DNA of 64,000 nucleotides. It comes from a virus. The stretch covers positions 1-64,000 of the IMG/VR virus record IMGVR_UViG_3300046163_000031; one strand, given 5' to 3'. The stretch's first letter is position 1; every line of letters begins with the position of its first letter. Position numbers and translations under genes: made by a program. Shown one piece after another: positions 1 through 64,000 of this stretch. The notes under the pieces were generated by a model. The model was not told the DNA's origin, made no database searches, and saw nothing but the letters and a program-made list of their open reading frames with translations.

Positions 1-159
1 TAATTCACTCTCACTAGCATTAGGATATTTAAGCTTCATAGCATCTAATCTAGATTTTCTGTATTTTTCATTTACAGAATCTCTTGACGCTACCGCATTT
101 TTAAGCTTCGGTTTTTTCGATTTGTATTTTAGTAGGCTTAATAATTGACTTATTTGTTC
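1..159 (-). CDS. 3'-truncated reading frame at left edge, start unclear
   Basis: A minus-strand frame is open from about position 159 to the window edge and overlaps the end of the next upstream gene. Its peptide includes SRLDAMKLKYPNASESEL. The first in-frame ATG is at 39, so either the start is a non-ATG codon further upstream or only a short peptide lies here. The protein continues beyond the window. The function is unknown. It is listed because it follows directly in the minus-strand gene series. Confidence 0.3.
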
Positions 160-319
160 TTAATTTATCTTGAGCAACCTCCTTTACAATTTTTTTAGGA
201 TCAATGTTAACTTTCTTTTTGTCCAGTCCATGCATTCCTTTTGTTCCATCATGAAACTTTAAAGGACTATGATTAACACCGCCTTGCAGTCTTTTAAAAA
301 AATTCTTTTTTAATCCCAT
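101..319 (-). CDS. small basic protein of unknown function
   Basis: This 72-residue lysine-rich protein has no recognised domain. It carries a short HSPLKFHDG segment; a similar SPLKMGFK segment is present in the next upstream protein, so the two may share a short virion-related motif. It starts with ATG 2 nt after the stop of the metallopeptidase-like gene, indicating one transcript. There is no signal peptide and no membrane segment. The identity is unknown; the tight packing supports it as a real gene. Confidence 0.6.
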   Translation of the reverse strand: MGLKKNFFKRLQGGVNHSPLKFHDGTKGMHGLDKKKVNIDPKKIVKEVAQDKLRTNKSIIKPTKIQIEKTEA

Positions 320-321
320 AA

Positions 322-789
322 TTAAGCATTTTCAGTTTTATCGTAAGCTTCTTTTTCCCATGGTAAATTTTCAGCTCCTTCGTTCATGTCGTCTCTTGAA
401 AACTTTTTTCCTTCCCAATAAACATTATCTTTATCGTAGCTTAATCTACCGTCTTTTATTTGTTTAATATGTACCATTTCATGGTCTACAACTTCTTGTT
501 GTTGTTTTGGATCTTTAATGTCTTTGTTTACAAGTATACTACCATTATTAGTAGCCATACCTAATGTGCCTTCATCCATATCAACATGTAATATAGGTGT
601 ATTGCCTGATTCTTCATTATACGGAGATCCTTTCATCTTAAAACCCATTTTTAATGGAGATGTTCTTTTTGCCTTGGCAGCTTTTAAAGCAGCGTCATTA
701 CCGGTTCCAGAACCACTTCTACTACGCATTTTACTCCACTCAGTATTATGCATCATAGAGCTCCAACAGTGTTTTATAGGTGAACTCAT
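322..789 (-). CDS. putative HExxH zinc metallopeptidase
   Basis: In this 155-residue protein, HEMVH at residues 103-107 matches the HExxH zinc-binding and catalytic motif. It is followed by QI and then an LPWEKEAY segment near the C terminus (about 143-149). That arrangement is common in small phage and bacterial metallopeptidase-like proteins, in which a downstream glutamate supplies the third ligand. The N-terminal about 60 residues are basic and low complexity, with an SPLK motif. It lies among small late genes behind a hairpin at 811-834, so virion association is plausible but inferred. The substrate is unknown. Peptidase activity is not proven, because HExxH alone can occur by chance. 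Confidence 0.6.
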   Translation of the reverse strand: MSSPIKHCWSSMMHNTEWSKMRSRSGSGTGNDAALKAAKAKRTSPLKMGFKMKGSPYNEESGNTPILHVDMDEGTLGMATNNGSILVNKDIKDPKQQQEVVDHEMVHIKQIKDGRLSYDKDNVYWEGKKFSRDDMNEGAENLPWEKEAYDKTENA

Positions 790-810
790 ATATTGATTTT
801 ATTAAAATAA

Positions 811-834
811 GCCCGCGACAATTAAGCCGCGAGC
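811..834 (-). terminator. intergenic hairpin, possible attenuator/terminator
   Basis: The 7-bp arms GCTCGCG and CGCGGGC (minus-strand reading, one G-T wobble) flank a 10-nt loop and are followed on the minus strand by TTATTTTAATAAAA. The hairpin lies between the 139-residue gene and the metallopeptidase-like gene. It is GC-rich in an AT-rich setting, so formation is likely. Its strength as a terminator is uncertain. Confidence 0.5.
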
Positions 835-856
835 ATATTTAGGTTAGTTAATAGTA

Positions 857-1276
857 TTATGCTATTGTTGCAGTTGCAATTGCAAAGTCAGAAAAATACA
901 TTTGTACTGGAGTTGCTGCTTCATCAAGTCCTAATTGAACTGTCGATTGCACGCCTCCTGGGTTAGCTGTCATTGCTGCATATACAGCTTTTTGTGGTGA
1001 CTTAGCTCCGTTAGTAATTACTGGAATACCAGCACTACCATCTTTAGTTGTTGTTACAGTAATACTTATTACTCTAGCTCCGTAAGTTTGCGCAGCAAAT
1101 AATTCTGCTCCTACTGGACCAGCACTTAAGCTTACAGCACCGTCTAGTACAATTGATAATACTCCTGTTGCAGCAGCATATGCTACGCTTTGAATTTGCT
1201 CTACATTGACTAATTCAGTTCCTTGTGTTAAAAGTGCATTTGAGTCAACAATGTTGAATTTTAAAAATTTTGACAT
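857..1276 (-). CDS. putative small structural protein
   Basis: This 139-residue protein is rich in Ala, Val, Thr and Gly and is predicted from composition to be mostly beta. The pattern of alternating small and hydrophobic residues resembles a compact virion protein such as a decoration or accessory capsid protein. No conserved family was recognised. It resembles in style the 116-residue protein at 63049-63399, without clear homology. It is preceded by a T/G-rich spacer and followed by a GC-rich hairpin, so its mRNA may end or be processed there. The structural role is inferred from composition and context only. Confidence 0.55.
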   Translation of the reverse strand: MSKFLKFNIVDSNALLTQGTELVNVEQIQSVAYAAATGVLSIVLDGAVSLSAGPVGAELFAAQTYGARVISITVTTTKDGSAGIPVITNGAKSPQKAVYAAMTANPGGVQSTVQLGLDEAATPVQMYFSDFAIATATIA

Positions 1277-1350
1277 TTTGTTTTGTTTTTTGGCCGTTAA
1301 GCCTGGTTTGGTTTATTATTATTTTGAGTTTTGTACAGTCCTCTACTGTT

Positions 1351-1572
1351 TTATTTTTTCATACCACACATAGATGCGATACCTTTCTTTAACATTATTG
1401 CTGGTTTACCTAAAGCTTTCAGCATAGGTGCCGGTGCGCCAGATGCGTCGCCTGCATATCCCATATCGCCAGATGCTCCAGCCATTTGGTTAGATCTCAT
1501 ATCTTGTGCTAAAACATTGTGATCCATGTCACCAGCCATTTTAATAGGCATTGTTTTGCCATCAACCTGCAT
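1351..1572 (-). CDS. small Met-rich protein of unknown function
   Basis: This 73-residue protein is strikingly methionine-rich (SNQM, GDMGYAG and similar runs) and ends in a basic MKK. There is no recognised domain and no clear membrane helix. It sits between a His-rich small gene and the putative structural protein, in a run of small late genes. The composition suggests a flexible protein. The function is unknown. Confidence 0.5.
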   Translation of the reverse strand: MQVDGKTMPIKMAGDMDHNVLAQDMRSNQMAGASGDMGYAGDASGAPAPMLKALGKPAIMLKKGIASMCGMKK

Positions 1573-1619
1573 TGTAGTAGCTGAAGGATCTTTTTTTAAA
1601 GTCTCTGCTTTAATAAAAC

Positions 1620-1964
1620 CTAAGTTTTTTGCTGCTGGTTCTCATACATTTTAGCTGGATGCTTGTCATAGTCATGAAAAATATTTGATTGATCTCCATG
1701 TGAAGAACCTGTACTACCGTGGTAACCTTTGTCTGTTCCTTTGTAGTTTTTATAATCTATATGTTGATCTGATTGATCACCTTTCATTGACCCATGCATT
1801 TTAGGTGCGTGATTTCCTGGCCCACACATTTTAGCAGGGTGGTCGTGTTTGTCGTGTTCACTGTTTTCTAAATAGTGTAGTCTAGCCGAAGCTGTCAAGT
1901 CTTTGTCGTAAGCTTTTGACGCGTCATATTTTTGCGCGTAATGGTTGTTTCCTGTGTAACCCAT
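1620..1964 (-). CDS. histidine-rich low-complexity protein
   Basis: This 114-residue hydrophilic protein has many His, Asp, Lys, Gly and Tyr residues. Short repeated motifs such as HPAKM (twice) and DKHDH suggest an unstructured, possibly metal-binding polypeptide. No catalytic or membrane features are visible. It is spaced about 40 nt from its upstream neighbour and is preceded by an A-rich leader. Late-region placement suggests a virion or assembly role, but this is only inference. Confidence 0.55.
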   Translation of the reverse strand: MGYTGNNHYAQKYDASKAYDKDLTASARLHYLENSEHDKHDHPAKMCGPGNHAPKMHGSMKGDQSDQHIDYKNYKGTDKGYHGSTGSSHGDQSNIFHDYDKHPAKMYENQQQKT

Positions 1965-2001
1965 GATTGTTTTTTTTTATTGTTTTGGTTTGGTTTTTAT
2001 T

Positions 2002-2298
2002 TTAACATTTCCAGCGTTTTCTAGCTGCTTTACCTCTTTCGCCAGTCCAACCCTTTGATCTAGCGCAGAATGATTTTCTTCTTTTAGCAGCCTTACTTCC
2101 TGGTTTTACGTCACCTGTTACAGCTGTTTTTAATTTACTTCCTGGATTCTTTTTTCTATATTCCTTAACGCCTTTGCTAGTCATACCAGCACCTTCGTCA
2201 GTAGTTCTAAAATTTCTTCCTTTACCCTTAGTAGTTTTTCTTATTTTGCCTTTTTTAGGCAAAGCAGAGTTAAATGGATTGTCTGACTGTATATACAT
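2002..2298 (-). CDS. DUF6321-like basic protein
   Basis: This 98-residue strongly basic protein has the pattern GAGMTSKGVKEYRKKNPGSK, then LKTAVTGDVKPGSKAAKRR, then KSFCARSKGW, and ends RKRWKC. From memory this matches the DUF6321 family found in many marine phages. The conserved cysteines and highly basic character would suit nucleic-acid binding or virion packaging, but no function is established. It belongs to the small late-gene series. Confidence 0.7.
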   Translation of the reverse strand: MYIQSDNPFNSALPKKGKIRKTTKGKGRNFRTTDEGAGMTSKGVKEYRKKNPGSKLKTAVTGDVKPGSKAAKRRKSFCARSKGWTGERGKAARKRWKC

Positions 2299-2303
2299 GC
2301 TTA

Positions 2304-2465
2304 TTAAGCTTTAACACAGTTGTTAACCATTTTAATTTTCCCTCCTTTAGTTTTTTTACCACTAGGTGATTTCTTTTTACCTTCAGCTTTATAACCTTTC
2401 CAGCAAGTTGCTTTTTTAGTTATTGGACTTGTTTTTGCTGAATGTTGAATTTTTCCTATAAACAT
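2304..2465 (-). CDS. 53-residue basic protein, CWKGYK type
   Basis: This ATG-started frame encodes 53 residues, reading MFIGKIQHSAKTSPITKK at the N terminus and ending MVNNCVKA. The core CWKGYKAEGKKKSPSGKK and the C-terminal NNCVKA resemble short lysine-rich segments with a CWKGY..NCV pattern that recur in marine phage proteins. It fits exactly between its neighbours, with 1 nt separating it from the upstream stop and 5 nt from the downstream start. The two cysteines are the only polar-sulphur features. The function is unknown. Confidence 0.6.
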   Translation of the reverse strand: MFIGKIQHSAKTSPITKKATCWKGYKAEGKKKSPSGKKTKGGKIKMVNNCVKA

Positions 2466-2466
2466 A

Positions 2467-2691
2467 TTATCCTATTTTTGCTCTTGTAGTTATTGGTATA
2501 CTAGAGTCACATGTTCTGCAGGGCGCTTTTAGTATTTGCATACCTTTTATACCTGAGCTTGAACCTTCTCCGTGAGCTCTGCCTTCTTGGTTTAATGGCC
2601 CGTCCCAAACATGAGATTCACCCACTATACCTACTTTAGTTCCAGGTTTTAATTTCTCCATTGAAGGATCATATTTTCCGTGATTTGACAT
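2467..2691 (-). CDS. hypothetical protein with CRTC motif
   Basis: This 74-residue hydrophilic protein carries a single CRTC motif near the C terminus and a Gly-rich segment (GEGSSSGIKG). CxxC could bind metal or form a disulfide, but one pair is not diagnostic. It directly precedes the 53-residue CWKGYK protein. No family was recognised. Confidence 0.55.
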   Translation of the reverse strand: MSNHGKYDPSMEKLKPGTKVGIVGESHVWDGPLNQEGRAHGEGSSSGIKGMQILKAPCRTCDSSIPITTRAKIG

Positions 2692-2727
2692 ATTTTTTTA
2701 TTTATTATTAATTTTTATTTATAGTTT

Positions 2728-3807
2728 TTATTTAAAAATGTTTCCAATACCTTGTAATGCTCTTCCTATAAAACCTTTGCCTCCAGCTTGATAATTTTCA
2801 AAGTTTTTAAGTTTTTTATTAAGTCTATCATATTTTCTTGTTTTACCATCAGCTTTAGCGTCAGCCATTCTAGCTTTAATAGATGGTGCATTTCTTTTGT
2901 AAGTACCTAAAAAAGAATTTCTATGTTCTTTGTTTTTTAAATTAGAACCGTCAAAACCTTCTGAAATACCCATTTTACTTTGAAAATCATATTGAGTACT
3001 TGGTGGTGTTGTTGGAGTAGATGTTGATGATGGTGTTGTTGTGTTTAATGTGTTTTTAGGATTTGAGTAACTTCCTCCTTTTCCTCCACCCATAGAATTA
3101 AGATCTGGAAGACCTGGAAGACCTAAAGACTTATTTACCGCGTTAGTGTCTTTTACATAATTAGTTTTAGCACCTGAAGCAACAAGATTACCTATATTCA
3201 TAGCGTTTTTATAAGCATCAACAGCACTGTAAGCGCCTTTTGAAGGATTTTTCATAGCTACAGGAGATAATGCAGCTGTTTTTTCTAAATTATTACCATA
3301 AAGAGAACCTGCAACTTGTTGTGTTATCGGTTTAAAAGAATTTAATTGACCACTTTCACCTATGTTGGCTGGGTCTATAATACTTGGATCTTGTACGTTG
3401 TTCATATCGTTATTTGTTATTTGTGGTTTTCCAGCTGGTCCATATGTTAATAAATCTTGTTGGCTTTGAATTATATCTCTTTCTCTAGCAGCGTTTTGAT
3501 AAGCCATGCCAGTTCTATCTCTATCGCTAACAACATTTTCACTATATCTTAGTTCATCTGGTAATTGAAAGTTTTTATATCTTCCATCAATATTATTTCC
3601 TAAACCATTAGCCCATTCTACTTTTTCAATTGGTTTTTCTGCAACTTCTTGCCCTGTAGCTTTTAAATAAGAATCTCTTTTCCACCATGGTGTTCCATCG
3701 TTTATACCACCTGGAGCAAACGCAGCTGCGTCTCTAGCTTCTTTTGCATCAACCTGCGCTTTTAATTGCGGATTTAATTGGTATGGCATACTTGATTTAA
3801 AACTCAT
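2728..3807 (-). CDS. hypothetical late protein, likely virion-associated
   Basis: This 359-residue protein is polar, with Asn, Lys and Thr/Ser-rich stretches. It includes a Ser/Thr/Pro linker (residues about 245-270) and a basic region before a C-terminal amphipathic end, GRALQGIGNIFK. That architecture is typical of elongated phage structural or injected proteins, but no family was recognised. It starts 2 nt after the stop of the winged-helix-like gene and may be cotranscribed with the chaperonin operon. Function not assigned. Confidence 0.55.
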   Translation of the reverse strand: MSFKSSMPYQLNPQLKAQVDAKEARDAAAFAPGGINDGTPWWKRDSYLKATGQEVAEKPIEKVEWANGLGNNIDGRYKNFQLPDELRYSENVVSDRDRTGMAYQNAARERDIIQSQQDLLTYGPAGKPQITNNDMNNVQDPSIIDPANIGESGQLNSFKPITQQVAGSLYGNNLEKTAALSPVAMKNPSKGAYSAVDAYKNAMNIGNLVASGAKTNYVKDTNAVNKSLGLPGLPDLNSMGGGKGGSYSNPKNTLNTTTPSSTSTPTTPPSTQYDFQSKMGISEGFDGSNLKNKEHRNSFLGTYKRNAPSIKARMADAKADGKTRKYDRLNKKLKNFENYQAGGKGFIGRALQGIGNIFK

Positions 3808-3809
3808 GT

Positions 3810-4256
3810 TTATCTGTGTTTATCTTTGTTTACATTATAAATAGCTTTTGTCAGTACTTTATCTGTATAACTATTTCCATTTATTATTTTGTTTCTTCTT
3901 CTACTAATAGGTAAATCTTCTTCACCTAACATTATTTTATAAATTTTGTTTATTAATTGTTTAAATTTAAAAGAAACATTATATATATTGTACTTCTGTG
4001 TTGTTCTATTTCTATTTCTCCAAACAACTATCCAGCCCTGCTTAAGAAGTCTGTTCCATCGGCGATTATCCCAACTATATGAGTAACTACCAGTTTTAAA
4101 ATCTTGTTTAGTGAAATACTCTATAGATTCTAAGTATATTAACAATTCTAAATCAGCGTCATTTAAGTTGTTGTTTTTACAAGCCCACTTTCGGATTATA
4201 CGGTAGTGTTTTAACAGATTAAGATTTTTTAAATCTACTGCATCTAGCTTTCTCAT
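3810..4256 (-). CDS. putative winged-helix DNA-binding protein
   Basis: This 148-residue basic protein contains a segment of about 60 residues (35-100) with the helix-turn-helix-then-beta-wing look of MarR-like transcription factors. It includes DLELLIYLES, then a YSYSWDNRRWNRLLKQGWIV core and a basic strand. The ATG overlaps the groES stop by 4 nt, so it is translationally coupled to the chaperonin pair. A role in late transcription or host takeover is possible. The fold assignment is by eye and needs a structure-based search. Confidence 0.5.
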   Translation of the reverse strand: MRKLDAVDLKNLNLLKHYRIIRKWACKNNNLNDADLELLIYLESIEYFTKQDFKTGSYSYSWDNRRWNRLLKQGWIVVWRNRNRTTQKYNIYNVSFKFKQLINKIYKIMLGEEDLPISRRRNKIINGNSYTDKVLTKAIYNVNKDKHR

Positions 4257-4513
4257 AAAACAACAACTACATCTTGTAATTTAATGACGTGATAGGTTAA
4301 ATCACCTATTTCTATTTTGTGACCCGCGTGTCTATCAAAGAATATAGTATCTGATTGCTTTAAACCTTCGACCTCATTTCCAATAGATATAATCTTAGCC
4401 TTTGTATATCTAATGTCTTCTCTATGTGACTCCGCAAGAATTAAACCACCTTTTGTTTCTGTGGTTACTTGTTTTTCTTTTTCTATTATTAAATTTCTAC
4501 CTATTGCTTTCAT
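4253..4513 (-). CDS. groES: co-chaperonin GroES (Cpn10)
   Basis: This 86-residue protein has the Cpn10 beta-barrel pattern. IGRNLIIEKE corresponds to the first strand, GGLILAES to the mobile-loop region that docks on GroEL, AKIISIGNEVEG to the turn, and DTIFFDRHAG..VIKLQDVVVVL to the closing strands. Cpn10 caps the GroEL ring during protein folding. The gene overlaps the end of groEL by 17 nt and the next gene by 4 nt. In T4-like phages gp31, a Cpn10 homologue, is needed for capsid protein folding, and a similar role is likely here. Confidence 0.9.
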   Translation of the reverse strand: MKAIGRNLIIEKEKQVTTETKGGLILAESHREDIRYTKAKIISIGNEVEGLKQSDTIFFDRHAGHKIEIGDLTYHVIKLQDVVVVL

Positions 4514-6053
4514 CTATTCTTATGTTATTTATTACACAATCAGTTGAAAGTATTGTAGTAGCTACTGACGCCGCGTTTTTTAAAGCGCTTTTAGTAACTA
4601 ATAATGGATCAATTATACCATAATCAATCATGTTAACTGTTTTACCAGTAATAACATCTAAGCCTCTTCCTTTTATCTTAGGTATATCAATGTCTATTAT
4701 ACCAGCATTTTCTAATATAGTCTTAAATGGTGCTCTAATTGCCTCTAGCAGTATAGTCTCTCCATCTGACTTAGCTTTTATATTAGAACTAGCGTTTAAT
4801 AAAGCAATTCCACCACCTGGCACTATACCTTCTTTAATAGCGGCTTTAGTAGCACAAACAGCGTCTTCAACTCTATCCATTTTTTCTTTTAATTCGATAT
4901 CTGAATTAGCACCGACTTTAACAACTGCAATTTTTGCAGCTAACATGGCTAGTCGCTTTTCTAGTCTTATAGTTTTGTCAGGAATTTTACATACTAACAA
5001 TTCTTTTTTTATATCTTTTATAATTGTTAAAGACTCTTGATTTATTTCTTTAAGTTGAATTATAGTTTCTGTTTTATCAGTAACAGACTTTAAACATGAT
5101 CCTAAATGTTCTATTTGAATCATATCCATATCATCGCCTAAATCTTCGTTTATTAACGTAGCACCTGTTAAAAGAGCTAAATCATCAAACATCTCTTTTC
5201 TGTTAACACCTAGTGTAGGTGCTTCAATTACATTTACTTTTATATTACCTTTAGTTTTATTCATTGCTAAAGCCGATAAAACTTCTGGACTTAAATCACC
5301 TATAACCAGTAAAGGTTTATTGTTTTTTATTACGTACTCTAAAACACTTTGTATTTGTCTAATACTTTCTACTGGAGATTCTATAAGTAAAACAAGTGGA
5401 TTAGTTAATTCCGCTGTATTTTTAGCTTTATTAGTAACAAAATGAGGACTAGTTAATCCTTTAAAATATTGAGAACCCTCTATTACTTCAAGCTCTGTTT
5501 TACCACTTTCTGACTGCTCCATCATTACAACACCTGTATTATCTACAGATCTAAACGCATCGGCTATAATTTTACCTAGTTTATTGTCGTTGTTTGTAGA
5601 TATAGTTGCTATTTGATCAATCATATCATTTTTAACTGGTAATGATATTGATTCTAAATATTTAATTACTTTATCAGTAGCTTTATTTATACCTTCCTTT
5701 ATCTCTCTAGAGTTACTAGTGCTTGAAAGCTTATACGCTTCAATTAAAATAGCATGAGCTAATACCGTTGCAGTAGTAGTTCCATCACCAGCTTCTTTTA
5801 CTGTTTTTCTTGCGGCTTGTTTTAATAAACTACAACCTAAATTTTCTATAGGGTTTTTAAGTATTACACTATCCGCAACTGTTACACCATCTTTTGTTAT
5901 GGTTGGGTTTCCAAAGGAATCTTCTAGCAAAACACACTTGCCGCTAGCTCCAAGTGTAGAGCTAACAGCTTTTGTGAGTTTTTCTATACCTTTAAATACT
6001 TCTTGCTTAGCTTCGTTTCCAAAACTAAGGTTTTTTACTATCATGTCTGACAT
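4497..6053 (-). CDS. groEL: chaperonin GroEL (Cpn60)
   Basis: This 518-residue protein has the full three-domain chaperonin plan. The nucleotide-binding loop is GDGTTTATVL at 89-94 onward, and the equatorial TKDGV includes D55. The C-terminal equatorial part has RVEDAVCATKAAIKEG and GGGIALL, including the aspartate equivalent to E. coli D398. These residues support an active ATPase. The usual GPKGR loop is GASGK here, and the Gly-Gly-Met tail of bacterial GroEL is absent (the end is DESNR). GroEL folds client proteins in its ring with GroES. It is the first gene of the pair, the reverse of the bacterial groES-groEL order. Confidence 0.95.
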   Translation of the reverse strand: MSDMIVKNLSFGNEAKQEVFKGIEKLTKAVSSTLGASGKCVLLEDSFGNPTITKDGVTVADSVILKNPIENLGCSLLKQAARKTVKEAGDGTTTATVLAHAILIEAYKLSSTSNSREIKEGINKATDKVIKYLESISLPVKNDMIDQIATISTNNDNKLGKIIADAFRSVDNTGVVMMEQSESGKTELEVIEGSQYFKGLTSPHFVTNKAKNTAELTNPLVLLIESPVESIRQIQSVLEYVIKNNKPLLVIGDLSPEVLSALAMNKTKGNIKVNVIEAPTLGVNRKEMFDDLALLTGATLINEDLGDDMDMIQIEHLGSCLKSVTDKTETIIQLKEINQESLTIIKDIKKELLVCKIPDKTIRLEKRLAMLAAKIAVVKVGANSDIELKEKMDRVEDAVCATKAAIKEGIVPGGGIALLNASSNIKAKSDGETILLEAIRAPFKTILENAGIIDIDIPKIKGRGLDVITGKTVNMIDYGIIDPLLVTKSALKNAASVATTILSTDCVINNIRIDESNR

Positions 6054-6081
6054 AATTTGATTTAATTAAATTTGATTTATT

Positions 6082-6423
6082 TTATTTAAAAGTTTTTACA
6101 ACCTTAGGTCCATTTGCAAATTCTATTTTTTTAGCATAATGAGCAACTGATGAATCAATAGCTTGTTCTGCTCCTTCTAATGTTTCGCGTCTGGTTACAT
6201 CAATCCAGTTTTCGCAACATGTATCTTTTTCAGGATTACATTCACATTTTGGATCTTTGTATTCGGTTTGGTAAAAACCATTTGGTAATTGTACAATACG
6301 CCAGTTCTTTTTGTCAGCTACATGCTTCCAAAGGTTTAAGGTTTCTTGTGTTATTTGTGGTTGACTATTCCACGAACTAGTCTGGTAAAAAAATGTCATT
6401 GGTTTCGGTTTTAAATTAGACAT
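6082..6423 (-). CDS. hypothetical protein with Cys cluster
   Basis: This 113-residue protein begins MSNLKPKPMTFFYQTSSW and contains CECNPEKDTCCENW at about 64-77, followed by DVTRRETLEGAEQAID. The four closely spaced cysteines could bind a metal, although the spacing does not match a standard zinc finger. It lies between the large fibre gene and groEL and is preceded by a small hairpin. Function unknown. Confidence 0.6.
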   Translation of the reverse strand: MSNLKPKPMTFFYQTSSWNSQPQITQETLNLWKHVADKKNWRIVQLPNGFYQTEYKDPKCECNPEKDTCCENWIDVTRRETLEGAEQAIDSSVAHYAKKIEFANGPKVVKTFK

Positions 6424-6430
6424 TGGTTAT

Positions 6431-6445
6431 TGCTCTCACCGAGCA
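6431..6445 (-). terminator. short GCTC hairpin after the fibre gene
   Basis: TGCTC and GAGCA form a 5-bp stem around a 5-nt loop, between the end of the giant fibre gene and the next gene. There is no clear T-tract, so it may be a processing or stabilising hairpin rather than a terminator. Confidence 0.3.
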
Positions 6446-6485
6446 GGTATATTTCTATTATCACTTGATTTTAGCAGTTTTTACA

Positions 6486-9400
6486 TTAAAAAGTAGTTGC
6501 ATTAAATATTCTATATTTTAATTTTATAGATATACTTATTACACCAGTTGGCAAAGCACCATTTGATGCCTTGTGTAATGTAGTTGCTGTGTTGGTTTTA
6601 TAAGTTCTTGTCTGTAATGGAACATCTCTTGCACAAAACCCATAACTTGGATTTACAGGTGTTCCTTGTGAGGCACTTAATATTTCATTTATTCTTGTTC
6701 CAGGTAGTGTAGATATTATAGCGGAGGCATTTGTATTACTTGCTTGTCTTACATCATAAGTTTGAGTACCACTCATAGATCCTGTTGCACTATACTTCAC
6801 CATCCAATCAGATTCTGTAACTATAATTGCTTTGTTTGTTCCTGGTGCTGCTATTAAAGTTTGGCCTAAAGTTGCGTTTAATTGAGCTCTTGTAAATGTC
6901 CATGTTCCTTCTTGTTCACCTCTTACAACATTACCACTTGGATCAACAGCTAAAGTTGCTAATGTATCTTGAGATGGTGCTTGATTGTTTTGATTAGCAT
7001 TTAAGCTTCCTGTTGTGGCAACTGATGTAGAAGTATATGGATCAAAAGCAATTTTTCCTTCTTTTACAGTAATTTGCTTTGCGCCTTTACTTACAAGACT
7101 TACTCCGTTACTGCCATCAAACTCTCCTAAACCTGTGTCTGTATCATTTGTAGAAGTATACCCAACCGTTGAGACTCCTGTTTTAACGTGATAGCTCTTT
7201 TCTGAATACAAAGTTCCAGAAGAAAAAGTAAGCGAACTACTTGAGTTTACACTTGAAGTACCGTTCCAAAGAGTTACCCTTCCACTTGAGCCTGTACCTG
7301 TTACTGTACCTGTGTTTGTTGTATAACCTGCTCCGTTTGTTAATTGGTTATTGTTTGTTATGCCGTTATTTATAGTAACAGTAGCCCCACTACGTGATGT
7401 TGTAATATTAGTACCACCTGCTATATCTACAGTAGTTCCTTGACCAATAGACATTGAACCACCACTGTCAGCAGTTAAATTCCAATTACTCATTGTTCCT
7501 GTAGCAGTAGTATAACCTGCTCCGTTTGTAAGTTGATTGTTATTTGTTATGGTGTTAGTAATAGTGAGAGTTCCGCCACTTGAAGTAGAAGTAAGTTCTG
7601 TTTGTATTCCTGCACCCTGAGCAAAAGTAACAGTTTCTCCGTTACTTACTGTACTTGTTTCTACACCATTACCTTCTTTTAAAATCCAGGTAGACATTGA
7701 ACCTCCTGAAGATGTTACATACCCAGCACCATTAGTTAACTGGTTATTGTTAGTAATATAATTTGCATTTGTAGCACCTGTATATCCAAGCGTAGCTAGT
7801 GTGGTTGTGGCAGATGTTAGACTTGTAACATGTCCATATGTATCTAGTGTTACGTCTTGTATATATTTATTACCTGAATTATTTACAGAACCTTGACTTG
7901 ACGTATCTGCGTGTGATAGAGTTCCAGTTGAAGTTATTGTTCCACCCGTAAGTCCACCTCCAGTTGCTACAGATGTTACACCCTGCCCATCATTTGTAGC
8001 ATTAATAGTTATAGTGTCACCAGATCTAACGGTAGTAATATTAGTACCAGCTGCAATCGTTAATGTGTCATTATTGCTATTAGCAGTAGCTGTACCACCT
8101 GAGCTTGCTGTAAAATTCTTATATATGTTTTGTGATGATCCTCTGTCTGTGTTTGTTAAAGTTCCAGTACTTGTTATTGTACCACCAGATAATCCTGTAC
8201 TTGTTGCTATAGATGTTACACCTGCGCTTGAACTTGTTCCTGCACCTATTAAACTTCTAACCTCTGCTGCTGTAATTCCACTATTTAAACTTGGTGTAGC
8301 ACCATTACTTAATATAGCTGGAGTACCAGTATCATTGACAACTCCTAAGTTGCTTCTAGCTGCGGACGCGGATGATGCGCCAGTTCCTCCATTAGCAACT
8401 GATAAATCCGTACCTGACCAGTTTCCATTATTAATACTAACTGATCCACCTAATGTAATAGTACCTGTAGATGTTATTGTACCTCCGGTTAATGTTAAAC
8501 CATTTACTGATCCTGACGTGGCTACACTTGTAACACCTGAAACCACTGAGCTCGAAGCTGCTCCTATAAAAGTTCTAATAGCAGAAGCATCACTACAAAA
8601 ACGTATGTAGTTGTCTGTTGTACTGGTTCTAAATGCTATTGCTCCACCTATAGTACTTTGATTTTGATAATTAGATCTAAATAATCTTGCGTTAATATCA
8701 GCAGCTGAATCTCTATAAGCAATAGTACTTGCTGTTGCAGCAGTTGTTGCATTTGAAGTTACTGTAAATGTAGTGTTACCACTTTGATTTGCAGTTGCAT
8801 CCATAGAACCACTTAAACCAAGACCACTTGTTCTACCGTCTATTTGACCATTTCCAACTGATGGCACTGAAGATGAAGTTATAAATCCAGCGTCATTACT
8901 AAATATACTTAATCCTATTTCGTTAGCTGCCTTTCTACGTTCTGCACCAGAGTCCAATACTATAAATTCATCAGTTCCAATCATTGTAGCTGTCATATCA
9001 GTAAGTTCTGATAAGTCTAATGTAATTGTGCCTGACGTTGAAAATGAACCGTCTAACCCAGTTCCAGTTGAAACTTGAGTTACAGTTCCTTGAGGGTTAC
9101 TAAATGATGTAGTATAAGTACCACCATCATTTTGTGTAAGTGTTAATGTTATTGTAGAAGAACCTGAGTCACTAAAGCCAGTGATCATGTTATCATACGC
9201 GGAGTTAGATTCTGCTGAACTACCACCTGACCAATTTACCTGACCACCTATTGTTAAAAGGTTTGTTGAGGTATTAAACGTTAACCCTGTATCACTTGTA
9301 ATATTTGATGCACTATTCCACACTGCAATTCTACCAGATGAACCACTTCCTGTTACGTTACCAACTTGTGTATTATCTATCTTTTGCCAAGCATCTGTAG

Positions 9401-11519
9401 CTTGATCAGAGAATACAGCCCAATCTCCTACTGCCCAATCTGTGATGCCATCTAAGTTGGTAGATCCAGCTACTGAAACTATGTAGTATTCTCCTACTGT
9501 TCCTGATCCACTTGTTAATGTTGGTGAGTTTGTACTTGCATTCCATACTCCATCATATTTTAATACCCCTGTTACAGCTGTATCAATAGCTGTTTGTATC
9601 TGTGCACCAGTTGCTAAGTTAGAAGAAGAAGAACTTACTGCACCAGTTTTTGGTGTTAATGTTATTGCTGTTGTTCCGCTAGAAGTTAATGTGTTACTAT
9701 CTCCAGTTGCAACAGTAACTACTTTACCAGTTGCTCCTGTTGTTACCGCTGTAACCCTTCCATATGCATCTACTGTAATATTATCTATCTTAGTACTGTT
9801 AGAAGTAGAACCGTAAGTTCCAGCTCCAACACCACCAGTTGCCATGTTAATAGTAATTGTTTCATTAATACCTTGGTTAGTTGTAAAATTACCACCAGTT
9901 GTTAAGTTTGTACCTGCAGCTATAGTTATAGTTGCATTGTTTACTGTAGGTAAAGATGATGATGTTATAAATCCAGAATCATTATTAAATATACTAAGAC
10001 CTATTTCACCTGCACGTTTTCTTCTTTCAGCACTACTATCTAATACTATGAACTCGTCATTAGTATTCATACCTGCTGTCATGTCTGTAAATTCAGATAA
10101 ATCTAAACTAAGTGAAGTAGCACCAGCATCTAAGCCGGCACCTAAACTTATTTCAGTTAAATCTAATGTAACAGCAAATGTAGAATTGCCAGATTGATTA
10201 GCCGTAAATGAAGCACCACCGTCAAGACCTGTACTTGTGGTCATTGTGAGGGTTCCGTTACCAATTGATGGTATTGAAGATGAGGTTATAAAACCTGCGT
10301 CATTATTAAAAATACTTAAGCCTATATCTGTAAACTGAACTTTATTAGTTTCACCTCCACCGCTATCGTCTCCAATAAGAATATAATCGTCACCATCCGC
10401 GGATTGTGGGTTTGCTGTTGGAGCATCATTAATTAGACCTGTCGAGCTATAGTCAACAGATATAGTCCCTGTACTTGTTATTGTGCCACCTGTTAGTCCA
10501 CTACCTGTAGCAACACTTGTTACACCTTGGGCGTCACTATTAGAATTAATAGCCGTAACGTGCCCTGTAGCATCTACTGTTACAGTAGCTCTTGCATATG
10601 AACCTGCAGCCACACCTGAATTTGCATGAGCAATAGTTACAGAACCACTTGATCCACCACCTGTTATTGGTGAGGCTGTAGTTACATTTGTAATATCACC
10701 TTGAGGTACACCAGCAACAGCATTATCAACGTAAGTCTTGTTTGCTGCATCTGTTCCAGATGAAACTGTGTCTACACCTTGTATTCTACCTGTTCCTTCT
10801 AAAGTTATATCACCGCCTGAAACTGTTATATCGCCTGAAAAAGTTGTGTCTTTTGCGAAAGTGAATGCGTTTGCTCCTAAACTTACGTGATCTGTAAACG
10901 TACTGCCATCTGAAGCATATTGAAGTCTATAACCACCCGTTTGCACTCTATTTCTCCATCTAGCCGTAACATCTGTTTCATCAAACAATATCGAAGGAAC
11001 TGTACTTTCTATTTCTATTGCAGTAGCTATAGCTGTTCCTGTTACAGTAACACCACTACTTGTAGTATTAAACTTTAAAATATTGTTTTGATATAATTGT
11101 ACAGAGCTATCATCATTAATTACAATACCATTTTCACCAGATTTTGCCTGTAAATATATATTTTTACCAGTATCATCATCAACATTGTTTCTTATATACA
11201 AATGTCCGGCATTGTTATCTATATAACTATTGGTTGCATTGTGGTATACTTCTAAATCTGATCCTGTACCGTAAATAGCTTTTACATTGTCACTATGCAA
11301 AGTATTACCAGTCATAGTTCCACCAGCTAAAGGTAAGTAAGCTCCACCTGTTGCGGGAGCTGCTCCAATATCAGAAAGTACTTCCGCTGCGGTTCTGTAT
11401 TTAACTACCCCATTACTGTCAGGTACTAAAAACTTACCTGGATTGGTAGTTGCGTTTGATATACTGGATACAGTTAATGTGCCTTTTACATCTTGATCTG
11501 CATAATATATTATAGCCAT
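6486..11519 (-). CDS. very large repetitive tail fibre protein
   Basis: This 1677-residue protein is dominated by Gly, Ser, Thr and Asn. It contains repeated blocks: ITNNNQLTNGAGY occurs three times, NDAGFITSSS-like segments occur three times, and a DEFIVLDSxAERRK block occurs twice. The N terminus (GTLTVSSISNATTN, then AGGTMTGNTLHSDN and a DLEVYHNATNSYIDNN stretch) is typical of phage fibres with head-proximal beta-helical repeats. The C terminus (about 1500-1677) is a non-repetitive tip that ends SIKLKYRIFNATTF. The tip is the likely receptor-contacting part. It is the last gene of the fibre cluster. Confidence 0.85.
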   Translation of the reverse strand: MAIIYYADQDVKGTLTVSSISNATTNPGKFLVPDSNGVVKYRTAAEVLSDIGAAPATGGAYLPLAGGTMTGNTLHSDNVKAIYGTGSDLEVYHNATNSYIDNNAGHLYIRNNVDDDTGKNIYLQAKSGENGIVINDDSSVQLYQNNILKFNTTSSGVTVTGTAIATAIEIESTVPSILFDETDVTARWRNRVQTGGYRLQYASDGSTFTDHVSLGANAFTFAKDTTFSGDITVSGGDITLEGTGRIQGVDTVSSGTDAANKTYVDNAVAGVPQGDITNVTTASPITGGGSSGSVTIAHANSGVAAGSYARATVTVDATGHVTAINSNSDAQGVTSVATGSGLTGGTITSTGTISVDYSSTGLINDAPTANPQSADGDDYILIGDDSGGGETNKVQFTDIGLSIFNNDAGFITSSSIPSIGNGTLTMTTSTGLDGGASFTANQSGNSTFAVTLDLTEISLGAGLDAGATSLSLDLSEFTDMTAGMNTNDEFIVLDSSAERRKRAGEIGLSIFNNDSGFITSSSLPTVNNATITIAAGTNLTTGGNFTTNQGINETITINMATGGVGAGTYGSTSNSTKIDNITVDAYGRVTAVTTGATGKVVTVATGDSNTLTSSGTTAITLTPKTGAVSSSSSNLATGAQIQTAIDTAVTGVLKYDGVWNASTNSPTLTSGSGTVGEYYIVSVAGSTNLDGITDWAVGDWAVFSDQATDAWQKIDNTQVGNVTGSGSSGRIAVWNSASNITSDTGLTFNTSTNLLTIGGQVNWSGGSSAESNSAYDNMITGFSDSGSSTITLTLTQNDGGTYTTSFSNPQGTVTQVSTGTGLDGSFSTSGTITLDLSELTDMTATMIGTDEFIVLDSGAERRKAANEIGLSIFSNDAGFITSSSVPSVGNGQIDGRTSGLGLSGSMDATANQSGNTTFTVTSNATTAATASTIAYRDSAADINARLFRSNYQNQSTIGGAIAFRTSTTDNYIRFCSDASAIRTFIGAASSSVVSGVTSVATSGSVNGLTLTGGTITSTGTITLGGSVSINNGNWSGTDLSVANGGTGASSASAARSNLGVVNDTGTPAILSNGATPSLNSGITAAEVRSLIGAGTSSSAGVTSIATSTGLSGGTITSTGTLTNTDRGSSQNIYKNFTASSGGTATANSNNDTLTIAAGTNITTVRSGDTITINATNDGQGVTSVATGGGLTGGTITSTGTLSHADTSSQGSVNNSGNKYIQDVTLDTYGHVTSLTSATTTLATLGYTGATNANYITNNNQLTNGAGYVTSSGGSMSTWILKEGNGVETSTVSNGETVTFAQGAGIQTELTSTSSGGTLTITNTITNNNQLTNGAGYTTATGTMSNWNLTADSGGSMSIGQGTTVDIAGGTNITTSRSGATVTINNGITNNNQLTNGAGYTTNTGTVTGTGSSGRVTLWNGTSSVNSSSSLTFSSGTLYSEKSYHVKTGVSTVGYTSTNDTDTGLGEFDGSNGVSLVSKGAKQITVKEGKIAFDPYTSTSVATTGSLNANQNNQAPSQDTLATLAVDPSGNVVRGEQEGTWTFTRAQLNATLGQTLIAAPGTNKAIIVTESDWMVKYSATGSMSGTQTYDVRQASNTNASAIISTLPGTRINEILSASQGTPVNPSYGFCARDVPLQTRTYKTNTATTLHKASNGALPTGVISISIKLKYRIFNATTF

Positions 11520-11561
11520 TTATATTTAGTTTATTTATTAATTAAATTAAATTGAATTTTA

Positions 11562-13691
11562 TTATCCCATTCTACTTACTAATACTATAACTCCACCTGA
11601 AGGGAAAGTACCAGTACCACTAATAGTAACTTGATTTACTGAATTTCTTTCTACTTCCATGTTTATTGTATCTTTTGTAGTTTCATCATAAATTTGAACC
11701 ATTACATCAAAACTAGATAAACCGTGTGTTATTGCTCCATAAGAAGTAATTGTACCAGATTTAAAAGTATGCTGTTGCAATAAGTCTTCAACAGTTATTT
11801 TTTTGTTACCATCATCATCTGTATAAACTGCTACAAAGTCAGAATCAGTTGTTACAGACGTTATAGTACTAAGACTGTTTATATCTAATCCAACAACTAC
11901 AGCCCCAGTTGTAGGTGTCACAGACATACCATCTAAATTACCAGACGTAGATGCCGAAACAGATGTAACGCTATTTGTATCTGTAGGTGTAACCCAGCTT
12001 CCATCACCACGTAAAAAAGTAGTACCTGAACCTCCACTTGGTACGTGACCAACCTTGGTCGAGCCTGCGTAAGCCATAGATTGTACTTCTACAGCACCTG
12101 TTGTTGGTGTTATAACTATAGGTGTTCCTCCTGAAGTACCTGGTGAAATAGCCGAAACAGAATCAACTGGTGTTGAATCAGTAGGTGTTACCCATGTACC
12201 ATCACCTCTTAAGAATGTAGATGCAGAACCACCTGTAGGAACTATACCTACATTAGTTGCTCCAGAATATATTTTAGATTGTACCCAACCAGTGGCTGAT
12301 ACTGTGAAATGTGCTGAGTTAAAACCAGCAACACCTTTTTCTGTAGCACTATCTGTTGCTCCTGCTCCAGCAATGTTTGCATCTTGTTTTACTACTGTAT
12401 AAACTGATATGGCTGGACTAGAACTTGCTGTGATATTTTGATTAGCATAAATCATATCACCAACTTCTAATGTTTCAGTGTAAAAAGCCGTACCATCAAC
12501 AGTTACAACAAAGAAATCCCCAAGATCTAACGCGATGTTTGATGCTCCATCTAAAGAACCGTTGCCAGCTCCTAAATCTACTGTTAATCCAGTATTTGCA
12601 TCATAACCACCTTTAAACAAACCAACTCCTGCTACTAAACCTTGAACTTGAGATAAGTTAACAGCATCGTTAGCAGCTGTACCATTAGCAAGTCCAGATA
12701 TTTGATTGTTAGCCATTACGATTTCATCGCTCATGGTTAATATACCACCAATTCCTACAGCGGTGTCAAAAGTAGCAGCGCCACCTACGCCTAAAGTTTG
12801 AGCAATAGTGATATCGTCTTGAAAACCTATTTGAATACTTGTTGACGAAGATGATCCAACACTTATGTTATTATCAGCTGCATCGTTTATTGAAACTAAA
12901 GAATCTGTACCAGCTGATGCGTCTAAATCAATAGCTACAGAATTTGCAGCTAAAACTCTTGCATCAATAGAGTAAGTTGTATCATCAGCTAAAGCTAATA
13001 AATTAGCTACTGTAACTTTTTTAGTTGGATCACCAGTTGCACTATCATCTGCAAAAGCTATAAAATCACTAGTTGTTACAGCTGCTGTGGATAGGTTTGC
13101 AATATCTAAAGTAAAAAGAACTGTGCCACCTGTTCCAGAATTGATAGCTTGAGTTTTTATACCTTGTTGAGTTCCACCGTCAAATATTAACGTACCACCG
13201 CTATCAACACTTGCTGATCCAGTATCGCCTGAAGCAGTCCAACCAGTGTATGATCCAGCAGGTGCTGCCCAAACGTTGTCACCTCTTAGGAATTTAGTAT
13301 TATCAGGTGTTCCAGTAGCAGAAAGATCTGCAGTTAATTGAGTATTGTCACCACCACCTTGTTTTGCTAAGTCTATATAAGTACCGTCCAATACAGACAC
13401 AAGCCCTATATTCCTTACTGTAACATTTCCTGTTGCGCCACTTACACCTATACCAGTACCAGCTGTTATTGCAGAAACACCGGAACCAGTTCCGTCCATT
13501 TCAACCCACGCTGTTCCATTATAGAAATACATGATGTTTGTGGTAGTATTGAAATACATTTGCCCTTTTACTTCGTTTCCTGTTGCAGGGGCACTAGTTT
13601 CATTATCTACTACCGGTAATAATAATTCATTGTAGTTAAATTCAATATCAGACCCTATAAGTCCAATATTAGCATAATAATTAATTGCCAT
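11562..13691 (-). CDS. tail fibre / receptor-binding-like protein
   Basis: This 709-residue protein resembles tail fibres. Its N-terminal segment, roughly residues 1-70, contains MYFNTTTNIMYFYNGTAWVEM, an element widespread in phage fibres. Repeated DGTWVTPTD, DGSWVTPTD and STFLRGDG-like segments follow in the middle. The C-terminal domain (about 640-709) contains a compact beta sequence ending SGGVIVLVSRMG. It lies 42 nt from the giant fibre gene and 16 nt from the 233-residue protein. Roles in host attachment are typical for the family. Which fibre binds the receptor cannot be decided from sequence. Confidence 0.8.
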   Translation of the reverse strand: MAINYYANIGLIGSDIEFNYNELLLPVVDNETSAPATGNEVKGQMYFNTTTNIMYFYNGTAWVEMDGTGSGVSAITAGTGIGVSGATGNVTVRNIGLVSVLDGTYIDLAKQGGGDNTQLTADLSATGTPDNTKFLRGDNVWAAPAGSYTGWTASGDTGSASVDSGGTLIFDGGTQQGIKTQAINSGTGGTVLFTLDIANLSTAAVTTSDFIAFADDSATGDPTKKVTVANLLALADDTTYSIDARVLAANSVAIDLDASAGTDSLVSINDAADNNISVGSSSSTSIQIGFQDDITIAQTLGVGGAATFDTAVGIGGILTMSDEIVMANNQISGLANGTAANDAVNLSQVQGLVAGVGLFKGGYDANTGLTVDLGAGNGSLDGASNIALDLGDFFVVTVDGTAFYTETLEVGDMIYANQNITASSSPAISVYTVVKQDANIAGAGATDSATEKGVAGFNSAHFTVSATGWVQSKIYSGATNVGIVPTGGSASTFLRGDGTWVTPTDSTPVDSVSAISPGTSGGTPIVITPTTGAVEVQSMAYAGSTKVGHVPSGGSGTTFLRGDGSWVTPTDTNSVTSVSASTSGNLDGMSVTPTTGAVVVGLDINSLSTITSVTTDSDFVAVYTDDDGNKKITVEDLLQQHTFKSGTITSYGAITHGLSSFDVMVQIYDETTKDTINMEVERNSVNQVTISGTGTFPSGGVIVLVSRMG

Positions 13692-13707
13692 AGTTTTTTT
13701 TGTTAGT

Positions 13708-14409
13708 TTAGTTTAAGATTGATGACCCTGCTATATTAGTATTAAAGTCAACTGTTATTGTTGTTGCGGTTGTATATTCAACAGCACCATATATTTCTTC
13801 GTCGTTTGTATCTATTAAAGTTACTGAAGGTTCTGGTTTACCTGTTGTGTTGTTTATCACCCATTGACTGGATGCTGTAAAATTTTGTTTTAAGTTTACA
13901 TCGGCTCCTGTTATATTAAAATCTATAACTGTATACTGTGTGCCTTGCTGTGCGATCACGCCATTTCCTCCGATGTATGCTATTTTTGCTATGTAGTAGC
14001 TCGATGTGTTTGGATCTACTGCATATGTTTGTAGTTTAAAGTGACCAAACTGGCTTATTTCATCACCTTGGCCTATTAATATATCAGTACCTACTAGATA
14101 TTGTAAAAACTCTACAACTCTTTGACCGTTTAATTCTTTTACAGAAAATCTTAATTGAGTTAAAGTGTCAAAACCAGTTCCAGATCCTCCACCACCTGTT
14201 TTAGAAATAGTACCAATACCTCCGTTTTGTGTATCAGACCACTTAAAAGACATTTGACCACCTATATTAACTTTAGCATTAATGTTTAGGTAGTTTGCTA
14301 CTGCTGATGCAGTGAATTGCTTTGTTAATCTGTTTTGTGACTCAGTACCTATCCAGGCGTCATTGTCAGTAACAGTTGTATCAAATGGATACGTACTTAT
14401 TCTAGCCAT
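13708..14409 (-). CDS. fibre-cluster structural protein
   Basis: This 233-residue protein begins with a short segment (MARISTYPFDTTVTDNDAWIG, then NRLTKQFTASAVANYLN) also seen in modified form in the next upstream protein. That suggests a shared N-terminal domain that docks to the tail. The remainder is beta-rich. It is separated from its neighbours by 3 and 16 nt, so it belongs to one fibre operon. A baseplate or fibre-adaptor role is inferred from gene order and the shared N-terminal motif. Confidence 0.65.
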   Translation of the reverse strand: MARISTYPFDTTVTDNDAWIGTESQNRLTKQFTASAVANYLNINAKVNIGGQMSFKWSDTQNGGIGTISKTGGGGSGTGFDTLTQLRFSVKELNGQRVVEFLQYLVGTDILIGQGDEISQFGHFKLQTYAVDPNTSSYYIAKIAYIGGNGVIAQQGTQYTVIDFNITGADVNLKQNFTASSQWVINNTTGKPEPSVTLIDTNDEEIYGAVEYTTATTITVDFNTNIAGSSILN

Positions 14410-14412
14410 GTG

Positions 14413-14886
14413 TTATGAGTATATTCTTATTTCTATTGAAGTTCCAGCTGCCATGCCATCTACGTAGCCGCCGCCGCCTCCGATGTCAATTTGATCAACA
14501 TTTACAAGAGTAGTGCTAGCTATTGTTCCACCTAAACTGTTATTTCCATTATTTTCAGAGATAAACATAGCTACTTTATTAGCTGTTAGAATAGCACTTG
14601 AAGAAGTTAAAGTGTATCGCCCAGTATTTGTATAACCCCATGTAAAAGTTGCTCCTGTAGTATTTTGTAATACTGTAGCTACTGGTGGTGTTGCGCCTGA
14701 TTGAGTAAGAGCTGCTACATATAATGTATAACCTAAACTGTATGTATTAGCGAAAGCCGCTACACTACTTACCGTGAAGTTTTGTGTTATATTTTCTTCG
14801 TTAGTGTTAGGGGTTGCGGTTTTAGTACCTAATAATAGGTCTGAAGCTTTAGGCGTACCAGTTCCATATGCTGTTAAATTTGCCAT
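14413..14886 (-). CDS. fibre-cluster structural protein
   Basis: This 157-residue protein opens with MANLTAYGTGTPKASDLLLGT and a QNFTVSSVAAFANTY segment that parallels the QFTASAVANYLN segment of the downstream 233-residue protein. The two probably share an N-terminal attachment domain. The C-terminal part is Gly/Thr-rich beta. It is part of a tightly spaced group of five genes. A structural tail role is inferred from the cluster and this repeated domain. Confidence 0.65.
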   Translation of the reverse strand: MANLTAYGTGTPKASDLLLGTKTATPNTNEENITQNFTVSSVAAFANTYSLGYTLYVAALTQSGATPPVATVLQNTTGATFTWGYTNTGRYTLTSSSAILTANKVAMFISENNGNNSLGGTIASTTLVNVDQIDIGGGGGYVDGMAAGTSIEIRIYS

Positions 14887-14889
14887 TTT

Positions 14890-15126
14890 TTATGTATTTT
14901 TAGTTCCTTTGCCGTATCCACCCCTATTTTGAGCTACACTAACAAATCTTTTTTTAGTATGATCATAATCTTTATTTACAAGCCAATTTTCTCCATGTTT
15001 TTTAGCAGCTTCACGTCTTTTTACCTGATTCTCTGCTTTTTTCTTTTTTCTTGATGATGTCTTTGCGTAGGCAAGGTCTCTTTTTGCCTTAGCTTTAGCA
15101 GCTTTTGGACTTAATTTCTGCGCCAT
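14890..15126 (-). CDS. small basic protein starting the fibre cluster
   Basis: This 78-residue protein is Lys/Arg-rich (KAAKAKAKRDLAYAK, then SRKKKKAENQVKRREAAKK) and likely helical, with a YGKGTKNT tail. It is the promoter-proximal gene of the fibre cluster, facing the divergent control region. It resembles nucleic-acid-binding virion proteins only in composition. Function unknown. Confidence 0.55.
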   Translation of the reverse strand: MAQKLSPKAAKAKAKRDLAYAKTSSRKKKKAENQVKRREAAKKHGENWLVNKDYDHTKKRFVSVAQNRGGYGKGTKNT

Positions 15127-15187
15127 AAATTAAAATTTTCTTATATAATATATACTTACATGTTTTGTTAGTTATTTACCTTGCAAA

Positions 15188-15235
15188 CACTGACAATAGT
15201 AGGCTACTATTTATATATAAGTACCTTATGTCAGT
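15188..15235. repeat. nested palindromic element
   Basis: Outer ACTGACA and TGTCAGT arms enclose two palindromes: AATAGTAG-G-CTACTATT (8-bp arms, 1-nt centre) and the perfect TTATATATAA. The outer arms recur around the terminator-like element at 15811. On the plus strand a short T run follows. It could be a protein-binding site, a replication element or an RNA hairpin. Its role is not known. Confidence 0.55.
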
Positions 15236-15438
15236 ATTTTTAAAAAAAGTGTCACATATATGGGGGTATGGTGTTACTACTAGTTTTTGAAAAAGTTTTT
15301 TGAAATGTAAAATCGTTTTGTTTTAGCGGGGTTGGCCAATTTCTAGGTTCTAGAGTTGTAAGCTTTAAGCCATTGTTTGATTTTCGTCCAGCCTTTTAGC
15401 TTTTTATTGGACACTACTAGTATCTTTGCTCTGTCACT

Positions 15439-15471
15439 CACGGACTTGCGACTATATACTCGTGATACATA
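15439..15471 (+). promoter_or_regulatory. early promoter copy 1
   Basis: CACGGAC begins at 15439 and TGATACA at 15463, with exactly 24 nt between the starts. It is the first of eight related sites on the plus strand. The second box is the weakest of the tandem pair ahead of the first early gene. Confidence 0.6.
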
Positions 15472-15485
15472 TACTAACTTACTCG

Positions 15486-15518
15486 CACGGACTTGTAATG
15501 TTTTCTAAATGATAATAA
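15486..15518 (+). promoter_or_regulatory. early promoter copy 2
   Basis: CACGGAC begins at 15486 and TGATAAT at 15510. A TGTAA follows shortly after, as in several other copies. It lies about 46 nt before the first early ORF at 15556, which suggests it drives that gene together with copy 1. Confidence 0.7.
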
Positions 15519-15555
15519 AACTGTAAGCAATTAAGCTTATACTAAATAAATAACT

Positions 15556-15804
15556 ATGCAAAAACAAGTAAAAGTAAATCAACTAACGACTAAAAGATTT
15601 GTCATTCGTAAATCACTAATCGGTAAAAACACAGTAATCACATTCACTAACAAAAACAAAGAAGTGTGCAAGTATAATCATGACTTAGTTTATAATCAAC
15701 TAAAAGATCGCTTCGAAGCAATGCCGTGCTTCCAAAAGTATAACTCTTATACTAACTCTAATAATCTACCAGTATTTGTTAGATCACTCGATAAGCTAGT
15801 ATAA
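15556..15804 (+). CDS. first early protein, unknown
   Basis: This 82-residue basic protein begins MQKQVKVNQLTTKRFVIRKS and ends in FVRSLDKLV. It has one cysteine near the middle and another in MPCFQKY. No domain was recognised. It is the first plus-strand gene, driven by two tandem promoter sites and closed by a terminator-like hairpin at 15811. This separate transcription unit suggests an immediate-early host-takeover protein, an inference from position only. Confidence 0.65.
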   Translation: MQKQVKVNQLTTKRFVIRKSLIGKNTVITFTNKNKEVCKYNHDLVYNQLKDRFEAMPCFQKYNSYTNSNNLPVFVRSLDKLV

Positions 15805-15810
15805 CAATTC

Positions 15811-15863
15811 ACTGACATTAGGTAGTTACTACTCTTAGTATAACTATCTTTTGTCAGTTTTTT
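15811..15863 (+). terminator. rho-independent-like terminator after first early gene
   Basis: ACTGAC at 15811-15816 pairs with GTCAGT at 15853-15858. An inner stem (TAGTTA and TAACTA, then TAC and GTA with one bulge) lies inside, and the whole is followed by a run of T. It ends the transcript of the gene at 15556, and promoter copy 3 follows. Confidence 0.55.
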
Positions 15864-15883
15864 ATTACCTCTGAATTTTCTTG

Positions 15884-15916
15884 CACGGACTTGTAACAAA
15901 ATACTACTGATAATAT
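15884..15916 (+). promoter_or_regulatory. early promoter copy 3
   Basis: CACGGAC at 15884 and TGATAAT at 15908 keep the 24-nt spacing. It lies between the terminator-like element and the gene at 16011, about 100 nt upstream of it, so a leader RNA of roughly 85 nt is predicted. Confidence 0.7.
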
Positions 15917-16010
15917 TGCTGAGGTTATTATATAACACTGCTCATAGCGAGACAGTGCATTAATCCTCAACACTATTTTTATTAACTAAACAATTTAACA
16001 CCTTTAAACT

Positions 16011-16235
16011 ATGAAGATTAATCCAGAAACTATGGAGCTTAACACTGTCAAGTTCAAAAACAAAACAACTATTCTATTAAACGGTGTAACTTACAAAGGT
16101 TATCCTGTTGGTGAGCTACCTAAACGCTTCGCATTTATATATGATGAAGAGAAAGATAAAGAAGGTATTACAGAATTCTTTAACTACAAAGGTCTTACCT
16201 ATGTAAAATATGTACCATCACCATTTAATATATAA
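16011..16235 (+). CDS. hypothetical early protein
   Basis: This 74-residue protein starts MKINPETMELNTVKFKNK and contains a KGYPVGELPKRFAF segment. It shows no signal peptide, membrane helix or recognised domain. It follows promoter copy 3, with no Shine-Dalgarno sequence at its ATG, and it ends 2 nt before the next gene. Function unknown. Confidence 0.6.
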   Translation: MKINPETMELNTVKFKNKTTILLNGVTYKGYPVGELPKRFAFIYDEEKDKEGITEFFNYKGLTYVKYVPSPFNI

Positions 16236-16237
16236 CT

Positions 16238-16387
16238 ATGAGTGTAACTAAAACATTAGATATAATGGCGCAAGAGTGGTTTGGCGAGTTTGGCTTCTCA
16301 ACTTGTAGTCATGAAGAACGAGATATATTAGTCAATGCTTTGTATAAAGAGCAACAAGATCAAAAATATGATGTCAAGAATACATAA
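16238..16387 (+). CDS. small hypothetical protein
   Basis: This 49-residue ATG-started frame begins MSVTKTLDIMAQEWFGEF and ends in DVKNT. It starts 2 nt after the previous stop and overlaps the following gene by 17 nt, the arrangement of a real coupled gene. No domain was recognised. The coordinates are by manual translation. Confidence 0.5.
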   Translation: MSVTKTLDIMAQEWFGEFGFSTCSHEERDILVNALYKEQQDQKYDVKNT

Positions 16388-16547
16388 GTTTAAGCAATTA
16401 AATGGCAATACTTTTGTTATGAATTTTGGTGATTCAAAAATACTAACAACAGAAATGATAGAGCAAGTGTATGATTGTAAGTTAATCTACACTGACTTGT
16501 CAAATAATACTAATGATAATATAAATGTAAAACAAAAAAAGCTATGA
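16371..16547 (+). CDS. small hypothetical protein; promoter inside its 3' end
   Basis: Translation from the ATG at 16371 gives 58 residues, starting MSRIHKFKQLNGNTFVMNFG. An in-frame upstream ATG at 16335 is disfavoured because it would add a stretch overlapping the previous gene. Another Met codon precedes 16371 directly, so the start could be 16368. The 3' third contains promoter copy 4 at 16490, which would drive the following gene. Function unknown. Confidence 0.5.
   Translation: MSRIHKFKQLNGNTFVMNFGDSKILTTEMIEQVYDCKLIYTDLSNNTNDNINVKQKKL
16490..16522 (+). promoter_or_regulatory. early promoter copy 4 (intragenic)
   Basis: CACTGAC at 16490 and TGATAAT at 16514 are spaced 24 nt apart, and ATGTAA follows. 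It lies within the coding sequence of the 58-residue gene and just upstream of the gene at 16567. Confidence 0.65.
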
Positions 16548-16566
16548 GAAACGTAGAAAAAGAAAT

Positions 16567-16950
16567 ATGGACTGGCGACAGAGACGTGCAGAACTAGTAG
16601 ATTTATTCGCTAAAAGAATGTTTATAGAGTATAACATCAAAGAAATGACTACTGAAAGACAAAAGAAAAACGGTACAAGACAATTTGTATTACCTAACGG
16701 TGATCAACTAGCGTCTTATAAATCAGGTTATGTCAGAAGATGTAACTCAAGCGATAGAATATATCAACTAAACAAGGTATTTAAACGCGAAGAAAGATGG
16801 ACAGTCATACAAGATGGTAAGTTAAAATCACTTAAAGCTATGTGTTATGCTAGAGAACTAATAAATGATCCACTTGCAAGACTAATGTATATAGTAGACT
16901 TTTGCAAAAGAAATTATAATATGAGAAATATAACAATGTATTCATTATGA
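16567..16950 (+). CDS. hypothetical basic early protein
   Basis: This 127-residue protein starts MDWRQRRAELVDLFAKRM. A basic core (TERQKKNGTRQFVLPNGDQL) and an Arg/Lys-rich middle suggest nucleic-acid contact, but no fold was recognised. It is preceded by promoter copy 4, and its stop overlaps the start of the next mini-gene (ATGA). Function unknown. Confidence 0.6.
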   Translation: MDWRQRRAELVDLFAKRMFIEYNIKEMTTERQKKNGTRQFVLPNGDQLASYKSGYVRRCNSSDRIYQLNKVFKREERWTVIQDGKLKSLKAMCYARELINDPLARLMYIVDFCKRNYNMRNITMYSL

Positions 16951-17018
16951 GCAAACAAGATAAACTATTTAATTCTTTAATAAAAATAATATTAATCTAT
17001 ATAATACTTATAATATGA
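16947..17018 (+). CDS. 23-residue membrane mini-protein
   Basis: This frame encodes MSKQDKLFNS followed by a short hydrophobic stretch, LIKIILIYIILII. The start overlaps the previous stop as ATGA, and the stop overlaps the next start as ATGA, so it is perfectly nested between two genes. This coupling is the main support. A single-pass membrane peptide is implied. Chance overlap cannot be excluded. Confidence 0.35.
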   Translation: MSKQDKLFNSLIKIILIYIILII

Positions 17019-17140
17019 ATTGGTATGACTATAACAACTGGGACGAGCATTTACCTACAAAATGTGAAGAATGTGGTAATGCTTTAGACACAAATGGATA
17101 TTGTAACTCACAAGTATGTTTTGAAGTAGATATGATGTAA
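17015..17140 (+). CDS. small zinc-finger-like protein
   Basis: This 41-residue protein starts MNWYDYNNWDEHLPTKCEEC and has a second pair of cysteines in NGYCNSQVCFEVD. CxxC plus a second CxxxxC can bind zinc. It begins in an ATGA overlap with the preceding mini-gene. The role is likely regulatory or host-directed, but unproven. Confidence 0.5.
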   Translation: MNWYDYNNWDEHLPTKCEECGNALDTNGYCNSQVCFEVDMM

Positions 17141-17146
17141 TTACTA

Positions 17147-17179
17147 CACAGACTAATTTAAAATTACTATAGATAATAT
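17147..17179 (+). promoter_or_regulatory. early promoter copy 5
   Basis: CACAGAC at 17147 and AGATAAT at 17171, spaced 24 nt apart, precede the gene at 17202. A TGTAA follows the second box, as in other copies. Each box has one substitution relative to the consensus. Confidence 0.6.
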
Positions 17180-17201
17180 ATGTGTAACAAAAAAATATAA
17201 T

Positions 17202-17396
17202 ATGTACTGTAAATGTAAACCAAATACTAAAGTACCAGAAGGCAGATTAGCCTTAGGTTATAAGACATGTGTAGATTGTTCAACAACAGAAACATATTCT
17301 TATATACCAATAATAAATCATAAGACAGGCAACACAATACAAATTGTAAGCCAGTCACTCTCCGCCAAGGTGCATAGATCGTGGCGGAGAAAGTAA
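17202..17396 (+). CDS. zinc-ribbon-like protein
   Basis: This 64-residue protein starts MYCKCKPNTKVPEGRLALGY and has CVDCSTTE, giving CxC plus CxxC and a likely zinc site. The middle, HKTGNTIQIV, resembles small phage zinc-ribbon proteins. It ends in basic residues. The last part of its coding region contains a strong hairpin (17359-17390), and its stop codon forms part of the following RNA-like element's 5' arm. Confidence 0.55.
   Translation: MYCKCKPNTKVPEGRLALGYKTCVDCSTTETYSYIPIINHKTGNTIQIVSQSLSAKVHRSWRRK
17359..17390 (+). other. GC-rich hairpin at the start of the RNA block
   Basis: TCTCCGCCA at 17359-17367 pairs perfectly with TGGCGGAGA at 17382-17390 (9 bp, 14-nt loop). It lies inside the end of the zinc-ribbon gene, just before the structured RNA region. 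The T-run expected of a terminator is absent, so a processing or boundary hairpin is more likely. Confidence 0.6.
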
Positions 17397-17646
17397 CTAG
17401 ACGAGTAGCTTAATTAGTGTAACATAAGTCAGGGTACATACCGGTAAATGACGTGCAGTTACAACATAAGTGAATCGCTAGTATGCCTAAACCTGAGCAC
17501 TGGTAGCAAGATAAATTCTACTACAAAGAGGACGGAAGGCTAAATAACTAGGTATGGACACGAGCTGCGAAATCTATCATACATTGATATATAAGCGAGC
17601 TGTGATGACTACCGACGGGTATGAGGTTCGATTCCTCACTAGTTAC
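17393..17646 (+). ncRNA. structured RNA with tRNA-like ends, unidentified
   Basis: The ends pair: GTAACTAG at 17393-17400 with CTAGTTAC at 17639-17646. Just before the 3' arm is a T-arm-like hairpin, TGAGG-TTCGATT-CCTCA (17622-17638), as in tRNA or tmRNA. Inside, four further helices can be drawn: TGTAAC/GTTACA (17418/17458), CTAGT-GCCT/AGGC-ACTAG (17478/17537-17551), TGGTAG/CTACTA (17501/17518), and CAC-AGCT/AGCTGTG (17559/17598). The length is about 254 nt. It lacks the tmRNA GGATTCGACGGG motif and a convincing tag reading frame. No clear group I intron P7 was found. The identity is unknown. Confidence 0.5.
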
Positions 17647-17650
17647 AAAA

Positions 17651-17729
17651 TACCGGTCTAACAGTAAATCGACGCCTTGGCTTCAAGCTTGTATCAGTTG
17701 TACAAAGCCAGTCGTAGTGACAACCGGTA
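17651..17729 (+). ncRNA. hairpin RNA closed by ACCGGT palindromes
   Basis: TACCGGT at 17651 pairs with ACCGGTA at 17723. Inside, CGAC plus TGGCTT pair with AAGCCA plus GTCG, and a TTGTA/TACAA hairpin lies at the tip. It sits between the tRNA-like RNA and tRNA-Met. A third ACCGGT occurs inside the previous RNA at 17440, offering a possible inter-RNA contact. It does not fold as a normal tRNA. Function unknown. Confidence 0.45.
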
Positions 17730-17735
17730 ACTTAT

Positions 17736-17809
17736 TGCGCTGTAGAGCAGATGGTCAGCTCGCTAGGCTCATAACCTAGAGGTCGGAGGTTCGAATCCTC
17801 CTGGCGCAC
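17736..17809 (+). tRNA. tRNA-Met (CAT)
   Basis: A cloverleaf is drawn by hand. The acceptor is TGCGCTG/TGGCGCA, the D stem GAGC/GCTC, the anticodon arm CTAGG-CTCATAA-CCTAG, and the T arm GGAGG-TTCGAAT-CCTCC. The anticodon is CAT. The anticodon stem lacks the GGG/CCC run of initiator tRNA, so elongator Met, or Ile if C34 is lysidine-modified, is more likely. CCA is not encoded. The 1-72 pair is U-A, and base 73 would be C, which is unusual. Confidence 0.85.
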
Positions 17810-17830
17810 CTAATTTTAAACTATATAAAT

Positions 17831-17941
17831 ATGAAACTTAAAGATCTTGTTGAAACACTTAGTGAATACACAGAAAAAGATGTAGTTGTAGAAGTAGAAC
17901 AACCAAACCCTTTTCAATTAGTAATAACTTTAAATAGATAA
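17831..17941 (+). CDS. small acidic hypothetical protein
   Basis: This 36-residue ATG frame encodes MKLKDLVETLSEYTEKDVVV and continues to NPFQLVITLNR. It sits between the tRNA and the next small gene, 2 nt ahead of the latter. There is no known domain. Small size and short spacing make it plausible but not certain. Confidence 0.45.
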   Translation: MKLKDLVETLSEYTEKDVVVEVEQPNPFQLVITLNR

Positions 17942-17943
17942 AC

Positions 17944-18051
17944 ATGTACAGTAATTGTTGTGGTGCAGAACCTAGTTATTTAAGCGACAGCTTGTGTGGT
18001 GAATGTCTTGAGCATGCAGAGTTTAATGACTACACGGACGAAACAGATTAA
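17944..18051 (+). CDS. small zinc-finger-like protein
   Basis: This 35-residue protein starts MYSNCCGAEPSYLSDSLCGE and continues CLEHAEF. Its CC...CxxC-His pattern, with spacing CxGAE...CGEC, is similar to compact zinc-binding mini-proteins common in phages. It follows the preceding small gene by 2 nt. Promoter copy 6 overlaps its 3' end. The role is unknown. Confidence 0.55.
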   Translation: MYSNCCGAEPSYLSDSLCGECLEHAEFNDYTDETD

Positions 18052-18065
18052 CCAATAGATAATAT
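18033..18065 (+). promoter_or_regulatory. early promoter copy 6
   Basis: A perfect CACGGAC at 18033 and AGATAAT at 18057 are spaced 24 nt apart, with ATGTAA following. The first box lies inside the small zinc gene. It is placed to drive the gene at 18089, about 32 nt downstream of the second box. Confidence 0.7.
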
Positions 18066-18088
18066 AAATGTAAAAAAAAATATAAATT

Positions 18089-18316
18089 ATGGAAAGATTA
18101 ACATTATGGCAACGATTAAAACCAAAACACAAAACAGAAATAGCTTTCGAATATCGAGGTAGAAGCTTTGCTCACGATCGTATTAAAATAGAATTACAAT
18201 CAGAGTTCTTTTTTACTGAAGTTAGATACGGTATAGCTTTCGATATATTGTGTGCTTGTAACAAAGATTTTTTAGGAGATATGTTTAACGATAAAATATT
18301 TAAAAATGAAAACTAA
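18089..18316 (+). CDS. hypothetical early protein
   Basis: This 75-residue protein begins MERLTLWQRLKPKHKTEIAF. Basic and aromatic residues alternate, and one CAC sequence is near the end. No domain was recognised. It overlaps the next gene by 11 nt and follows promoter copy 6. Function unknown. Confidence 0.55.
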   Translation: MERLTLWQRLKPKHKTEIAFEYRGRSFAHDRIKIELQSEFFFTEVRYGIAFDILCACNKDFLGDMFNDKIFKNEN

Positions 18317-18767
18317 TAATAAAGTAATAACAAACGAGTTAATTAATGAAAAATTAGAAGCTATAGGCTTTGGTGATGAACAAGCTAGTGATCAAGATCT
18401 AGCTAAAGAATCAGTGTTAAAACATTTTAATGTAGAGTTTGTAAATAACTGGAATAATAAGGCAGACTTTTATATATATGAAGAATCAACAGTTGATGGT
18501 TATTCAGTTCACGTTGCTACACATGATATGAATAATGTAAACATAAGCGAAAACGTATATTATTATGATAGTGATTTAGGCGATGCGCTTGAAGAATTTA
18601 TTAAATATTCTAATGGTGATGAAGACTACCCTGAAATTATATATGTAGATGATCTACATCAACAGTATATTGATGATGCTATAAGCCAATTGTTTGAGTA
18701 TTTATCTGAAAGATTTGAAGAAGATATTATTGATCAATTAGAAAGTGAAGGTTATAAACAACAATAA
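18306..18767 (+). CDS. highly acidic hypothetical protein
   Basis: This 153-residue protein has a strong negative charge; my count is about 36 Asp/Glu against about 9 Lys/Arg. Acidic residues are spread along the whole chain, especially in DDLHQQYIDDAI and FEEDIIDQLESE. Such composition is typical of DNA-mimic anti-restriction proteins but is not specific to them. No signature motif was found. It begins within the preceding gene's last codons, indicating coupling. DNA mimicry is a guess. Confidence 0.5.
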   Translation: MKTNNKVITNELINEKLEAIGFGDEQASDQDLAKESVLKHFNVEFVNNWNNKADFYIYEESTVDGYSVHVATHDMNNVNISENVYYYDSDLGDALEEFIKYSNGDEDYPEIIYVDDLHQQYIDDAISQLFEYLSERFEEDIIDQLESEGYKQQ

Positions 18768-18780
18768 AAAAAATAGAATT

Positions 18781-18990
18781 ATGAGAAGATTTAATAGACA
18801 CAGACAAAACCTATGTGTAATACATTGGAACGGAGCAGATTACGTAATGAGTTATACAACTCGTGTAGCTAAAATAGATTACAGTAATAAAACCCTTGAT
18901 CAACTAGGTTGGTGGAGTGTAACAACTCAAAGACATATTAATTATGCTGCAGACCAACTAGGTCTTACGCTTAATAGAAATGGTCATTAA
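18781..18990 (+). CDS. conserved-looking small phage protein
   Basis: Translation from the ATG at 18781 gives 69 residues, starting MRRFNRHRQNLCVIHWNG. A segment, YVMSYTTRVAKIDYSN then WWSVTTQRHINYAADQLGL, resembles a small protein class seen in other phages that ends in a conserved HINY-type helix. An earlier in-frame ATG at 18745 lies within the previous gene and is disfavoured. The exact family is uncertain. It overlaps the start of a membrane mini-protein by 11 nt. Confidence 0.55.
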   Translation: MRRFNRHRQNLCVIHWNGADYVMSYTTRVAKIDYSNKTLDQLGWWSVTTQRHINYAADQLGLTLNRNGH

Positions 18991-19102
18991 AAGAAAAATT
19001 GACTATGAACGTATAATAGTATGGTTTATATATGTACTAATAGCATCCACATGCATAGTCTTAAAAATAATGGAAATAAATGGAGTAAGATGGATAATAT
19101 AA
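18980..19102 (+). CDS. 40-residue membrane mini-protein
   Basis: This frame reads MVIKRKIDYERIIVWFIYVL and continues with a hydrophobic stretch (IASTCIVLKI) to the stop. It overlaps the previous gene by 11 nt and the sigma-factor start by 13 nt, tying all three in one coupled series. A charged N terminus followed by a hydrophobic stretch suggests one transmembrane helix. Function unknown. Confidence 0.45.
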   Translation: MVIKRKIDYERIIVWFIYVLIASTCIVLKIMEINGVRWII

Positions 19103-19614
19103 AACTAGAAAAAATATTTAAAGAAAATAAAAATGATATTCAAAGATTTATAAACTCAAAAGTTTATGATACGCATTTAGCTAAAGACTTATCACAAGAT
19201 ACTTTTATTAAATTAATAAAAACTTTAAGAAAAGAAAACTATAATGAAGAGGGTAAATTTTTATCTTATGCTTTTGCAGTAGCTCATAACGTTGTTAGAG
19301 ATTACTACAGAAAAAAGAAACCAGTAATGATTAGATCAGATAACTTTAAAGTTTTTTCTACATTAGAAAGCAAACAATTAAATAAAGAAGAAGAGATAAT
19401 TAAAAATCAAATAATAGATTTAGTTAAAGATTGTATTGAAGAACTTCCTTCTAATTTAAAAAAAGTTGTTAAGTTAAGAATATATAGTAAATTAACTTTT
19501 AGACAAATAGCTGAACAAACTAATTCTAGTACAAATACAGTTTTAGGTAGATTCAGATATGGATTAAATCATTTAAAAAACTCACACAGATTAAAACAAA
19601 TAACAGATAGATAA
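19090..19614 (+). CDS. sigma-70 family RNA polymerase sigma factor (ECF-like)
   Basis: With the ATG at 19090, the 174-residue product has region 2 (THLAKDLSQDTFIKLIKTL, then FLSYAFAVAHNVVRDYYRKKK) and region 4 (ELPSNLKKVVKLRIYSK, then FRQIAEQTNSSTNTVLGRFR). The DLSQDTF and AHNVVRDYYR signatures are typical of sigma-70 family ECF-type factors, which bind core polymerase and the -10 and -35 promoter boxes. The upstream in-frame ATG at 19021 would give a non-homologous N terminus and overlap the membrane mini-gene. It probably directs phage middle or late transcription. Confidence 0.85.
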   Translation: MDNIKLEKIFKENKNDIQRFINSKVYDTHLAKDLSQDTFIKLIKTLRKENYNEEGKFLSYAFAVAHNVVRDYYRKKKPVMIRSDNFKVFSTLESKQLNKEEEIIKNQIIDLVKDCIEELPSNLKKVVKLRIYSKLTFRQIAEQTNSSTNTVLGRFRYGLNHLKNSHRLKQITDR

Positions 19615-19621
19615 ATATAAT

Positions 19622-19900
19622 ATGACAGAAAAACAAATGAATAAATTAGCAGATCTTATTGTAGATAAGATAATTGCTCAACAACAAATTGCAGATGATC
19701 AGTTTAAAGCAGACTTAGAAGATCTAGCTAATTCAAATCCTGATATGATTGTTGGTACTAAATCACAAACCGAATTAGTGTATGAAGAGTTAGATAACTT
19801 AAGAGCAGATCTTAAAATAGCGGAAGAAGCAGAGGATTACGCATATGCCTCAGCCTTGTTAATTAAAATAGAAAAATATAAAAAGAAATATAAACTATAA
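19622..19900 (+). CDS. small coiled-coil protein with UVR-like motif
   Basis: This 92-residue acidic helical protein ends in ELDNLRADLKIAEEAEDYAY, then ASALLIKIEKYKK. The C-terminal 35 residues resemble the UVR domain of UvrB/UvrC, which mediates protein-protein contact. The rest is a polar helix. It follows the sigma factor by 7 nt and is followed directly by a hairpin (19905-19929). Function unknown. Confidence 0.55.
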   Translation: MTEKQMNKLADLIVDKIIAQQQIADDQFKADLEDLANSNPDMIVGTKSQTELVYEELDNLRADLKIAEEAEDYAYASALLIKIEKYKKKYKL

Positions 19901-19904
19901 CTAT

Positions 19905-19929
19905 GCTATACACACTTGCGTGTGTATGT
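19905..19929 (+). repeat. ACACAC-type intercistronic hairpin, copy 1
   Basis: Arms ATACACAC (19908-19915) and GTGTGTAT (19920-19927) enclose a TTGC loop and can be extended with a bulge. A near-identical element is at 23656-23680. Both sit between a gene's stop and the next gene, preceded by AACTATGCT. This may be a processing hairpin, a regulator-binding site or an attenuator. Confidence 0.65.
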
Positions 19930-19947
19930 ATATATTAAGATAAAACT

Positions 19948-20448
19948 ATGAATATATTTTATTTAGATTCTGACCCTGTAAAAGCTGCGAAGGTACAATA
20001 CAATAAGCATGTGGTTAAAATGATCTTAGAATCAGCCCAGATGCTTTGTACTGCGCATCATCATTATGGTTCCGGTGATAATGTTCCTTATAAAAAAGCA
20101 CATTACAACCACCCATCAACTATATGGTGTAGACAAAACAGTAAACAATACTATTGGTTGTTTCATCATATGTTAGCGTTAGGAGCAGAGTATACTAAAA
20201 GATACGGCAAAAAACATATGTCAATAGACAAATGCTTTGGTCCGTTATCTTTTTTACCTCCTAATATACCTACAGATCAAGAATTTACAGAGCCTCCACA
20301 GTGTATGCCTGATCAATACAAAGTTCCAGGTTGTAGTATTACAGCTTATTGGAATTATTATGAACAAGAAAAGCACATAGTTGCTGCAAAAGACGAACAA
20401 TTAATATTTAGACCAGATGAGAAGAAAATTATACAAACATTTAGTTGA
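19948..20448 (+). CDS. conserved phage protein, MNIFYLDxDP family
   Basis: This 166-residue protein starts MNIFYLDSDPVKAAKVQYNK and continues HVVKMILESAQMLCTAHHHY, then NHPSTIWCRQNS and FGPLSFLPPNIP. I recall this as a widespread marine-phage family with a conserved DKHVVKMxLE-like helix and a His-rich centre, sometimes labelled as a DNA-repair glycosylase. I could not confirm that annotation from motifs. No known catalytic signature is unambiguous. Its ATG is preceded by A/T-rich sequence and hairpin copy 1. Confidence 0.7.
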   Translation: MNIFYLDSDPVKAAKVQYNKHVVKMILESAQMLCTAHHHYGSGDNVPYKKAHYNHPSTIWCRQNSKQYYWLFHHMLALGAEYTKRYGKKHMSIDKCFGPLSFLPPNIPTDQEFTEPPQCMPDQYKVPGCSITAYWNYYEQEKHIVAAKDEQLIFRPDEKKIIQTFS

Positions 20449-20536
20449 TACAGACGTTTTCAACACCAGAACAAAAATTAAAAATTTTACAAAATCAAAT
20501 AAACCAAAAAAAAAGGCTGACAAAAGCCTATTATAA
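20417..20536 (+). CDS. small basic protein overlapping the MNIFYLD gene
   Basis: This 39-residue frame starts MRRKLYKHLVDTDVFNTRTK and ends in KPKKKADKSLL. It overlaps the end of the preceding gene by 32 nt and stops before the next gene. It is strongly basic and could bind nucleic acid. The small size and AT-rich context leave some doubt. Confidence 0.4.
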   Translation: MRRKLYKHLVDTDVFNTRTKIKNFTKSNKPKKKADKSLL

Positions 20537-20547
20537 TATAATAATAA
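20515..20547 (+). promoter_or_regulatory. weak early promoter-like copy 7
   Basis: GGCTGAC at 20515 and TAATAAT at 20539 keep the 24-nt spacing but each departs from the consensus. It overlaps AGGCT/AGCCT, a short hairpin. The following ORF begins only 16 nt after the second box, so its leader would be almost absent. This copy may be spurious. Confidence 0.3.
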
Positions 20548-20554
20548 AAAGCTA

Positions 20555-21178
20555 ATGTCATTATTAGAACGTAATACAAAGTATTTAATAAGCAAGCAAG
20601 TAATATGGCGTCAAAACCCATGGAGCGACATACCTACAAAAAATTATGAGTGGGGTTGGTATTATGAAAATGGTACACATCAATGTTATTCTTTATTTGC
20701 ATCTAAAGCTAAAATAAATACATTTAAATCTTTAAAATGGCACATGTATGTTTTATGGTACTTAAACCCTCAATTAAATCCAAGTGACTTTGAAATGATA
20801 GTTAAACATATTTGTGATATCAAAAAAGGTTTTATTACGTTTAAAGTTTCTAACCATATAAGACAAAGCATGATATTAGATGTTAGTTTACAAGACTTAG
20901 AAAGACCACCACCAAATAGATTACGTAAAGTAATTTTTAGAGATTTTTGCGGATTAAACAGATCACAAAAAATGTCTATTGTTGGTCAACTTGTAGGAAG
21001 ATCTAAAAAAATCAATGCTGATGACGTATATCAATGCATGATAGATTTAAATGATCTTGGTGAAAAAATAACGTGGTCTAAGATTTCGAAGTCTTTAGAT
21101 TGCTCAGAAAGAACAATAATTAGAAATATAAATAATGAACTTAAAAAAGAAAAAATACTACTTAACAAACAATTATGA
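20555..21178 (+). CDS. hypothetical protein with C-terminal helix-turn-helix
   Basis: This 207-residue protein begins MSLLERNTKYLISKQVIWRQ. The C-terminal 50 residues contain ITWSKISKSLDCSERTIIRN, a helix-turn-helix pattern, followed by a Lys-rich tail. It directly precedes a sigma-like protein and overlaps its start (ATGA), hinting at a regulatory pair. The N-terminal part was not recognised. Confidence 0.55.
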   Translation: MSLLERNTKYLISKQVIWRQNPWSDIPTKNYEWGWYYENGTHQCYSLFASKAKINTFKSLKWHMYVLWYLNPQLNPSDFEMIVKHICDIKKGFITFKVSNHIRQSMILDVSLQDLERPPPNRLRKVIFRDFCGLNRSQKMSIVGQLVGRSKKINADDVYQCMIDLNDLGEKITWSKISKSLDCSERTIIRNINNELKKEKILLNKQL

Positions 21179-21939
21179 AAAAATATAATATAAGCAACTA
21201 CGTAAGGTATAAAGAAGATATAAAAAAATCAATGCCTGTAGAAAAATTTTATGATTACTATACTAGAGATGAAATGGTTATTAAGTTTTTACCATTAGTA
21301 GAAAATATGGCTAGAAAATTTGCAACAAGTCAACAAGCATCTGGGGTATTGAGTATACTAGATCTACTTCAAGTTGGAGGTGAGGCATTAACTAAAGCTG
21401 TTGATAAACTTGATTGGGAATTATTAGTTGATTCAGAAGATATTGAAAAAACATTAAAATCGTTTTTTTCTAAAAGAATAAAAGGTGCTATTAGAAGACG
21501 AATTGATATGATGAGAGGAGATATGAGAATACCAGAGTATAAATTAAACGAAATAAGATCTAACCCAAAAGATAAAAAAATGGTAGCTATGTTTTTTAAC
21601 TCTATGTTTTTAAGTATAGACGCTAATTTTTCAACAAGTGATGATGAAGAAAACATAATGCATCAGATACAAGATAAGTCTGAACCTTATAATATACAGT
21701 TATTAAATTTATATTTAATAGGTTTAATGAAAACACATTTAACTGAAGGTTCTAAAGAATATGATACACTTAGATTAAGCTATGGTTTAGACTGTGAAAA
21801 ACATACAGCAAAAGAAATAGCAGCTTTATTAAATATAGAAGGTGTTAGTGATTATGTTCGTGTATCTGAAATAAAAAAACAAGCTGTACAGAAATTAATA
21901 GACAGCGTTGATCACTCGCAAGTGATTGATTATCTGTAG
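21175..21939 (+). CDS. second sigma-70-like factor
   Basis: This 254-residue protein has region-2-like sequence (KFLPLVENMARKFATSQQAS, then ILDLLQVGGEALTKAVDKLDW) and a region-4-like C terminus (EIAALLNIEGVSDYVRVSEIKKQAVQKL). The DLLQVGGEAL segment corresponds to the -10 recognition helix of sigma-70 proteins. It lacks a typical region 1.1. Divergence is high. It is coupled to the helix-turn-helix gene. It could recognise the phage's own late promoters, an inference. Confidence 0.75.
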   Translation: MKKYNISNYVRYKEDIKKSMPVEKFYDYYTRDEMVIKFLPLVENMARKFATSQQASGVLSILDLLQVGGEALTKAVDKLDWELLVDSEDIEKTLKSFFSKRIKGAIRRRIDMMRGDMRIPEYKLNEIRSNPKDKKMVAMFFNSMFLSIDANFSTSDDEENIMHQIQDKSEPYNIQLLNLYLIGLMKTHLTEGSKEYDTLRLSYGLDCEKHTAKEIAALLNIEGVSDYVRVSEIKKQAVQKLIDSVDHSQVIDYL

Positions 21940-21949
21940 TTTAAAACAA

Positions 21950-21982
21950 CACGGAATAAAATAAAATCGTAAATGATAATAA
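21950..21982 (+). promoter_or_regulatory. early promoter copy 8
   Basis: CACGGAA at 21950 and TGATAAT at 21974, spaced exactly 24 nt apart, lie just after the sigma-like gene stop. ATGTAA follows. It is placed to drive the ERF recombination block starting at 22024, about 50 nt downstream of the second box. Confidence 0.7.
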
Positions 21983-22023
21983 TAACATGTAATAATAATA
22001 ATAAGCAATTTAAATAAGAACGA

Positions 22024-22587
22024 ATGAACATAAACGAAAAATTAGCGACAATCCAAACAAAGTTTAAATCGAAAAAAAGTAGATTTAATTCTTTCGGCAA
22101 GTACAACTTCAGATCAGCCGAAGACATTCTCGAAGCAACAAAACCCTTTCTATTAGAATTAGGAGTTACAGTAACAATCAACGAAAGACTTGATGAAGTA
22201 GTAGGTTTACCTATTATGACATCAACAGCTACCATTACAGATGGTGAGTCTTTAATAGAAGCTACGTCTGTAGTTGGTGTAGACTTAAATCAAAAAGGCA
22301 TGAACACACCTCAGCAATTTGGCTCAGCATCTTCGTATGCTAAGAAATATGCGTTAGGTAATTTATTCTTAATTGATGACACTGCTGATAGTGACGCAAC
22401 AAATAATCACGGTAAAGCATCTGTTAAAAAACAACCTAAAAATACTTTAACATCAACTAAAGATCCTGCGTATAAAAAAGCAATAGACTATATTAAGTCA
22501 GGTGGCAAAATAGAAACCATCAAAGGTAAATATAATATTTCTAAAGAAATAGAAGATGAATTAGTATTAACAGCAAACACATTATAA
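22024..22587 (+). CDS. ERF-family single-strand annealing protein
   Basis: This 187-residue protein matches the ERF family: FGKYNFRSAEDILEATKPFL near the N terminus, then a Gly-rich core and GSASSYAKKYALGNLFLI, which is highly conserved in ERF proteins. ERF proteins anneal complementary ssDNA during recombination. The Lys-rich tail is variable. It begins the recombination block, followed directly by a PD-(D/E)XK nuclease and an SSB-like protein. Together they resemble a phage recombineering module. Confidence 0.85.
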   Translation: MNINEKLATIQTKFKSKKSRFNSFGKYNFRSAEDILEATKPFLLELGVTVTINERLDEVVGLPIMTSTATITDGESLIEATSVVGVDLNQKGMNTPQQFGSASSYAKKYALGNLFLIDDTADSDATNNHGKASVKKQPKNTLTSTKDPAYKKAIDYIKSGGKIETIKGKYNISKEIEDELVLTANTL

Positions 22588-23322
22588 ATGAAAAACAACA
22601 AAGCGGCTTTAAAAAAGCTAGAAGATGATAAACATTACTATGGTGATTTTGGTAAACAATATTTAAGCAATTCAGACATAGGTAAGTTATTAACAAACCC
22701 TCTAAGTCTTAGAGACGAGCAAAAACAAATACCAGCTTTTTTAGTTGGTGGTTATTTTCACACAGCTATATTAGAGCCTGATAAACTTAAAAAGTTTAAA
22801 ATAATAGAGGCGAGTACTAGAAACACTAAAGTATACAAAGAAATATCTGGAGGTGAAATGTGTTTGTTACAGTCAGAAGTAGATCAATTAGAGTTAATGA
22901 TAGACAAAATGATGAGTAATCAAGCTTGTGTAGATTTAATTAGAGGTATTAATGTAGACTATGAAGTTCCTGGTATAACTGAGCTTGAAGGTCAATTATG
23001 GAAGGGTAAAGCAGATATTGTAAACCATGACGAAAAGCTTATTATTGATTTAAAGACAACAGCTGATTTACAGAAATTTAGATATTCAGCTTCTAAATAT
23101 AATTACGATAGTCAAGCTTACATTTATCAAAAATTATTTGGCTATGAATTAATATTTATAGCTATAGACAAGGCTAATCACCAAATAGGTATATTTGATT
23201 GCTCGCCTGAATTTTTAGCTCGAGGAGCTGATAAAGTACAAAGAGCAGTAGAACAATACAAATTATTTTATGAATCAGAGGATTTTGATCCTCAACAATA
23301 TTTTATTAATCAAACATTATAA
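22588..23322 (+). CDS. PD-(D/E)XK exonuclease (RecE/Cas4-like)
   Basis: In this 244-residue protein, GKADIVNHDEKLIIDLKTTA has the GxxD...hhDLKTT motif of PD-(D/E)XK nucleases, the Asp and the Asp-x-Lys being metal ligands. A downstream FRYSASKYNYDSQAYIYQ fits the QxxxY-containing helix of RecB/Cas4-type nucleases. It starts immediately after the ERF stop. It likely makes the ssDNA used by the annealing protein. The family is confident; the exact polarity is not. Confidence 0.8.
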   Translation: MKNNKAALKKLEDDKHYYGDFGKQYLSNSDIGKLLTNPLSLRDEQKQIPAFLVGGYFHTAILEPDKLKKFKIIEASTRNTKVYKEISGGEMCLLQSEVDQLELMIDKMMSNQACVDLIRGINVDYEVPGITELEGQLWKGKADIVNHDEKLIIDLKTTADLQKFRYSASKYNYDSQAYIYQKLFGYELIFIAIDKANHQIGIFDCSPEFLARGADKVQRAVEQYKLFYESEDFDPQQYFINQTL

Positions 23323-23324
23323 TT

Positions 23325-23633
23325 ATGGCAAGTATTATTAAAGCAAGTATCAATTTAAATGAAGTACCAAAAGATAAGATAATCATTGGTAAAAAAGGTA
23401 AATACCTACCTATAACTATTACATTAAACGACGAGCTAGATCAGTTTGGAAACCAAGGTCCTGTTATTGTAGATCAGTCTAAAGAAGAGCGAGAAGCTAA
23501 AACACAAAAGACTTATTTAGGAAATGTAAAAGTGGTATGGACTAATGGTGAAAATGTAGCAGCGGCTCCACGTGATGGTCAACATCAACAAGCTGCGCCT
23601 GTTAAAACAGTTGATGATGATTTACCGTTTTAA
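23325..23633 (+). CDS. single-stranded-DNA-binding-like protein
   Basis: This 102-residue protein is beta-rich (KAKYLPITITLN-like and GNVKVVW segments) with an Ala/Asp/Gln tail and terminal DDDLPF, the acidic hydrophobic tip typical of SSB proteins, which recruits partner proteins. No full OB-fold is provable by eye. The recombination module context supports SSB. It is followed by hairpin copy 2. Confidence 0.6.
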   Translation: MASIIKASINLNEVPKDKIIIGKKGKYLPITITLNDELDQFGNQGPVIVDQSKEEREAKTQKTYLGNVKVVWTNGENVAAAPRDGQHQQAAPVKTVDDDLPF

Positions 23634-23655
23634 TATGCGGTAACAAAGTAACTAT

Positions 23656-23680
23656 GCTATACACACCTGCGTGTGTATGC
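23656..23680 (+). repeat. ACACAC-type intercistronic hairpin, copy 2
   Basis: Arms ATACACAC (23659-23666) and GTGTGTAT (23671-23678) flank CTGC, one base different from the TTGC loop of copy 1. The outer GC/GC pair extends the stem with a T bulge. It sits between the SSB-like gene and the primase-helicase. The match to copy 1 includes the upstream AACTATGCT. Confidence 0.65.
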
Positions 23681-23707
23681 ATATAATATTAATTCTAATT
23701 AAATTAA

Positions 23708-25426
23708 ATGCAGACAACAGAGATCAATGGATTTTTGATTGACGAATTCAATCAACATAAGCTTGAAGAGGGAAAAAAGCAAGGTACATGCCCGCTTTGT
23801 TCTCACGATAGAAAACCCAAGAATCAAAAGGCTAAATGTGCGTCTTATGATTGGGAACGGGGTCTCGGTACTTGTCACAACTGTAATACATCATTTCAAT
23901 TACATACTTATCAGCGTAAAGGCGCTAGTGAAAAAGAATATGTTAGACCAACGCTACAAGTTAATGTTGATCAGCCTGAGTTTTTAAGTGATAAAGTAAT
24001 TGATTGGTTTAAAACAAGAGGCATAGGAACTCAAACCCTTTTTGATTTAGAGATCAGCGAAGGTGATGAGTATATGCCACAAACCGGTAAGTCCGAGAAC
24101 ACAATAAAGTTCAATTATTTCATGGGCGATCAACTTATTAACGTTAAGTATCGCGATGGTAGAAAGAACTTTAAATTATATAAGGGTGCTGAAAAAGTAT
24201 TTTATAATATAAATAGTATAGTAGGTTATGACACTTGTGTTATAACAGAAGGTGAAATGGATGTGTTAGCTTTTCACGAAGCTGGTATACCAAATGCTAT
24301 ATCAGTTCCTAACGGAGCTACATTAAATAGCAATAACCTTGATTACTTAGATAATTGTATAGATTACTTTGAAGATAAAGAAAAAATAATATTAGCAGTT
24401 GACTCAGATGAAGCAGGTCAAGCATTACAATCAGAATTAGTCCGTAGACTTGGAGCTGAAGTTTGTTACCTAGCGTCATTTGATGATTGTAAAGACGCTA
24501 ATGAATATCTACAAAAATATGGCAAAGAAAAATTACAAGAGCGTATTACAAAAGCAAGACCAGTACCACTTGAAAACGTTACAACATTTAAAGATATTGA
24601 AGACGAGGTCACGGATTTTGTGCGCAATGGTTTTAAGAAAGGATATCAAATTGGCTTGGAAAACTTTGATGATATTTTTTCTACATATACCGGGCAGTTT
24701 ATTACTGTTACTGGGATACCTAGTAGTGGTAAGTCTGATTTTGTTGACCAGATGGTTGTAGGTTACAATCGTAACTATGGTTGGAAAACAGCATTTGCAT
24801 CACCAGAGAATGCACCGACCTATTTACACGCTCACAAATTGATGCGTAAAACATGGGAAGGCATGCCAACAGCTGCTGATATACATACTGATAAATGGAA
24901 TAAAATAGCCGATCATTGCAATGCTAATTACTTTCATATTGATATGGAGCGTTATACATTAGAATCCGTTTTACGTAAAGGAGCTGAATTAGTTAAACGT
25001 AAAGGTATTAAATGCTTAGTTATAGATCCATTTAATAAAATAAGAGATGTTGATTCTAAAACAGAAGACATTAATCGTTACACAATGGAGTACTTAACTA
25101 AGATTGAAGTTTTTGCTAAAAAGTTTGATGTATTAGTATTTGTAGTTGCTCACCCAACTAAAATGTATAAAGATAAAGATGGTAAAATGGAAGAACCTAC
25201 TATGTATAACATAAAAGGTGGTGGCGAATGGTATGATGCTAGTTATCACGGTATATTAGTTCACAGAAACTATGAAGAAAAAACCGTTAAAGCAAAAATA
25301 CTAAAAGTTAAGTTTCAAAACCTAGGAGAAAACGGCGCTGAGTGTCATTTTAAATGGGAACACAAGTCTGGTTGTTTTATTCCTCATGAACCTATATCAA
25401 ATAATGAACCTATGCCATGGGAGTAA
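23708..25426 (+). CDS. bifunctional DNA primase/helicase (T7 gp4-like)
   Basis: This 572-residue protein has the expected domain order. A zinc ribbon comes first (C28, C31, C56 and C59 in CPLC..CHNC). A TOPRIM domain follows at about residue 175-240 (VITEGEMDVLAFHEAG, ILAVDSDEAGQ). A RecA-like helicase follows with Walker A GIPSSGKSD at about residue 336 and CLVIDPFNKI as the Walker B-type strand. Such proteins unwind dsDNA and make RNA primers at the fork. There is no neighbouring DNA polymerase. It overlaps the next gene by 10 nt. Confidence 0.9.
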   Translation: MQTTEINGFLIDEFNQHKLEEGKKQGTCPLCSHDRKPKNQKAKCASYDWERGLGTCHNCNTSFQLHTYQRKGASEKEYVRPTLQVNVDQPEFLSDKVIDWFKTRGIGTQTLFDLEISEGDEYMPQTGKSENTIKFNYFMGDQLINVKYRDGRKNFKLYKGAEKVFYNINSIVGYDTCVITEGEMDVLAFHEAGIPNAISVPNGATLNSNNLDYLDNCIDYFEDKEKIILAVDSDEAGQALQSELVRRLGAEVCYLASFDDCKDANEYLQKYGKEKLQERITKARPVPLENVTTFKDIEDEVTDFVRNGFKKGYQIGLENFDDIFSTYTGQFITVTGIPSSGKSDFVDQMVVGYNRNYGWKTAFASPENAPTYLHAHKLMRKTWEGMPTAADIHTDKWNKIADHCNANYFHIDMERYTLESVLRKGAELVKRKGIKCLVIDPFNKIRDVDSKTEDINRYTMEYLTKIEVFAKKFDVLVFVVAHPTKMYKDKDGKMEEPTMYNIKGGGEWYDASYHGILVHRNYEEKTVKAKILKVKFQNLGENGAECHFKWEHKSGCFIPHEPISNNEPMPWE

Positions 25427-25668
25427 AAAAGAAATCAGTAGGATACCAATTTAATCCTGATGAGTTCAAGGCATATCACTGGTGTATAAACAATGGAATT
25501 TATATATCACCGTTTTGTAAAGAAAACTTTACATTTTGGCATATAGACATAGAAATAAATAAAAAAATAAATAGATCACCACAGGTTTTTAATCCAAGAG
25601 AACTATGGGAAACAATATTTAAATATTATAAATATTATTATGACAAGTATAACAAAAACAAAATTTAA
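25417..25668 (+). CDS. small hypothetical protein
   Basis: This 83-residue protein is rich in Tyr, Lys and Asn, with YYKYYYDKYNKNK at the C terminus. No domain was recognised. It lies between the primase-helicase (10-nt overlap) and the nucleotide enzyme (29-nt overlap). Function unknown. Confidence 0.5.
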   Translation: MGVKKKSVGYQFNPDEFKAYHWCINNGIYISPFCKENFTFWHIDIEINKKINRSPQVFNPRELWETIFKYYKYYYDKYNKNKI

Positions 25669-26293
25669 AAATGCTAATGAGGCTTATGAATATCTTTTAG
25701 ACGCTGCTATAGTTAAAGGTGTTAAATTTGATGACACTGTTGCTATGTTTAATATAGGTTTTTATATTGAAGATCCTCAAGACAATCACATAACAAATAA
25801 ACAACGAAAATGGAGCTTAGAATATGCAGAGGCAGAATGGCAATGGTATTTATCTGGTGATCCTAATATTAAAAAGCTTGGTGAATTATATGGTAAAATA
25901 CCACCTATATGGGAGCGAATGGCTGATAAGTATGGTAATGTTAATTCAAACTATGGTTATCAATGGAAACGTAAAGCTCAGATAGATTATGTTTGCAATA
26001 AACTTAAAGAAAACAATAATACTAGACATGCAGCTATAAGTATATATGATGCAAAAGAATACGATAAATATAGTAAAGACACACCGTGTACATATGCTGT
26101 TCAATTTACAATCATAAATAAACAATTATGTATGTCTGTTTATATGCGTTCTAATGACATCTGGTACGGTTTCTGTAATGATCAATATCAATTTTCATCA
26201 TTACAAAAAATGATTGCAGACAGACTGTCTATTGACACAGGTTGGTATTATCACCACGCACATAACATGCATTTGTATAACAATAAACTTTAA
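25640..26293 (+). CDS. thymidylate synthase-family enzyme, dCMP hydroxymethylase-like
   Basis: This 217-residue protein aligns along its length with T4 gp42 (dCMP hydroxymethylase). Its signatures are SNYGY, DTPCTYAVQF with the catalytic Cys150, and RSNDIWYGFCND with Asp181. In thymidylate synthase the equivalent position is Asn and selects dUMP. In the T4 dCMP enzyme it is Asp (D179), which selects dCMP. The C and D spacing (31) is the same as in T4. It would make 5-hydroxymethyl- or methyl-dCMP. The C terminus is shorter than T4's 246 residues. Annotation pipelines may call it thymidylate synthase. Confidence 0.75.
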   Translation: MTSITKTKFKNANEAYEYLLDAAIVKGVKFDDTVAMFNIGFYIEDPQDNHITNKQRKWSLEYAEAEWQWYLSGDPNIKKLGELYGKIPPIWERMADKYGNVNSNYGYQWKRKAQIDYVCNKLKENNNTRHAAISIYDAKEYDKYSKDTPCTYAVQFTIINKQLCMSVYMRSNDIWYGFCNDQYQFSSLQKMIADRLSIDTGWYYHHAHNMHLYNNKL

Positions 26294-26298
26294 AAAAT

Positions 26299-27072
26299 AT
26301 GTATTATTTATATCACATACCAGGTAAAAAAATAGGAGTTACACGTAATCTTAATACTAGAGTAACCCTTATACAAGGATATAAGGAGAATGAATATGAG
26401 GTTCTTGAACAGTCAGAAGATATAGATTATATATCAGACCGTGAAATAGAACTTCAAAAGTCTTACGGCTATAAACAAGATCTTCATAAATATAATAAAT
26501 TAAAACCAATATTAAATCAAATGAAAATAAACGCAACAGAACAAACATCAACATTTGACTGCCCAGTGAATAAACTAAAAGGACGTCTTATGGATAATAT
26601 AGGTATAACTTGGGAAACAACACATGGCAAATTCCATATAGGTAGGGATCACATAAATTGGATAATGGCAAATGTAAAAACATCTATGTTTGATAATGAA
26701 AGATGCTTTATATATAATAAAGCTTTTTATGAATCTTTTTTTAATCCTGAACACACTCCTTGTTCTGATCCAGAAATATCAAGGTTTAATTTAATAAGAG
26801 ATTGGGCTAAACAAAGAGGTATAGTAGATAAAGGAAACTCACATACTCAATACGTTAAGTTAATTGAAGAAGCTGGGGAACTAGCAGAGGCTTTATTAAA
26901 AAAAGACAGAAAAGAAATATACGATGCTATTGGAGATATGATAGTTGTTTTAACAAATTTAGCAACTTTAGAAGATATGAAAATAGAAGATTGTATTGAT
27001 TATGCTTATAATGAAATAGCTAAAAGAAAAGGTAAAATGATTAATGGAACTTTTGTAAAAAACACATTATAA
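26299..27072 (+). CDS. GIY-YIG-like domain fused to a MazG pyrophosphohydrolase
   Basis: This 257-residue protein has two parts. Residues 1-60 (YYLYHIPGKKIGVTRNLNTR, then Y and SDREIEL) resemble a GIY-YIG nuclease with a degenerate start. The C-terminal 85 residues contain YVKLIEEAGELAEALLKKD and IYDAIGDMIVVLTNL, the EExxE and ExxD motifs of MazG, which hydrolyses NTPs to monophosphate. The middle was not recognised. The fusion is unusual. In context with a dCMP enzyme, a dCTPase-like role is plausible but unproven. Its last base overlaps the next ATG. Confidence 0.65.
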   Translation: MYYLYHIPGKKIGVTRNLNTRVTLIQGYKENEYEVLEQSEDIDYISDREIELQKSYGYKQDLHKYNKLKPILNQMKINATEQTSTFDCPVNKLKGRLMDNIGITWETTHGKFHIGRDHINWIMANVKTSMFDNERCFIYNKAFYESFFNPEHTPCSDPEISRFNLIRDWAKQRGIVDKGNSHTQYVKLIEEAGELAEALLKKDRKEIYDAIGDMIVVLTNLATLEDMKIEDCIDYAYNEIAKRKGKMINGTFVKNTL

Positions 27073-27365
27073 TGAAAATAAAAACAGAAGATAAAATAGT
27101 TCAACAAGTATTAAGAAAAATGGACGAACGTAGTTTAATAGGCCAAAAAAAATATGGTGCAACTATGATGAAAGAAATAGAAGGTAGAGAAAAAGATCTT
27201 GATACTTTTTTAATTGACGTACAAGAAGAATTAATGGATGCTTTGTTATATATTGAAGCGGCTAGAAGATGTTTAACTGATGAAATAGAAGAATCTATGA
27301 TAAATAGAATTAATGTAATCGGTCAAAACGGTAACACAGGAGAACATTATGAAAAAATTTTTTAA
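27072..27365 (+). CDS. MazG-like protein, small
   Basis: This 97-residue helical protein contains DLDTFLIDVQEELMDALLYI, resembling the four-helix MazG-like core with an EExxD pattern. It starts at the last base of the previous gene and overlaps the endonuclease by 17 nt. A nucleotide pyrophosphohydrolase role is possible, but the sequence is short and the motif set is incomplete. Confidence 0.55.
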   Translation: MKIKTEDKIVQQVLRKMDERSLIGQKKYGATMMKEIEGREKDLDTFLIDVQEELMDALLYIEAARRCLTDEIEESMINRINVIGQNGNTGEHYEKIF

Positions 27366-27807
27366 AAAGAAAAGCAGCAAAAGAGGTCCTGTAAGAGCAA
27401 AAAAAGTATTACATGATGGTATTAATTTTGCTTCTGGATTAGAAAAATATATGTATTGCGCTTTAAAAAAAGCTAAAATAAAAAATAAATATGAAGGTGA
27501 AACATTTGTTTTGTTAGCTGGTTTTCATTTTGAAAACGAAGTATATGAAAGATGTTCAAATGGAAAAGGTGATTATAAAAATAGAGGCTGTAAAAGAATA
27601 TTACCTATAAAATATACACCAGATTTTATTGGAGATGATTTTATAATAGAAACAAAAGGAAGAGCTAATGAGTCTTTTCCAATGAGATGGAAATTATTTA
27701 AAAGACTTGTTATGAGTCAATTTCCAAATGTAACATTGTATAAACCACAAAATCAAAAAGAATGCGACGAAACAATAAGCGTAATCCTTTCGAAGAGAAA
27801 AGAATAG
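27349..27807 (+). CDS. endonuclease I-like Holliday junction resolvase (PD-(D/E)XK)
   Basis: This 152-residue protein has FASGLEKYMYCALKK, YEGETFVL, YTPDF and DDFIIETKGRANES, which fits the T7 endonuclease I fold. The catalytic residues are the Glu of SGLEK, the Asp of TPDF and the Glu/Lys of ETK. These enzymes cut branched DNA such as Holliday junctions. It overlaps the previous gene by 17 nt and the next by 46 nt. The assignment rests on motif order and context. Confidence 0.75.
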   Translation: MKKFFKKKSSKRGPVRAKKVLHDGINFASGLEKYMYCALKKAKIKNKYEGETFVLLAGFHFENEVYERCSNGKGDYKNRGCKRILPIKYTPDFIGDDFIIETKGRANESFPMRWKLFKRLVMSQFPNVTLYKPQNQKECDETISVILSKRKE

Positions 27808-27935
27808 CAAGAAAAATGTATGCAGAGCGCCAAATTGATAAATGGTGCAAATGGAGTTGGGAGATAAGGGGTAAAATAAAATACAGAGAATTAGTAGAAC
27901 AACAAGAAAAATATAACTTTAAAATTTATGGATAA
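27762..27935 (+). CDS. small basic hypothetical protein
   Basis: This 57-residue basic protein starts MRRNNKRNPFEEKRIARKMY and continues KWCKWSWEIRGKIKYRE. It overlaps the resolvase by 46 nt and the next small gene by 8 nt. The high Arg/Lys content suggests nucleic-acid contact. There is no known family. Confidence 0.45.
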   Translation: MRRNNKRNPFEEKRIARKMYAERQIDKWCKWSWEIRGKIKYRELVEQQEKYNFKIYG

Positions 27936-28077
27936 AAAAGAAAAAAGAAACTGGTCATTGTCAATAGGTACTTATCCTGGTTTATTAATTGGTGCTAGAA
28001 CGTATGAAGAACCTGAACAAACAACACACGTATTATACATACCTTTTGTAGACATTGCGTTAGAAATATATAAATAA
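27928..28077 (+). CDS. small conserved-looking protein beside nrdB
   Basis: This 49-residue protein begins MDKKEKRNWSLSIGTYPGLL and ends in YIPFVDIALEIYK. The motif SIGTYPGLLIG, then HVLYIPF, looks like a small protein that I recall beside phage ribonucleotide reductase genes. It overlaps the nrdB start as TAATG. A role in RNR regulation is only suggested by position. Confidence 0.55.
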   Translation: MDKKEKRNWSLSIGTYPGLLIGARTYEEPEQTTHVLYIPFVDIALEIYK

Positions 28078-29045
28078 TGGGATTATTTGATGAGCGCATA
28101 GCGTACAAACCGTTTGAATATCCTGAATATTACACAGAAGGTTGGTTAAAACAAGCACAAGCATTTTGGTTACACACTGAAATCTCAATGCAAAGCGATA
28201 TAAAAGATTGGAATGAAAAACTTAACGAAAAAGAAAAACACCTTGTCGGGAACATACTTCTTGGCTTCGCACAAACGGAATGCGCGGTATCAGACTATTG
28301 GACCCAGAACGTCGTATCGTGGTTTCCTAAACACGAAATAAGACAAATGGCTATGATGTTTGGATCACAAGAAACTGTGCATGCTGTAGCATATAGTTAT
28401 TTAAATGAAACACTAAAACTAGAAGATTATGAAGCATTTCTTCACGAACCAGCAACGTCTGCTAGATTTGATAATTTGGTTGCTTATGACGGGAATAATC
28501 CTGTGGGTATTGCAAAAAGCTTGGCTGTATTTTCAGCCTTCGCTGAAGGAGTTAGCCTGTATAGTGCTTTTGCAGTTTTGTATAGTTTTCAGCTTCGAAA
28601 TCTACTTAAGGGTATCGGGCAACAAATGAAATGGTCAGTAAGAGATGAATCATTACATAGTAAAATGGGTTGTAAACTATTTAGAGATATGTGTAAAGAA
28701 AACGATCAATTACTACATTTATGCAGAGAAGACATAGTTAATGCCGCTGAAACAATGGTAAAACTTGAAAGTAGTTATATTGACAAAATGTTTGAAGCTG
28801 GTGACATTGAGGGTATATCAGCTAATAATTTAAAACAATTTATAAAAAAGAGAGCAAATGAAAAACTTGTGGAACTTGGTTATATCGACCTGGGATCGTA
28901 TTTCGCTTATGACAAAAAAGCAGCGTCTAATCTTGATTGGTTTTACCATCTTACCGGGGGCATCACTCATACTGATTTTTTTGCTATTAGGCCAACTGAT
29001 TACTCAAAAGCTAACGAAGGTGAAGACTTTGAAGATATCTGGTAA
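28077..29045 (+). CDS. nrdB: ribonucleotide reductase small subunit (class I)
   Basis: This 322-residue NrdB-like protein has metal-ligand motifs. E68 lies in QTEC, E99 and H102 in QETVHAVAYSY with the radical tyrosine Y106 four residues after the histidine, and RDESLHSKM carries the later Glu and His. Class I enzymes reduce ribonucleotides to deoxyribonucleotides with NrdA. The ATG overlaps the previous stop as TAATG. nrdA follows about 1 kb later, separated by three genes. The ligand assignments are by motif. Confidence 0.9.
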   Translation: MGLFDERIAYKPFEYPEYYTEGWLKQAQAFWLHTEISMQSDIKDWNEKLNEKEKHLVGNILLGFAQTECAVSDYWTQNVVSWFPKHEIRQMAMMFGSQETVHAVAYSYLNETLKLEDYEAFLHEPATSARFDNLVAYDGNNPVGIAKSLAVFSAFAEGVSLYSAFAVLYSFQLRNLLKGIGQQMKWSVRDESLHSKMGCKLFRDMCKENDQLLHLCREDIVNAAETMVKLESSYIDKMFEAGDIEGISANNLKQFIKKRANEKLVELGYIDLGSYFAYDKKAASNLDWFYHLTGGITHTDFFAIRPTDYSKANEGEDFEDIW

Positions 29046-29122
29046 AATAAATATAACGGAAGAAGATATATATAAAGATCTTAACTATAATGGTATGTAT
29101 AAATTTGTAAAAAAAAAATAAA

Positions 29123-29707
29123 ATGATTTATATAAAAGATGATTTTTTACCTCACAATTTATTAAACGCTATATTAAAAGATAAAGAAAAATATAAAGAA
29201 CATAAAACTCCTGGTAAATCTTTTTGGGTAAAAGAACCTAGCTTAATGTTTATTGATTATATAAGTAATAGAATATCAGAAATAGAAGGTTACAAAATAA
29301 ACAATATACTTTGTTTTTTTAGAGAAGCAAAAAAAGGTCAAGACGATAAATGGAGAATACATAACGATACTATTATTCAAAATCAAAAACCAGAAAGAGC
29401 AATAGTTTTATTTTTGTCTGAAGATAGTTATCAAGGTTTAAATGGAACTGCATTTTGGTCACATAATGTTCATGGAGATACATACACAGATGGCTCAGTA
29501 GATGATTTTAACGATCTTTTAATTAATGATAGCAATGATATATCTAAATGGAATTTAAAAACAATTATAGGCCATAAAAAAAATAGACTTATTTCTTATC
29601 CGTGTAATTATTTTCACAGCAAGTATCCAAATGAGTTTAAAAACAGTAGACAAGTAATGGTAATGTTTTATAATAAAAATAAAAATGAAATCACAAAAAC
29701 AAAGTAA
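29123..29707 (+). CDS. 2OG-Fe(II) oxygenase
   Basis: This 194-residue protein has a double-stranded beta-helix fold pattern. WRIHNDTIIQ supplies the HxD ligands, and FHSKYPNEFKNSRQVMVMFY supplies the distal His and the Arg that binds 2-oxoglutarate. The wider sequence resembles prolyl-hydroxylase- and phytanoyl-like oxygenases. The substrate is unknown. It lies between the two RNR genes, so a nucleotide, protein or nucleic-acid substrate is conceivable. Confidence 0.75.
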   Translation: MIYIKDDFLPHNLLNAILKDKEKYKEHKTPGKSFWVKEPSLMFIDYISNRISEIEGYKINNILCFFREAKKGQDDKWRIHNDTIIQNQKPERAIVLFLSEDSYQGLNGTAFWSHNVHGDTYTDGSVDDFNDLLINDSNDISKWNLKTIIGHKKNRLISYPCNYFHSKYPNEFKNSRQVMVMFYNKNKNEITKTK

Positions 29708-29930
29708 AATAAATTTAATACAAAAAAAACTTGAAGCTCAAAACAGAGTTTTAGAGCACATTTTAAAAGAGTTAACTAATGTTACAGATTTAGCTATAGG
29801 AACTTTAGAAACTTTAAAAATCATGGACAAAAAAGGTTATGAGAAAGCAATTGAAACGATTAAACAGAATATTATTAAAGAATCTAGTAAGACAGAAAAG
29901 ACTAAGTCCTTGGAAAAGACTAGCGACTAG
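29685..29930 (+). CDS. small coiled-coil protein
   Basis: This 81-residue protein starts MKSQKQSKINLIQKKLEAQN and continues in heptad-like helix (RVLEHILKELTNVTDLAI). It ends in a Lys/Glu-rich tail. It overlaps the oxygenase end by 23 nt and a membrane protein by 92 nt. The function is unknown. Confidence 0.5.
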   Translation: MKSQKQSKINLIQKKLEAQNRVLEHILKELTNVTDLAIGTLETLKIMDKKGYEKAIETIKQNIIKESSKTEKTKSLEKTSD

Positions 29931-30105
29931 AGCTGGGTACATGGGTGCTGGTTTTTTAATAGCAGCACAATGGACTTTAGAGCCAAGACTATATATACTT
30001 GGTTTTATTTGTGTAATGATACAAACAGCTTCAAGAAAACAATGGAATTTAGTAGCTTTAAATTTAAACGGTTTAATAGCTTGGACAAAACATTTTATAG
30101 GATAA
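29839..30105 (+). CDS. small membrane protein before nrdA
   Basis: This 88-residue frame has a basic N-terminal part (KRLNRILLKNLVRQKRLSPW) and a hydrophobic stretch (GAGFLIAAQW, then RLYILGFICVMIQT), suggesting one or two membrane helices. It overlaps the coiled-coil gene by 92 nt, so the real start may be later, for example the ATG at 29941. The ending, NLVALNLNGLIAWTKHFIG, looks conserved. Function unknown. Confidence 0.5.
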   Translation: MRKQLKRLNRILLKNLVRQKRLSPWKRLATRAGYMGAGFLIAAQWTLEPRLYILGFICVMIQTASRKQWNLVALNLNGLIAWTKHFIG

Positions 30106-30109
30106 AAAT

Positions 30110-31828
30110 ATGTGGAATAATGAATGGATTAAAGGAGAAGATTACCCAAAATGGGGAGATACAGAAGTTTATAAAAAAACAATATCTGGTGGATATTTAC
30201 TACAAGGCGAAACTCCTCGTGATGCTTACTTGCGTGTATCTAAAACTGTTGCTAGAAGATTATACAAACCAGAAATGGCTGAAAAATTTTTTGAATACAT
30301 CTGGAATGGCTGGCTTTGCCTTGCTAGTCCGGTTCTTAGTAATACTGGTACTGACCGCGGTCTTCCTATATCATGCTTTGGTATTGATGTGGCAGATAGC
30401 ATACAGGATATAGGACAGAAAAATCTAGAGATGATGCTACTCGCTAAGCATGGCGGTGGAGTTGGTATCGGTATAAATCAAATAAGACCCGCCGGCGCTA
30501 AAATAACAGGTAATGGAACAAGTGATGGAGTTGTGCCGTTTTGTAAAATATACGACTCAACTATACTTGCCACTAATCAAGGATCTGTCAGACGAGGAGC
30601 AGCATCGGTTAATATTAATATTGATCATGCCGATTTCGAAGAGTGGCTTGAAATACGTGAACCCAAAGGAGACATCAATCGTCAATCGCTCAACTTGCAC
30701 CAATGTGCTATTGTCGGCGATAAATTTATGCGAAGACTTGAAGCTGGAGATAAACAAGCAAGAAAACGTTGGGGAAAACTTCTTCAAAAACGTAAAGCTA
30801 CTGGAGAACCTTATATCCTATTTAAAGGGAATACAAATAAAAATAACCCCAAAGCGTACAAAGACAATGGTCTAAAAGTGCACATGACAAACATATGCTC
30901 AGAGATTACGTTACACACTGATGAAAACCACAGTTTTGTATGTTGTTTATCATCATTAAATCTAGCAAAATATGAAGAGTGGAAAGGTACAAACCTTATT
31001 TACGACAGTATATGGTTCCTTGATGGAGTCATGGAAGAGTTTATACAACGAGCTAAAGGCTTACGAGGCTTTGAAAACGCGGTTAGGTCAGCTACGAAAG
31101 GAAGAGCGCTTGGCTTGGGAGTTTTGGGCTGGCACACGTACTTACAAGAAAAAGGTATATCGTTCGAAGGTTTACTTGCTCAGTTTGAAACTAGGAAAAT
31201 ATTTAGTCAAATTAAAATTGAAAGTGAAAGGGCTAGTATGGCACTTGCAGAAACTTATGGAGAACCTTTGTGGTGTTCTGGAACTGGCATGCGTAATACT
31301 CATTTACGCGCTGTGGCTCCCACTGTTTCTAATAGCAAGCTTAGTGGCAATGTTTCGCCGGGTATAGAGCCTTGGGCTGCAAATGTATTTACAGAGCAGA
31401 CAGCTAAAGGAACCTTTATACGTAAGAACCCTACTTTATTAAAACTATTAAGAAAACTTAAAATAAATAACAATGAAACGTGGGATAAGATCATGGCTGA
31501 CGGTGGTAGTGTGCAAAATATTATTGAGCTTGATGATGTTGTGTTGGCACACGAAACACCCGCAAAGGAGGTATTTAAAACTTTTAAGGAGATTAATCAA
31601 TTAGAATTAGTTAATCAAGCTGGACTAAGACAGCAATATGTAGATCAGTCGGTTAGTTTAAACTTAGCTTTTCCTAGTGTAGCAACACCAAAGTGGATTA
31701 ATAAAGTTCATTTTGATGCTTGGAAAAAAGGTATTAAAACGTTGTATTACACTAGAACAGAATCTGTTTTAAGAGGTGATATTGCACAGCAAGCAATGAG
31801 TGAAGATTGTTTAGCTTGTGATGGTTAA
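30110..31828 (+). CDS. nrdA: ribonucleotide reductase large subunit (class I)
   Basis: This 572-residue NrdA-like protein has the catalytic NICSEI segment (active-site Cys), GGGVGIGINQIRP, and the C-terminal CLACDG cysteine pair used for re-reduction. It lacks the N-terminal ATP-cone typical of longer NrdA proteins, so allosteric activity control may be absent. It pairs with NrdB. It is the last plus-strand gene. A bidirectional terminator follows 28 nt after its stop. It is shorter than the usual 700+ residues. Confidence 0.9.
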   Translation: MWNNEWIKGEDYPKWGDTEVYKKTISGGYLLQGETPRDAYLRVSKTVARRLYKPEMAEKFFEYIWNGWLCLASPVLSNTGTDRGLPISCFGIDVADSIQDIGQKNLEMMLLAKHGGGVGIGINQIRPAGAKITGNGTSDGVVPFCKIYDSTILATNQGSVRRGAASVNINIDHADFEEWLEIREPKGDINRQSLNLHQCAIVGDKFMRRLEAGDKQARKRWGKLLQKRKATGEPYILFKGNTNKNNPKAYKDNGLKVHMTNICSEITLHTDENHSFVCCLSSLNLAKYEEWKGTNLIYDSIWFLDGVMEEFIQRAKGLRGFENAVRSATKGRALGLGVLGWHTYLQEKGISFEGLLAQFETRKIFSQIKIESERASMALAETYGEPLWCSGTGMRNTHLRAVAPTVSNSKLSGNVSPGIEPWAANVFTEQTAKGTFIRKNPTLLKLLRKLKINNNETWDKIMADGGSVQNIIELDDVVLAHETPAKEVFKTFKEINQLELVNQAGLRQQYVDQSVSLNLAFPSVATPKWINKVHFDAWKKGIKTLYYTRTESVLRGDIAQQAMSEDCLACDG

Positions 31829-31855
31829 AAAGTTATAACTATTAGTTATTGTAAT

Positions 31856-31892
31856 AAAAAAAGGGCTCTCGTAATGAGGGCCCTTCTTTTTT
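31856..31892. terminator. bidirectional rho-independent terminator
   Basis: AAGGGCTCTC at 31861-31870 pairs with GAGGGCCCTT at 31876-31885 (10 bp with one wobble, loop GTAAT). T-tracts lie on both strands. It sits between nrdA on the plus strand and the minus-strand late gene ending at 31938, where the two arms converge. Confidence 0.9.
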
Positions 31893-31937
31893 AGGAACTT
31901 TAGGTATGGTACGCCTATTTTATTTTGTTCCTTGTTT

Positions 31938-32297
31938 TTATCTAAGAAAATTGTCAATTTCTTTTACAATACCTTTTTTGCCAATATTTTTAGCTAGAAA
32001 TTTACCCATATTATAAAGACTTTTAGCTCCTCCTCCTAGTATTAATCCTAAACTACCTGAGCTTCCTAATCTTTGCTCCATCATCTCTTTAGGAATATCT
32101 TTTAATAAACCTTGCTTATGTTGTTCTTCCGGTGTAATAGGAACACTTTCGTTATTCATTCTATTTCTAGTTAATTCAATTTCAGCTAATCTTTCATTTG
32201 TGCTGTTATCAGATACAAGATTAGATACTTTGTTTAAAATACCATTGCTTTCATCAACCGGGCCTGTTCTTCTTGTTATTAATTCTTCGTCTTCCAT
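31938..32297 (-). CDS. hypothetical late protein
   Basis: This 119-residue protein starts MEDEELITRRTGPVDESNG and ends in a Gly-rich helical part (GSLGLILGGGAKSLYN, then KEIDNFLR). No domain was recognised. It is the last gene of the lysis/internal-virion transcript. A virion role is possible but unsupported. Confidence 0.5.
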   Translation of the reverse strand: MEDEELITRRTGPVDESNGILNKVSNLVSDNSTNERLAEIELTRNRMNNESVPITPEEQHKQGLLKDIPKEMMEQRLGSSGSLGLILGGGAKSLYNMGKFLAKNIGKKGIVKEIDNFLR

Positions 32298-32301
32298 TTT
32301 T

Positions 32302-32787
32302 TTAAAGTTTTGATTTATATTTTCCGTCTGGAAGATATTTTATTATTTTATCTATTGTTTTATTTTTACTATTATCCATATTTGAGTTTCCAAAAGCGCC
32401 AACTACTGAACCTGCAAAATTATTAGTTAAATCTTCAACGCCTTCTAAAAAAGTATCTTTAACACTAGATTTGCCTTTTTTTACAGATGAATAACCAGCT
32501 TTAGCTTCGTGAGCAGCGCCTAAAACATTTGCCCCAAAAGCAGCTAAACCTCTACCCATTATAGAATTACCTAAGCCAAATGGAAGTTTATTTCTTAAAC
32601 TTTCAGTAGTGTATTGAGCAGTTGTAACATGTCTAGGCGCATCGTTATTATCGTTAGCGCCATCGTATCTATTTTTTATGTTAGTTACTGCTTTTTTCTT
32701 AGGGTTACCTAATTCATACGCTAATTTAGACTCTATAGTGCCTGGCGAATTTTTAATCTTTTTAAGTAATTTATAAGGATCTGGCAT
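32302..32787 (-). CDS. hypothetical protein with RH...HE...NN pattern
   Basis: This 161-residue protein contains DAPRHVTTAQYTTE, later LGAAHEAKAG, and DLTNNFAGSVVG. The spaced D-RH, HE and DLxNN motifs resemble the DUF6973 type of domain, for which no activity is established here. It lies two genes downstream of the lysis pair on the same transcript. An enzyme active on cell wall or protein is possible, but unproven. Confidence 0.5.
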   Translation of the reverse strand: MPDPYKLLKKIKNSPGTIESKLAYELGNPKKKAVTNIKNRYDGANDNNDAPRHVTTAQYTTESLRNKLPFGLGNSIMGRGLAAFGANVLGAAHEAKAGYSSVKKGKSSVKDTFLEGVEDLTNNFAGSVVGAFGNSNMDNSKNKTIDKIIKYLPDGKYKSKL

Positions 32788-32789
32788 AA

Positions 32790-33023
32790 TTATTTTTTTG
32801 TTTTTCTACCTGCTCTAGCTTTTCCTTTTATAGCATCTGGTATATCACCAATTTGATCTCCAACTTCTTTTATAGCTTTAGCAACATCTTGAAGTTCTTT
32901 TGCAGTAAGTTTGTATCTTTTTTTAATTTCTTTTACAGTAGCTATAGCTTTTTCATCTATATTAGTTTTGCTCCAAAGTAAATTCCATACGTCAATCCAA
33001 TATTGTTTAGTTAATTTCCACAT
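32790..33023 (-). CDS. small helical basic protein near the holin
   Basis: This 77-residue protein begins MWKLTKQYWIDVWNLLWSKT, with a Trp-rich amphipathic N terminus, then a helical Lys-rich tail with repeated KAIK and KGKARAGR elements. It ends 2 nt before the 161-residue gene starts, and its ATG lies 1 nt after the holin-like stop. It could be a spanin-like or membrane-associated accessory, but no signature supports this. Confidence 0.45.
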   Translation of the reverse strand: MWKLTKQYWIDVWNLLWSKTNIDEKAIATVKEIKKRYKLTAKELQDVAKAIKEVGDQIGDIPDAIKGKARAGRKTKK

Positions 33024-33024
33024 A

Positions 33025-33180
33025 TTATTTATTTTTTTTTAATTTAATCCATTTGTCTATAGTATAACCTATTGTTACTAATAATAATAATACTTTTAAT
33101 CCCATTTCTATATTAGTAAATGTTGTTACTCCTAATGTTGATGCGTTTATAATGTAAAGTTTTATTTGTTGAATATCCAT
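33025..33180 (-). CDS. putative holin, single-TM, next to amidase
   Basis: This 51-residue protein starts MDIQQIKLYIINASTLGV and has one hydrophobic segment (MGLKVLLLLVTIGYTI) followed by a Lys-rich C terminus (DKWIKLKKNK). This short, single-helix, basic-tail profile fits a minimal holin. It follows the amidase endolysin by 4 nt, the typical lysis-cassette position. It is assigned by context and topology; the true holin could instead be the 3-TM protein at 63410. Confidence 0.6.
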   Translation of the reverse strand: MDIQQIKLYIINASTLGVTTFTNIEMGLKVLLLLVTIGYTIDKWIKLKKNK

Positions 33181-33184
33181 TTTT

Positions 33185-33625
33185 TTATATTGAGGCGTTA
33201 GTTATATTACAGTATTCTTTATTGGCATCAAAGCAAGGGCAAGATTTCGATGAAAACTCGTTGTGTCCATGTATTGTAGCATTTGGATGCAGTTTTATTA
33301 ATGTTTTAAGCAATAGTAATAAGCTTTCTTTTTGTTCAGATGTTCTAGTATCTTTAGCTATCCATTTTCCATTAGAACCACGTTCTGATTCAACGCCTCC
33401 AATATAACAAATTCCTATTGATCCTTTATTGTGGTTTTTAACATGAGCTCCTTGTTCATATATATTTCTACCATACTCAATTGTACCGTCTAATAATACA
33501 ACATAGTGATAACCTATACCTTTCCAGCCTCTTTTTAAATGCCACCGGTTTATTTCAGCTGCATCTAAATTTCTGCCTTCTTGTGTAGCAGAGCAATGTA
33601 CTATTATTTTGTTTATTTCTCTCAT
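33185..33625 (-). CDS. N-acetylmuramoyl-L-alanine amidase (endolysin)
   Basis: This 146-residue Amidase_2-type endolysin resembles T7 lysozyme. Zinc-ligand candidates are H10 (IIVHCSAT), H121 (HGHNEF) and C131 (CPCFD). GWKGIGYHYVV contains the conserved Tyr. It cuts the amide between muramic acid and L-Ala in peptidoglycan. There is no signal peptide, so holin-dependent release is expected. It lies 1 nt after the stop of the giant virion protein. Confidence 0.9.
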   Translation of the reverse strand: MREINKIIVHCSATQEGRNLDAAEINRWHLKRGWKGIGYHYVVLLDGTIEYGRNIYEQGAHVKNHNKGSIGICYIGGVESERGSNGKWIAKDTRTSEQKESLLLLLKTLIKLHPNATIHGHNEFSSKSCPCFDANKEYCNITNASI

Positions 33626-33626
33626 T

Positions 33627-36600
33627 TTAAAATTCTATTTTATCAAACTTTAATGAATCACCAAAATTTATTGTGTCAAAATTAAGGCCATCACTAGATT
33701 TTTTGTTATTGCCATCTTCTATACCTAAGTTCCATTTACTATAACCAGCTAGCATAGCTAGTCTTTGCCAAGTTTCGTATTGAGTATTCATAGCGTCTTT
33801 TAGGTTTTCTGATTTTATATATAATCTATCTAAAGGTAAATTTATAGCCGCCGAGGTAATAGATGCTCCTGCTTGAAGATAATATTTGTTATCTAAACTC
33901 CAACCTAAATATTCTGCCTCTTGTTTATTGTATTGAATAGATTCCCAGCCTTTCATTAATTTTCTTGCTTTTATACCAACCGGAGGTGAAACGTTTAAAG
34001 CTTCAACAAGTAGTTTTCCACTTTTATATCTACCTTTAGGATCAGCGTTTAATTCTATAGCTTTAGATACAACATTTTTAACTGCTGCAACAAATGCTCC
34101 TTTTAAACCAGAACCTCTAAGAAGAGTATCCATAGCTCCATTTACAGCTCTATACTTACCTGTATCATATTTTCCTTTCTCATCTGCATACTCATCATCA
34201 TCTAGCCACATTCCAAACAACGCATTTTGTAAAAAGTTAAACACCATGTTTTGCAAAGCAGCATAATAAGTTATTTTAGCTATATTATTTCTCCAGTCAC
34301 CTCTTCCTTTTGCTAAATCAACAACTGAATTTTTTATTATTCTTCCATATTGAAGCGGCGTGTTTTGAAAAGCCAAAATTAATCTACCTTGTATTGAGGC
34401 TTGAGTTTGAGATATTTTAGAAGGATCAGCAGATTGTTGACTTATTTCAGCTGCTTCGTAAAATTCTCTCATTGCTTGTGATTCAGCAGCGTCAATTTCT
34501 ACACCTTGTTTAACTAAAGATTTTATTCTATTTCTATAAAAACTAGAACCACCAAGTGCTATTGCAAAACTATCAGCAAATCTAGTAGGCATAAAACCTT
34601 TCTTTAAAACCCAAGCTATAGCAGCTTTTGTTTTACCTGCAAATGTTTTGTTTCTAGGATCATTAACAACATCAATAAGTTCTGCTTCTTGAATATCACT
34701 AAGCATTCCTTCTCTTCTATTTGACAAGTAAGCTGATTTCCAAAGGGTAGTAAAATCACTCCAAAACTGTTTTTGATTAATAAAAGTTTTAGCAGCTGCA
34801 AACACATTGTTATCTGTAGTATTTATAAAGTTAGTTGCAGAGATTGTTTGTAATAAAGCAGATCTCATATTAAAGAACATTGTAACACCAACAGATCCAT
34901 TTAACCAATTAACAAAAGCGCTCTGTTCTTTTGGTTTGTTTTTACCAGTTTGCATTCTTTTTGTAATATCTTTAAGAGCTGTAACAAAATCCGCACCTAA
35001 AGCAGCTTCTAGTTTATATAAGTTTTCTTTATCAAATATTAATTCCTTGTTTTGAATCCATCTTGATAAAAACTTTTCTCTATTAGAAAAATTAAGTATA
35101 TCTTGTATATCACTTAATACATTTCCTGAACTCCAACCTTTACTTGGTTCTATCCAGTTATTTTTCATTTTAGATATTTTTTCAAGATCTAGCGCGAAGC
35201 TTTTTAGTTTTGAGTTTTTTCTAATTATGTTACTTAAAAACATTATATCTTTACTATCTAAACCTGGTATTTCAATTCTATTTCTTTTCCAAAGATAAAC
35301 TCTTAAAGCAGTGTCTAATGAAAAACCACTGTACCCAGAATCTTCTGCTAATAGTTTTTTTATTCCTTTGTTTTTCTTTAATAGGTTTTTAAAATCTCTA
35401 TGTGCAACATTTTTAGCTTCAACCATATTCAACATACCCTCAGAATAAGGTTTTATTAAGTTATCGTTTAACCATTTTAATTGTTTTTCTCCTTTTTTAC
35501 CTTTACCAGAGGCTATCATATACATAAGACCTAAAAAATCTGAATCACCAGGTGGAAGCCACACGTTATTACCCCCAACAAGTTTACCTAAAATTCTACC
35601 TCTTTCTTCAGAAAAAACCTCGTCTACATTTATATTGTAGTTTTCTTCAATTATTTCATTTAACCCTTTTGAAAGGTTATTACTGTATTCGTTTCTTTCG
35701 TTATTTAAACTAAATTTAATATCACCTGTTTCTATAACATTTCTAGACATTTTACCTTTCCAATTAGCGTTGTTTTTAAAGTAAAAATCATTATAACCTT
35801 GAGATATTTTATCTATTAAATAATAAGAAATAGCTTTGTCATTCATGTTACCTAAATCAGGAACATTAAATTTAATAGCTTTTTTATTAAACTTTATAGT
35901 TTTTCTAGTTGCATCATCTATAGTTTCAGCCATAAACAATTGATCATTAACATCAGCTGTAGAAGATAAGTAATCAGATCCTTTAGCGTTATTCAAAGAG
36001 CCGTTATCTAAAGTAAATCTTTCTCTAAATTCTTTGTTAGAGTTTCTTTTTATATCTTTTATAGACTGCTTAAACTGCTTGTTTGTTAAAGTAAATTCAT
36101 CAAAAACAATTCCTTGTTCATTTGCTTCATTAACTTCGTAATTAAATCTTGATCTAAACATGTTAGCTAATCTTCCATACAATCTAGTTCTAGACTTAGC
36201 TTCAGAATCAAAAGTTATATTTTTTATATTAAACTTATTTACAGCTTCTAATAATCCATTAGCTACAATACTCATTACTTTAAAAGAATCACCAGTTCCT
36301 GATATTTCTGTTGATGGTATTGTTCCTGTAATAGTTTCTCCAAACCTATCAAAAGTTACATCTTTCATTAACGCAAATTGAAACTCATAATTGTCTTTTC
36401 CTTTAGGCATTAAGTTAAGTAAATAAGTTTTACCGTTAACAACAAAAGAAGCGTTATACATTTGATCTGAGTTTGGATCTCCAGGTATCATACTACTATC
36501 AGACCATTTTAAATCTGCTTTAGTATTTAAACTAAATTTAACACTAGGTGATTTACCTCTAGCTAAGTTGTTTAAAACTTTGTTTCTTATATTTGTGTTT

Positions 36601-39600
36601 TTAAGATCTCGGTATAAATCAACATTTCTTTTAGATAATTGTTCTAAAAAAGCATCATCTCTTATTGCGTTTCTAGCTTCTTGCAAAACAAGAACATCTC
36701 CAAACAATTCCATCAAAGCTGTTCTTCTGTCAAAATAAGCAGTAGCCCATAGTGTTTTACCTGTTCTACCTTGCTCCACAGGGTCAAAGCTATTTAATAG
36801 TTTTTGCTTATTGTTTTTAGCTAGCTTGTCTATTATTCTAGTGGCTTCATCTAAACCAAAATAGTTTTGTAAAAAACTAGCAACATTTAAGTTTTTAATT
36901 TTTCTAGGTTTTCCCTGATTATCAGAATCTTTAAGTCTTGGTGGTAATTTTTTTATTGCGTAAGTAGACTCACCTGTTACTGGATCAATAGGATTGTTTA
37001 TAACATCAAATATTAATTTCCAATTATCAAACATAAAACTTTCTAATGAAGAAGAATTTTTAAAAGTCATTCTTCTTGTTAGTGTTTGTGATAATATAGC
37101 TAATTTTTCTTTAAAGTTTTTAAAGTCTAGATTTTCAATGTTACGAGAGTTTAATATTTCTCTTTTAACTTCAGCTACTATAATTTTAGCAGGACTAACT
37201 AACTCAGAATAAGCTTCATATGTTTTAACCATTCCGCCAGACCCTAGACTGTATGTTTTAAAAGACTTTAATTCTTTTAATTCTTTAGCTTCAGCGTTTG
37301 TTAAGCTTTGCTTGTTTTCTAGTTCTAAACCTCTTTTTAAATCTCTTTTTTGTCTTTCTAGTTCAGCTCTTTCTTTAGGGTCAGAAACCGTTGCTAGTCT
37401 TCTGTTAACAGCTATACCAGGGTCATTTGCATCTAGAGCAAAATCACCACCAACTGGTATACCTTGTATCTCTATAGGTTTTCCATCTACATCTGTAAAG
37501 CCAAAATTAGGATCTTTAAGCAGTTCAATTAATTGATCTTGATCTTTTTCATAAGATTGTTTTTCCTGCTCTAAAACATCATTATCTACGTCTAAAATAG
37601 ATGCTGTTATTCTGTCATCTATATCAGTTGTGTATTTTTGTGAAGTAACGCTACCTGTTTTAAGCGCTGCTTTCATTTTATTTCTAAGTTGAGAATTTAT
37701 CCAACCATTTAAATTGTCATTTTGAGTTATAAGTTCTCCTTTTTTGTTTTTATAACCTTTTTCGTCTAATTTATTTAAAGTGTTGTTTATTTCATTAGAA
37801 CTTAAGTTATCATCTTGTAACTCTTTTCTTTTGTTTTCTCTAAGATTTAAAAATTCTTTATTAAAATTTCTTATATGAGGTAATAAAGCTATTTGAGTTT
37901 CTTGCAACATGTCTTCAGCACTGTAATCAGGTAGAGATCCGTATAATGTTTGAGCTTTAGAAAGTATTGGTGTTTCATATTGCTCTAATATTTCATAGAA
38001 AACTATATCATCAGGTGCTATGTTTGCCCATTTGTTTTTATTATATTTAGAGTTTATAGTATTTTTAAACTCATCAGCATTAGACCTAGAAGTTGTTTTT
38101 AATGCAAATTTTTCATCAAAAGTATAATTATCTTGACTAACAGGTTCTTTAACCGGCTTTGGTTTTGAAACTTTCTTTTCATCAAGAAGTTCATTAGTTT
38201 CTTTTTTTAAAGCTTTTTTATCTACTTTAGCACCTTTTGTTCCTAATTTTTTAAATGCCTTATTTTTATCTAAAGACATAACTCTATTGTTCATAGATTT
38301 ATTGTAGTCTTTTATAAAATTATAAACATCTCTACCTGAACCAAATTTAACATCTCTAACACCTAGAAATTGTAAAACCTGTCTAAATACATCTGCTAAT
38401 TTAGTAAAAACATCTTCATTATATGTAACAGCGCCAACATCTATAGCTTCAGAATAAAGAGTTAAAACTTCTTCCCACTGTTTACCTAGTTCTGTTGATA
38501 CTTTATTATTATATTCGGACTTTGTTATTGTTCCAGCTTTTAAATCTGCTTCAATTCCAGCAATACTATTTTTATAATAATTTATATAACCAGTAAAGTC
38601 TTTTAAAAACTTAGCAGGCAAAGCGGTTAATTTAGAATCATTAGCAGAAAGTCTTTCTTGTATTTTAAGTATTTCACCTAATAAAGATTTACCTAATAAT
38701 ATAGCGGCTTCAGGATCATTTTTTATTGTCTCATAAATTAAGCCATGTAAAAACTCGTGTTGTTTAACCCCTATTCTTCCACCTTTAGCGGCTTTGTCAT
38801 TGTTTATTAAAACAATTTTTTTACCATCAAAATCTATTATACTTCCGTATTGTTGTGAAGTAAAATCTGCTTTTTCAGGAGTGTAGTTTAATTCGTTTAT
38901 TAAAAAATCTTTAGCTTCTTGAACAGAGTTAACTTCTTTCCATTCAGTATTAGTTATAATACCTTTTTTTATCGCAGCAGTTATTATTCCTGATTTTCTA
39001 GCAGTTAAGTCATTATAATATACTCTTTGTATTTTCTCATCTAAAGCTTTTATTCTTTCGTCTGTAGCTGCATTAAAAGATTTGTCCTCTGTTTTACGTT
39101 GATTTCTTAGTTTACCAACTTCGTTAAGATCACCTAGTATTTCTTCAGCAGCTTGAGCGCTTATGTCGGTAGGCATTCTATTTATGTTGTTATTAAAAGC
39201 CTCTATTTCTTGTAAAACCTGATCTGCTTCTTCTTGAGTATATATACCCTGATTAACTTGATCTGCTAATATTTTTTTAACTTTCTTTTTCTTATAAGAT
39301 AACAAACTTAAGTTGTTAAATCTATCTACAGCACCCATACCTAGTAATTGCCTAGCTGATTTTTTAGCACCTTTTACAGCTACCCCAGCGCCAGGCATTA
39401 TTGCACCAGCAAAAAACGAAAGCACAGTAGTGTCTATAAAATCTTGCATAGACATAGTATCTTTCATTATTTTTTTACCAGCGGATTCATTTACTTGTTT
39501 ATTAACAACAAATGTTTCACCTGACTGCTGTATGTTTTCTTGAAAAACTTCTTTAATACCTTCACCACTTAAATTAAAAAGAGTTTTAGCGCCTGACGCT

Positions 39601-41558
39601 AACTTTTGCCCAAAGCTTCTAAAACCACCTTTAACGTATGCTTCTAAAGATTCTTTTATGTATTCGTTTTTTATTTTACCAAAAATAGCATCCGTTGCTT
39701 TTGTTTGAGGCGATATAGGAGCTGTTAAAGCATATAATATACCTGTTTGTATAGAAGCTATAGAAGCTAATTGACTAGCCTCTTGATCATTTATACCAGC
39801 TTGTCTAGCTTGCTTTAATGTTTCTTCATATCCTCTAGAAAAACCTAAAGTACTTTGACCTATTATAGCATCAGCCATATTTTTTTTAATAGGCACTGAT
39901 TTTAAAAAACTTCTTGTTTTTCCTAAAACACCTAATCCTTTAGTAAAACCACCAACTGCCCTTATACCATTACCCATTCCTCTTGTTAAGGCTATTTGAA
40001 AAAACAAATCACCTATAACGTTAGCACCAGCGTCAAAAGCACCTAGTACACTAAAAGAAGATACTTTTCTATTTCCTTTTCTAGCTTTAGTTCTTATATT
40101 ATCTTGTTGTTCTTGTGTTAAAAAAGGAGTTGCATTTAATTTATTAGTTGTGTCTATTATTTGGTTATTAGAATCTATAACATATTCAATGTTAGTTTCG
40201 GGATCTAAATATCCATAACCTATAGCACTGACGTATCTACCAAAAGTATTGTATTTAGTACCAACAACACCTATTTCTTCTAGAGCTAATTCCGTTCTTA
40301 TACTTTCTGAAACACCTTCAAAAAAGTCACCAGGCAATAAACCATATGCACTTGCGCTAAAACTTTCTATAGCGCCACTCAGCCCGTTCCAACCTTCACC
40401 TGCTAGATTTAATAAAAATTTACCAGCACCAATATTACCGCCATCTTCCAGTAGTTTTTGATACTCTATTTGGTTTTTTTCGTCTTGTTCTTCTAGTTTT
40501 ACAGATATTAATGGAAATTCTTGTTTTATTAAGTTTTCATAATCTTGTAATAAAACATTTTCATTGGAAATATTAAACTTTTTATTTATAGTCTTTGGAT
40601 CAATACCAGTTTGTTTTTCATACATCAACTGTTGTTGCTTTATATCTCTCTGAAGTTGATCGTTAACATATAAGTTTAAGTACTGTAGTTTTTTTGCTTC
40701 AAGAGCTAGTTCTGGTTTATAATAATTACCATAATTTCTCTTATCCATGTCTAACTCTAGAAATCTTTTTAAATCTTTATCATAACCTTTAGCTTGTAAA
40801 AAACCTCCAAAATCTCTAGTGTTTATATTTCTACTTGAAAGAGCATCATTGTCGTACATTTCATCAACAAAAGAAGTTCCTTGACCTAGCATTTCAGCTA
40901 GTTCTGGAGAATACATTTTCATTCCTTCGTTTACCTGCTCGTTTTCAGCAACATATGAGTCTTCATATATATAAGGTTGATTTAATTTTCTTAAATCAAT
41001 GTAACTGTCTATCTCGCTATCACTTTTAGACTGAAAAGCACTTATTTTTCTTCTAGCTCTGTTTTTTTCATCATCACTTACTAGTTGCAATACCGATATA
41101 GCTTCAGGACTTTCTTTATAACCAGCTATAATTAAATCATCTTCAGTTATAAAATTATTATCTACAGCTGCCTGTATGTTGTCATCATCAAAAAAAGGTT
41201 GAGAAGTCACGCTGTCTCCATATCTTTCAGTAGGTAATAAATCTTTTTCATTATACTTACCAAACTGATTCTGTAAAGCGCCTCTAATATTGCTACTTTG
41301 TTGTGTTATACTTTCTGGTAAACCATATAGATCTTCTTGACTACCTGTTGGTGAGTCCAAAGAAATAGTTTCCGAAACTAATTCCGTATCTTCTTGAGGT
41401 GCGAACATGTTGTTCTGAGGCGTTGCATTTGCACCCGCTGCATTGCCCCCAGCTTTTTTTGTAGCTCCAGGATTATTTGATAACCACATTACTATTTGAT
41501 TTTCAGGATATCCAGTAAGATCTACTTCTTCTCCGCTTGGTAAGATATATATTTCCAT
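33627..41558 (-). CDS. 2643-residue giant internal virion protein with HEFLH motif
   Basis: The N terminus (LPSGEEVDLTGYPENQIVMW) resembles a short domain found in large marine-phage virion proteins. HEFLH at about residues 934-938 (38745-38759) is a zinc-peptidase motif, preceded by GRIGVKQ. Near residue 1200 a helical DMLQETQIALLPHIRNFN segment looks like a sigma-type region 2. Long coiled-coil and polar stretches follow. The C terminus (NLPLDRLYIKSENL, then QRLAMLAGYSKW) resembles other giant injected proteins. The size and position among internal-virion genes suggest a DNA-injection protein. Function is inferred. Confidence 0.75.
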   Translation of the reverse strand: MEIYILPSGEEVDLTGYPENQIVMWLSNNPGATKKAGGNAAGANATPQNNMFAPQEDTELVSETISLDSPTGSQEDLYGLPESITQQSSNIRGALQNQFGKYNEKDLLPTERYGDSVTSQPFFDDDNIQAAVDNNFITEDDLIIAGYKESPEAISVLQLVSDDEKNRARRKISAFQSKSDSEIDSYIDLRKLNQPYIYEDSYVAENEQVNEGMKMYSPELAEMLGQGTSFVDEMYDNDALSSRNINTRDFGGFLQAKGYDKDLKRFLELDMDKRNYGNYYKPELALEAKKLQYLNLYVNDQLQRDIKQQQLMYEKQTGIDPKTINKKFNISNENVLLQDYENLIKQEFPLISVKLEEQDEKNQIEYQKLLEDGGNIGAGKFLLNLAGEGWNGLSGAIESFSASAYGLLPGDFFEGVSESIRTELALEEIGVVGTKYNTFGRYVSAIGYGYLDPETNIEYVIDSNNQIIDTTNKLNATPFLTQEQQDNIRTKARKGNRKVSSFSVLGAFDAGANVIGDLFFQIALTRGMGNGIRAVGGFTKGLGVLGKTRSFLKSVPIKKNMADAIIGQSTLGFSRGYEETLKQARQAGINDQEASQLASIASIQTGILYALTAPISPQTKATDAIFGKIKNEYIKESLEAYVKGGFRSFGQKLASGAKTLFNLSGEGIKEVFQENIQQSGETFVVNKQVNESAGKKIMKDTMSMQDFIDTTVLSFFAGAIMPGAGVAVKGAKKSARQLLGMGAVDRFNNLSLLSYKKKKVKKILADQVNQGIYTQEEADQVLQEIEAFNNNINRMPTDISAQAAEEILGDLNEVGKLRNQRKTEDKSFNAATDERIKALDEKIQRVYYNDLTARKSGIITAAIKKGIITNTEWKEVNSVQEAKDFLINELNYTPEKADFTSQQYGSIIDFDGKKIVLINNDKAAKGGRIGVKQHEFLHGLIYETIKNDPEAAILLGKSLLGEILKIQERLSANDSKLTALPAKFLKDFTGYINYYKNSIAGIEADLKAGTITKSEYNNKVSTELGKQWEEVLTLYSEAIDVGAVTYNEDVFTKLADVFRQVLQFLGVRDVKFGSGRDVYNFIKDYNKSMNNRVMSLDKNKAFKKLGTKGAKVDKKALKKETNELLDEKKVSKPKPVKEPVSQDNYTFDEKFALKTTSRSNADEFKNTINSKYNKNKWANIAPDDIVFYEILEQYETPILSKAQTLYGSLPDYSAEDMLQETQIALLPHIRNFNKEFLNLRENKRKELQDDNLSSNEINNTLNKLDEKGYKNKKGELITQNDNLNGWINSQLRNKMKAALKTGSVTSQKYTTDIDDRITASILDVDNDVLEQEKQSYEKDQDQLIELLKDPNFGFTDVDGKPIEIQGIPVGGDFALDANDPGIAVNRRLATVSDPKERAELERQKRDLKRGLELENKQSLTNAEAKELKELKSFKTYSLGSGGMVKTYEAYSELVSPAKIIVAEVKREILNSRNIENLDFKNFKEKLAILSQTLTRRMTFKNSSSLESFMFDNWKLIFDVINNPIDPVTGESTYAIKKLPPRLKDSDNQGKPRKIKNLNVASFLQNYFGLDEATRIIDKLAKNNKQKLLNSFDPVEQGRTGKTLWATAYFDRRTALMELFGDVLVLQEARNAIRDDAFLEQLSKRNVDLYRDLKNTNIRNKVLNNLARGKSPSVKFSLNTKADLKWSDSSMIPGDPNSDQMYNASFVVNGKTYLLNLMPKGKDNYEFQFALMKDVTFDRFGETITGTIPSTEISGTGDSFKVMSIVANGLLEAVNKFNIKNITFDSEAKSRTRLYGRLANMFRSRFNYEVNEANEQGIVFDEFTLTNKQFKQSIKDIKRNSNKEFRERFTLDNGSLNNAKGSDYLSSTADVNDQLFMAETIDDATRKTIKFNKKAIKFNVPDLGNMNDKAISYYLIDKISQGYNDFYFKNNANWKGKMSRNVIETGDIKFSLNNERNEYSNNLSKGLNEIIEENYNINVDEVFSEERGRILGKLVGGNNVWLPPGDSDFLGLMYMIASGKGKKGEKQLKWLNDNLIKPYSEGMLNMVEAKNVAHRDFKNLLKKNKGIKKLLAEDSGYSGFSLDTALRVYLWKRNRIEIPGLDSKDIMFLSNIIRKNSKLKSFALDLEKISKMKNNWIEPSKGWSSGNVLSDIQDILNFSNREKFLSRWIQNKELIFDKENLYKLEAALGADFVTALKDITKRMQTGKNKPKEQSAFVNWLNGSVGVTMFFNMRSALLQTISATNFINTTDNNVFAAAKTFINQKQFWSDFTTLWKSAYLSNRREGMLSDIQEAELIDVVNDPRNKTFAGKTKAAIAWVLKKGFMPTRFADSFAIALGGSSFYRNRIKSLVKQGVEIDAAESQAMREFYEAAEISQQSADPSKISQTQASIQGRLILAFQNTPLQYGRIIKNSVVDLAKGRGDWRNNIAKITYYAALQNMVFNFLQNALFGMWLDDDEYADEKGKYDTGKYRAVNGAMDTLLRGSGLKGAFVAAVKNVVSKAIELNADPKGRYKSGKLLVEALNVSPPVGIKARKLMKGWESIQYNKQEAEYLGWSLDNKYYLQAGASITSAAINLPLDRLYIKSENLKDAMNTQYETWQRLAMLAGYSKWNLGIEDGNNKKSSDGLNFDTINFGDSLKFDKIEF

Positions 41559-41564
41559 GTTTTA

Positions 41565-43298
41565 TTATTTAATTGCTTTATCCATTCGCTCAGCATATTC
41601 AACTAAAGTTTCGTCTGTTCTTTTAGGATTTGCACTCATCCAATCTACTTGTCTAGCTCTTTTGAATAACACTGTTTCATTTTGAATAGCTTTTCTTTCA
41701 CTTGCTGTGGTATTATCTAAAGCAAACTTAAGTCTTTCTTCAGCGCTGTCAAAATCATAATCACCTGCAAACACTGGTTTGTTACTTATTATTTTATATA
41801 AACCTTTTCTAGGAACTAATTTATCAAACGCACTTTGAGCACTTTCACCTTCATTTTCATAATGCTCTCTATTTGTTGGTGATCCTTCAAAATCAGCATA
41901 AGGTGTATTTAACCAAACGTCAAAAGTTTGATCTTTTGTCATATATCTATCACTTGGTCCTGTAATTTTCATTAAATTATCAAGAGTTACATCAGTGTTA
42001 CTTTGATTGCTATCTCCAGCACCTAATACAATATTGTTATAATATGTGGTTCTATAACCTATATTTGGAGTTTTAGGTGTAGTTACTTTAGGTTGAATTA
42101 TAGATCTACCACTAGAAATATAATATCTACCTTGCTCGTCTACTTCTAAACCAGAAACTCTAGCTTTTAGTATTTGATCAAACAACACTTGCTCAAACTG
42201 TTCGTCTGTAGGTTGAACATTTTGATATTCATTTTCTATACCCTCATTTAATTGTTTTAAATCTATATTCCAAGCATTAGCTGCTTGTTGAACGTTTCCA
42301 TTAACACCTTGAACTTTAGATTTTAATATACTAAGCATGTCGTTTCTGACAGCATCAACATCTAGGTATCTTCTAATTTCTTCTGTTCTTCTAGAACCAC
42401 CTGTACTAGTATTAATTCTGTCTTTATATATTTCTTCTCCAGTCCAATATTTGTCAGCAAACTGCCCATTTGCTTTTATTATACCTAGCCCATCATTATT
42501 AGGCGTTCTGTCTGCCGGCTTCATTCTTTCTAAACTTTCATCAACTATTTGAGGTACATTAGATACAAATTCAAATTCTTTTCCTTCTGCTGTTTGAGCG
42601 TTCCAAGCTCTAGCACTAATATATTTTTCTCTGTAATCGCCTTCAATTAATTCACCGTTTTCTGTTCTAGTAGGTTCGTTTCCAGAAACCTTAATCATTA
42701 TATCATTTTTTTCTTCATCATAAACCATTTCAAAATCCGCCTCATAAACGCTACCTATTGCATTAACAAAAAATTGATTATTAGCTATTTCTTCTGGTGT
42801 ACTTCCAATAATAGTTATATCTTTACCTATTTTAGCAGCGTTTTCTCTCCAATATTTTCCGGTTGCAGCAAAGTTTGCTGTTGCTGTTTTAGTTAAGTTT
42901 AATAAATCGTAGTAATCAGTTATAGCCTTTTGCGCAGATACTCTTGCTTCCTCGTCACCAAATTGAGTTTTTAAATAAATCTGAGCATCTGTAGCAACTC
43001 CTATTCTATCATTTAAAGTTTTCATTAACTCATCTTGAATAGCGCTTGTTCTAGGAGCTGTAGCAAGTTTATTCATTTGCTCTAAATTCCAAATATCAGC
43101 ATTAGATTGAGCACGTTGCATGCTCTCTATAATTCTACGTTGTTCGTTTTCTTTTTTTTCCTGAGCTCTTCTTGCTTCCTGCTCGTTTATTTGTGCTCTT
43201 TGAGATGCTGCAGCATTGTTGTTTGCTATCTGCTTAGTAAATGCACTAGCGTATGTATCTCCTGTTATTCTTTGTGGATTTTCGTATGCTCCAGCCAT
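41565..43298 (-). CDS. internal virion protein
   Basis: This 577-residue protein is hydrophilic, with an N-terminal Gln/Ala/Arg-rich coiled-coil (AAASQRAQINEQEARRAQEK). The rest resembles large podovirus internal virion proteins only in composition. It is placed between the 227-residue and giant proteins, as internal virion genes are in T7-like phages. No signature motif was found; the assignment is by context. Confidence 0.65.
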   Translation of the reverse strand: MAGAYENPQRITGDTYASAFTKQIANNNAAASQRAQINEQEARRAQEKKENEQRRIIESMQRAQSNADIWNLEQMNKLATAPRTSAIQDELMKTLNDRIGVATDAQIYLKTQFGDEEARVSAQKAITDYYDLLNLTKTATANFAATGKYWRENAAKIGKDITIIGSTPEEIANNQFFVNAIGSVYEADFEMVYDEEKNDIMIKVSGNEPTRTENGELIEGDYREKYISARAWNAQTAEGKEFEFVSNVPQIVDESLERMKPADRTPNNDGLGIIKANGQFADKYWTGEEIYKDRINTSTGGSRRTEEIRRYLDVDAVRNDMLSILKSKVQGVNGNVQQAANAWNIDLKQLNEGIENEYQNVQPTDEQFEQVLFDQILKARVSGLEVDEQGRYYISSGRSIIQPKVTTPKTPNIGYRTTYYNNIVLGAGDSNQSNTDVTLDNLMKITGPSDRYMTKDQTFDVWLNTPYADFEGSPTNREHYENEGESAQSAFDKLVPRKGLYKIISNKPVFAGDYDFDSAEERLKFALDNTTASERKAIQNETVLFKRARQVDWMSANPKRTDETLVEYAERMDKAIK

Positions 43299-43320
43299 AA
43301 TTTATTTTTTTAGGTTGTCA

Positions 43321-44004
43321 TTATTTCATGAAGAGTCCAGGAAGTGAACCTATCATATTTTGTGCAGCGCCAAATTTAGCTCCTTGCGCTTGACCATAAG
43401 CAGCTTCCGCAGATCTTTGATCAGCAGTTGCATTGTCTAACATACCTGCAGCTCTGTTTAATTTTTGATTTTCTCTATTGTCTCTAGCGCCAAACATAAA
43501 CTGTTTACCCATTACATCTGCATTTTGTAACCTCTGTTGTTCAGACATTACTAACTGTTGTAGTTTTTCATCACCTTGTGCGACTAATCTTTGGTTAGAG
43601 GCTTCTTGCATTTCAAGACTTGCTGATATTTGTTTTTTACTAGCTAAAGCAGCTTGAGCTAATGCCGTAGCTCCACCTGCGCTCGCACCTGTTGCTCTTA
43701 ATGTATCTAAAGTATTAGATAAACCAATTTCAGCTTGCTCTGCTTGAAACTCAGCAGCTTGTGTAGCCACCCCTAAATTTGCATAAGGATTACTAAGATT
43801 TCCACTAAGATCCTTAACGTTGGCATACGGATTTATTATAGGTTGTCTAGAATCTTCTAAAGCCCTTAACTCGTCTTCAAGACGTTTTTTCTCTGCTCTT
43901 GCTCTGTTTCTTTCACCTTTTGCTGATTTTTCTGCTTGATTAGCGCCTACCATTCCTAAGCCAGCTGATACTACACCGCCGACTGCTGCTGCTACTGCTG
44001 CCAT
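43321..44004 (-). CDS. internal virion protein (gp14-like)
   Basis: This 227-residue Ala/Gln-rich protein starts with a Gly/Val-rich hydrophobic N terminus (AAVAAAVGGVVSAGLGMVGA) likely to associate with membrane, followed by a long coiled coil (RNRARAEKKRLEDELRALED). That layout matches small podovirus internal virion proteins that form part of the DNA-injection channel. It sits upstream of the 577-residue and giant virion proteins. The homology is by pattern only. Confidence 0.7.
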   Translation of the reverse strand: MAAVAAAVGGVVSAGLGMVGANQAEKSAKGERNRARAEKKRLEDELRALEDSRQPIINPYANVKDLSGNLSNPYANLGVATQAAEFQAEQAEIGLSNTLDTLRATGASAGGATALAQAALASKKQISASLEMQEASNQRLVAQGDEKLQQLVMSEQQRLQNADVMGKQFMFGARDNRENQKLNRAAGMLDNATADQRSAEAAYGQAQGAKFGAAQNMIGSLPGLFMK

Positions 44005-44014
44005 ATTATTATTT

Positions 44015-44422
44015 TTAAATTATTCTTTTTATCATTTCGTGTGATGGAGTTTTGTCAATTGTCCACCCTAATTTTTTATGTATTTTTAACAAGCTATTGC
44101 TTCTGCTTATTGACATTATACATTTTTTACCAGCGTCTTTAACCATTTTTTCTACAGTTTCTATTAAAAACTTAACAGCAAAGGGTCTTGCTCTTTTATT
44201 TCCTTTTGGATCTGATATAACCCAATCAAACCAGCACATACCAGAGTTACTCCAATATATAAAACCAGCTACTATAGGTTTACCTTCATGTTCAATCATT
44301 ACTCCACCAGTACCGTTGTCTGGTAGTATGTCTTTACTAACCACAGGCCAACCCCAACCAAGCCACCATTTTTCTAACATGTTGTAATCTTGTTCTAGCA
44401 AAGTTCTTGCTTTTAATTTCAT
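44015..44422 (-). CDS. GNAT-family N-acetyltransferase-like protein
   Basis: This 135-residue protein has a GNAT pattern: GGVMIEHEGKPIVAGFIYW and WFDWVISDPKGNKRARP in the acetyl-CoA-binding area, then CIMSISRSNSLLKIHKKLGW near the end. The motif-A region is weak but recognisable. Phage GNATs in tail clusters are common, though their targets are unknown. It could modify tail or host proteins. Confidence 0.65.
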   Translation of the reverse strand: MKLKARTLLEQDYNMLEKWWLGWGWPVVSKDILPDNGTGGVMIEHEGKPIVAGFIYWSNSGMCWFDWVISDPKGNKRARPFAVKFLIETVEKMVKDAGKKCIMSISRSNSLLKIHKKLGWTIDKTPSHEMIKRII

Positions 44423-44432
44423 TTAATTTTAT

Positions 44433-45710
44433 TTAATATGATGATTCTTTAAATTCTGTAGATATTGCAAACAATTCATTGTTTCCATTATCTTTAGTAT
44501 TTGTTGCTGTAAATTTAACCTCAGCAGTGTATCCTTTTATTCCAGATATAGAAGCGCCATAAACAACTTCACCAGAACTATCTGCGCTTGTGTTAACTAA
44601 ATTAGCAAAGTATTTATCTTCTTTCTTTTTAAATTCATTACTAAACAATGAGTTTTCAAGATCAGCTAGTGTTAAAGGCATTGTATATGCGTTTATAAAT
44701 CTAGCAGTGTCTCCAGAGTCTGTAGATATAGAGGTCATTGCCCAGTTTATACCTCCCTCATAATTTATAGTTTTAAAACTTTTAATAGCAGATGGCTGTT
44801 TGTTAAATATACTAGTAACAGTTGAATCATATGTATTACCATAAAAAGTTGCTCTAAGCACCGATTCATTATAATGTATATATATCCCACCAGAATTAGT
44901 AGAATAAAAATTACTTTGAAGGCTTATTAAGTTATAAGGAACATAACTATATCTACTAGTCCAACCTTGAGTTTGTTCATCAAAACTAAGTGTCTCAGGT
45001 GTAACGCTTAATGTCTTATCTTTTAAAGAAATAGTATAACACTTGTTGTGAATATCCCAACCACCAATAGCTAAAGGATCAGGTAGTGTATTAAATTTAT
45101 CTCTAAAAAAATCATACATACCATAGCTTGATATTTCTGTTATACCATCTTGAGACAGTCTTAAAACAGCTCCTTGATTAGCATCAGTAAAATATTTTCT
45201 ATATCCATATACAGCAAAGCTTTCAGGATTTTTGCTTATACCCCACTCCCCAGCGTAAGGAACTATAGCGCCTATAACAACATTTGATGTTGTCTGCATA
45301 GGTACTCCTTCTTGAGTATAAACAGCATCTTTATCTATTAAAGCTCTATTTACTTTGTTTTCTTGAAATATTATTAAATTAGTATCTTCAGCGTAAAGCT
45401 TTTGTATAGTACCTTTTGTTGGATCTACAGATCTTGTTATGTCTTCACCTGAAGGAAACTGATTAGACTGATTTACGCCAGTTCTAGAGTTTAATATACC
45501 TGAATATATAATAGAGTTTCCTAAAGACTGCTGAGAACTATCATCAGATCTTAAAAATGCTCTAGGAGATAAACCCGTTTGCACGTTGTTATAACCACCT
45601 CTTATTCTAGCTTCTTCTACAAACCAATTGTAAGAAGCTGAAATAGGTCCTTGAACTAATTTCTTAAGAACGTATGTGTTATAGTATTTTACCGGGGTTA
45701 CAATTGCCAT
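44433..45710 (-). CDS. tail tubular/nozzle-like protein
   Basis: This 425-residue protein begins MAIVTPVKYYNTYVLKKLVQ and is beta-rich, with repeated aromatic strands (TISLKDKTLSV, GWTSRYSYVPYN and similar) as in tail-tube or nozzle proteins. It directly follows the large tail protein and precedes the GNAT. The tail position is supported by gene order; the specific part is inferred. Confidence 0.65.
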   Translation of the reverse strand: MAIVTPVKYYNTYVLKKLVQGPISASYNWFVEEARIRGGYNNVQTGLSPRAFLRSDDSSQQSLGNSIIYSGILNSRTGVNQSNQFPSGEDITRSVDPTKGTIQKLYAEDTNLIIFQENKVNRALIDKDAVYTQEGVPMQTTSNVVIGAIVPYAGEWGISKNPESFAVYGYRKYFTDANQGAVLRLSQDGITEISSYGMYDFFRDKFNTLPDPLAIGGWDIHNKCYTISLKDKTLSVTPETLSFDEQTQGWTSRYSYVPYNLISLQSNFYSTNSGGIYIHYNESVLRATFYGNTYDSTVTSIFNKQPSAIKSFKTINYEGGINWAMTSISTDSGDTARFINAYTMPLTLADLENSLFSNEFKKKEDKYFANLVNTSADSSGEVVYGASISGIKGYTAEVKFTATNTKDNGNNELFAISTEFKESSY

Positions 45711-45746
45711 ATTATATTATAATTACTTATTTTTTATATTAATTAC

Positions 45747-48700
45747 CTATGTAGTTACTGGAACAGGTGTTATAGTTGGGTTTATACTAGGATCATTAGA
45801 TCCGCTAGGCTCATACCAAGGAGGTGATATAGGACCTTCATAAACAATACCAAAAGAGTTAGCTAATATAGTTGCGTTTCCAGCTGACTGTGGCGATGTA
45901 CTAGCTATAATAGCGGCATATACATTATTTGCATATGATCCACCTTGAGTTGTTAGTTTTACACCACCACCAATCATAGCAGATCCAGAGCAATCAGGTA
46001 ATCCATAATTACTAGCTTTTCCACCAGGTCTCATACCAGCAGTCACAGCGTCATCAAAATCAGTTTGAGAAACTCCAGCAGAACTAGCTGTAAAAGGAGA
46101 TAACATCGCAAATTGGTTTAGTGTACTTGAATTACCTTGAGTACCATTTGAGATCACAACTGATTGAACAGCTCCATCAAGATTCAACCCATAAGAAGCA
46201 CCTGTATCATCTGTAAAAGTCGTGGATCCATCTCCATATACACCTCTTACGTTTATAGCTTGAGCTTGACCTGTTTGTTGTGATGCACTACCTATTGTAA
46301 CTTGTACGTATAAATATACTGTGTTTGATGTCCAGTTTTGTATTTGGCCAGTCCATCTTGGCGCTCCACCTTGTGATGGGTTTTGAAGCGTATTATTTGA
46401 AACATCACTTCCATTACCATTAGTAACTCTTCCTGTTGCATCAATTCCACTTAAGTATGGCGTAGCAATAACTTGACCAAAAAATAAAGACGCACCAACA
46501 TTATAACTTATTGTTGCTGAAGTATTAGTAAGTCCTAAAGTGTCTGTTAGTCTTAAGTTTATAAGATAACCTTTATTAGCAGTGTTCATTGGCCCATTTG
46601 ATTGACCACCAGTACTATTTAAAGCGCCTTTTAAAACAAAAGTTAACCAATCTGTATTTGGTATAACAAGTTGTTGTGTTACCGATTTTTGGGTACCAGC
46701 TGCCACCTGTATGTAATCACTTATTAATTCACCATTATCAGGAATTACTGTTGTTCCTGCTGTTGTTAAATCTGTTATTGTTATTTTATCTACTTCCCAT
46801 GCGTTTCCATTTGGTGGGGTTAATTCAAAAGTAGATCCAGTTAAACTAGTTGTATCACCTAAACTATATGCTTTTGCAGAGCCGTTTCTACCTTTGTTAG
46901 ACTGTTGAGTTGTGCTTGTTGATGTGCTAGGTTGAACAATGTCTACATCATAGTTAACAACTGTTGCATTGACATTTATTCTATCTATAACAGGAGCTAC
47001 ATTTTCTAAATCTATTTCTAAAGTTTGAGTAGATGTTATTCCATCTTCTTGAACAAATGTTAAATTAAATTGATATTTACCTCTCCAGTCTACAAAGAAA
47101 CCAACCTCAGCTGATGAACCAGCATAAAACCTATCTGCTGTAACTATTCTAAAACTACCAACTGAAGATCCAGCTTCAATATTAAATTTTGAATTTTGTA
47201 AAACAGTTGTATCTAAGGTTCCAGTATCTGGTAATTGATCAAAATAATTATAAACAGTGTATGAAGATAAACTAGCAGTAACAACATTAACACCACCAGC
47301 TGTTGGAAAAAAGTCGGTTGTTATTATTGTACCTACTTGAGCTGATTCAGGAAAATTAGAAGTAAAACTAGATATTCCTGTTATGTTAGTATTTTCATTA
47401 ACTAAAGATTCATTTAAATCAGACACTAACTCCGAAGTAGAAGACTCGTAAAATATTTCTAAAGGAGAAACATAAGGTGCGGTTTCATAAACAGCTAAAT
47501 ACATGTCTTCTGGATATGGAAAGTTTCCATTACCAAGAACAGGTAATGTGTATTGATCTTCTGTTAGTCCTATTGCTTTTTGTGTTGATACTTGAAACAA
47601 CACAGGTTTAGTATTGTAATTGTAAATAGCTTCTGGATTTACATCTCCTGGCTGAGGAGTAGAAGTCGCGATTAAACCAGGGAATAAATCACTTACAGTA
47701 CCCACTAAATCAACTTGGTCAGCCGAGGGCACAGGATCAAACTGTCTATTACCCGTTTTATAAACGCCAGAAGCATCTTCTATAGTATTAATATTTGTTA
47801 CTCTACCAAATAAAGAAACATCACTAGTGAATTGATTCTGCAGAGGTCCTACATCTTCTAAGTTTCTAGGTATTTTATTTATATTATCTGTTATAAGCGT
47901 AGAATAAGCTGTGTCTCCCTGTTCTTTTGTTTCACCTTTAATTGGATATCCATTTATTATTCCCGGTAGATATACATTATAGTAGTCTTGTTGCTGTTGT
48001 TTAGTAGCAAACTTATAACCATAAAAACCATTTACATTTATATCATAAGTTACAAATGTTTTTTCTTGACCAAATATACTAGGCTCGGGTCTGGTATTAG
48101 GTGTATCGTCAAATAAATAATTAGTAGCAACTTCTTCTTGTGTAAAAAACTCTACTGCTCTAACTCCTCCTGAATCACTTATTGGCGTTACGCTTGTTAT
48201 CTCTGTATAGTCTATGTATAAACCTCTTAATTTTTTTCCAACAGCATAATAAGTGGCATATTCTGTTGGCCACGTTGGAAACAAAGGTCTATTTGTGCTA
48301 GAAGCAGTTCCTGTCGTATACTTGTATAAATTTGCAGCTGTATATAAAACTTCAAATTTAACAGTACTATTTAAAGTAACACCTGAATTAAAACTTAATG
48401 TAACTCCATTTGACAAGTTTGAAGAAAGGTTAAATGTTACAATTCCTGTTGAAGAATCATAAGAAGTTACAGTTGTTCCAGTGGCTATACCTGTTCCTGT
48501 AACTGTAGAACCTATAGATGGCTCATCAGAAGAAGGTGTTAAGTTTATAATACTGTAACTTGTACTTGGATTACCAGTTACATTTGTAGTTTCTCCTGTT
48601 AGTGTTGGATAAAAATCTACATCAGTGTATTGACCGTCTTGAGAAATAGTATATGAACTAGGGCTTTGTAACACCCAACCATTTCCATTATCTATAAGAA

Positions 48701-50912
48701 CATTAAAAGTATTAGCTGCATTAGTTGCGTCGGCATATAATATTATTGTATCAAAATTAACTTGTGCTAAAGTTGCAATAATACACTGTGTTCCTATGCT
48801 ATTAAAATAAGGATATAATGCACTAGGCGCACTTCCTGTTTTAATATCAACTGTATAATAATTTCCTTTTGCATAAGCACCTGGATAACCAGCAACGCCA
48901 TTAGCGTTTACGTCTTCAGGTATTTGTTGTAAATAATATAAAGCTAAATTATCACCTTTCCAAGGTTGAACATCATTACTGAAACTAGCTGCTTTATAAT
49001 CATAAAAATAATTAGAACCAGGCTGAGGATCTCCATTAGCGTCTAATAATCCATCATAGTTAGATAGTATTATATCTGTTTGTCTACCATATTTATCTGC
49101 TAATATAACACCAACTTGATAGTTTCTGTTTTGTTTTACGGAATGTTGAGGATATTCAACAAATTGTTGTGCGCTTTTTTCAGTAACATCTACGTAGTAA
49201 TCTAAACCAACAGGTGCACTATAACCTTCTAAGTAATTAGAATACATTATTCTATTGCCTGATGTTTCTTGAGCTAATGCTCTAACAGGTACTTTATCAT
49301 AAACTCTTACTGATTGAGAAGCAGGTAGCGTTCTAATAGCATGCCTAGATTCGTAAGAATATTGATATATATTTGTATATTTTAAATTAGTTATAAAATT
49401 AGCATCAACTTTTATAGTTTCTATAACTTGATAAGCCTGCATATCAGACTGTTTAAATATTATATCTAAAGATTTTATTTTATATTTATTAATTATATCT
49501 ACACAAGGTAATTCTATATTCAACACAGCATTGTTTATAGAGTTTTGCATAAACTCTACAACAGTAGTTATAAACGCTAGATTTTCATCATCATTAACAA
49601 ATTGACCATCTTGGTATGGTATAAAAACATCTTGACTAAAAGGTGAAACAACAGAATACTCGTTGTCATCAAATTTAAATCTATATGCAAACTTGACAAA
49701 TTTATCTTTAATATAATCAGGATCACCTGTCCAACCAGTATAACCAGCATCTTTTATAACTCTTACAGAGTAACCATCTATTGTATTTCCATTTGTTTCA
49801 ACGGTAACATTGTTGCCAGAAGGTGGAACTCTAAAATACGAATTGCTACTAGTGTCAGATGCCCAAAACCTAGCTTCAGTTGTTAAGTTTGTAAAACCTA
49901 AAGCTGTACTAATAGTTGAATTTCTATATCCACCTGGTAATGCGCTAAATCCATTTAAATCATTTCCAGGGTTATCCCATAAAAATTGACTTTTATATGG
50001 TGAAGATAAAGTACCAGCAATACCAATTATTTGACTATATTCAGTAGCTGTTGGTATTCTATGACCAATTGGTGCTAAACCCCTAGCGTCAAGAACAGCC
50101 CATTTATTATATAATAAACCATACGTAACTCCATTACCATTGTAGTTAGCGTAGTAACACCATCTACCTTCTTGATTTGTATCAGCATCAGCCCAAGCTG
50201 TTTGTGATGTAGCCTCTGGTATAGCGTCACCGTTCTTATATCTTTTTACAGCTAGATTAGAACTACTTATAGAATATATACCTAATTCAACCACAGCTGG
50301 ATCAGCCGCATCAGACATTGTAGAGGGTAATAACACATCTATAAAAGGTGGCGCTTGCTCTGAAGCGTTAGCCCTTAAATTTAAAAATTCAGGTGGATTA
50401 AGCGGAGCATATTTAGCAACAGATATTTGATCTTCGTTAAAATAATAACCCAGCGGTTGGTCTACATTTATTTTTCTTGGTTGATTTCTATTATCAGTAA
50501 AGAATAATTGGTTTTCAATTAAACTAATACCTTCCATTCTACTTCCAGAGCAAAAATTTAAAAAACTACCTGATACTAAAACGTTGTTAGTGTTTGTTCT
50601 AGTTTGAAGAAAACCAATAGTACAAGTTGCGGTTAAAGGAGCTTTTATAGCGCAGTTAGTATGGTTTGTTCTAAAATAATAAAGTCTATTATTAGACTCA
50701 TCAGCATAGGTTCCTATAATACTAAAACCAGTTGTTTCTCCAACAGCTGTAATATTATTACCTAATATAGATTCAACAGCGCCAACATCACTAGATTCTG
50801 ATCTAGAAACAGCTATGTTTAAAGCGTCTCTATACTCGTTATTTGGAATTAATCTTTCATCTAAGTCTTTATTCATTTTAGACTTAATGAAATTATTTTT
50901 AGCTTCTGCCAT
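45747..50912 (-). CDS. large tail (stabilisation/nozzle) protein with FISUMP insertion
   Basis: The 1721-residue protein starts with NNFIKSKMNKDLDERLIPNN, a motif known in podovirus tail stabilisation proteins. Residues about 222-389 look inserted: WCYYANYNGNGVTYGLLYNK, then LAPIGHRIPTATEYSQI, GFSALPGGYRNS and a Trp-containing ending. This matches the FISUMP domain (Fibrobacter succinogenes major paralogous domain), common in Bacteroidota surface proteins. The stabilisation pattern resumes afterwards (DKFVKFAYRFKFDDNEYS). The C-terminal half is beta-rich and could be receptor-facing. The domain call is by memory. Confidence 0.8.
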   Translation of the reverse strand: MAEAKNNFIKSKMNKDLDERLIPNNEYRDALNIAVSRSESSDVGAVESILGNNITAVGETTGFSIIGTYADESNNRLYYFRTNHTNCAIKAPLTATCTIGFLQTRTNTNNVLVSGSFLNFCSGSRMEGISLIENQLFFTDNRNQPRKINVDQPLGYYFNEDQISVAKYAPLNPPEFLNLRANASEQAPPFIDVLLPSTMSDAADPAVVELGIYSISSSNLAVKRYKNGDAIPEATSQTAWADADTNQEGRWCYYANYNGNGVTYGLLYNKWAVLDARGLAPIGHRIPTATEYSQIIGIAGTLSSPYKSQFLWDNPGNDLNGFSALPGGYRNSTISTALGFTNLTTEARFWASDTSSNSYFRVPPSGNNVTVETNGNTIDGYSVRVIKDAGYTGWTGDPDYIKDKFVKFAYRFKFDDNEYSVVSPFSQDVFIPYQDGQFVNDDENLAFITTVVEFMQNSINNAVLNIELPCVDIINKYKIKSLDIIFKQSDMQAYQVIETIKVDANFITNLKYTNIYQYSYESRHAIRTLPASQSVRVYDKVPVRALAQETSGNRIMYSNYLEGYSAPVGLDYYVDVTEKSAQQFVEYPQHSVKQNRNYQVGVILADKYGRQTDIILSNYDGLLDANGDPQPGSNYFYDYKAASFSNDVQPWKGDNLALYYLQQIPEDVNANGVAGYPGAYAKGNYYTVDIKTGSAPSALYPYFNSIGTQCIIATLAQVNFDTIILYADATNAANTFNVLIDNGNGWVLQSPSSYTISQDGQYTDVDFYPTLTGETTNVTGNPSTSYSIINLTPSSDEPSIGSTVTGTGIATGTTVTSYDSSTGIVTFNLSSNLSNGVTLSFNSGVTLNSTVKFEVLYTAANLYKYTTGTASSTNRPLFPTWPTEYATYYAVGKKLRGLYIDYTEITSVTPISDSGGVRAVEFFTQEEVATNYLFDDTPNTRPEPSIFGQEKTFVTYDINVNGFYGYKFATKQQQQDYYNVYLPGIINGYPIKGETKEQGDTAYSTLITDNINKIPRNLEDVGPLQNQFTSDVSLFGRVTNINTIEDASGVYKTGNRQFDPVPSADQVDLVGTVSDLFPGLIATSTPQPGDVNPEAIYNYNTKPVLFQVSTQKAIGLTEDQYTLPVLGNGNFPYPEDMYLAVYETAPYVSPLEIFYESSTSELVSDLNESLVNENTNITGISSFTSNFPESAQVGTIITTDFFPTAGGVNVVTASLSSYTVYNYFDQLPDTGTLDTTVLQNSKFNIEAGSSVGSFRIVTADRFYAGSSAEVGFFVDWRGKYQFNLTFVQEDGITSTQTLEIDLENVAPVIDRINVNATVVNYDVDIVQPSTSTSTTQQSNKGRNGSAKAYSLGDTTSLTGSTFELTPPNGNAWEVDKITITDLTTAGTTVIPDNGELISDYIQVAAGTQKSVTQQLVIPNTDWLTFVLKGALNSTGGQSNGPMNTANKGYLINLRLTDTLGLTNTSATISYNVGASLFFGQVIATPYLSGIDATGRVTNGNGSDVSNNTLQNPSQGGAPRWTGQIQNWTSNTVYLYVQVTIGSASQQTGQAQAINVRGVYGDGSTTFTDDTGASYGLNLDGAVQSVVISNGTQGNSSTLNQFAMLSPFTASSAGVSQTDFDDAVTAGMRPGGKASNYGLPDCSGSAMIGGGVKLTTQGGSYANNVYAAIIASTSPQSAGNATILANSFGIVYEGPISPPWYEPSGSNDPSINPTITPVPVTT

Positions 50913-50923
50913 TTGTTAATTTT

Positions 50924-51250
50924 TTATTTTTTCCAATTACCTTTTCTAGCAAATTCAATCATTTTATTTCTAGCATTTTTACCTTTAAAACTATAAACTT
51001 CTTTTCTTTCAACAGCTTGATCGTAAGTTTGGTTAGACCAACCACCACTTTCATCTCTATATATAGATGCCCAAGCGCTGTTTTTATTGTCATCAGCCAT
51101 TAAATGACTAGATGGTTTATGGTTTTTAAATTGAGGCTTGTCATGAAATTTATAATTACCTTGTTCACCTGTAGTATAAATAGTGTTTCCTCCTCTAGAC
51201 TTTCTAGCGTGGGCTTTTGGAAATAATTTAGGAAAATTATGATGATGCAT
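50924..51250 (-). CDS. small basic structural protein
   Basis: This 108-residue basic, His/Asn/Lys-rich protein begins MHHHNFPKLFPKAHARKSRG and ends in a Lys-rich tail. No domain was recognised. It sits between the connector and the large tail protein, suggesting a head-to-tail accessory role by position. Predicted to be poorly structured. Confidence 0.5.
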   Translation of the reverse strand: MHHHNFPKLFPKAHARKSRGGNTIYTTGEQGNYKFHDKPQFKNHKPSSHLMADDNKNSAWASIYRDESGGWSNQTYDQAVERKEVYSFKGKNARNKMIEFARKGNWKK

Positions 51251-51254
51251 TATT

Positions 51255-52529
51255 TTAGTGTTTAATCCATTTAGATTTACCTCTCATTACTTGTGATATT
51301 TCATCAAGTTTTATATTTGACAACCTTATTTTAGTATTTCTTAATTTAGATATTTTATCTTTTCTTAATCTTTGTACTACATATTCTGGTTGATTTATTC
51401 TAGTAGATATTAAAGAATATAGTATAGAAGCATACATAGCTTCTTCTGCCATTTTAGGAACTCTACTATCTAGATCATAAGCTAATCCATCTGAAATATA
51501 TTCAAAAACAATTAATCTACCAGCTAAATTGCTTGAAAAAGAAAGTTTGTTTTCTCTTTCGTTTATATTAAACCAACCATTTCCCTGCGCTGTTTGTGGA
51601 TCAAGACCATATAGTCTTCCATATCCAAAGCCAAAAAGACCTTCCCAGCCATAACCATATTCGGACTGATCAGCTGAATTAGGTATAGCGTTACCATCTA
51701 AATCTGTTAAAAGTCTAGAACTAGCAGTGTGCCATCTTTCTTGAGTTATAGAAGTTCCTTCTAAATCATTTCCAAAATTATCCTGTGTTGGAATACCCTC
51801 TGAATCTTGAGCTTGTGTATAATAAGGACTTATAGTTAAGTTATTTGTTGGGTAAATAATATGTTTAACACCTAAAGCATCAATCCAAGAGCATCTTACA
51901 TAATTAACATAATCTTGAGGTATAACTAACGTTAAAGAATCTGGTATAGTTAGTTCAGCTGATTTAATGCTCTTTAAGGTATCATAACTAAATTCTTGCA
52001 TAGCTCTTTTTGCAAAAAATATAATATCACTTCTTTTTGTATTAGGTAGTAATTTGTCTTGACCAACATATCCAACTGAAAAATTGTTTATAATATCATT
52101 TAGTTTTATATATTGATAACTACCGTAATTATCTTCTACGGTTTGACCATAAGCTTTTTCAGCTTCTGTTTGACCATATTTACCACCGGTTAATATAGTT
52201 AACTGCACAACAATATATGCATTGTTGCCTGGGTCAGCTGTTAATGTTATTGTCTTATTGTTATTACTAAGAACAATTTCTGTAATCCATTCAGACCACG
52301 AACCAGCCATGCCGCTAGCACTAGTATATACCTTAAAATTATTTAAAGCATAATCAGGACTTGTAGGATTCCAACTTGTAGCACTACCTAAAAACAGTGG
52401 TGTGTCAAAGTCTGTTATAAATTGTTGACCACCCACTCCTACAGCAGCCCCTCTAAAACCTTGAGATCCAGCATAGTATTGCTGGTTATTCTCAGTTATT
52501 AGTCCATTATTTTGTGGTTGTATAGCCAT
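51255..52529 (-). CDS. head-to-tail connector / adaptor-like protein
   Basis: This 424-residue protein contains an adaptor-like helical domain (FSVGYVGQDKLLPNTKRSDI, then FAKRAMQEFSYDTLKSI) and a C-terminal helical region (MAEEAMYASILYSLISTRIN). A beta-rich middle has the Trp/Tyr/Gly-rich segment YGYGWEGLFGFGYGRLY. The pattern resembles podovirus connector proteins (T7 gp11-like). The order portal-scaffold-capsid then this gene supports it. The family name is inferred. Confidence 0.65.
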   Translation of the reverse strand: MAIQPQNNGLITENNQQYYAGSQGFRGAAVGVGGQQFITDFDTPLFLGSATSWNPTSPDYALNNFKVYTSASGMAGSWSEWITEIVLSNNNKTITLTADPGNNAYIVVQLTILTGGKYGQTEAEKAYGQTVEDNYGSYQYIKLNDIINNFSVGYVGQDKLLPNTKRSDIIFFAKRAMQEFSYDTLKSIKSAELTIPDSLTLVIPQDYVNYVRCSWIDALGVKHIIYPTNNLTISPYYTQAQDSEGIPTQDNFGNDLEGTSITQERWHTASSRLLTDLDGNAIPNSADQSEYGYGWEGLFGFGYGRLYGLDPQTAQGNGWFNINERENKLSFSSNLAGRLIVFEYISDGLAYDLDSRVPKMAEEAMYASILYSLISTRINQPEYVVQRLRKDKISKLRNTKIRLSNIKLDEISQVMRGKSKWIKH

Positions 52530-52535
52530 GTTATG

Positions 52536-53486
52536 TTAGTTTCTTTCGTTTTGTTTTTCTTGTTGTATTTCAGCTGATGCAGCTTGAATAATCATTGGAT
52601 CCTTAATAACAACACCCGCATAAAGTAATATTTGAAGTATAACATTTGATTGTTCTGTTATGTTTAATTCAAAGTCAACAGATGTATTTGGATCCCAAAC
52701 ATAAGAAAAGCTAGGTCCTGTTGCTGTAAAATTCCATACAACGTCAGCAGGTTTTCTTACATATGTAGCTTGAATGTTTCCATTTATTGTTTGAGGATAT
52801 ATTATTATTTGATTATTATTAAATATATAAACAGGAAAATAATCACTAGGTTTTGTTATTGTAGATAAATTAAGTAAAGCTAATTCATTTCTTTGAACAG
52901 GCTCAACAGCTTTATCATCTTTATATAAAACAGTACCTAGTTTATAAAAGTTCTGTGGATATAAAGTAATTCTTATAGTACTACCTGTGGCGATTGCGCC
53001 AGCAGTTAGTTGTAATGCTCCACCAGTTATAGTAAAGTTAGTGTAAGGTAAACCAGCCGCACCTGTTGGTGTTTCTAGTGTAACAACTACAGTACTGTCT
53101 TCTACTTGAGCTTGTGTTATTGTTGTTAGTGTATATGATGTTGCATTTAAAACTGTTGCGAAAACTTGTGTTCCGCTTGCCGCACCTGAAGAAGATGGTG
53201 GGCTAAAAAAAGCTGGATTACTACCAACTGGTGCTGTATAGGCGCACGTACCTATTTCTTTAAAAGCGTCTAATTTTTCTTGCACGCTTTTATATCTATC
53301 AGCGTATTCGCTATCATTTTGTGGCACACGCATTTGTTGATTTATTGTTTCAAAATAACCATCAACAATTTCTAATTGAACTTGAGTTGCTAATTTGTTA
53401 AACTCGTTTGGAGTTAAATAGCCTCTTTGTTCTTTGTTAATTATTAACAAGACTGTTTTATAGACTTGATCTACGTTTATTGCCAT
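52536..53486 (-). CDS. connector-region structural protein
   Basis: This 316-residue protein starts MAINVDQVYKTVLLIINKEQ and has GYLTPNEFNKLATQVQLEIV, a motif seen in head-tail connection proteins of several phages. The remainder is beta-rich. It lies 6 nt from the next adaptor-like gene, forming one connector pair. The assignment is by motif recall and position. Confidence 0.65.
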   Translation of the reverse strand: MAINVDQVYKTVLLIINKEQRGYLTPNEFNKLATQVQLEIVDGYFETINQQMRVPQNDSEYADRYKSVQEKLDAFKEIGTCAYTAPVGSNPAFFSPPSSSGAASGTQVFATVLNATSYTLTTITQAQVEDSTVVVTLETPTGAAGLPYTNFTITGGALQLTAGAIATGSTIRITLYPQNFYKLGTVLYKDDKAVEPVQRNELALLNLSTITKPSDYFPVYIFNNNQIIIYPQTINGNIQATYVRKPADVVWNFTATGPSFSYVWDPNTSVDFELNITEQSNVILQILLYAGVVIKDPMIIQAASAEIQQEKQNERN

Positions 53487-53508
53487 TTTTTATTTTTATT
53501 ATAATATT

Positions 53509-53528
53509 GGGCCCGAGTAAACGAGCCC
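53509..53528 (-). terminator. GC-rich hairpin upstream of connector genes
   Basis: Arms GGGCCCG and CGAGCCC form a 7-bp stem with one wobble around a 6-nt loop, between two capsid-region genes. After it on the minus strand is AT-rich sequence lacking a clear T-tract. It could act as an attenuator that lowers downstream expression after the capsid genes. Confidence 0.5.
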
Positions 53529-53545
53529 TATATTAGTATTACATG

Positions 53546-53812
53546 TTATTTAAACTTTTTCTCGATAGATTTAAATATTTCTACACCTTCGTCTGTTTTG
53601 AAGAAAGCAGCCATAGCTGAATAAGGATTTTCATCAAAAGGAACAGTCATTAGTTTCTTTTTATTACTAGCCCACGTAAAAAATCTTTGATCTGGAGATA
53701 AACTAATTATACCAGCCTCTGAAGCTTTTATAGCAAAGTTTCTTAATTGTACATTTTCATCATTAACTAGCTCTATAAAGAGTTGTGGATTTGATCTAGC
53801 AAATATTAACAA
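53546..53812 (-). CDS. small capsid-region protein
   Basis: This 88-residue protein starts MLIFARSNPQLFIELVNDEN and ends with a Lys-rich helix. It is coupled to the 164-residue gene (7-nt overlap) and followed by a hairpin. It lies just downstream of the capsid gene. Possibly a head-completion or assembly protein; no family was recognised. Confidence 0.5.
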   Translation of the reverse strand: MLIFARSNPQLFIELVNDENVQLRNFAIKASEAGIISLSPDQRFFTWASNKKKLMTVPFDENPYSAMAAFFKTDEGVEIFKSIEKKFK

Positions 53813-54300
53813 ATCTCTTTTAAGTTCTTAGAACCCATCGTAGATACCTTAGATCCAATTTCAACCCTTAGTATAGCCTCTGCCTGATCTATATCTATAT
53901 CTTTAGCGTAAGTCATTGCAGCTACTTGTAATTCAAGTAAACCTAATTCGTCAGTTGCTTCTTGTACAGCGTTAAACTCGTCATAAGACTTTAATCTTGA
54001 AGGGTGATATAATGATAATAGTTTTTGTAAATTTTGTTTTTCTTTTGGAACAAATAAAACACCGTCTTGAAAGACAATGTGACCCAATGTTACCTCACCT
54101 TTTTGATCTTCTACAAAAGGAGAATCTTGGTTTGTTGCGTATCTTAATTCTTTTTGTTTACCTGATTCTTCATCAAAATAAAGAAGCGAGTGCTTTCTTG
54201 TGTGTTTAGAAGGAATTGTAAACGTTAATGGTTCCATGTTATTTCTTAGAGTATATCTTCTATCTCTAATTTCCCAATTACTTGATGTTTCTTTTTTCAT
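53806..54300 (-). CDS. capsid-region protein of unknown role
   Basis: This 164-residue protein starts MKKETSSNWEIRDRRYTLRN. It contains a beta segment (LTFTIPSKHTRKHSLLYFDE) and a helix-rich end. The leader is identical in type to the one before the scaffold gene (AATTATATTATATTATG). It follows the major capsid gene across a strong hairpin. A decoration or head-completion role is only suggested by position. Confidence 0.5.
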   Translation of the reverse strand: MKKETSSNWEIRDRRYTLRNNMEPLTFTIPSKHTRKHSLLYFDEESGKQKELRYATNQDSPFVEDQKGEVTLGHIVFQDGVLFVPKEKQNLQKLLSLYHPSRLKSYDEFNAVQEATDELGLLELQVAAMTYAKDIDIDQAEAILRVEIGSKVSTMGSKNLKEIC

Positions 54301-54336
54301 AATATAATATAATTAAATAATTTATAAAAGTAATAA

Positions 54337-54363
54337 TTACCCCCGTTAATATAACGAGGGTAA
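54337..54363 (-). terminator. terminator-like hairpin after major capsid gene
   Basis: TTACCCTCGTT and AACGGGGGTAA (minus strand, 11 bp with one wobble) form a strong stem with a 5-nt loop, followed by TTATTACTTTT. It lies just downstream of the major capsid gene, so it may terminate or attenuate transcription there to give high capsid expression. Confidence 0.65.
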
Positions 54364-54385
54364 GAATTACATTAATTTTGGATTT

Positions 54386-55825
54386 TTATAATCCTTTGAA
54401 CAATACAAAGTTGTTAGCAGCTTGTACAACTAAACATCTTTCAGATAGGAAGTTAACTTCCATAGCATCAAGATCAGATGTAAATGCACCACCAGCAGAA
54501 CCAGTTAACCAAGACTTCATACGTCTGTCATCTCCTTGAGATGCTCTGTAACGCACGTGTAAGAATGGTCTTCTAATGTTTGTTCCTAAGATTTGATCAT
54601 AAACTGTAGAAGTTCCAGCAGGAATTAATACACCTTCAATAGAAGAAGGTCCTACCATAGCACCTCTTGTAGAAGCATCATTTAGGTATTTCCAATCAGT
54701 CTTATAAAAGTCGTAAGATCCTCTACGGAATCCGCTAAACCCTAAGTTTAAAGCCATTTCTTCAGAATTTTCAAATAGTCCAAAAGCAGTACCTCCAGCG
54801 TATCCACCAGAAATAGAAGCTAACATATCATCAAAATCCAAAGCTGTTTGTCTTTGTAAGAATAACATGTTTTCTTCAATTGCTCCTTGAGTATCTAAAT
54901 TTTTCAAAATAGCATCAAATGCATCAATTCCAGCAGCAGCAGTAAATCCTGTTTGCACATTACCTCTTGCAGTAACAGCAGCAAAAAGACCTTGCGTACC
55001 ATTTGCAGCAGCAATTGCTCCAGATCCAGCAGCAGCGATCTCACCTTCTACTAATGACATTTCTAAGTAATCTTCGAAACGTAATCTAGTTTCAGACTCA
55101 GCTTTTAAATACCATAAGTATCCAGAAGTTCCGTCTTCAGTAGCAACTTCAACCCAACCGATTTGTGCCATATCAGATCCATTTACAACGTATTTGTTTC
55201 TGATAATGATAGGTGAGTTAGAAAATTGAGTAAATTGTGGGTCAACACTGATATAACCAGTTGGTTGAGTAGCAGCATTAAAGTTTGGAGTACTAGATCC
55301 TTTTGCATATTCAGAACCGTATACAAATACTTTAACTTGACCTACTAATCCAGCAGCAGCAATTGTAGCAGCCGTGTAAGGTAAAGCAGTAATTGATCCG
55401 ACACCAGCAGCGCCTGGAGTAGAAGCACTAACGTAGCACTTTACTTCAGCTCCAAAGTCGTCCATTACCACAACAGTAGCTCCAACTGATATAACATTTG
55501 TTACGCTAGCAGGAGTTCCTATCCAGTTAATAACATTAGCACCAGCTAAAGTAAGATTGTCATAAGCAATGTGTAATCTATTTTGTTCAGACCAAATTAC
55601 TTGATCAGAAGTCATTGGCATTTCAGCGCCAACCATTCTTAAAAAGCCAGATAACGTTCTGTTTCCATAACGCTCTACTTCTTGTTCGTATACTTCAGGT
55701 AGATATTGTTGTGCAAAATCTACGAAGTTAGCACCTGCAGCATCGTTCCATTGTAGGTAGTTGCTGTTTAATACTTCCTGTGCTTGAGATGGGACTAAAT
55801 TCCCAAATTGAGGTTGTAAACTCAT
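54386..55825 (-). CDS. major capsid protein
   Basis: This 479-residue protein lies between scaffold and capsid-accessory genes. It begins MSLQPQFGNLVPSQAQEVLN and has large Ala/Gly-rich beta segments, a helix rich in NYLQWNDAAGANFVDF, and an ending of NFVVLFKGL type. The gene order portal-scaffold-capsid and a strong terminator-like hairpin after it make the call firm. The sequence does not show the HK97 motif set clearly by eye. Confidence 0.8.
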   Translation of the reverse strand: MSLQPQFGNLVPSQAQEVLNSNYLQWNDAAGANFVDFAQQYLPEVYEQEVERYGNRTLSGFLRMVGAEMPMTSDQVIWSEQNRLHIAYDNLTLAGANVINWIGTPASVTNVISVGATVVVMDDFGAEVKCYVSASTPGAAGVGSITALPYTAATIAAAGLVGQVKVFVYGSEYAKGSSTPNFNAATQPTGYISVDPQFTQFSNSPIIIRNKYVVNGSDMAQIGWVEVATEDGTSGYLWYLKAESETRLRFEDYLEMSLVEGEIAAAGSGAIAAANGTQGLFAAVTARGNVQTGFTAAAGIDAFDAILKNLDTQGAIEENMLFLQRQTALDFDDMLASISGGYAGGTAFGLFENSEEMALNLGFSGFRRGSYDFYKTDWKYLNDASTRGAMVGPSSIEGVLIPAGTSTVYDQILGTNIRRPFLHVRYRASQGDDRRMKSWLTGSAGGAFTSDLDAMEVNFLSERCLVVQAANNFVLFKGL

Positions 55826-55840
55826 AATTTTTAAATTGTT

Positions 55841-57043
55841 TTAGTTAAATTTTTTTGTTTTAATTTTTAGTTTTGAAGAATCAGCACCACTTATTGCTTT
55901 AATTTTCATACCATTAACAAAAACACTTCCACTGTTATTACCACCTTCTTTTCTTGTTTCTGTAGTAATATTTTTAGACTTAGCTACAACGTCTTTAACA
56001 GCGTCTGCTTTGCCTTGTTCATAAAAGTGTTGAGCTATAGTATCTGCATTTCTAGCAGCATACATGGCTTTGTGATAACCTTTTGGATCTTTTAAACTAC
56101 CGTCATCTGCTAAGAACTTCGTAACAAAATTTGTTAAGTCTAATTGATTTTCAACTACTTCGTTAGGGTTTTTAACACCGTATCTAAAGCTTTTTTCTCC
56201 TAAATTAAAATCGAAACCTTCGAATTCTTTATTAAAAGTATCTTTAGTTATGCGCTCAAACTCTTCACGTTGTTTAAGTCTCACTTTTTCATCTTCATTA
56301 TATCGGTTAAAAAAATCTACAGCTTTTTGTTGGTCTGGAGTAGAAGATGATTTCAACTTGATTTCATCATAATATTTATCTTTAAGACCATTTAAAAAAG
56401 TTTTAGCTTTTCCAACTTCTTCTTTATACGCAAGTTTCTTTTTTCTAATCTCGCGTTCTTCGTCCACTTGTTCGTCATATTTAAAATTATCTTCTAAAAG
56501 AAAATTAACTTCATCATACTCTAAATGTGGACGTGTATTTTTATAATATTCTCTAAGTAAAGTGGCATTATCAACATTTGAATAGTCAGCGTTTAACCTA
56601 ACATAATCTTCAATAGTTGAACCAGGTACTTCTTGCATGAAGGAAACTAGCTTCTCAATGTTTTCAGGTAGTTTTTTACCTAACACTTCTTGATCTCTAA
56701 TAGCTTCTTTTACCTCTGTTTTTACTTTTTTTATTTCTTCTTCGGATCTTGGTATTTCTTTAATAACATTTTCAGTGGCCCCTTTGTCTCCTTGTCCCAC
56801 ATCTTGCAGTTCCACCTTGGATCCCTCTTCGCGTAACACGCTTTCCTCTGAGCTTTGCTTTTGAATGGCATCTTCTTTGTTTTTTTGTGTTAAATCTACT
56901 TTAATAGGTTCTTCTTTTTTAATTGCAGCAAGATCCATTTTAATAGTTTCTTCTGGTACAATTAATTTTTTAGGCACTTTCTTTTTAACTTTAAAGTCAC
57001 CTTCCTGTTTAACAGGTTTTTTTACTTCTGTTTCTTTTGACAT
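55841..57043 (-). CDS. scaffolding protein
   Basis: This 400-residue protein is strongly charged, with an N-terminal Lys/Glu/Val-rich part (KKPVKQEGDFKVKKKVPKK) and long predicted coiled coils (EREIRKKKLAYKEEVGKAKT), as in phage scaffolding proteins. It lies between portal and capsid. The leader AATTATATTATATTATG precedes the ATG. It would form the internal core during head assembly. Confidence 0.75.
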   Translation of the reverse strand: MSKETEVKKPVKQEGDFKVKKKVPKKLIVPEETIKMDLAAIKKEEPIKVDLTQKNKEDAIQKQSSEESVLREEGSKVELQDVGQGDKGATENVIKEIPRSEEEIKKVKTEVKEAIRDQEVLGKKLPENIEKLVSFMQEVPGSTIEDYVRLNADYSNVDNATLLREYYKNTRPHLEYDEVNFLLEDNFKYDEQVDEEREIRKKKLAYKEEVGKAKTFLNGLKDKYYDEIKLKSSSTPDQQKAVDFFNRYNEDEKVRLKQREEFERITKDTFNKEFEGFDFNLGEKSFRYGVKNPNEVVENQLDLTNFVTKFLADDGSLKDPKGYHKAMYAARNADTIAQHFYEQGKADAVKDVVAKSKNITTETRKEGGNNSGSVFVNGMKIKAISGADSSKLKIKTKKFN

Positions 57044-57073
57044 AATATAATATAATTAAAAATTTATAATTCT

Positions 57074-59488
57074 TTATCTAGGATCAAACTGTTCTAATCC
57101 AAACCCTCCCAGTCCATCAAATCCTGCTGATTCAAAACTTTGAGGTAAAGTGTTGTTTTGTCTTTGGTTTATTAACTCAGACTCTTGTGTTCCTTGTTTT
57201 TCTATTCGATTATCTTTTCTATCTTCTATTTCTTGTTCTTTTTGTGTTTCTGCTTGTGCTTTTATTTGAGCTAATTTCATATTATAGCTAAATTCTTCAG
57301 CCATAAGCTCTTTTTTAACTTTAGCCTCTTGAAGCATTTTATTTATTTCAAACTGTATTTTTGCTTGCTCAATTTGTATTGTTGTTTCAGCTAAAGCCTG
57401 TTGCTTTTGCATTTCAGCTTCTATAGCTTGTTGAGCTGCTTGTGAGTTTGCCTGCGCTTGAGCCTGTATGTTCGCTTGTTGATTAGCCTGATCTCTCGCA
57501 GCTTTCTTTTTACGACTTTGTTTTAATAAAGCGTTTGCTAATTTTATATTTTTAACTTGACGAATATCAATAGCATCATCTAAATCAATACCACCAGATG
57601 CTAATGCGGTTTGAATATTTTGCTCTAATTGAGCTTTCATTTCATCGTCTGGTTCTAATTCTAAATATATACCAAAGTCTTGTAATGTTTTTTCCTGTAA
57701 TTCCTCTAAAGTACCAGTGTTATAAGATGATATAGAGTCTATTAATGCAGCTCTAGTTAAAGGATAATCTAAGGCATCTGCTATTCTCAACGCTATGTTT
57801 TCGCATGTTCTTAATGTTAGGTATAAACCACCTTGCATTACATGTCTTAACGCTGTATTTGAGTTTGCAGCTGCCATTTTTTGTAAACCAACTAAAGCAT
57901 GTGCGTCAGGAGTACTAGCGTCAGTAGCTTCGTTTAACCCGGTTACATCTCTAATCATTTGTAAGTAATACTGATAAGTTTGTATTAAAGATCCTATTTT
58001 AGCATTACCAGAAGAAGTTTGAAGTTCTTGAATAGGAACTTTACCTCTATTTAAATCACCATCTTGTGTCATGGATCTACCTACTATACTACCAGTTTGA
58101 AAATACATGTTAAGTGCTTCCTGCGCATTATAGTTTGTGCCATTACCTAAATCAACTTCAGCTAAACCATCTACGTCAACAAAAACACCATCAGGAACCA
58201 TTCTAGATAAAACTTGTTGTAGTTTTAAATGTGTTAATTGGATCATATCAGCAAAACCAGTTATTCTACTAACTGTTGATTCTATCATGCCCTTATACAT
58301 TCTAGGAGCACATATAGAGTAATTCATGTTAACTTTTGTTACGTTAGAATTTGGCCTTGTCATATTTTCTGACATCTTCCACTCTAACATCATCTCATGA
58401 CCTAATATTTTAGCGCCAGTATATAAAACCTCTATAGCTCTTCCAACTCTTTCAAAGTTATCACTTTCAGGCGGATTAAACGTATCGGGTTTTTCTAATG
58501 CTTTTTCTAATCCTTGATCTGTTTGTTTTATTTTAAATACTTGATTAGTATATGTTTTGTATTCAAAATATAAAACTTGAACTTGATTATAAGAATCTTG
58601 TTGTGCATAGAAGTTTCTAGTATAATTTGCATCACCAGGAAACTTTTCTATTTGTTTTAATTCATCATTTGTTAAACCAGGAAACTGTTTTTTTAATTCT
58701 ACTAAACTAATAGATTTTACTTCTCCAGCATAATATATGTCTTCAAAGTTTGGATCTTCTGTATATGAATAAACTAAATTAGCAGGATCTACATAATTTA
58801 ATGTAACACCATTTGATAAGTTAAAATCTGTTTTTACAGCACCTATACCTATTATAGTTAAATCAGATATTAATCTTCTTTTTATTAATTCATATTTATT
58901 AGCCGCTAAAACATTTTCTATAGCTTCTTCTTCTGCAATTTCTATAGATTGTTTGTAAGACAATTGCATGTGAAGATCTAATTCGTCTTGAGATTCAGGT
59001 ATGTTATTAGGATCGTTGCTATTAAAAAAATCCATACCAGTAGCTTCATTTGTAGCTTGAATTATTTCTTTAGCATACATATCTTTCATTATAGCATCAG
59101 CATACTTTGTTCTTTGTTTTAAAGACTCAGGATCTTGCGCGTAAGCTTTTATATCAAAAATTTTTTGAGACATACCGTTTACTATTATATCTACAAATTT
59201 AGGTATAATAGGAACTGGTTTCCAGTCTAAATTTAAATAAGATAAATCACCATTAATAGATAATTCATCTTTATATTTTTGAACAGATTGTTCACCTCTA
59301 GCGTATAATCTTAGTCTATGAAAATTTAACCAACTATTTTGGTATCTATTTCCCATGCCACCTCTGTCTCCAGAAAACCATTCGCCTTCTATTGCGCGAC
59401 CTACGGCGTAACCGTATTCGTAACCTTGCTTCTCTTCGTCTGATACTACTTGACTTGGAAATGAACCTACGTAATTAGTATATGTCAT
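57074..59488 (-). CDS. portal protein
   Basis: This 804-residue protein has portal-like organisation. The N-terminal part is rich in helices and conserved aromatic residues (WFSGDRGGMGNRYQNSWLNF), the central part has IIVNGMSQKIFD, and the C terminus has a Gln-rich coiled coil (QQANIQAQAQANSQAAQQAI). It sits directly after the large terminase, as portal genes do. It forms the dodecameric ring through which DNA enters the capsid. The family is inferred from position and architecture. Confidence 0.8.
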   Translation of the reverse strand: MTYTNYVGSFPSQVVSDEEKQGYEYGYAVGRAIEGEWFSGDRGGMGNRYQNSWLNFHRLRLYARGEQSVQKYKDELSINGDLSYLNLDWKPVPIIPKFVDIIVNGMSQKIFDIKAYAQDPESLKQRTKYADAIMKDMYAKEIIQATNEATGMDFFNSNDPNNIPESQDELDLHMQLSYKQSIEIAEEEAIENVLAANKYELIKRRLISDLTIIGIGAVKTDFNLSNGVTLNYVDPANLVYSYTEDPNFEDIYYAGEVKSISLVELKKQFPGLTNDELKQIEKFPGDANYTRNFYAQQDSYNQVQVLYFEYKTYTNQVFKIKQTDQGLEKALEKPDTFNPPESDNFERVGRAIEVLYTGAKILGHEMMLEWKMSENMTRPNSNVTKVNMNYSICAPRMYKGMIESTVSRITGFADMIQLTHLKLQQVLSRMVPDGVFVDVDGLAEVDLGNGTNYNAQEALNMYFQTGSIVGRSMTQDGDLNRGKVPIQELQTSSGNAKIGSLIQTYQYYLQMIRDVTGLNEATDASTPDAHALVGLQKMAAANSNTALRHVMQGGLYLTLRTCENIALRIADALDYPLTRAALIDSISSYNTGTLEELQEKTLQDFGIYLELEPDDEMKAQLEQNIQTALASGGIDLDDAIDIRQVKNIKLANALLKQSRKKKAARDQANQQANIQAQAQANSQAAQQAIEAEMQKQQALAETTIQIEQAKIQFEINKMLQEAKVKKELMAEEFSYNMKLAQIKAQAETQKEQEIEDRKDNRIEKQGTQESELINQRQNNTLPQSFESAGFDGLGGFGLEQFDPR

Positions 59489-61705
59489 TTATTGTATTAT
59501 TTGTGAACTATATCCTTCGTTATTATATTTTTTAAAACCTAATGGTTTTACTTCTAATTTTCTTTTAAAAACAGGATTATATTTGTTTTTATTACAAGCC
59601 ATTACTGCTAACCCAGAACTAATAGAGGCATCATGTTTTGTTCTATTATTAATATCAAACCTAGCCCAATCATTTAGTGTTCTTTGAAAGTACATATTTC
59701 CATAAGATTCACCTAAATTACCAACATGTGTTTCTATGTATGACTCTATAGCGGCAGCGTGTGCTTGTTTTATATCTTCGCTTGAATTAGGTATTCCACC
59801 TATTTCTCTTTCTGTAACAGACAATTTAGCAATAGATTTATCTGGTCTATTCATTGAATACCCTCTATAACCTCTACGTTTAAAATAATAAAGCAGTCTA
59901 GGTTTATTGTTTTCGGCTAATATTGGCATACCATAAAATATACATGCCATAAGCACATCTTCAAAAAACATTTCTGCCGTCTGTGGTCTAGCTATATATT
60001 CTAAAAAAAACATATTAGGTGGTGCGTTTTCCATAGAAAACTTAGTTAAACCGTGTAGTGAACCATTTGATCCACGAGAATCAACAGTACCTGATATATC
60101 ATAACTATCACAACCAAAAGCACCCATGTGATCGTTTGCTGGGTACTTTAATCCATTTTTCATTATTAAACGGTTCTGAAGATTTAACTCAGGTACCCAA
60201 GAAATTTTAAATCTACCATTTTCATTTGGTACAAATAAAACGCCATTTGGATTATCTTTTACACCACCGTGCCAATTAAAAGAACCTGTTGTTATTAACG
60301 ATTCACTTTTGCAGTCTTCATTAAAATCAACTTGTTCATATATTTTTGTTAAATTAAATATTGATTGTTTTGCTTCGTCTCTAAAAGCGTGTTGTTCAGT
60401 TCTTGGAAATTGTCTATAAAATTCATTTAAACCGTCTTGATCTTTTTTTAAACCATTAACTTCATTTTGCCAATATTCAATTACTCCTATTTTTATCTCT
60501 TGCCCGTGAGGTCCAAAGGTTTTTTTATTTGGAGTTTCGAAGACAGGTAATCCATGAGAATCAATGTATCCTTCGTAGTTCCATTCCATAGGTATGAACA
60601 AAGAATAGAGTCCTGAGCGAGTCTGTCCATTGGCGTTTCTTTCTTTAATATCTGAATCATAGTATAATTTTTTAAAATTATCACCACCTTTATCTAAAGC
60701 GTTTGATGTTGAACCCATCATACATTTACCTATTATCTTACTACCTAATCTAAGTGTTGTTTTTGTAACGCGCCAATTATTTAATATATTGTTTGGTCTT
60801 TCCCATTTACCCGATTCATCATGAACGAGGAGTTTGAGCTTTTCACCATCGTAGGAGTTATCACCGGTGTTTTTCCAGTCGATTGTGGTATCCAAACCGG
60901 TAATTTCTTTAAGGGTTTGATTGGCGTCAAGTTTTCTACGGGTAAACTTGGATGCTGGTACTCTGTAGGCAAGTTCGGTTTTTGGACGGTCCATACCGTC
61001 TTGGATCGGTTTAAAGAAAAATGGATAGTTAACGGATATTGGTACAACCTTATCTGTGAACATCTTTTTAGCATCGGGGCCAGATTTGGACAAAATCCCA
61101 AACCGTGAATCCGTTGAAATGGTCGCCATGTTGACGGTTTCGCCAGAGGCCATGAATGAAAATCCGGAACGCCTGTTTTTGAGATAGCACATACCATAAC
61201 ACCTGTAGTCTGCCCTGCAAGCTTCCCAGAAAATATAGAATAATCTATTTGATTCCCTAAAGTCTGGTTGCCCAACATCAATTTTGGACCACTGCAAGTA
61301 CATATAGTGAGTACCAGTAATGTAAGTAGCCACGTTTTTATTATAGAACCAAAAGCCTTGTTCTCTTCTATTAAATTCTTTATCAATGTAATCATACCAT
61401 TCTTCTTTAAATTCTATTGGATATTCTTCCCAATCAAAAACAGATTTGATTTTTTTTAATTGCTTAGGATACTCTGTGTGACTCCATTTATTTTCTTTAA
61501 ACTCTACTATATCATTTTGTTTAGGTAAAGCTATTTTTAAGTTTTGTATTTCATATACATCGCCTATCTCACCCGTTTTGCTTATAATTATAACATCATG
61601 TTCTTCATTATAACCATATTCCCATTTTTTATACCTATTGTTTCTTTTTAAAACTTTAGGTTTAATATGGTTTTTTAATATTTTATATAAACTTTGCTCG
61701 TACAT
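59489..61705 (-). CDS. terL: terminase large subunit
   Basis: This 738-residue protein has an ATPase domain with a Walker A-like KNRRSGFSF (176-184) and a Walker B LVHDE (293-297), followed by a nuclease domain with Asp-rich FGCDSYDIS. The N-terminal extension before the ATPase is long (about 170 residues). TerL packages phage DNA and cleaves it. It starts at the last base of the upstream small gene. The degenerate Walker A (R for G) is common in some terminases. Confidence 0.85.
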   Translation of the reverse strand: MYEQSLYKILKNHIKPKVLKRNNRYKKWEYGYNEEHDVIIISKTGEIGDVYEIQNLKIALPKQNDIVEFKENKWSHTEYPKQLKKIKSVFDWEEYPIEFKEEWYDYIDKEFNRREQGFWFYNKNVATYITGTHYMYLQWSKIDVGQPDFRESNRLFYIFWEACRADYRCYGMCYLKNRRSGFSFMASGETVNMATISTDSRFGILSKSGPDAKKMFTDKVVPISVNYPFFFKPIQDGMDRPKTELAYRVPASKFTRRKLDANQTLKEITGLDTTIDWKNTGDNSYDGEKLKLLVHDESGKWERPNNILNNWRVTKTTLRLGSKIIGKCMMGSTSNALDKGGDNFKKLYYDSDIKERNANGQTRSGLYSLFIPMEWNYEGYIDSHGLPVFETPNKKTFGPHGQEIKIGVIEYWQNEVNGLKKDQDGLNEFYRQFPRTEQHAFRDEAKQSIFNLTKIYEQVDFNEDCKSESLITTGSFNWHGGVKDNPNGVLFVPNENGRFKISWVPELNLQNRLIMKNGLKYPANDHMGAFGCDSYDISGTVDSRGSNGSLHGLTKFSMENAPPNMFFLEYIARPQTAEMFFEDVLMACIFYGMPILAENNKPRLLYYFKRRGYRGYSMNRPDKSIAKLSVTEREIGGIPNSSEDIKQAHAAAIESYIETHVGNLGESYGNMYFQRTLNDWARFDINNRTKHDASISSGLAVMACNKNKYNPVFKRKLEVKPLGFKKYNNEGYSSQIIQ

Positions 61706-61980
61706 TACTTAGATCTTCCTTCAGCAAAACCTTTAAAAGACTTTTCTTCTTTTATTTCTTTAGGTTTTTCGTTTAACAAATCTTCTTCAGCTTGTATTCT
61801 AGTTAGTATTTCAAATGCATCAAATATGCATAGTTTTTTAGTTGCAGCGGCGTTTTTAAGTCTATCTGCTGTTATATCATCTCCAGAATCAACAATAGCC
61901 TCTTTAGCGACTTTAATCAGTTCTTCAACTGCTACTTGCCCAGCTAGGATTATATTCTTCTTCGTTTCCTTTATGTTCAT
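61705..61980 (-). CDS. probable terminase small subunit
   Basis: This 91-residue helical protein starts MNIKETKKNIILAGQVAVEE and ends in KGFAEGRSK. It directly precedes terL and overlaps its start by one base. Short helical proteins here are usually terminase small subunits. It lacks an obvious DNA-binding helix-turn-helix motif, so the assignment is mainly positional. Confidence 0.55.
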   Translation of the reverse strand: MNIKETKKNIILAGQVAVEELIKVAKEAIVDSGDDITADRLKNAAATKKLCIFDAFEILTRIQAEEDLLNEKPKEIKEEKSFKGFAEGRSK

Positions 61981-62530
61981 ATTTAATTACAATATCATTT
62001 GATTTCATACAATATAGTCTTTCTTTATCTATTAAGAATTCCCATTCACCATTAGGTGTGTAACCAACTAGGTCCCCTATGTTTATATCTAGCTGTTCTA
62101 AGACGTTATTTCCATACTTTAATATACCAACAAGACTTTTTTCTTTGTCGTTGACTAAAGTGTCTTTATTAACTATAGGTTTTATAAAACATCTATTGTT
62201 TATAGAGTTCCAACCCTTTTTATTTTTATACAAATAAATTTGATCTAAAGCACAAAAATATAGATTTTCTTTAAAAAAAGATCTACTTTTTTTCTTTTTA
62301 CCTCTTGAGTCATAAAAAGTTCTAAAAACGTTTTGATGTATAATTAATATATCTCCAATTTTTATATTTGTTTTAAAGGCTAAAGGTATAGCTTTAACTA
62401 TAGCATGCCTATTTACAAATTTAAAACTTTCTATTTTGCTGTTTAATACTAAACTTTTGTTGTTTATTTTTATTTCGTTATTGTATTTATCACCTAGCGG
62501 TTCTACAATAAAGTCATATAAGCTATTCAT
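61925..62530 (-). CDS. tandem Cpn10-like (GroES-fold) protein
   Basis: This 201-residue protein has two halves resembling GroES. The first half has VEPLGDKYNNEIKIN, then IKIGDILIIHQNVFRT and LDQIYLYK. The second has KPIVNKDTL, LVGILKYG, INIGDLVGYTPNG and KERLYCMKSNDIVIKYE. Each half follows the Cpn10 strand order with an IGD(I/L)V element. This may be a duplicated co-chaperonin-like protein placed just upstream of the terminase genes. Functional proof is lacking; it is separate from the groES at 4253. Confidence 0.6.
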   Translation of the reverse strand: MNSLYDFIVEPLGDKYNNEIKINNKSLVLNSKIESFKFVNRHAIVKAIPLAFKTNIKIGDILIIHQNVFRTFYDSRGKKKKSRSFFKENLYFCALDQIYLYKNKKGWNSINNRCFIKPIVNKDTLVNDKEKSLVGILKYGNNVLEQLDINIGDLVGYTPNGEWEFLIDKERLYCMKSNDIVIKYEHKGNEEEYNPSWASSS

Positions 62531-62757
62531 TAATATTCTAAATCATACTCAACTGATATTGCCATGTTAGAATTAAACTTCTTCCACGGCAATATTTCGT
62601 TGTTTTTCTTTATGTGTATATTATAAGAGTTGTCTGAATCATCTAGTAGAATGTGAGATATTTCGTGACCACCGTAAACCTGTTGTCCAACAGCGTAATG
62701 CATGGCGTCATTCTTATAATCAGATCCAATACTAATCTTTCTAATATTATTTGTCAT
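62530..62757 (-). CDS. small hypothetical protein
   Basis: With the ATG at 62757, the product is 75 residues, beginning MTNNIRKISIGSDYKNDAMH. An in-frame upstream ATG at 62799 overlaps the coiled-coil gene and is disfavoured. It has no domain recognised by eye. Its stop touches the tandem Cpn10-like gene's start. Function unknown. Confidence 0.5.
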   Translation of the reverse strand: MTNNIRKISIGSDYKNDAMHYAVGQQVYGGHEISHILLDDSDNSYNIHIKKNNEILPWKKFNSNMAISVEYDLEY

Positions 62758-62998
62758 CTTCTTTTTCAATATCAGTATAAGAACCATCTTGAAGATCAAT
62801 ATTAACTTGACCGTACTCGTCTTCTAGTTCTTTTTTAGTAGAGTCTATTTCTTCAGATACTTTTTTTACTTCAACACGTATGTTTTCTTTTTGTAAATCT
62901 AAAACACCTAAAGATCTTAATAATCCATTTAATTTACCTTGTTGATCTTTTACAGTTTTTAACTGTTCTTCTGTAATTTGTTTTTTTGCTTTTGCCAT
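62747..62998 (-). CDS. small coiled-coil protein
   Basis: This 83-residue protein starts MAKAKKQITEEQLKTVKDQQ and is predicted to be a coiled coil, with an acidic end (DLQDGSYTDIEKEDDK). It overlaps the following gene by 11 nt. Possibly an assembly or terminase partner by context; no motif. Confidence 0.5.
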   Translation of the reverse strand: MAKAKKQITEEQLKTVKDQQGKLNGLLRSLGVLDLQKENIRVEVKKVSEEIDSTKKELEDEYGQVNIDLQDGSYTDIEKEDDK

Positions 62999-63048
62999 TA
63001 TTTGATTTTATTTAATTGTTTATAATTATATAGTTACTTGTTTTTTTA

Positions 63049-63399
63049 TTATTTACACACTATAAAGTCACCTACCGCTACACCAGCACCTGCTACAGCT
63101 GTAACATAATCTACAGCTACTGGAAGTATTGATCCAGACTGTAAACCTTCAAAAGTTATAGCCTGTCCAGCTACTGGTGGTCCACCTCCAACCGCAGTAA
63201 CACCCGATAGTATAACACTAATAGTTGCGTCTGCTGGCATTACACCACAATATATTACAGATGAATTAAGGTTAGTACCTAATGTCCCACTTTGGTTTTC
63301 AAATAACCAAGCCGGTCTAACGTCTATACTAGCTATCATAGCTGCTGTTAAGGGCATAGCTTGTCCTATTATGCCGTCATTTGTTGGAAATTGTCCCAT
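63049..63399 (-). CDS. small beta-rich putative structural protein
   Basis: This 116-residue protein starts MGQFPTNDGIIGQAMPLTAA and is Ala/Gly/Val-rich (AVGGGPPVAGQAI). Its composition resembles decoration or accessory capsid proteins and the 139-residue protein at 857-1276. There is no recognised family. It follows the holin-like gene by 10 nt. Confidence 0.5.
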   Translation of the reverse strand: MGQFPTNDGIIGQAMPLTAAMIASIDVRPAWLFENQSGTLGTNLNSSVIYCGVMPADATISVILSGVTAVGGGPPVAGQAITFEGLQSGSILPVAVDYVTAVAGAGVAVGDFIVCK

Positions 63400-63409
63400 T
63401 TTTTTTTAT

Positions 63410-63808
63410 TTATTTGTTACTTATTGATTTATACTTTTCAAAACCACGTGAGCCAAAATAAGCTACATACACGGTTGTTAATAATTGCTTTAATAATTCT
63501 ATCCATTCTTGCTCAACTGTAAAAGATATTTCATGGTGACTATCAACCCATATAAAAGCTATAGCCATAAACGATAAAAATATAAGAGCTAATGGGCGCG
63601 TGTTTTTACTAAGCCAAGAGTCTGACGTCATATCTGACTCCCAACGTCTTGTTATTTGGTCTTCAGCTGTTGCGGCCGCTTTTTCCACTATAACTTGAAT
63701 TTCTTTTTTAATTTCAAGTTTTTCTTCCTCTGTAGTTGTTAGTTTATCAATAACATCACCAACATCTTTGATGACATTACCGCTTAACCATTGCCAAATT
63801 TTTTTCAT
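63410..63808 (-). CDS. 3-TM holin-like protein
   Basis: In this 132-residue protein, a hydrophobic stretch (RPLALIFLSFMAIAFIWV) and a later one (LLTTVYVAYFGSRGF) surround an Asp/His loop. The N-terminal part is helical and charged. The pattern resembles the GTA_holin_3TM family, including SWLSKNTRPLAL and YFGSRG. It lies far from the endolysin. It may be the main holin, with the 51-residue protein accessory, or the reverse. Confidence 0.7.
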   Translation of the reverse strand: MKKIWQWLSGNVIKDVGDVIDKLTTTEEEKLEIKKEIQVIVEKAAATAEDQITRRWESDMTSDSWLSKNTRPLALIFLSFMAIAFIWVDSHHEISFTVEQEWIELLKQLLTTVYVAYFGSRGFEKYKSISNK

Positions 63809-63812
63809 ATAA

Positions 63813-64000
63813 TTATTTTATTCTTTCATAATACATAGTTGAGTTTCTATCTCCTGACATAATAACTTTTATTCTATTTTTGTTTATTATTTCATACACT
63901 AAATCGGCATAAAAACCACCAAAACTTTCCCAAGAAACAAAAGTGTATAATTTATTTTTTTTAATTTTAACAAATTCTTCAGGTGAATACACGAACTCCA
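63813..64000 (-). CDS. 5'-truncated gene at the right edge
   Basis: The minus-strand frame is open from the window edge to a TAA at 63813-63815. The visible 62 residues include LYTFVSWESFGGFYADLVYE and a Lys-rich end. The start lies outside the window. No family was recognised. Confidence 0.6.
   Translation of the reverse strand, partial: EFVYSPEEFVKIKKNKLYTFVSWESFGGFYADLVYEIINKNRIKVIMSGDRNSTMYYERIK

Follow-up and report, generated by a model that had tools for sequence, protein, structure and literature searches.

A FISUMP domain in a variable slot of the crassvirus-type muzzle protein of a marine phage lineage

How does a domain family that is abundant in bacteria come to lie within a phage tail protein, and what might it do there? 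The question arises from a DNA stretch of 64,000 nucleotides, the window of this study (positions 1 to 64,000 of the IMG/VR virus record IMGVR_UViG_3300046163_000031). An earlier note had placed a FISUMP-like domain at 49746-50249, inserted in a tail stabilisation-type protein whose phage sequence resumes afterwards. It read the insertion as a captured module, possibly for adhesion or receptor binding, took it as support for a Bacteroidota host, and proposed a Pfam PF09603 search and a comparison with insertion-lacking relatives as checks. The phage is a marine tailed podovirus related to Cellulophaga phages and crAss-like phages. Table 1 lists the features concerned.

Table 1 Position of the muzzle chains, the FISUMP domain with its borders, and neighbouring virion and packaging genes in the window
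Feature	Position	Strand	Basis
Muzzle protein, C-terminal chain, 425 aa, separate ORF	44433..45710	(-)	PF25729 crAss_MUZ_C 42.1 bits, cut-off 27; phrog_14478 positions 945-1258
Muzzle protein, N-terminal chain, 1721 aa	45747..50912	(-)	phrog_14478; hhalign to ΦcrAss001 gp44
Right border motif of slot, YTGWTGDPDYIKDKF, aa 391-405	49698..49742	(-)	Alignments; NPYYxxxxxGDPxFxxDKF in FISUMP-lacking relatives
FISUMP / Fib_succ_major domain PF09603, aa 218-387	49752..50261	(-)	Pfam; own-record search; AlphaFold2 model
C-terminal strand-loop segment of the domain, aa about 341-379 (L016 residues 351-391)	49776..49892	(-)	L016/L017 exchange; differences between window and L002
Left border motif of slot, PSTMSDAADP, aa 196-205	50298..50327	(-)	Alignments; ETTMxDxxSxxLP in FISUMP-lacking relatives
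Virion structural protein at the major-capsid place in gene order	54386..55825	(-)	phrog_13704 E=2.5e-90; capsid role inferred from gene order
Portal protein	57074..59488	(-)	phrog_6547 E=1.5e-138
Terminase large subunit	59489..61705	(-)	phrog_6681 E=5.9e-162

The FISUMP domain and its muzzle protein

PF09603 matches the 1721-aa ORF with 71.5 bits (E=1.4e-19) over profile positions 11-187 of 187, which is about twice the curated gathering cut-off of 33.9 bits. A six-frame search of the whole 65.6-kb virus record returned the domain at the same place with 75.8 bits and revealed no second FISUMP copy. The domain is real, and its earlier limits were off by at most 12 bases. The insertion was also described correctly: phrog_14478 (virion structural protein) matches aa 5-177 in front of the domain (E=5e-47), and directly behind it the muzzle sequence resumes with the block DKFVKFAYRFKFDDNEYS, which is common to muzzle proteins without the domain. 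Five other contigs (L001-L005) encode the 1721-aa protein with 97-100% identity. Relatives of the domain in bacteria, mostly Bacteroidota and Chlorobiota, share 33-46% identity with it, and its core residues are strongly conserved.

An AlphaFold2 model of the domain reached a pLDDT of 87.4 and a pTM of 0.86. Comparison of this model with the PDB by Foldseek gave no match below E=0.001; the second-ranked entry (E=1.1) was 4eps, a fimbrial protein of Bacteroides ovatus which is treated beside DUF1566 in the retroelement literature (PMC4159848). A comparison of the domain sequence with solved structures gave no credible match. Because the PDB search returned nothing significant, the putative C-type-lectin-like fold is deduced from published work on FISUMP/DUF1566 targets. 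Other phage FISUMP proteins exist. Two BFVD entries from uncultured Caudovirales phages, both named FISUMP, match the domain model, A0A6J5LVS1 with a TM score of 0.78 by query length (E=4e-14) and A0A6J5N676 with 0.57 (E=9e-5).

The surrounding protein is indeed a tail protein but is better named a muzzle protein of the crassvirus type. By sequence comparison, the 1721-aa ORF is identified as the N-terminal chain of such a tail-tip protein, since phrog_14478 matches this ORF as well as the next one, crAss_MUZ_C is found next door, PF25731 (crAss_MUZ) scores above its cut-off in the FISUMP-lacking relatives L069 and L070, and a profile of FISUMP-lacking short-slot relatives aligns with residues 8-178 of gp44 of ΦcrAss001 (hhalign: probability 92%, E=5.7e-7). 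This alignment ends where the slot for the domain begins. On the window's own 1721-aa protein, the Pfam search gave no match to PF25731. A model of the N-terminal 660 aa was poor (pTM 0.36); its Foldseek hits were mostly beta-propellers, none of them below E=0.001. Upstream of the muzzle, the portal and terminase genes match phage families with E < 1e-130.

The muzzle of ΦcrAss001 is a hexamer located at the end of the tail (PMC10172136). Its protein gp44 (PDB 7qok, 7qol, 8ckb; PMC10172136) resembles the protein of the window in its N-terminal homology and in a detectable C-terminal muzzle domain. However, gp44 is one chain of 1371 aa without an insert in the slot, whereas the muzzle of the window consists of two chains, with FISUMP placed early in the first immunoglobulin-like region (IG1). 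Of the environmental relatives, 115 have a recognisable C-terminal part, and in all of them it is a separate ORF; 5 of the 6 reference phages tested have a single fused gene. The propeller of a muzzle encoded by two ORFs would be closed by two chains.

Several other elements were observed in the window. A phage-encoded GroEL-type chaperonin is located at 4497-6053 (PF00118, E=1e-58; phrog_5725) and the large subunit of a ribonucleotide reductase at 30110-31828. The ORF at 6486-11519 (1677 aa) contains many diverged internal repeats, has no Pfam or PHROG match and possibly encodes a fibre-like protein. An ORF of 2643 aa (33627-41558) shows only sub-threshold matches, to DUF6934 and to a sigma-factor-like PHROG. 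A near-identical 40-nt repeat between ORFs (19898-19937 and 23649-23688), whose core ACACACTTGCGTGTGT is partly palindromic, is possibly a regulatory element.

Slot, distribution and history of the domain

Alignment with relatives showed that FISUMP takes the place of a short linker between PSTMSDAADP and YTGWTGDPDYIKDKF. The slot corresponds to about residue 177 of ΦcrAss001 gp44, in the first part of IG1; this region (residues 163-292) interrupts the propeller between blades 2 and 3 and lies below it (PMC10172136). Behind the slot, the match to gp44 comes from MAFFT only, and the exact IG1 strand at the insertion point is one that we infer from these alignments. At 80 outgroup marine loci the slot is 37-316 aa long and does not contain FISUMP; 21 of these slots are short, and the longer inserts form about 20 sequence classes, a number that varies with the clustering threshold. 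The muzzle-type proteins of Cellulophaga phage phi38:1, the Flavobacterium elemo phages, Maribacter phage Panino and Tenacibaculum phage Gundel_1 are colinear with that of the window, with about 29-33% identity over conserved blocks where listed. Unlike the window, these reference phages (L073-L075, L077-L079) have a slot of only 8-11 aa and no FISUMP; ΦcrAss001 has no insert. When 59 inserts of relatives without FISUMP were compared with Pfam, no credible domain emerged. The slot is an insertion hot spot of the muzzle. Length variation has been described in the crass and IG2 regions, not in IG1 (PMC10172136). In three relatives (L065, L066, L067), a Gly-rich repeat of about 70 aa of the GSGY type is nested within the muzzle FISUMP domain, and the slot insert of L070 has a GSGY motif resembling it.

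A scan with the muzzle protein, which had one FISUMP peptide among its patterns, returned 72 loci. FISUMP occupies the same slot at 68 of them, while the other four (L069-L072) have different inserts of 200-242 aa. On account of that peptide, a FISUMP-blind scan was added, for which the flank downstream of the domain was taken from basal members of the clade. It yielded 81 ORFs with the flank: 76 carry FISUMP, four (L396-L399) belong to the outgroup type, and the remaining one (L393) is a frame-broken fragment with the slot outside the ORF. The domain is thereby present in 76 of 76 clade members with an intact slot. It is absent from all 80 outgroup marine muzzles, collected by a second FISUMP-blind scan aimed at this group, and from all 7 cultured or complete reference phages. 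Insertion-lacking relatives therefore exist, as the earlier note had supposed, but within the clade the domain belongs to every intact member. The presence in all homologues that would have spoken against the note thus holds for the clade and fails for the wider marine homologues and the references. A scan with the domain itself placed 80 of 80 listed viral matches in muzzle proteins at the same slot, in a ranking that favours close relatives.

Two trees describe the history of the domain. Both were built by a quick method and have one support test each, and the bacterial copies were selected by their similarity to the phage profile. In the tree of the muzzle flanks (112 rows), the FISUMP state requires one change, and the FISUMP clade comprises 39 rows with a support of 99. 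In the domain tree, which includes 79 copies from bacteria, those from phages lie together on one side of a single branch with a support of 98. Distances of domain and flanks are correlated (Mantel r 0.70 and 0.75, p=0.001), which fits vertical inheritance after a single acquisition in the ancestor of the lineage. Repeated swapping of the whole domain between lineages is not supported in view of this correlation, and a recent capture by this phage alone is ruled out by both trees together with the 76 of 76 clade members. The domain can be called captured, as proposed before, but its capture goes back to the ancestor of a whole marine lineage, in which it is now a fixed, ordinary part of the protein. 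The transfer probably went from bacteria to phage, as the domain is abundant in bacteria and absent from other muzzles.

The host is likely to be a member of the Bacteroidota, mainly since Flavobacteriia are the hosts of the nearest cultured relatives. The domain, which the earlier note had taken as support for this host, was fixed long ago and is therefore weak evidence. The contig L080 (CALKFR010000081.1), whose domain is 98% identical and has the same muzzle surroundings, is filed in a Flavobacteriaceae metagenome-assembled genome, which is a weak hint in the same direction.

Variation within the domain

The column entropy of the domain peaks at aa 358-377. One clear case of allele exchange was found between L016 and L017, which are near-identical over most of 22 kb save for discrete islands that include the C-terminal part of FISUMP and the distal muzzle. 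Within residues 1-720, all 10 amino-acid differences fall into L016 residues 351-391. Over about 155 nt the two differ by 20 SNPs, compared to 3 in the preceding 430 nt and none after. The allele of L017 was found again in L060, which stems from a different metagenome. Since the synonymous differences cluster in the same segment, the pattern points to a recombination tract rather than to selection on point mutations or to adenine mutagenesis. Further islands of divergence between the two contigs, at L016 positions 9901-12900, 16501-16800 and from 20101, lie in the distal muzzle, at one spot of a 574-aa ORF and in part of the long ORF that follows.

A weaker form of this pattern was seen between the window and L002, where 3 of 9 amino-acid changes in aa 1-720 fall into the segment (aa 367-376). 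Most other close pairs show no unusual nucleotide divergence in the domain, and the sharp exchange was seen in one lineage only. Values of pN/pS were computed for 21 pairs. In all 17 pairs that gave a comparison, not all of them independent of one another, the domain exceeds the C flank. With values of 0.07-0.32, the domain is under purifying, not positive, selection.

Possible role at the tail tip

As the best explanation as a whole we regard, with a probability of about 0.6, a surface-binding, C-type-lectin-like module on the muzzle tail tip. In this scenario, the muzzle has a slot close to where IG1 begins, bounded by a TMxD and a GDPxF-xDKFV motif, and the ancestor of the lineage gained a bacterial-type FISUMP domain there once, which its descendants keep. 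By analogy with the hexameric crassvirus muzzle, the domain would be displayed six-fold on the tail tip, and it could bind a surface molecule of the host (glycan or protein), probably of a flavobacterium, when the tip nears the cell. The C-terminal strand-loop segment is the positional counterpart of the segment varied in retroelement-targeted FISUMP/DUF1566 proteins, but is re-assorted by ordinary recombination. Host binding is plausible from the location, the family and the variation pattern of the domain, and to this extent the adhesion or receptor-binding module of the earlier note holds. Against the binding reading count the Foldseek search of the PDB, which gave no significant match, the poor model of the N-terminus, the restriction of the sharp exchange to one lineage, the purifying selection on the domain and its divergence, which is not raised in most near-identical pairs. 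In addition, a likely role in cell contact was assigned to the distal crass domain and not to IG1 (PMC10172136).

Alternatively, the domain might stabilise or space the muzzle hexamer or brace neighbouring tail fibres without binding the host. Its presence in all members of the clade whose slot is intact, the overall purifying selection and the strongly conserved core residues are consistent with such a structural insert. However, in relatives the slot is filled by unrelated inserts of all lengths or is nearly empty, so that assembly in general needs no particular insert, and the variation is concentrated in the C-terminal loop segment. We consider a purely structural role unlikely.

Slightly less probable again is a general adhesin which tethers virions to polysaccharide-rich particles or capsules and increases encounters without being the site of receptor recognition. 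Some FISUMP-bearing bacterial relatives have N-termini which, judged by eye, resemble secretion or lipoprotein signals, and recognition could be left to the separate tail fibres of crassviruses. The analyses used here, though, do not tell such an adhesin apart from receptor binding.

FISUMP/DUF1566 domains are known in Bacteroides phages as retroelement targets of the C-type lectin class (PMC8143477; PMC4159848), with the variable repeat at the C-terminal end, and the variable segment described here lies in the matching place. It might thus be a variable repeat rewritten by reverse transcription. The targets in the Bacuni phages of Bacteroides uniformis (PMC8143477) likewise have a FISUMP-type domain in a host-recognition setting which varies near its C-terminal end, but they are separate proteins diversified by a retroelement, whereas the domain of the window is part of the muzzle. 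The differences found here are of all base types, about half of them synonymous, without adenine bias. RVT_1 was found neither in the own record nor in 15 related records of 31-68 kb, and no template repeat matching the segment was found elsewhere in the window. The absence of a retroelement from these 16 records is strong but not absolute evidence, because some of them are fragments. Taken together, the missing RVT_1, the missing repeat and the mixed-base differences make this hypothesis very improbable for these records. A chimera of bacterial and phage sequence made in assembly or annotation, conceivable for a metagenomic virus record, has a negligible probability and is ruled out by the same in-frame architecture in dozens of independent contigs, including L001-L005.

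Beyond the putative surface-binding module in this one lineage, the start of IG1 in environmental crassvirus-like muzzles may be a general cassette site for host-contact modules. It would hold a different small domain in each lineage, FISUMP being one of them, with recombinational allele exchange doing the job of the retroelements in Bacteroides phages. This extension is tentative, and we put it at somewhat less than even odds. A literature search revealed no direct report of FISUMP in crAss-like phages; new here are where the domain lies, a slot near IG1 that varies between relatives, and recombination instead of a retroelement.

In crAss-like phages, muzzle proteins act as the gatekeepers of the tail tip. 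The slot is a concrete candidate for a contact site, because whole modules differ between lineages and a short segment was exchanged within a near-identical pair, and with a domain size of about 20 kDa this candidate is testable. A bacterial domain family has in this way turned into a fixed part of the tail tip in an uncultured marine phage lineage that is found in many metagenomes.
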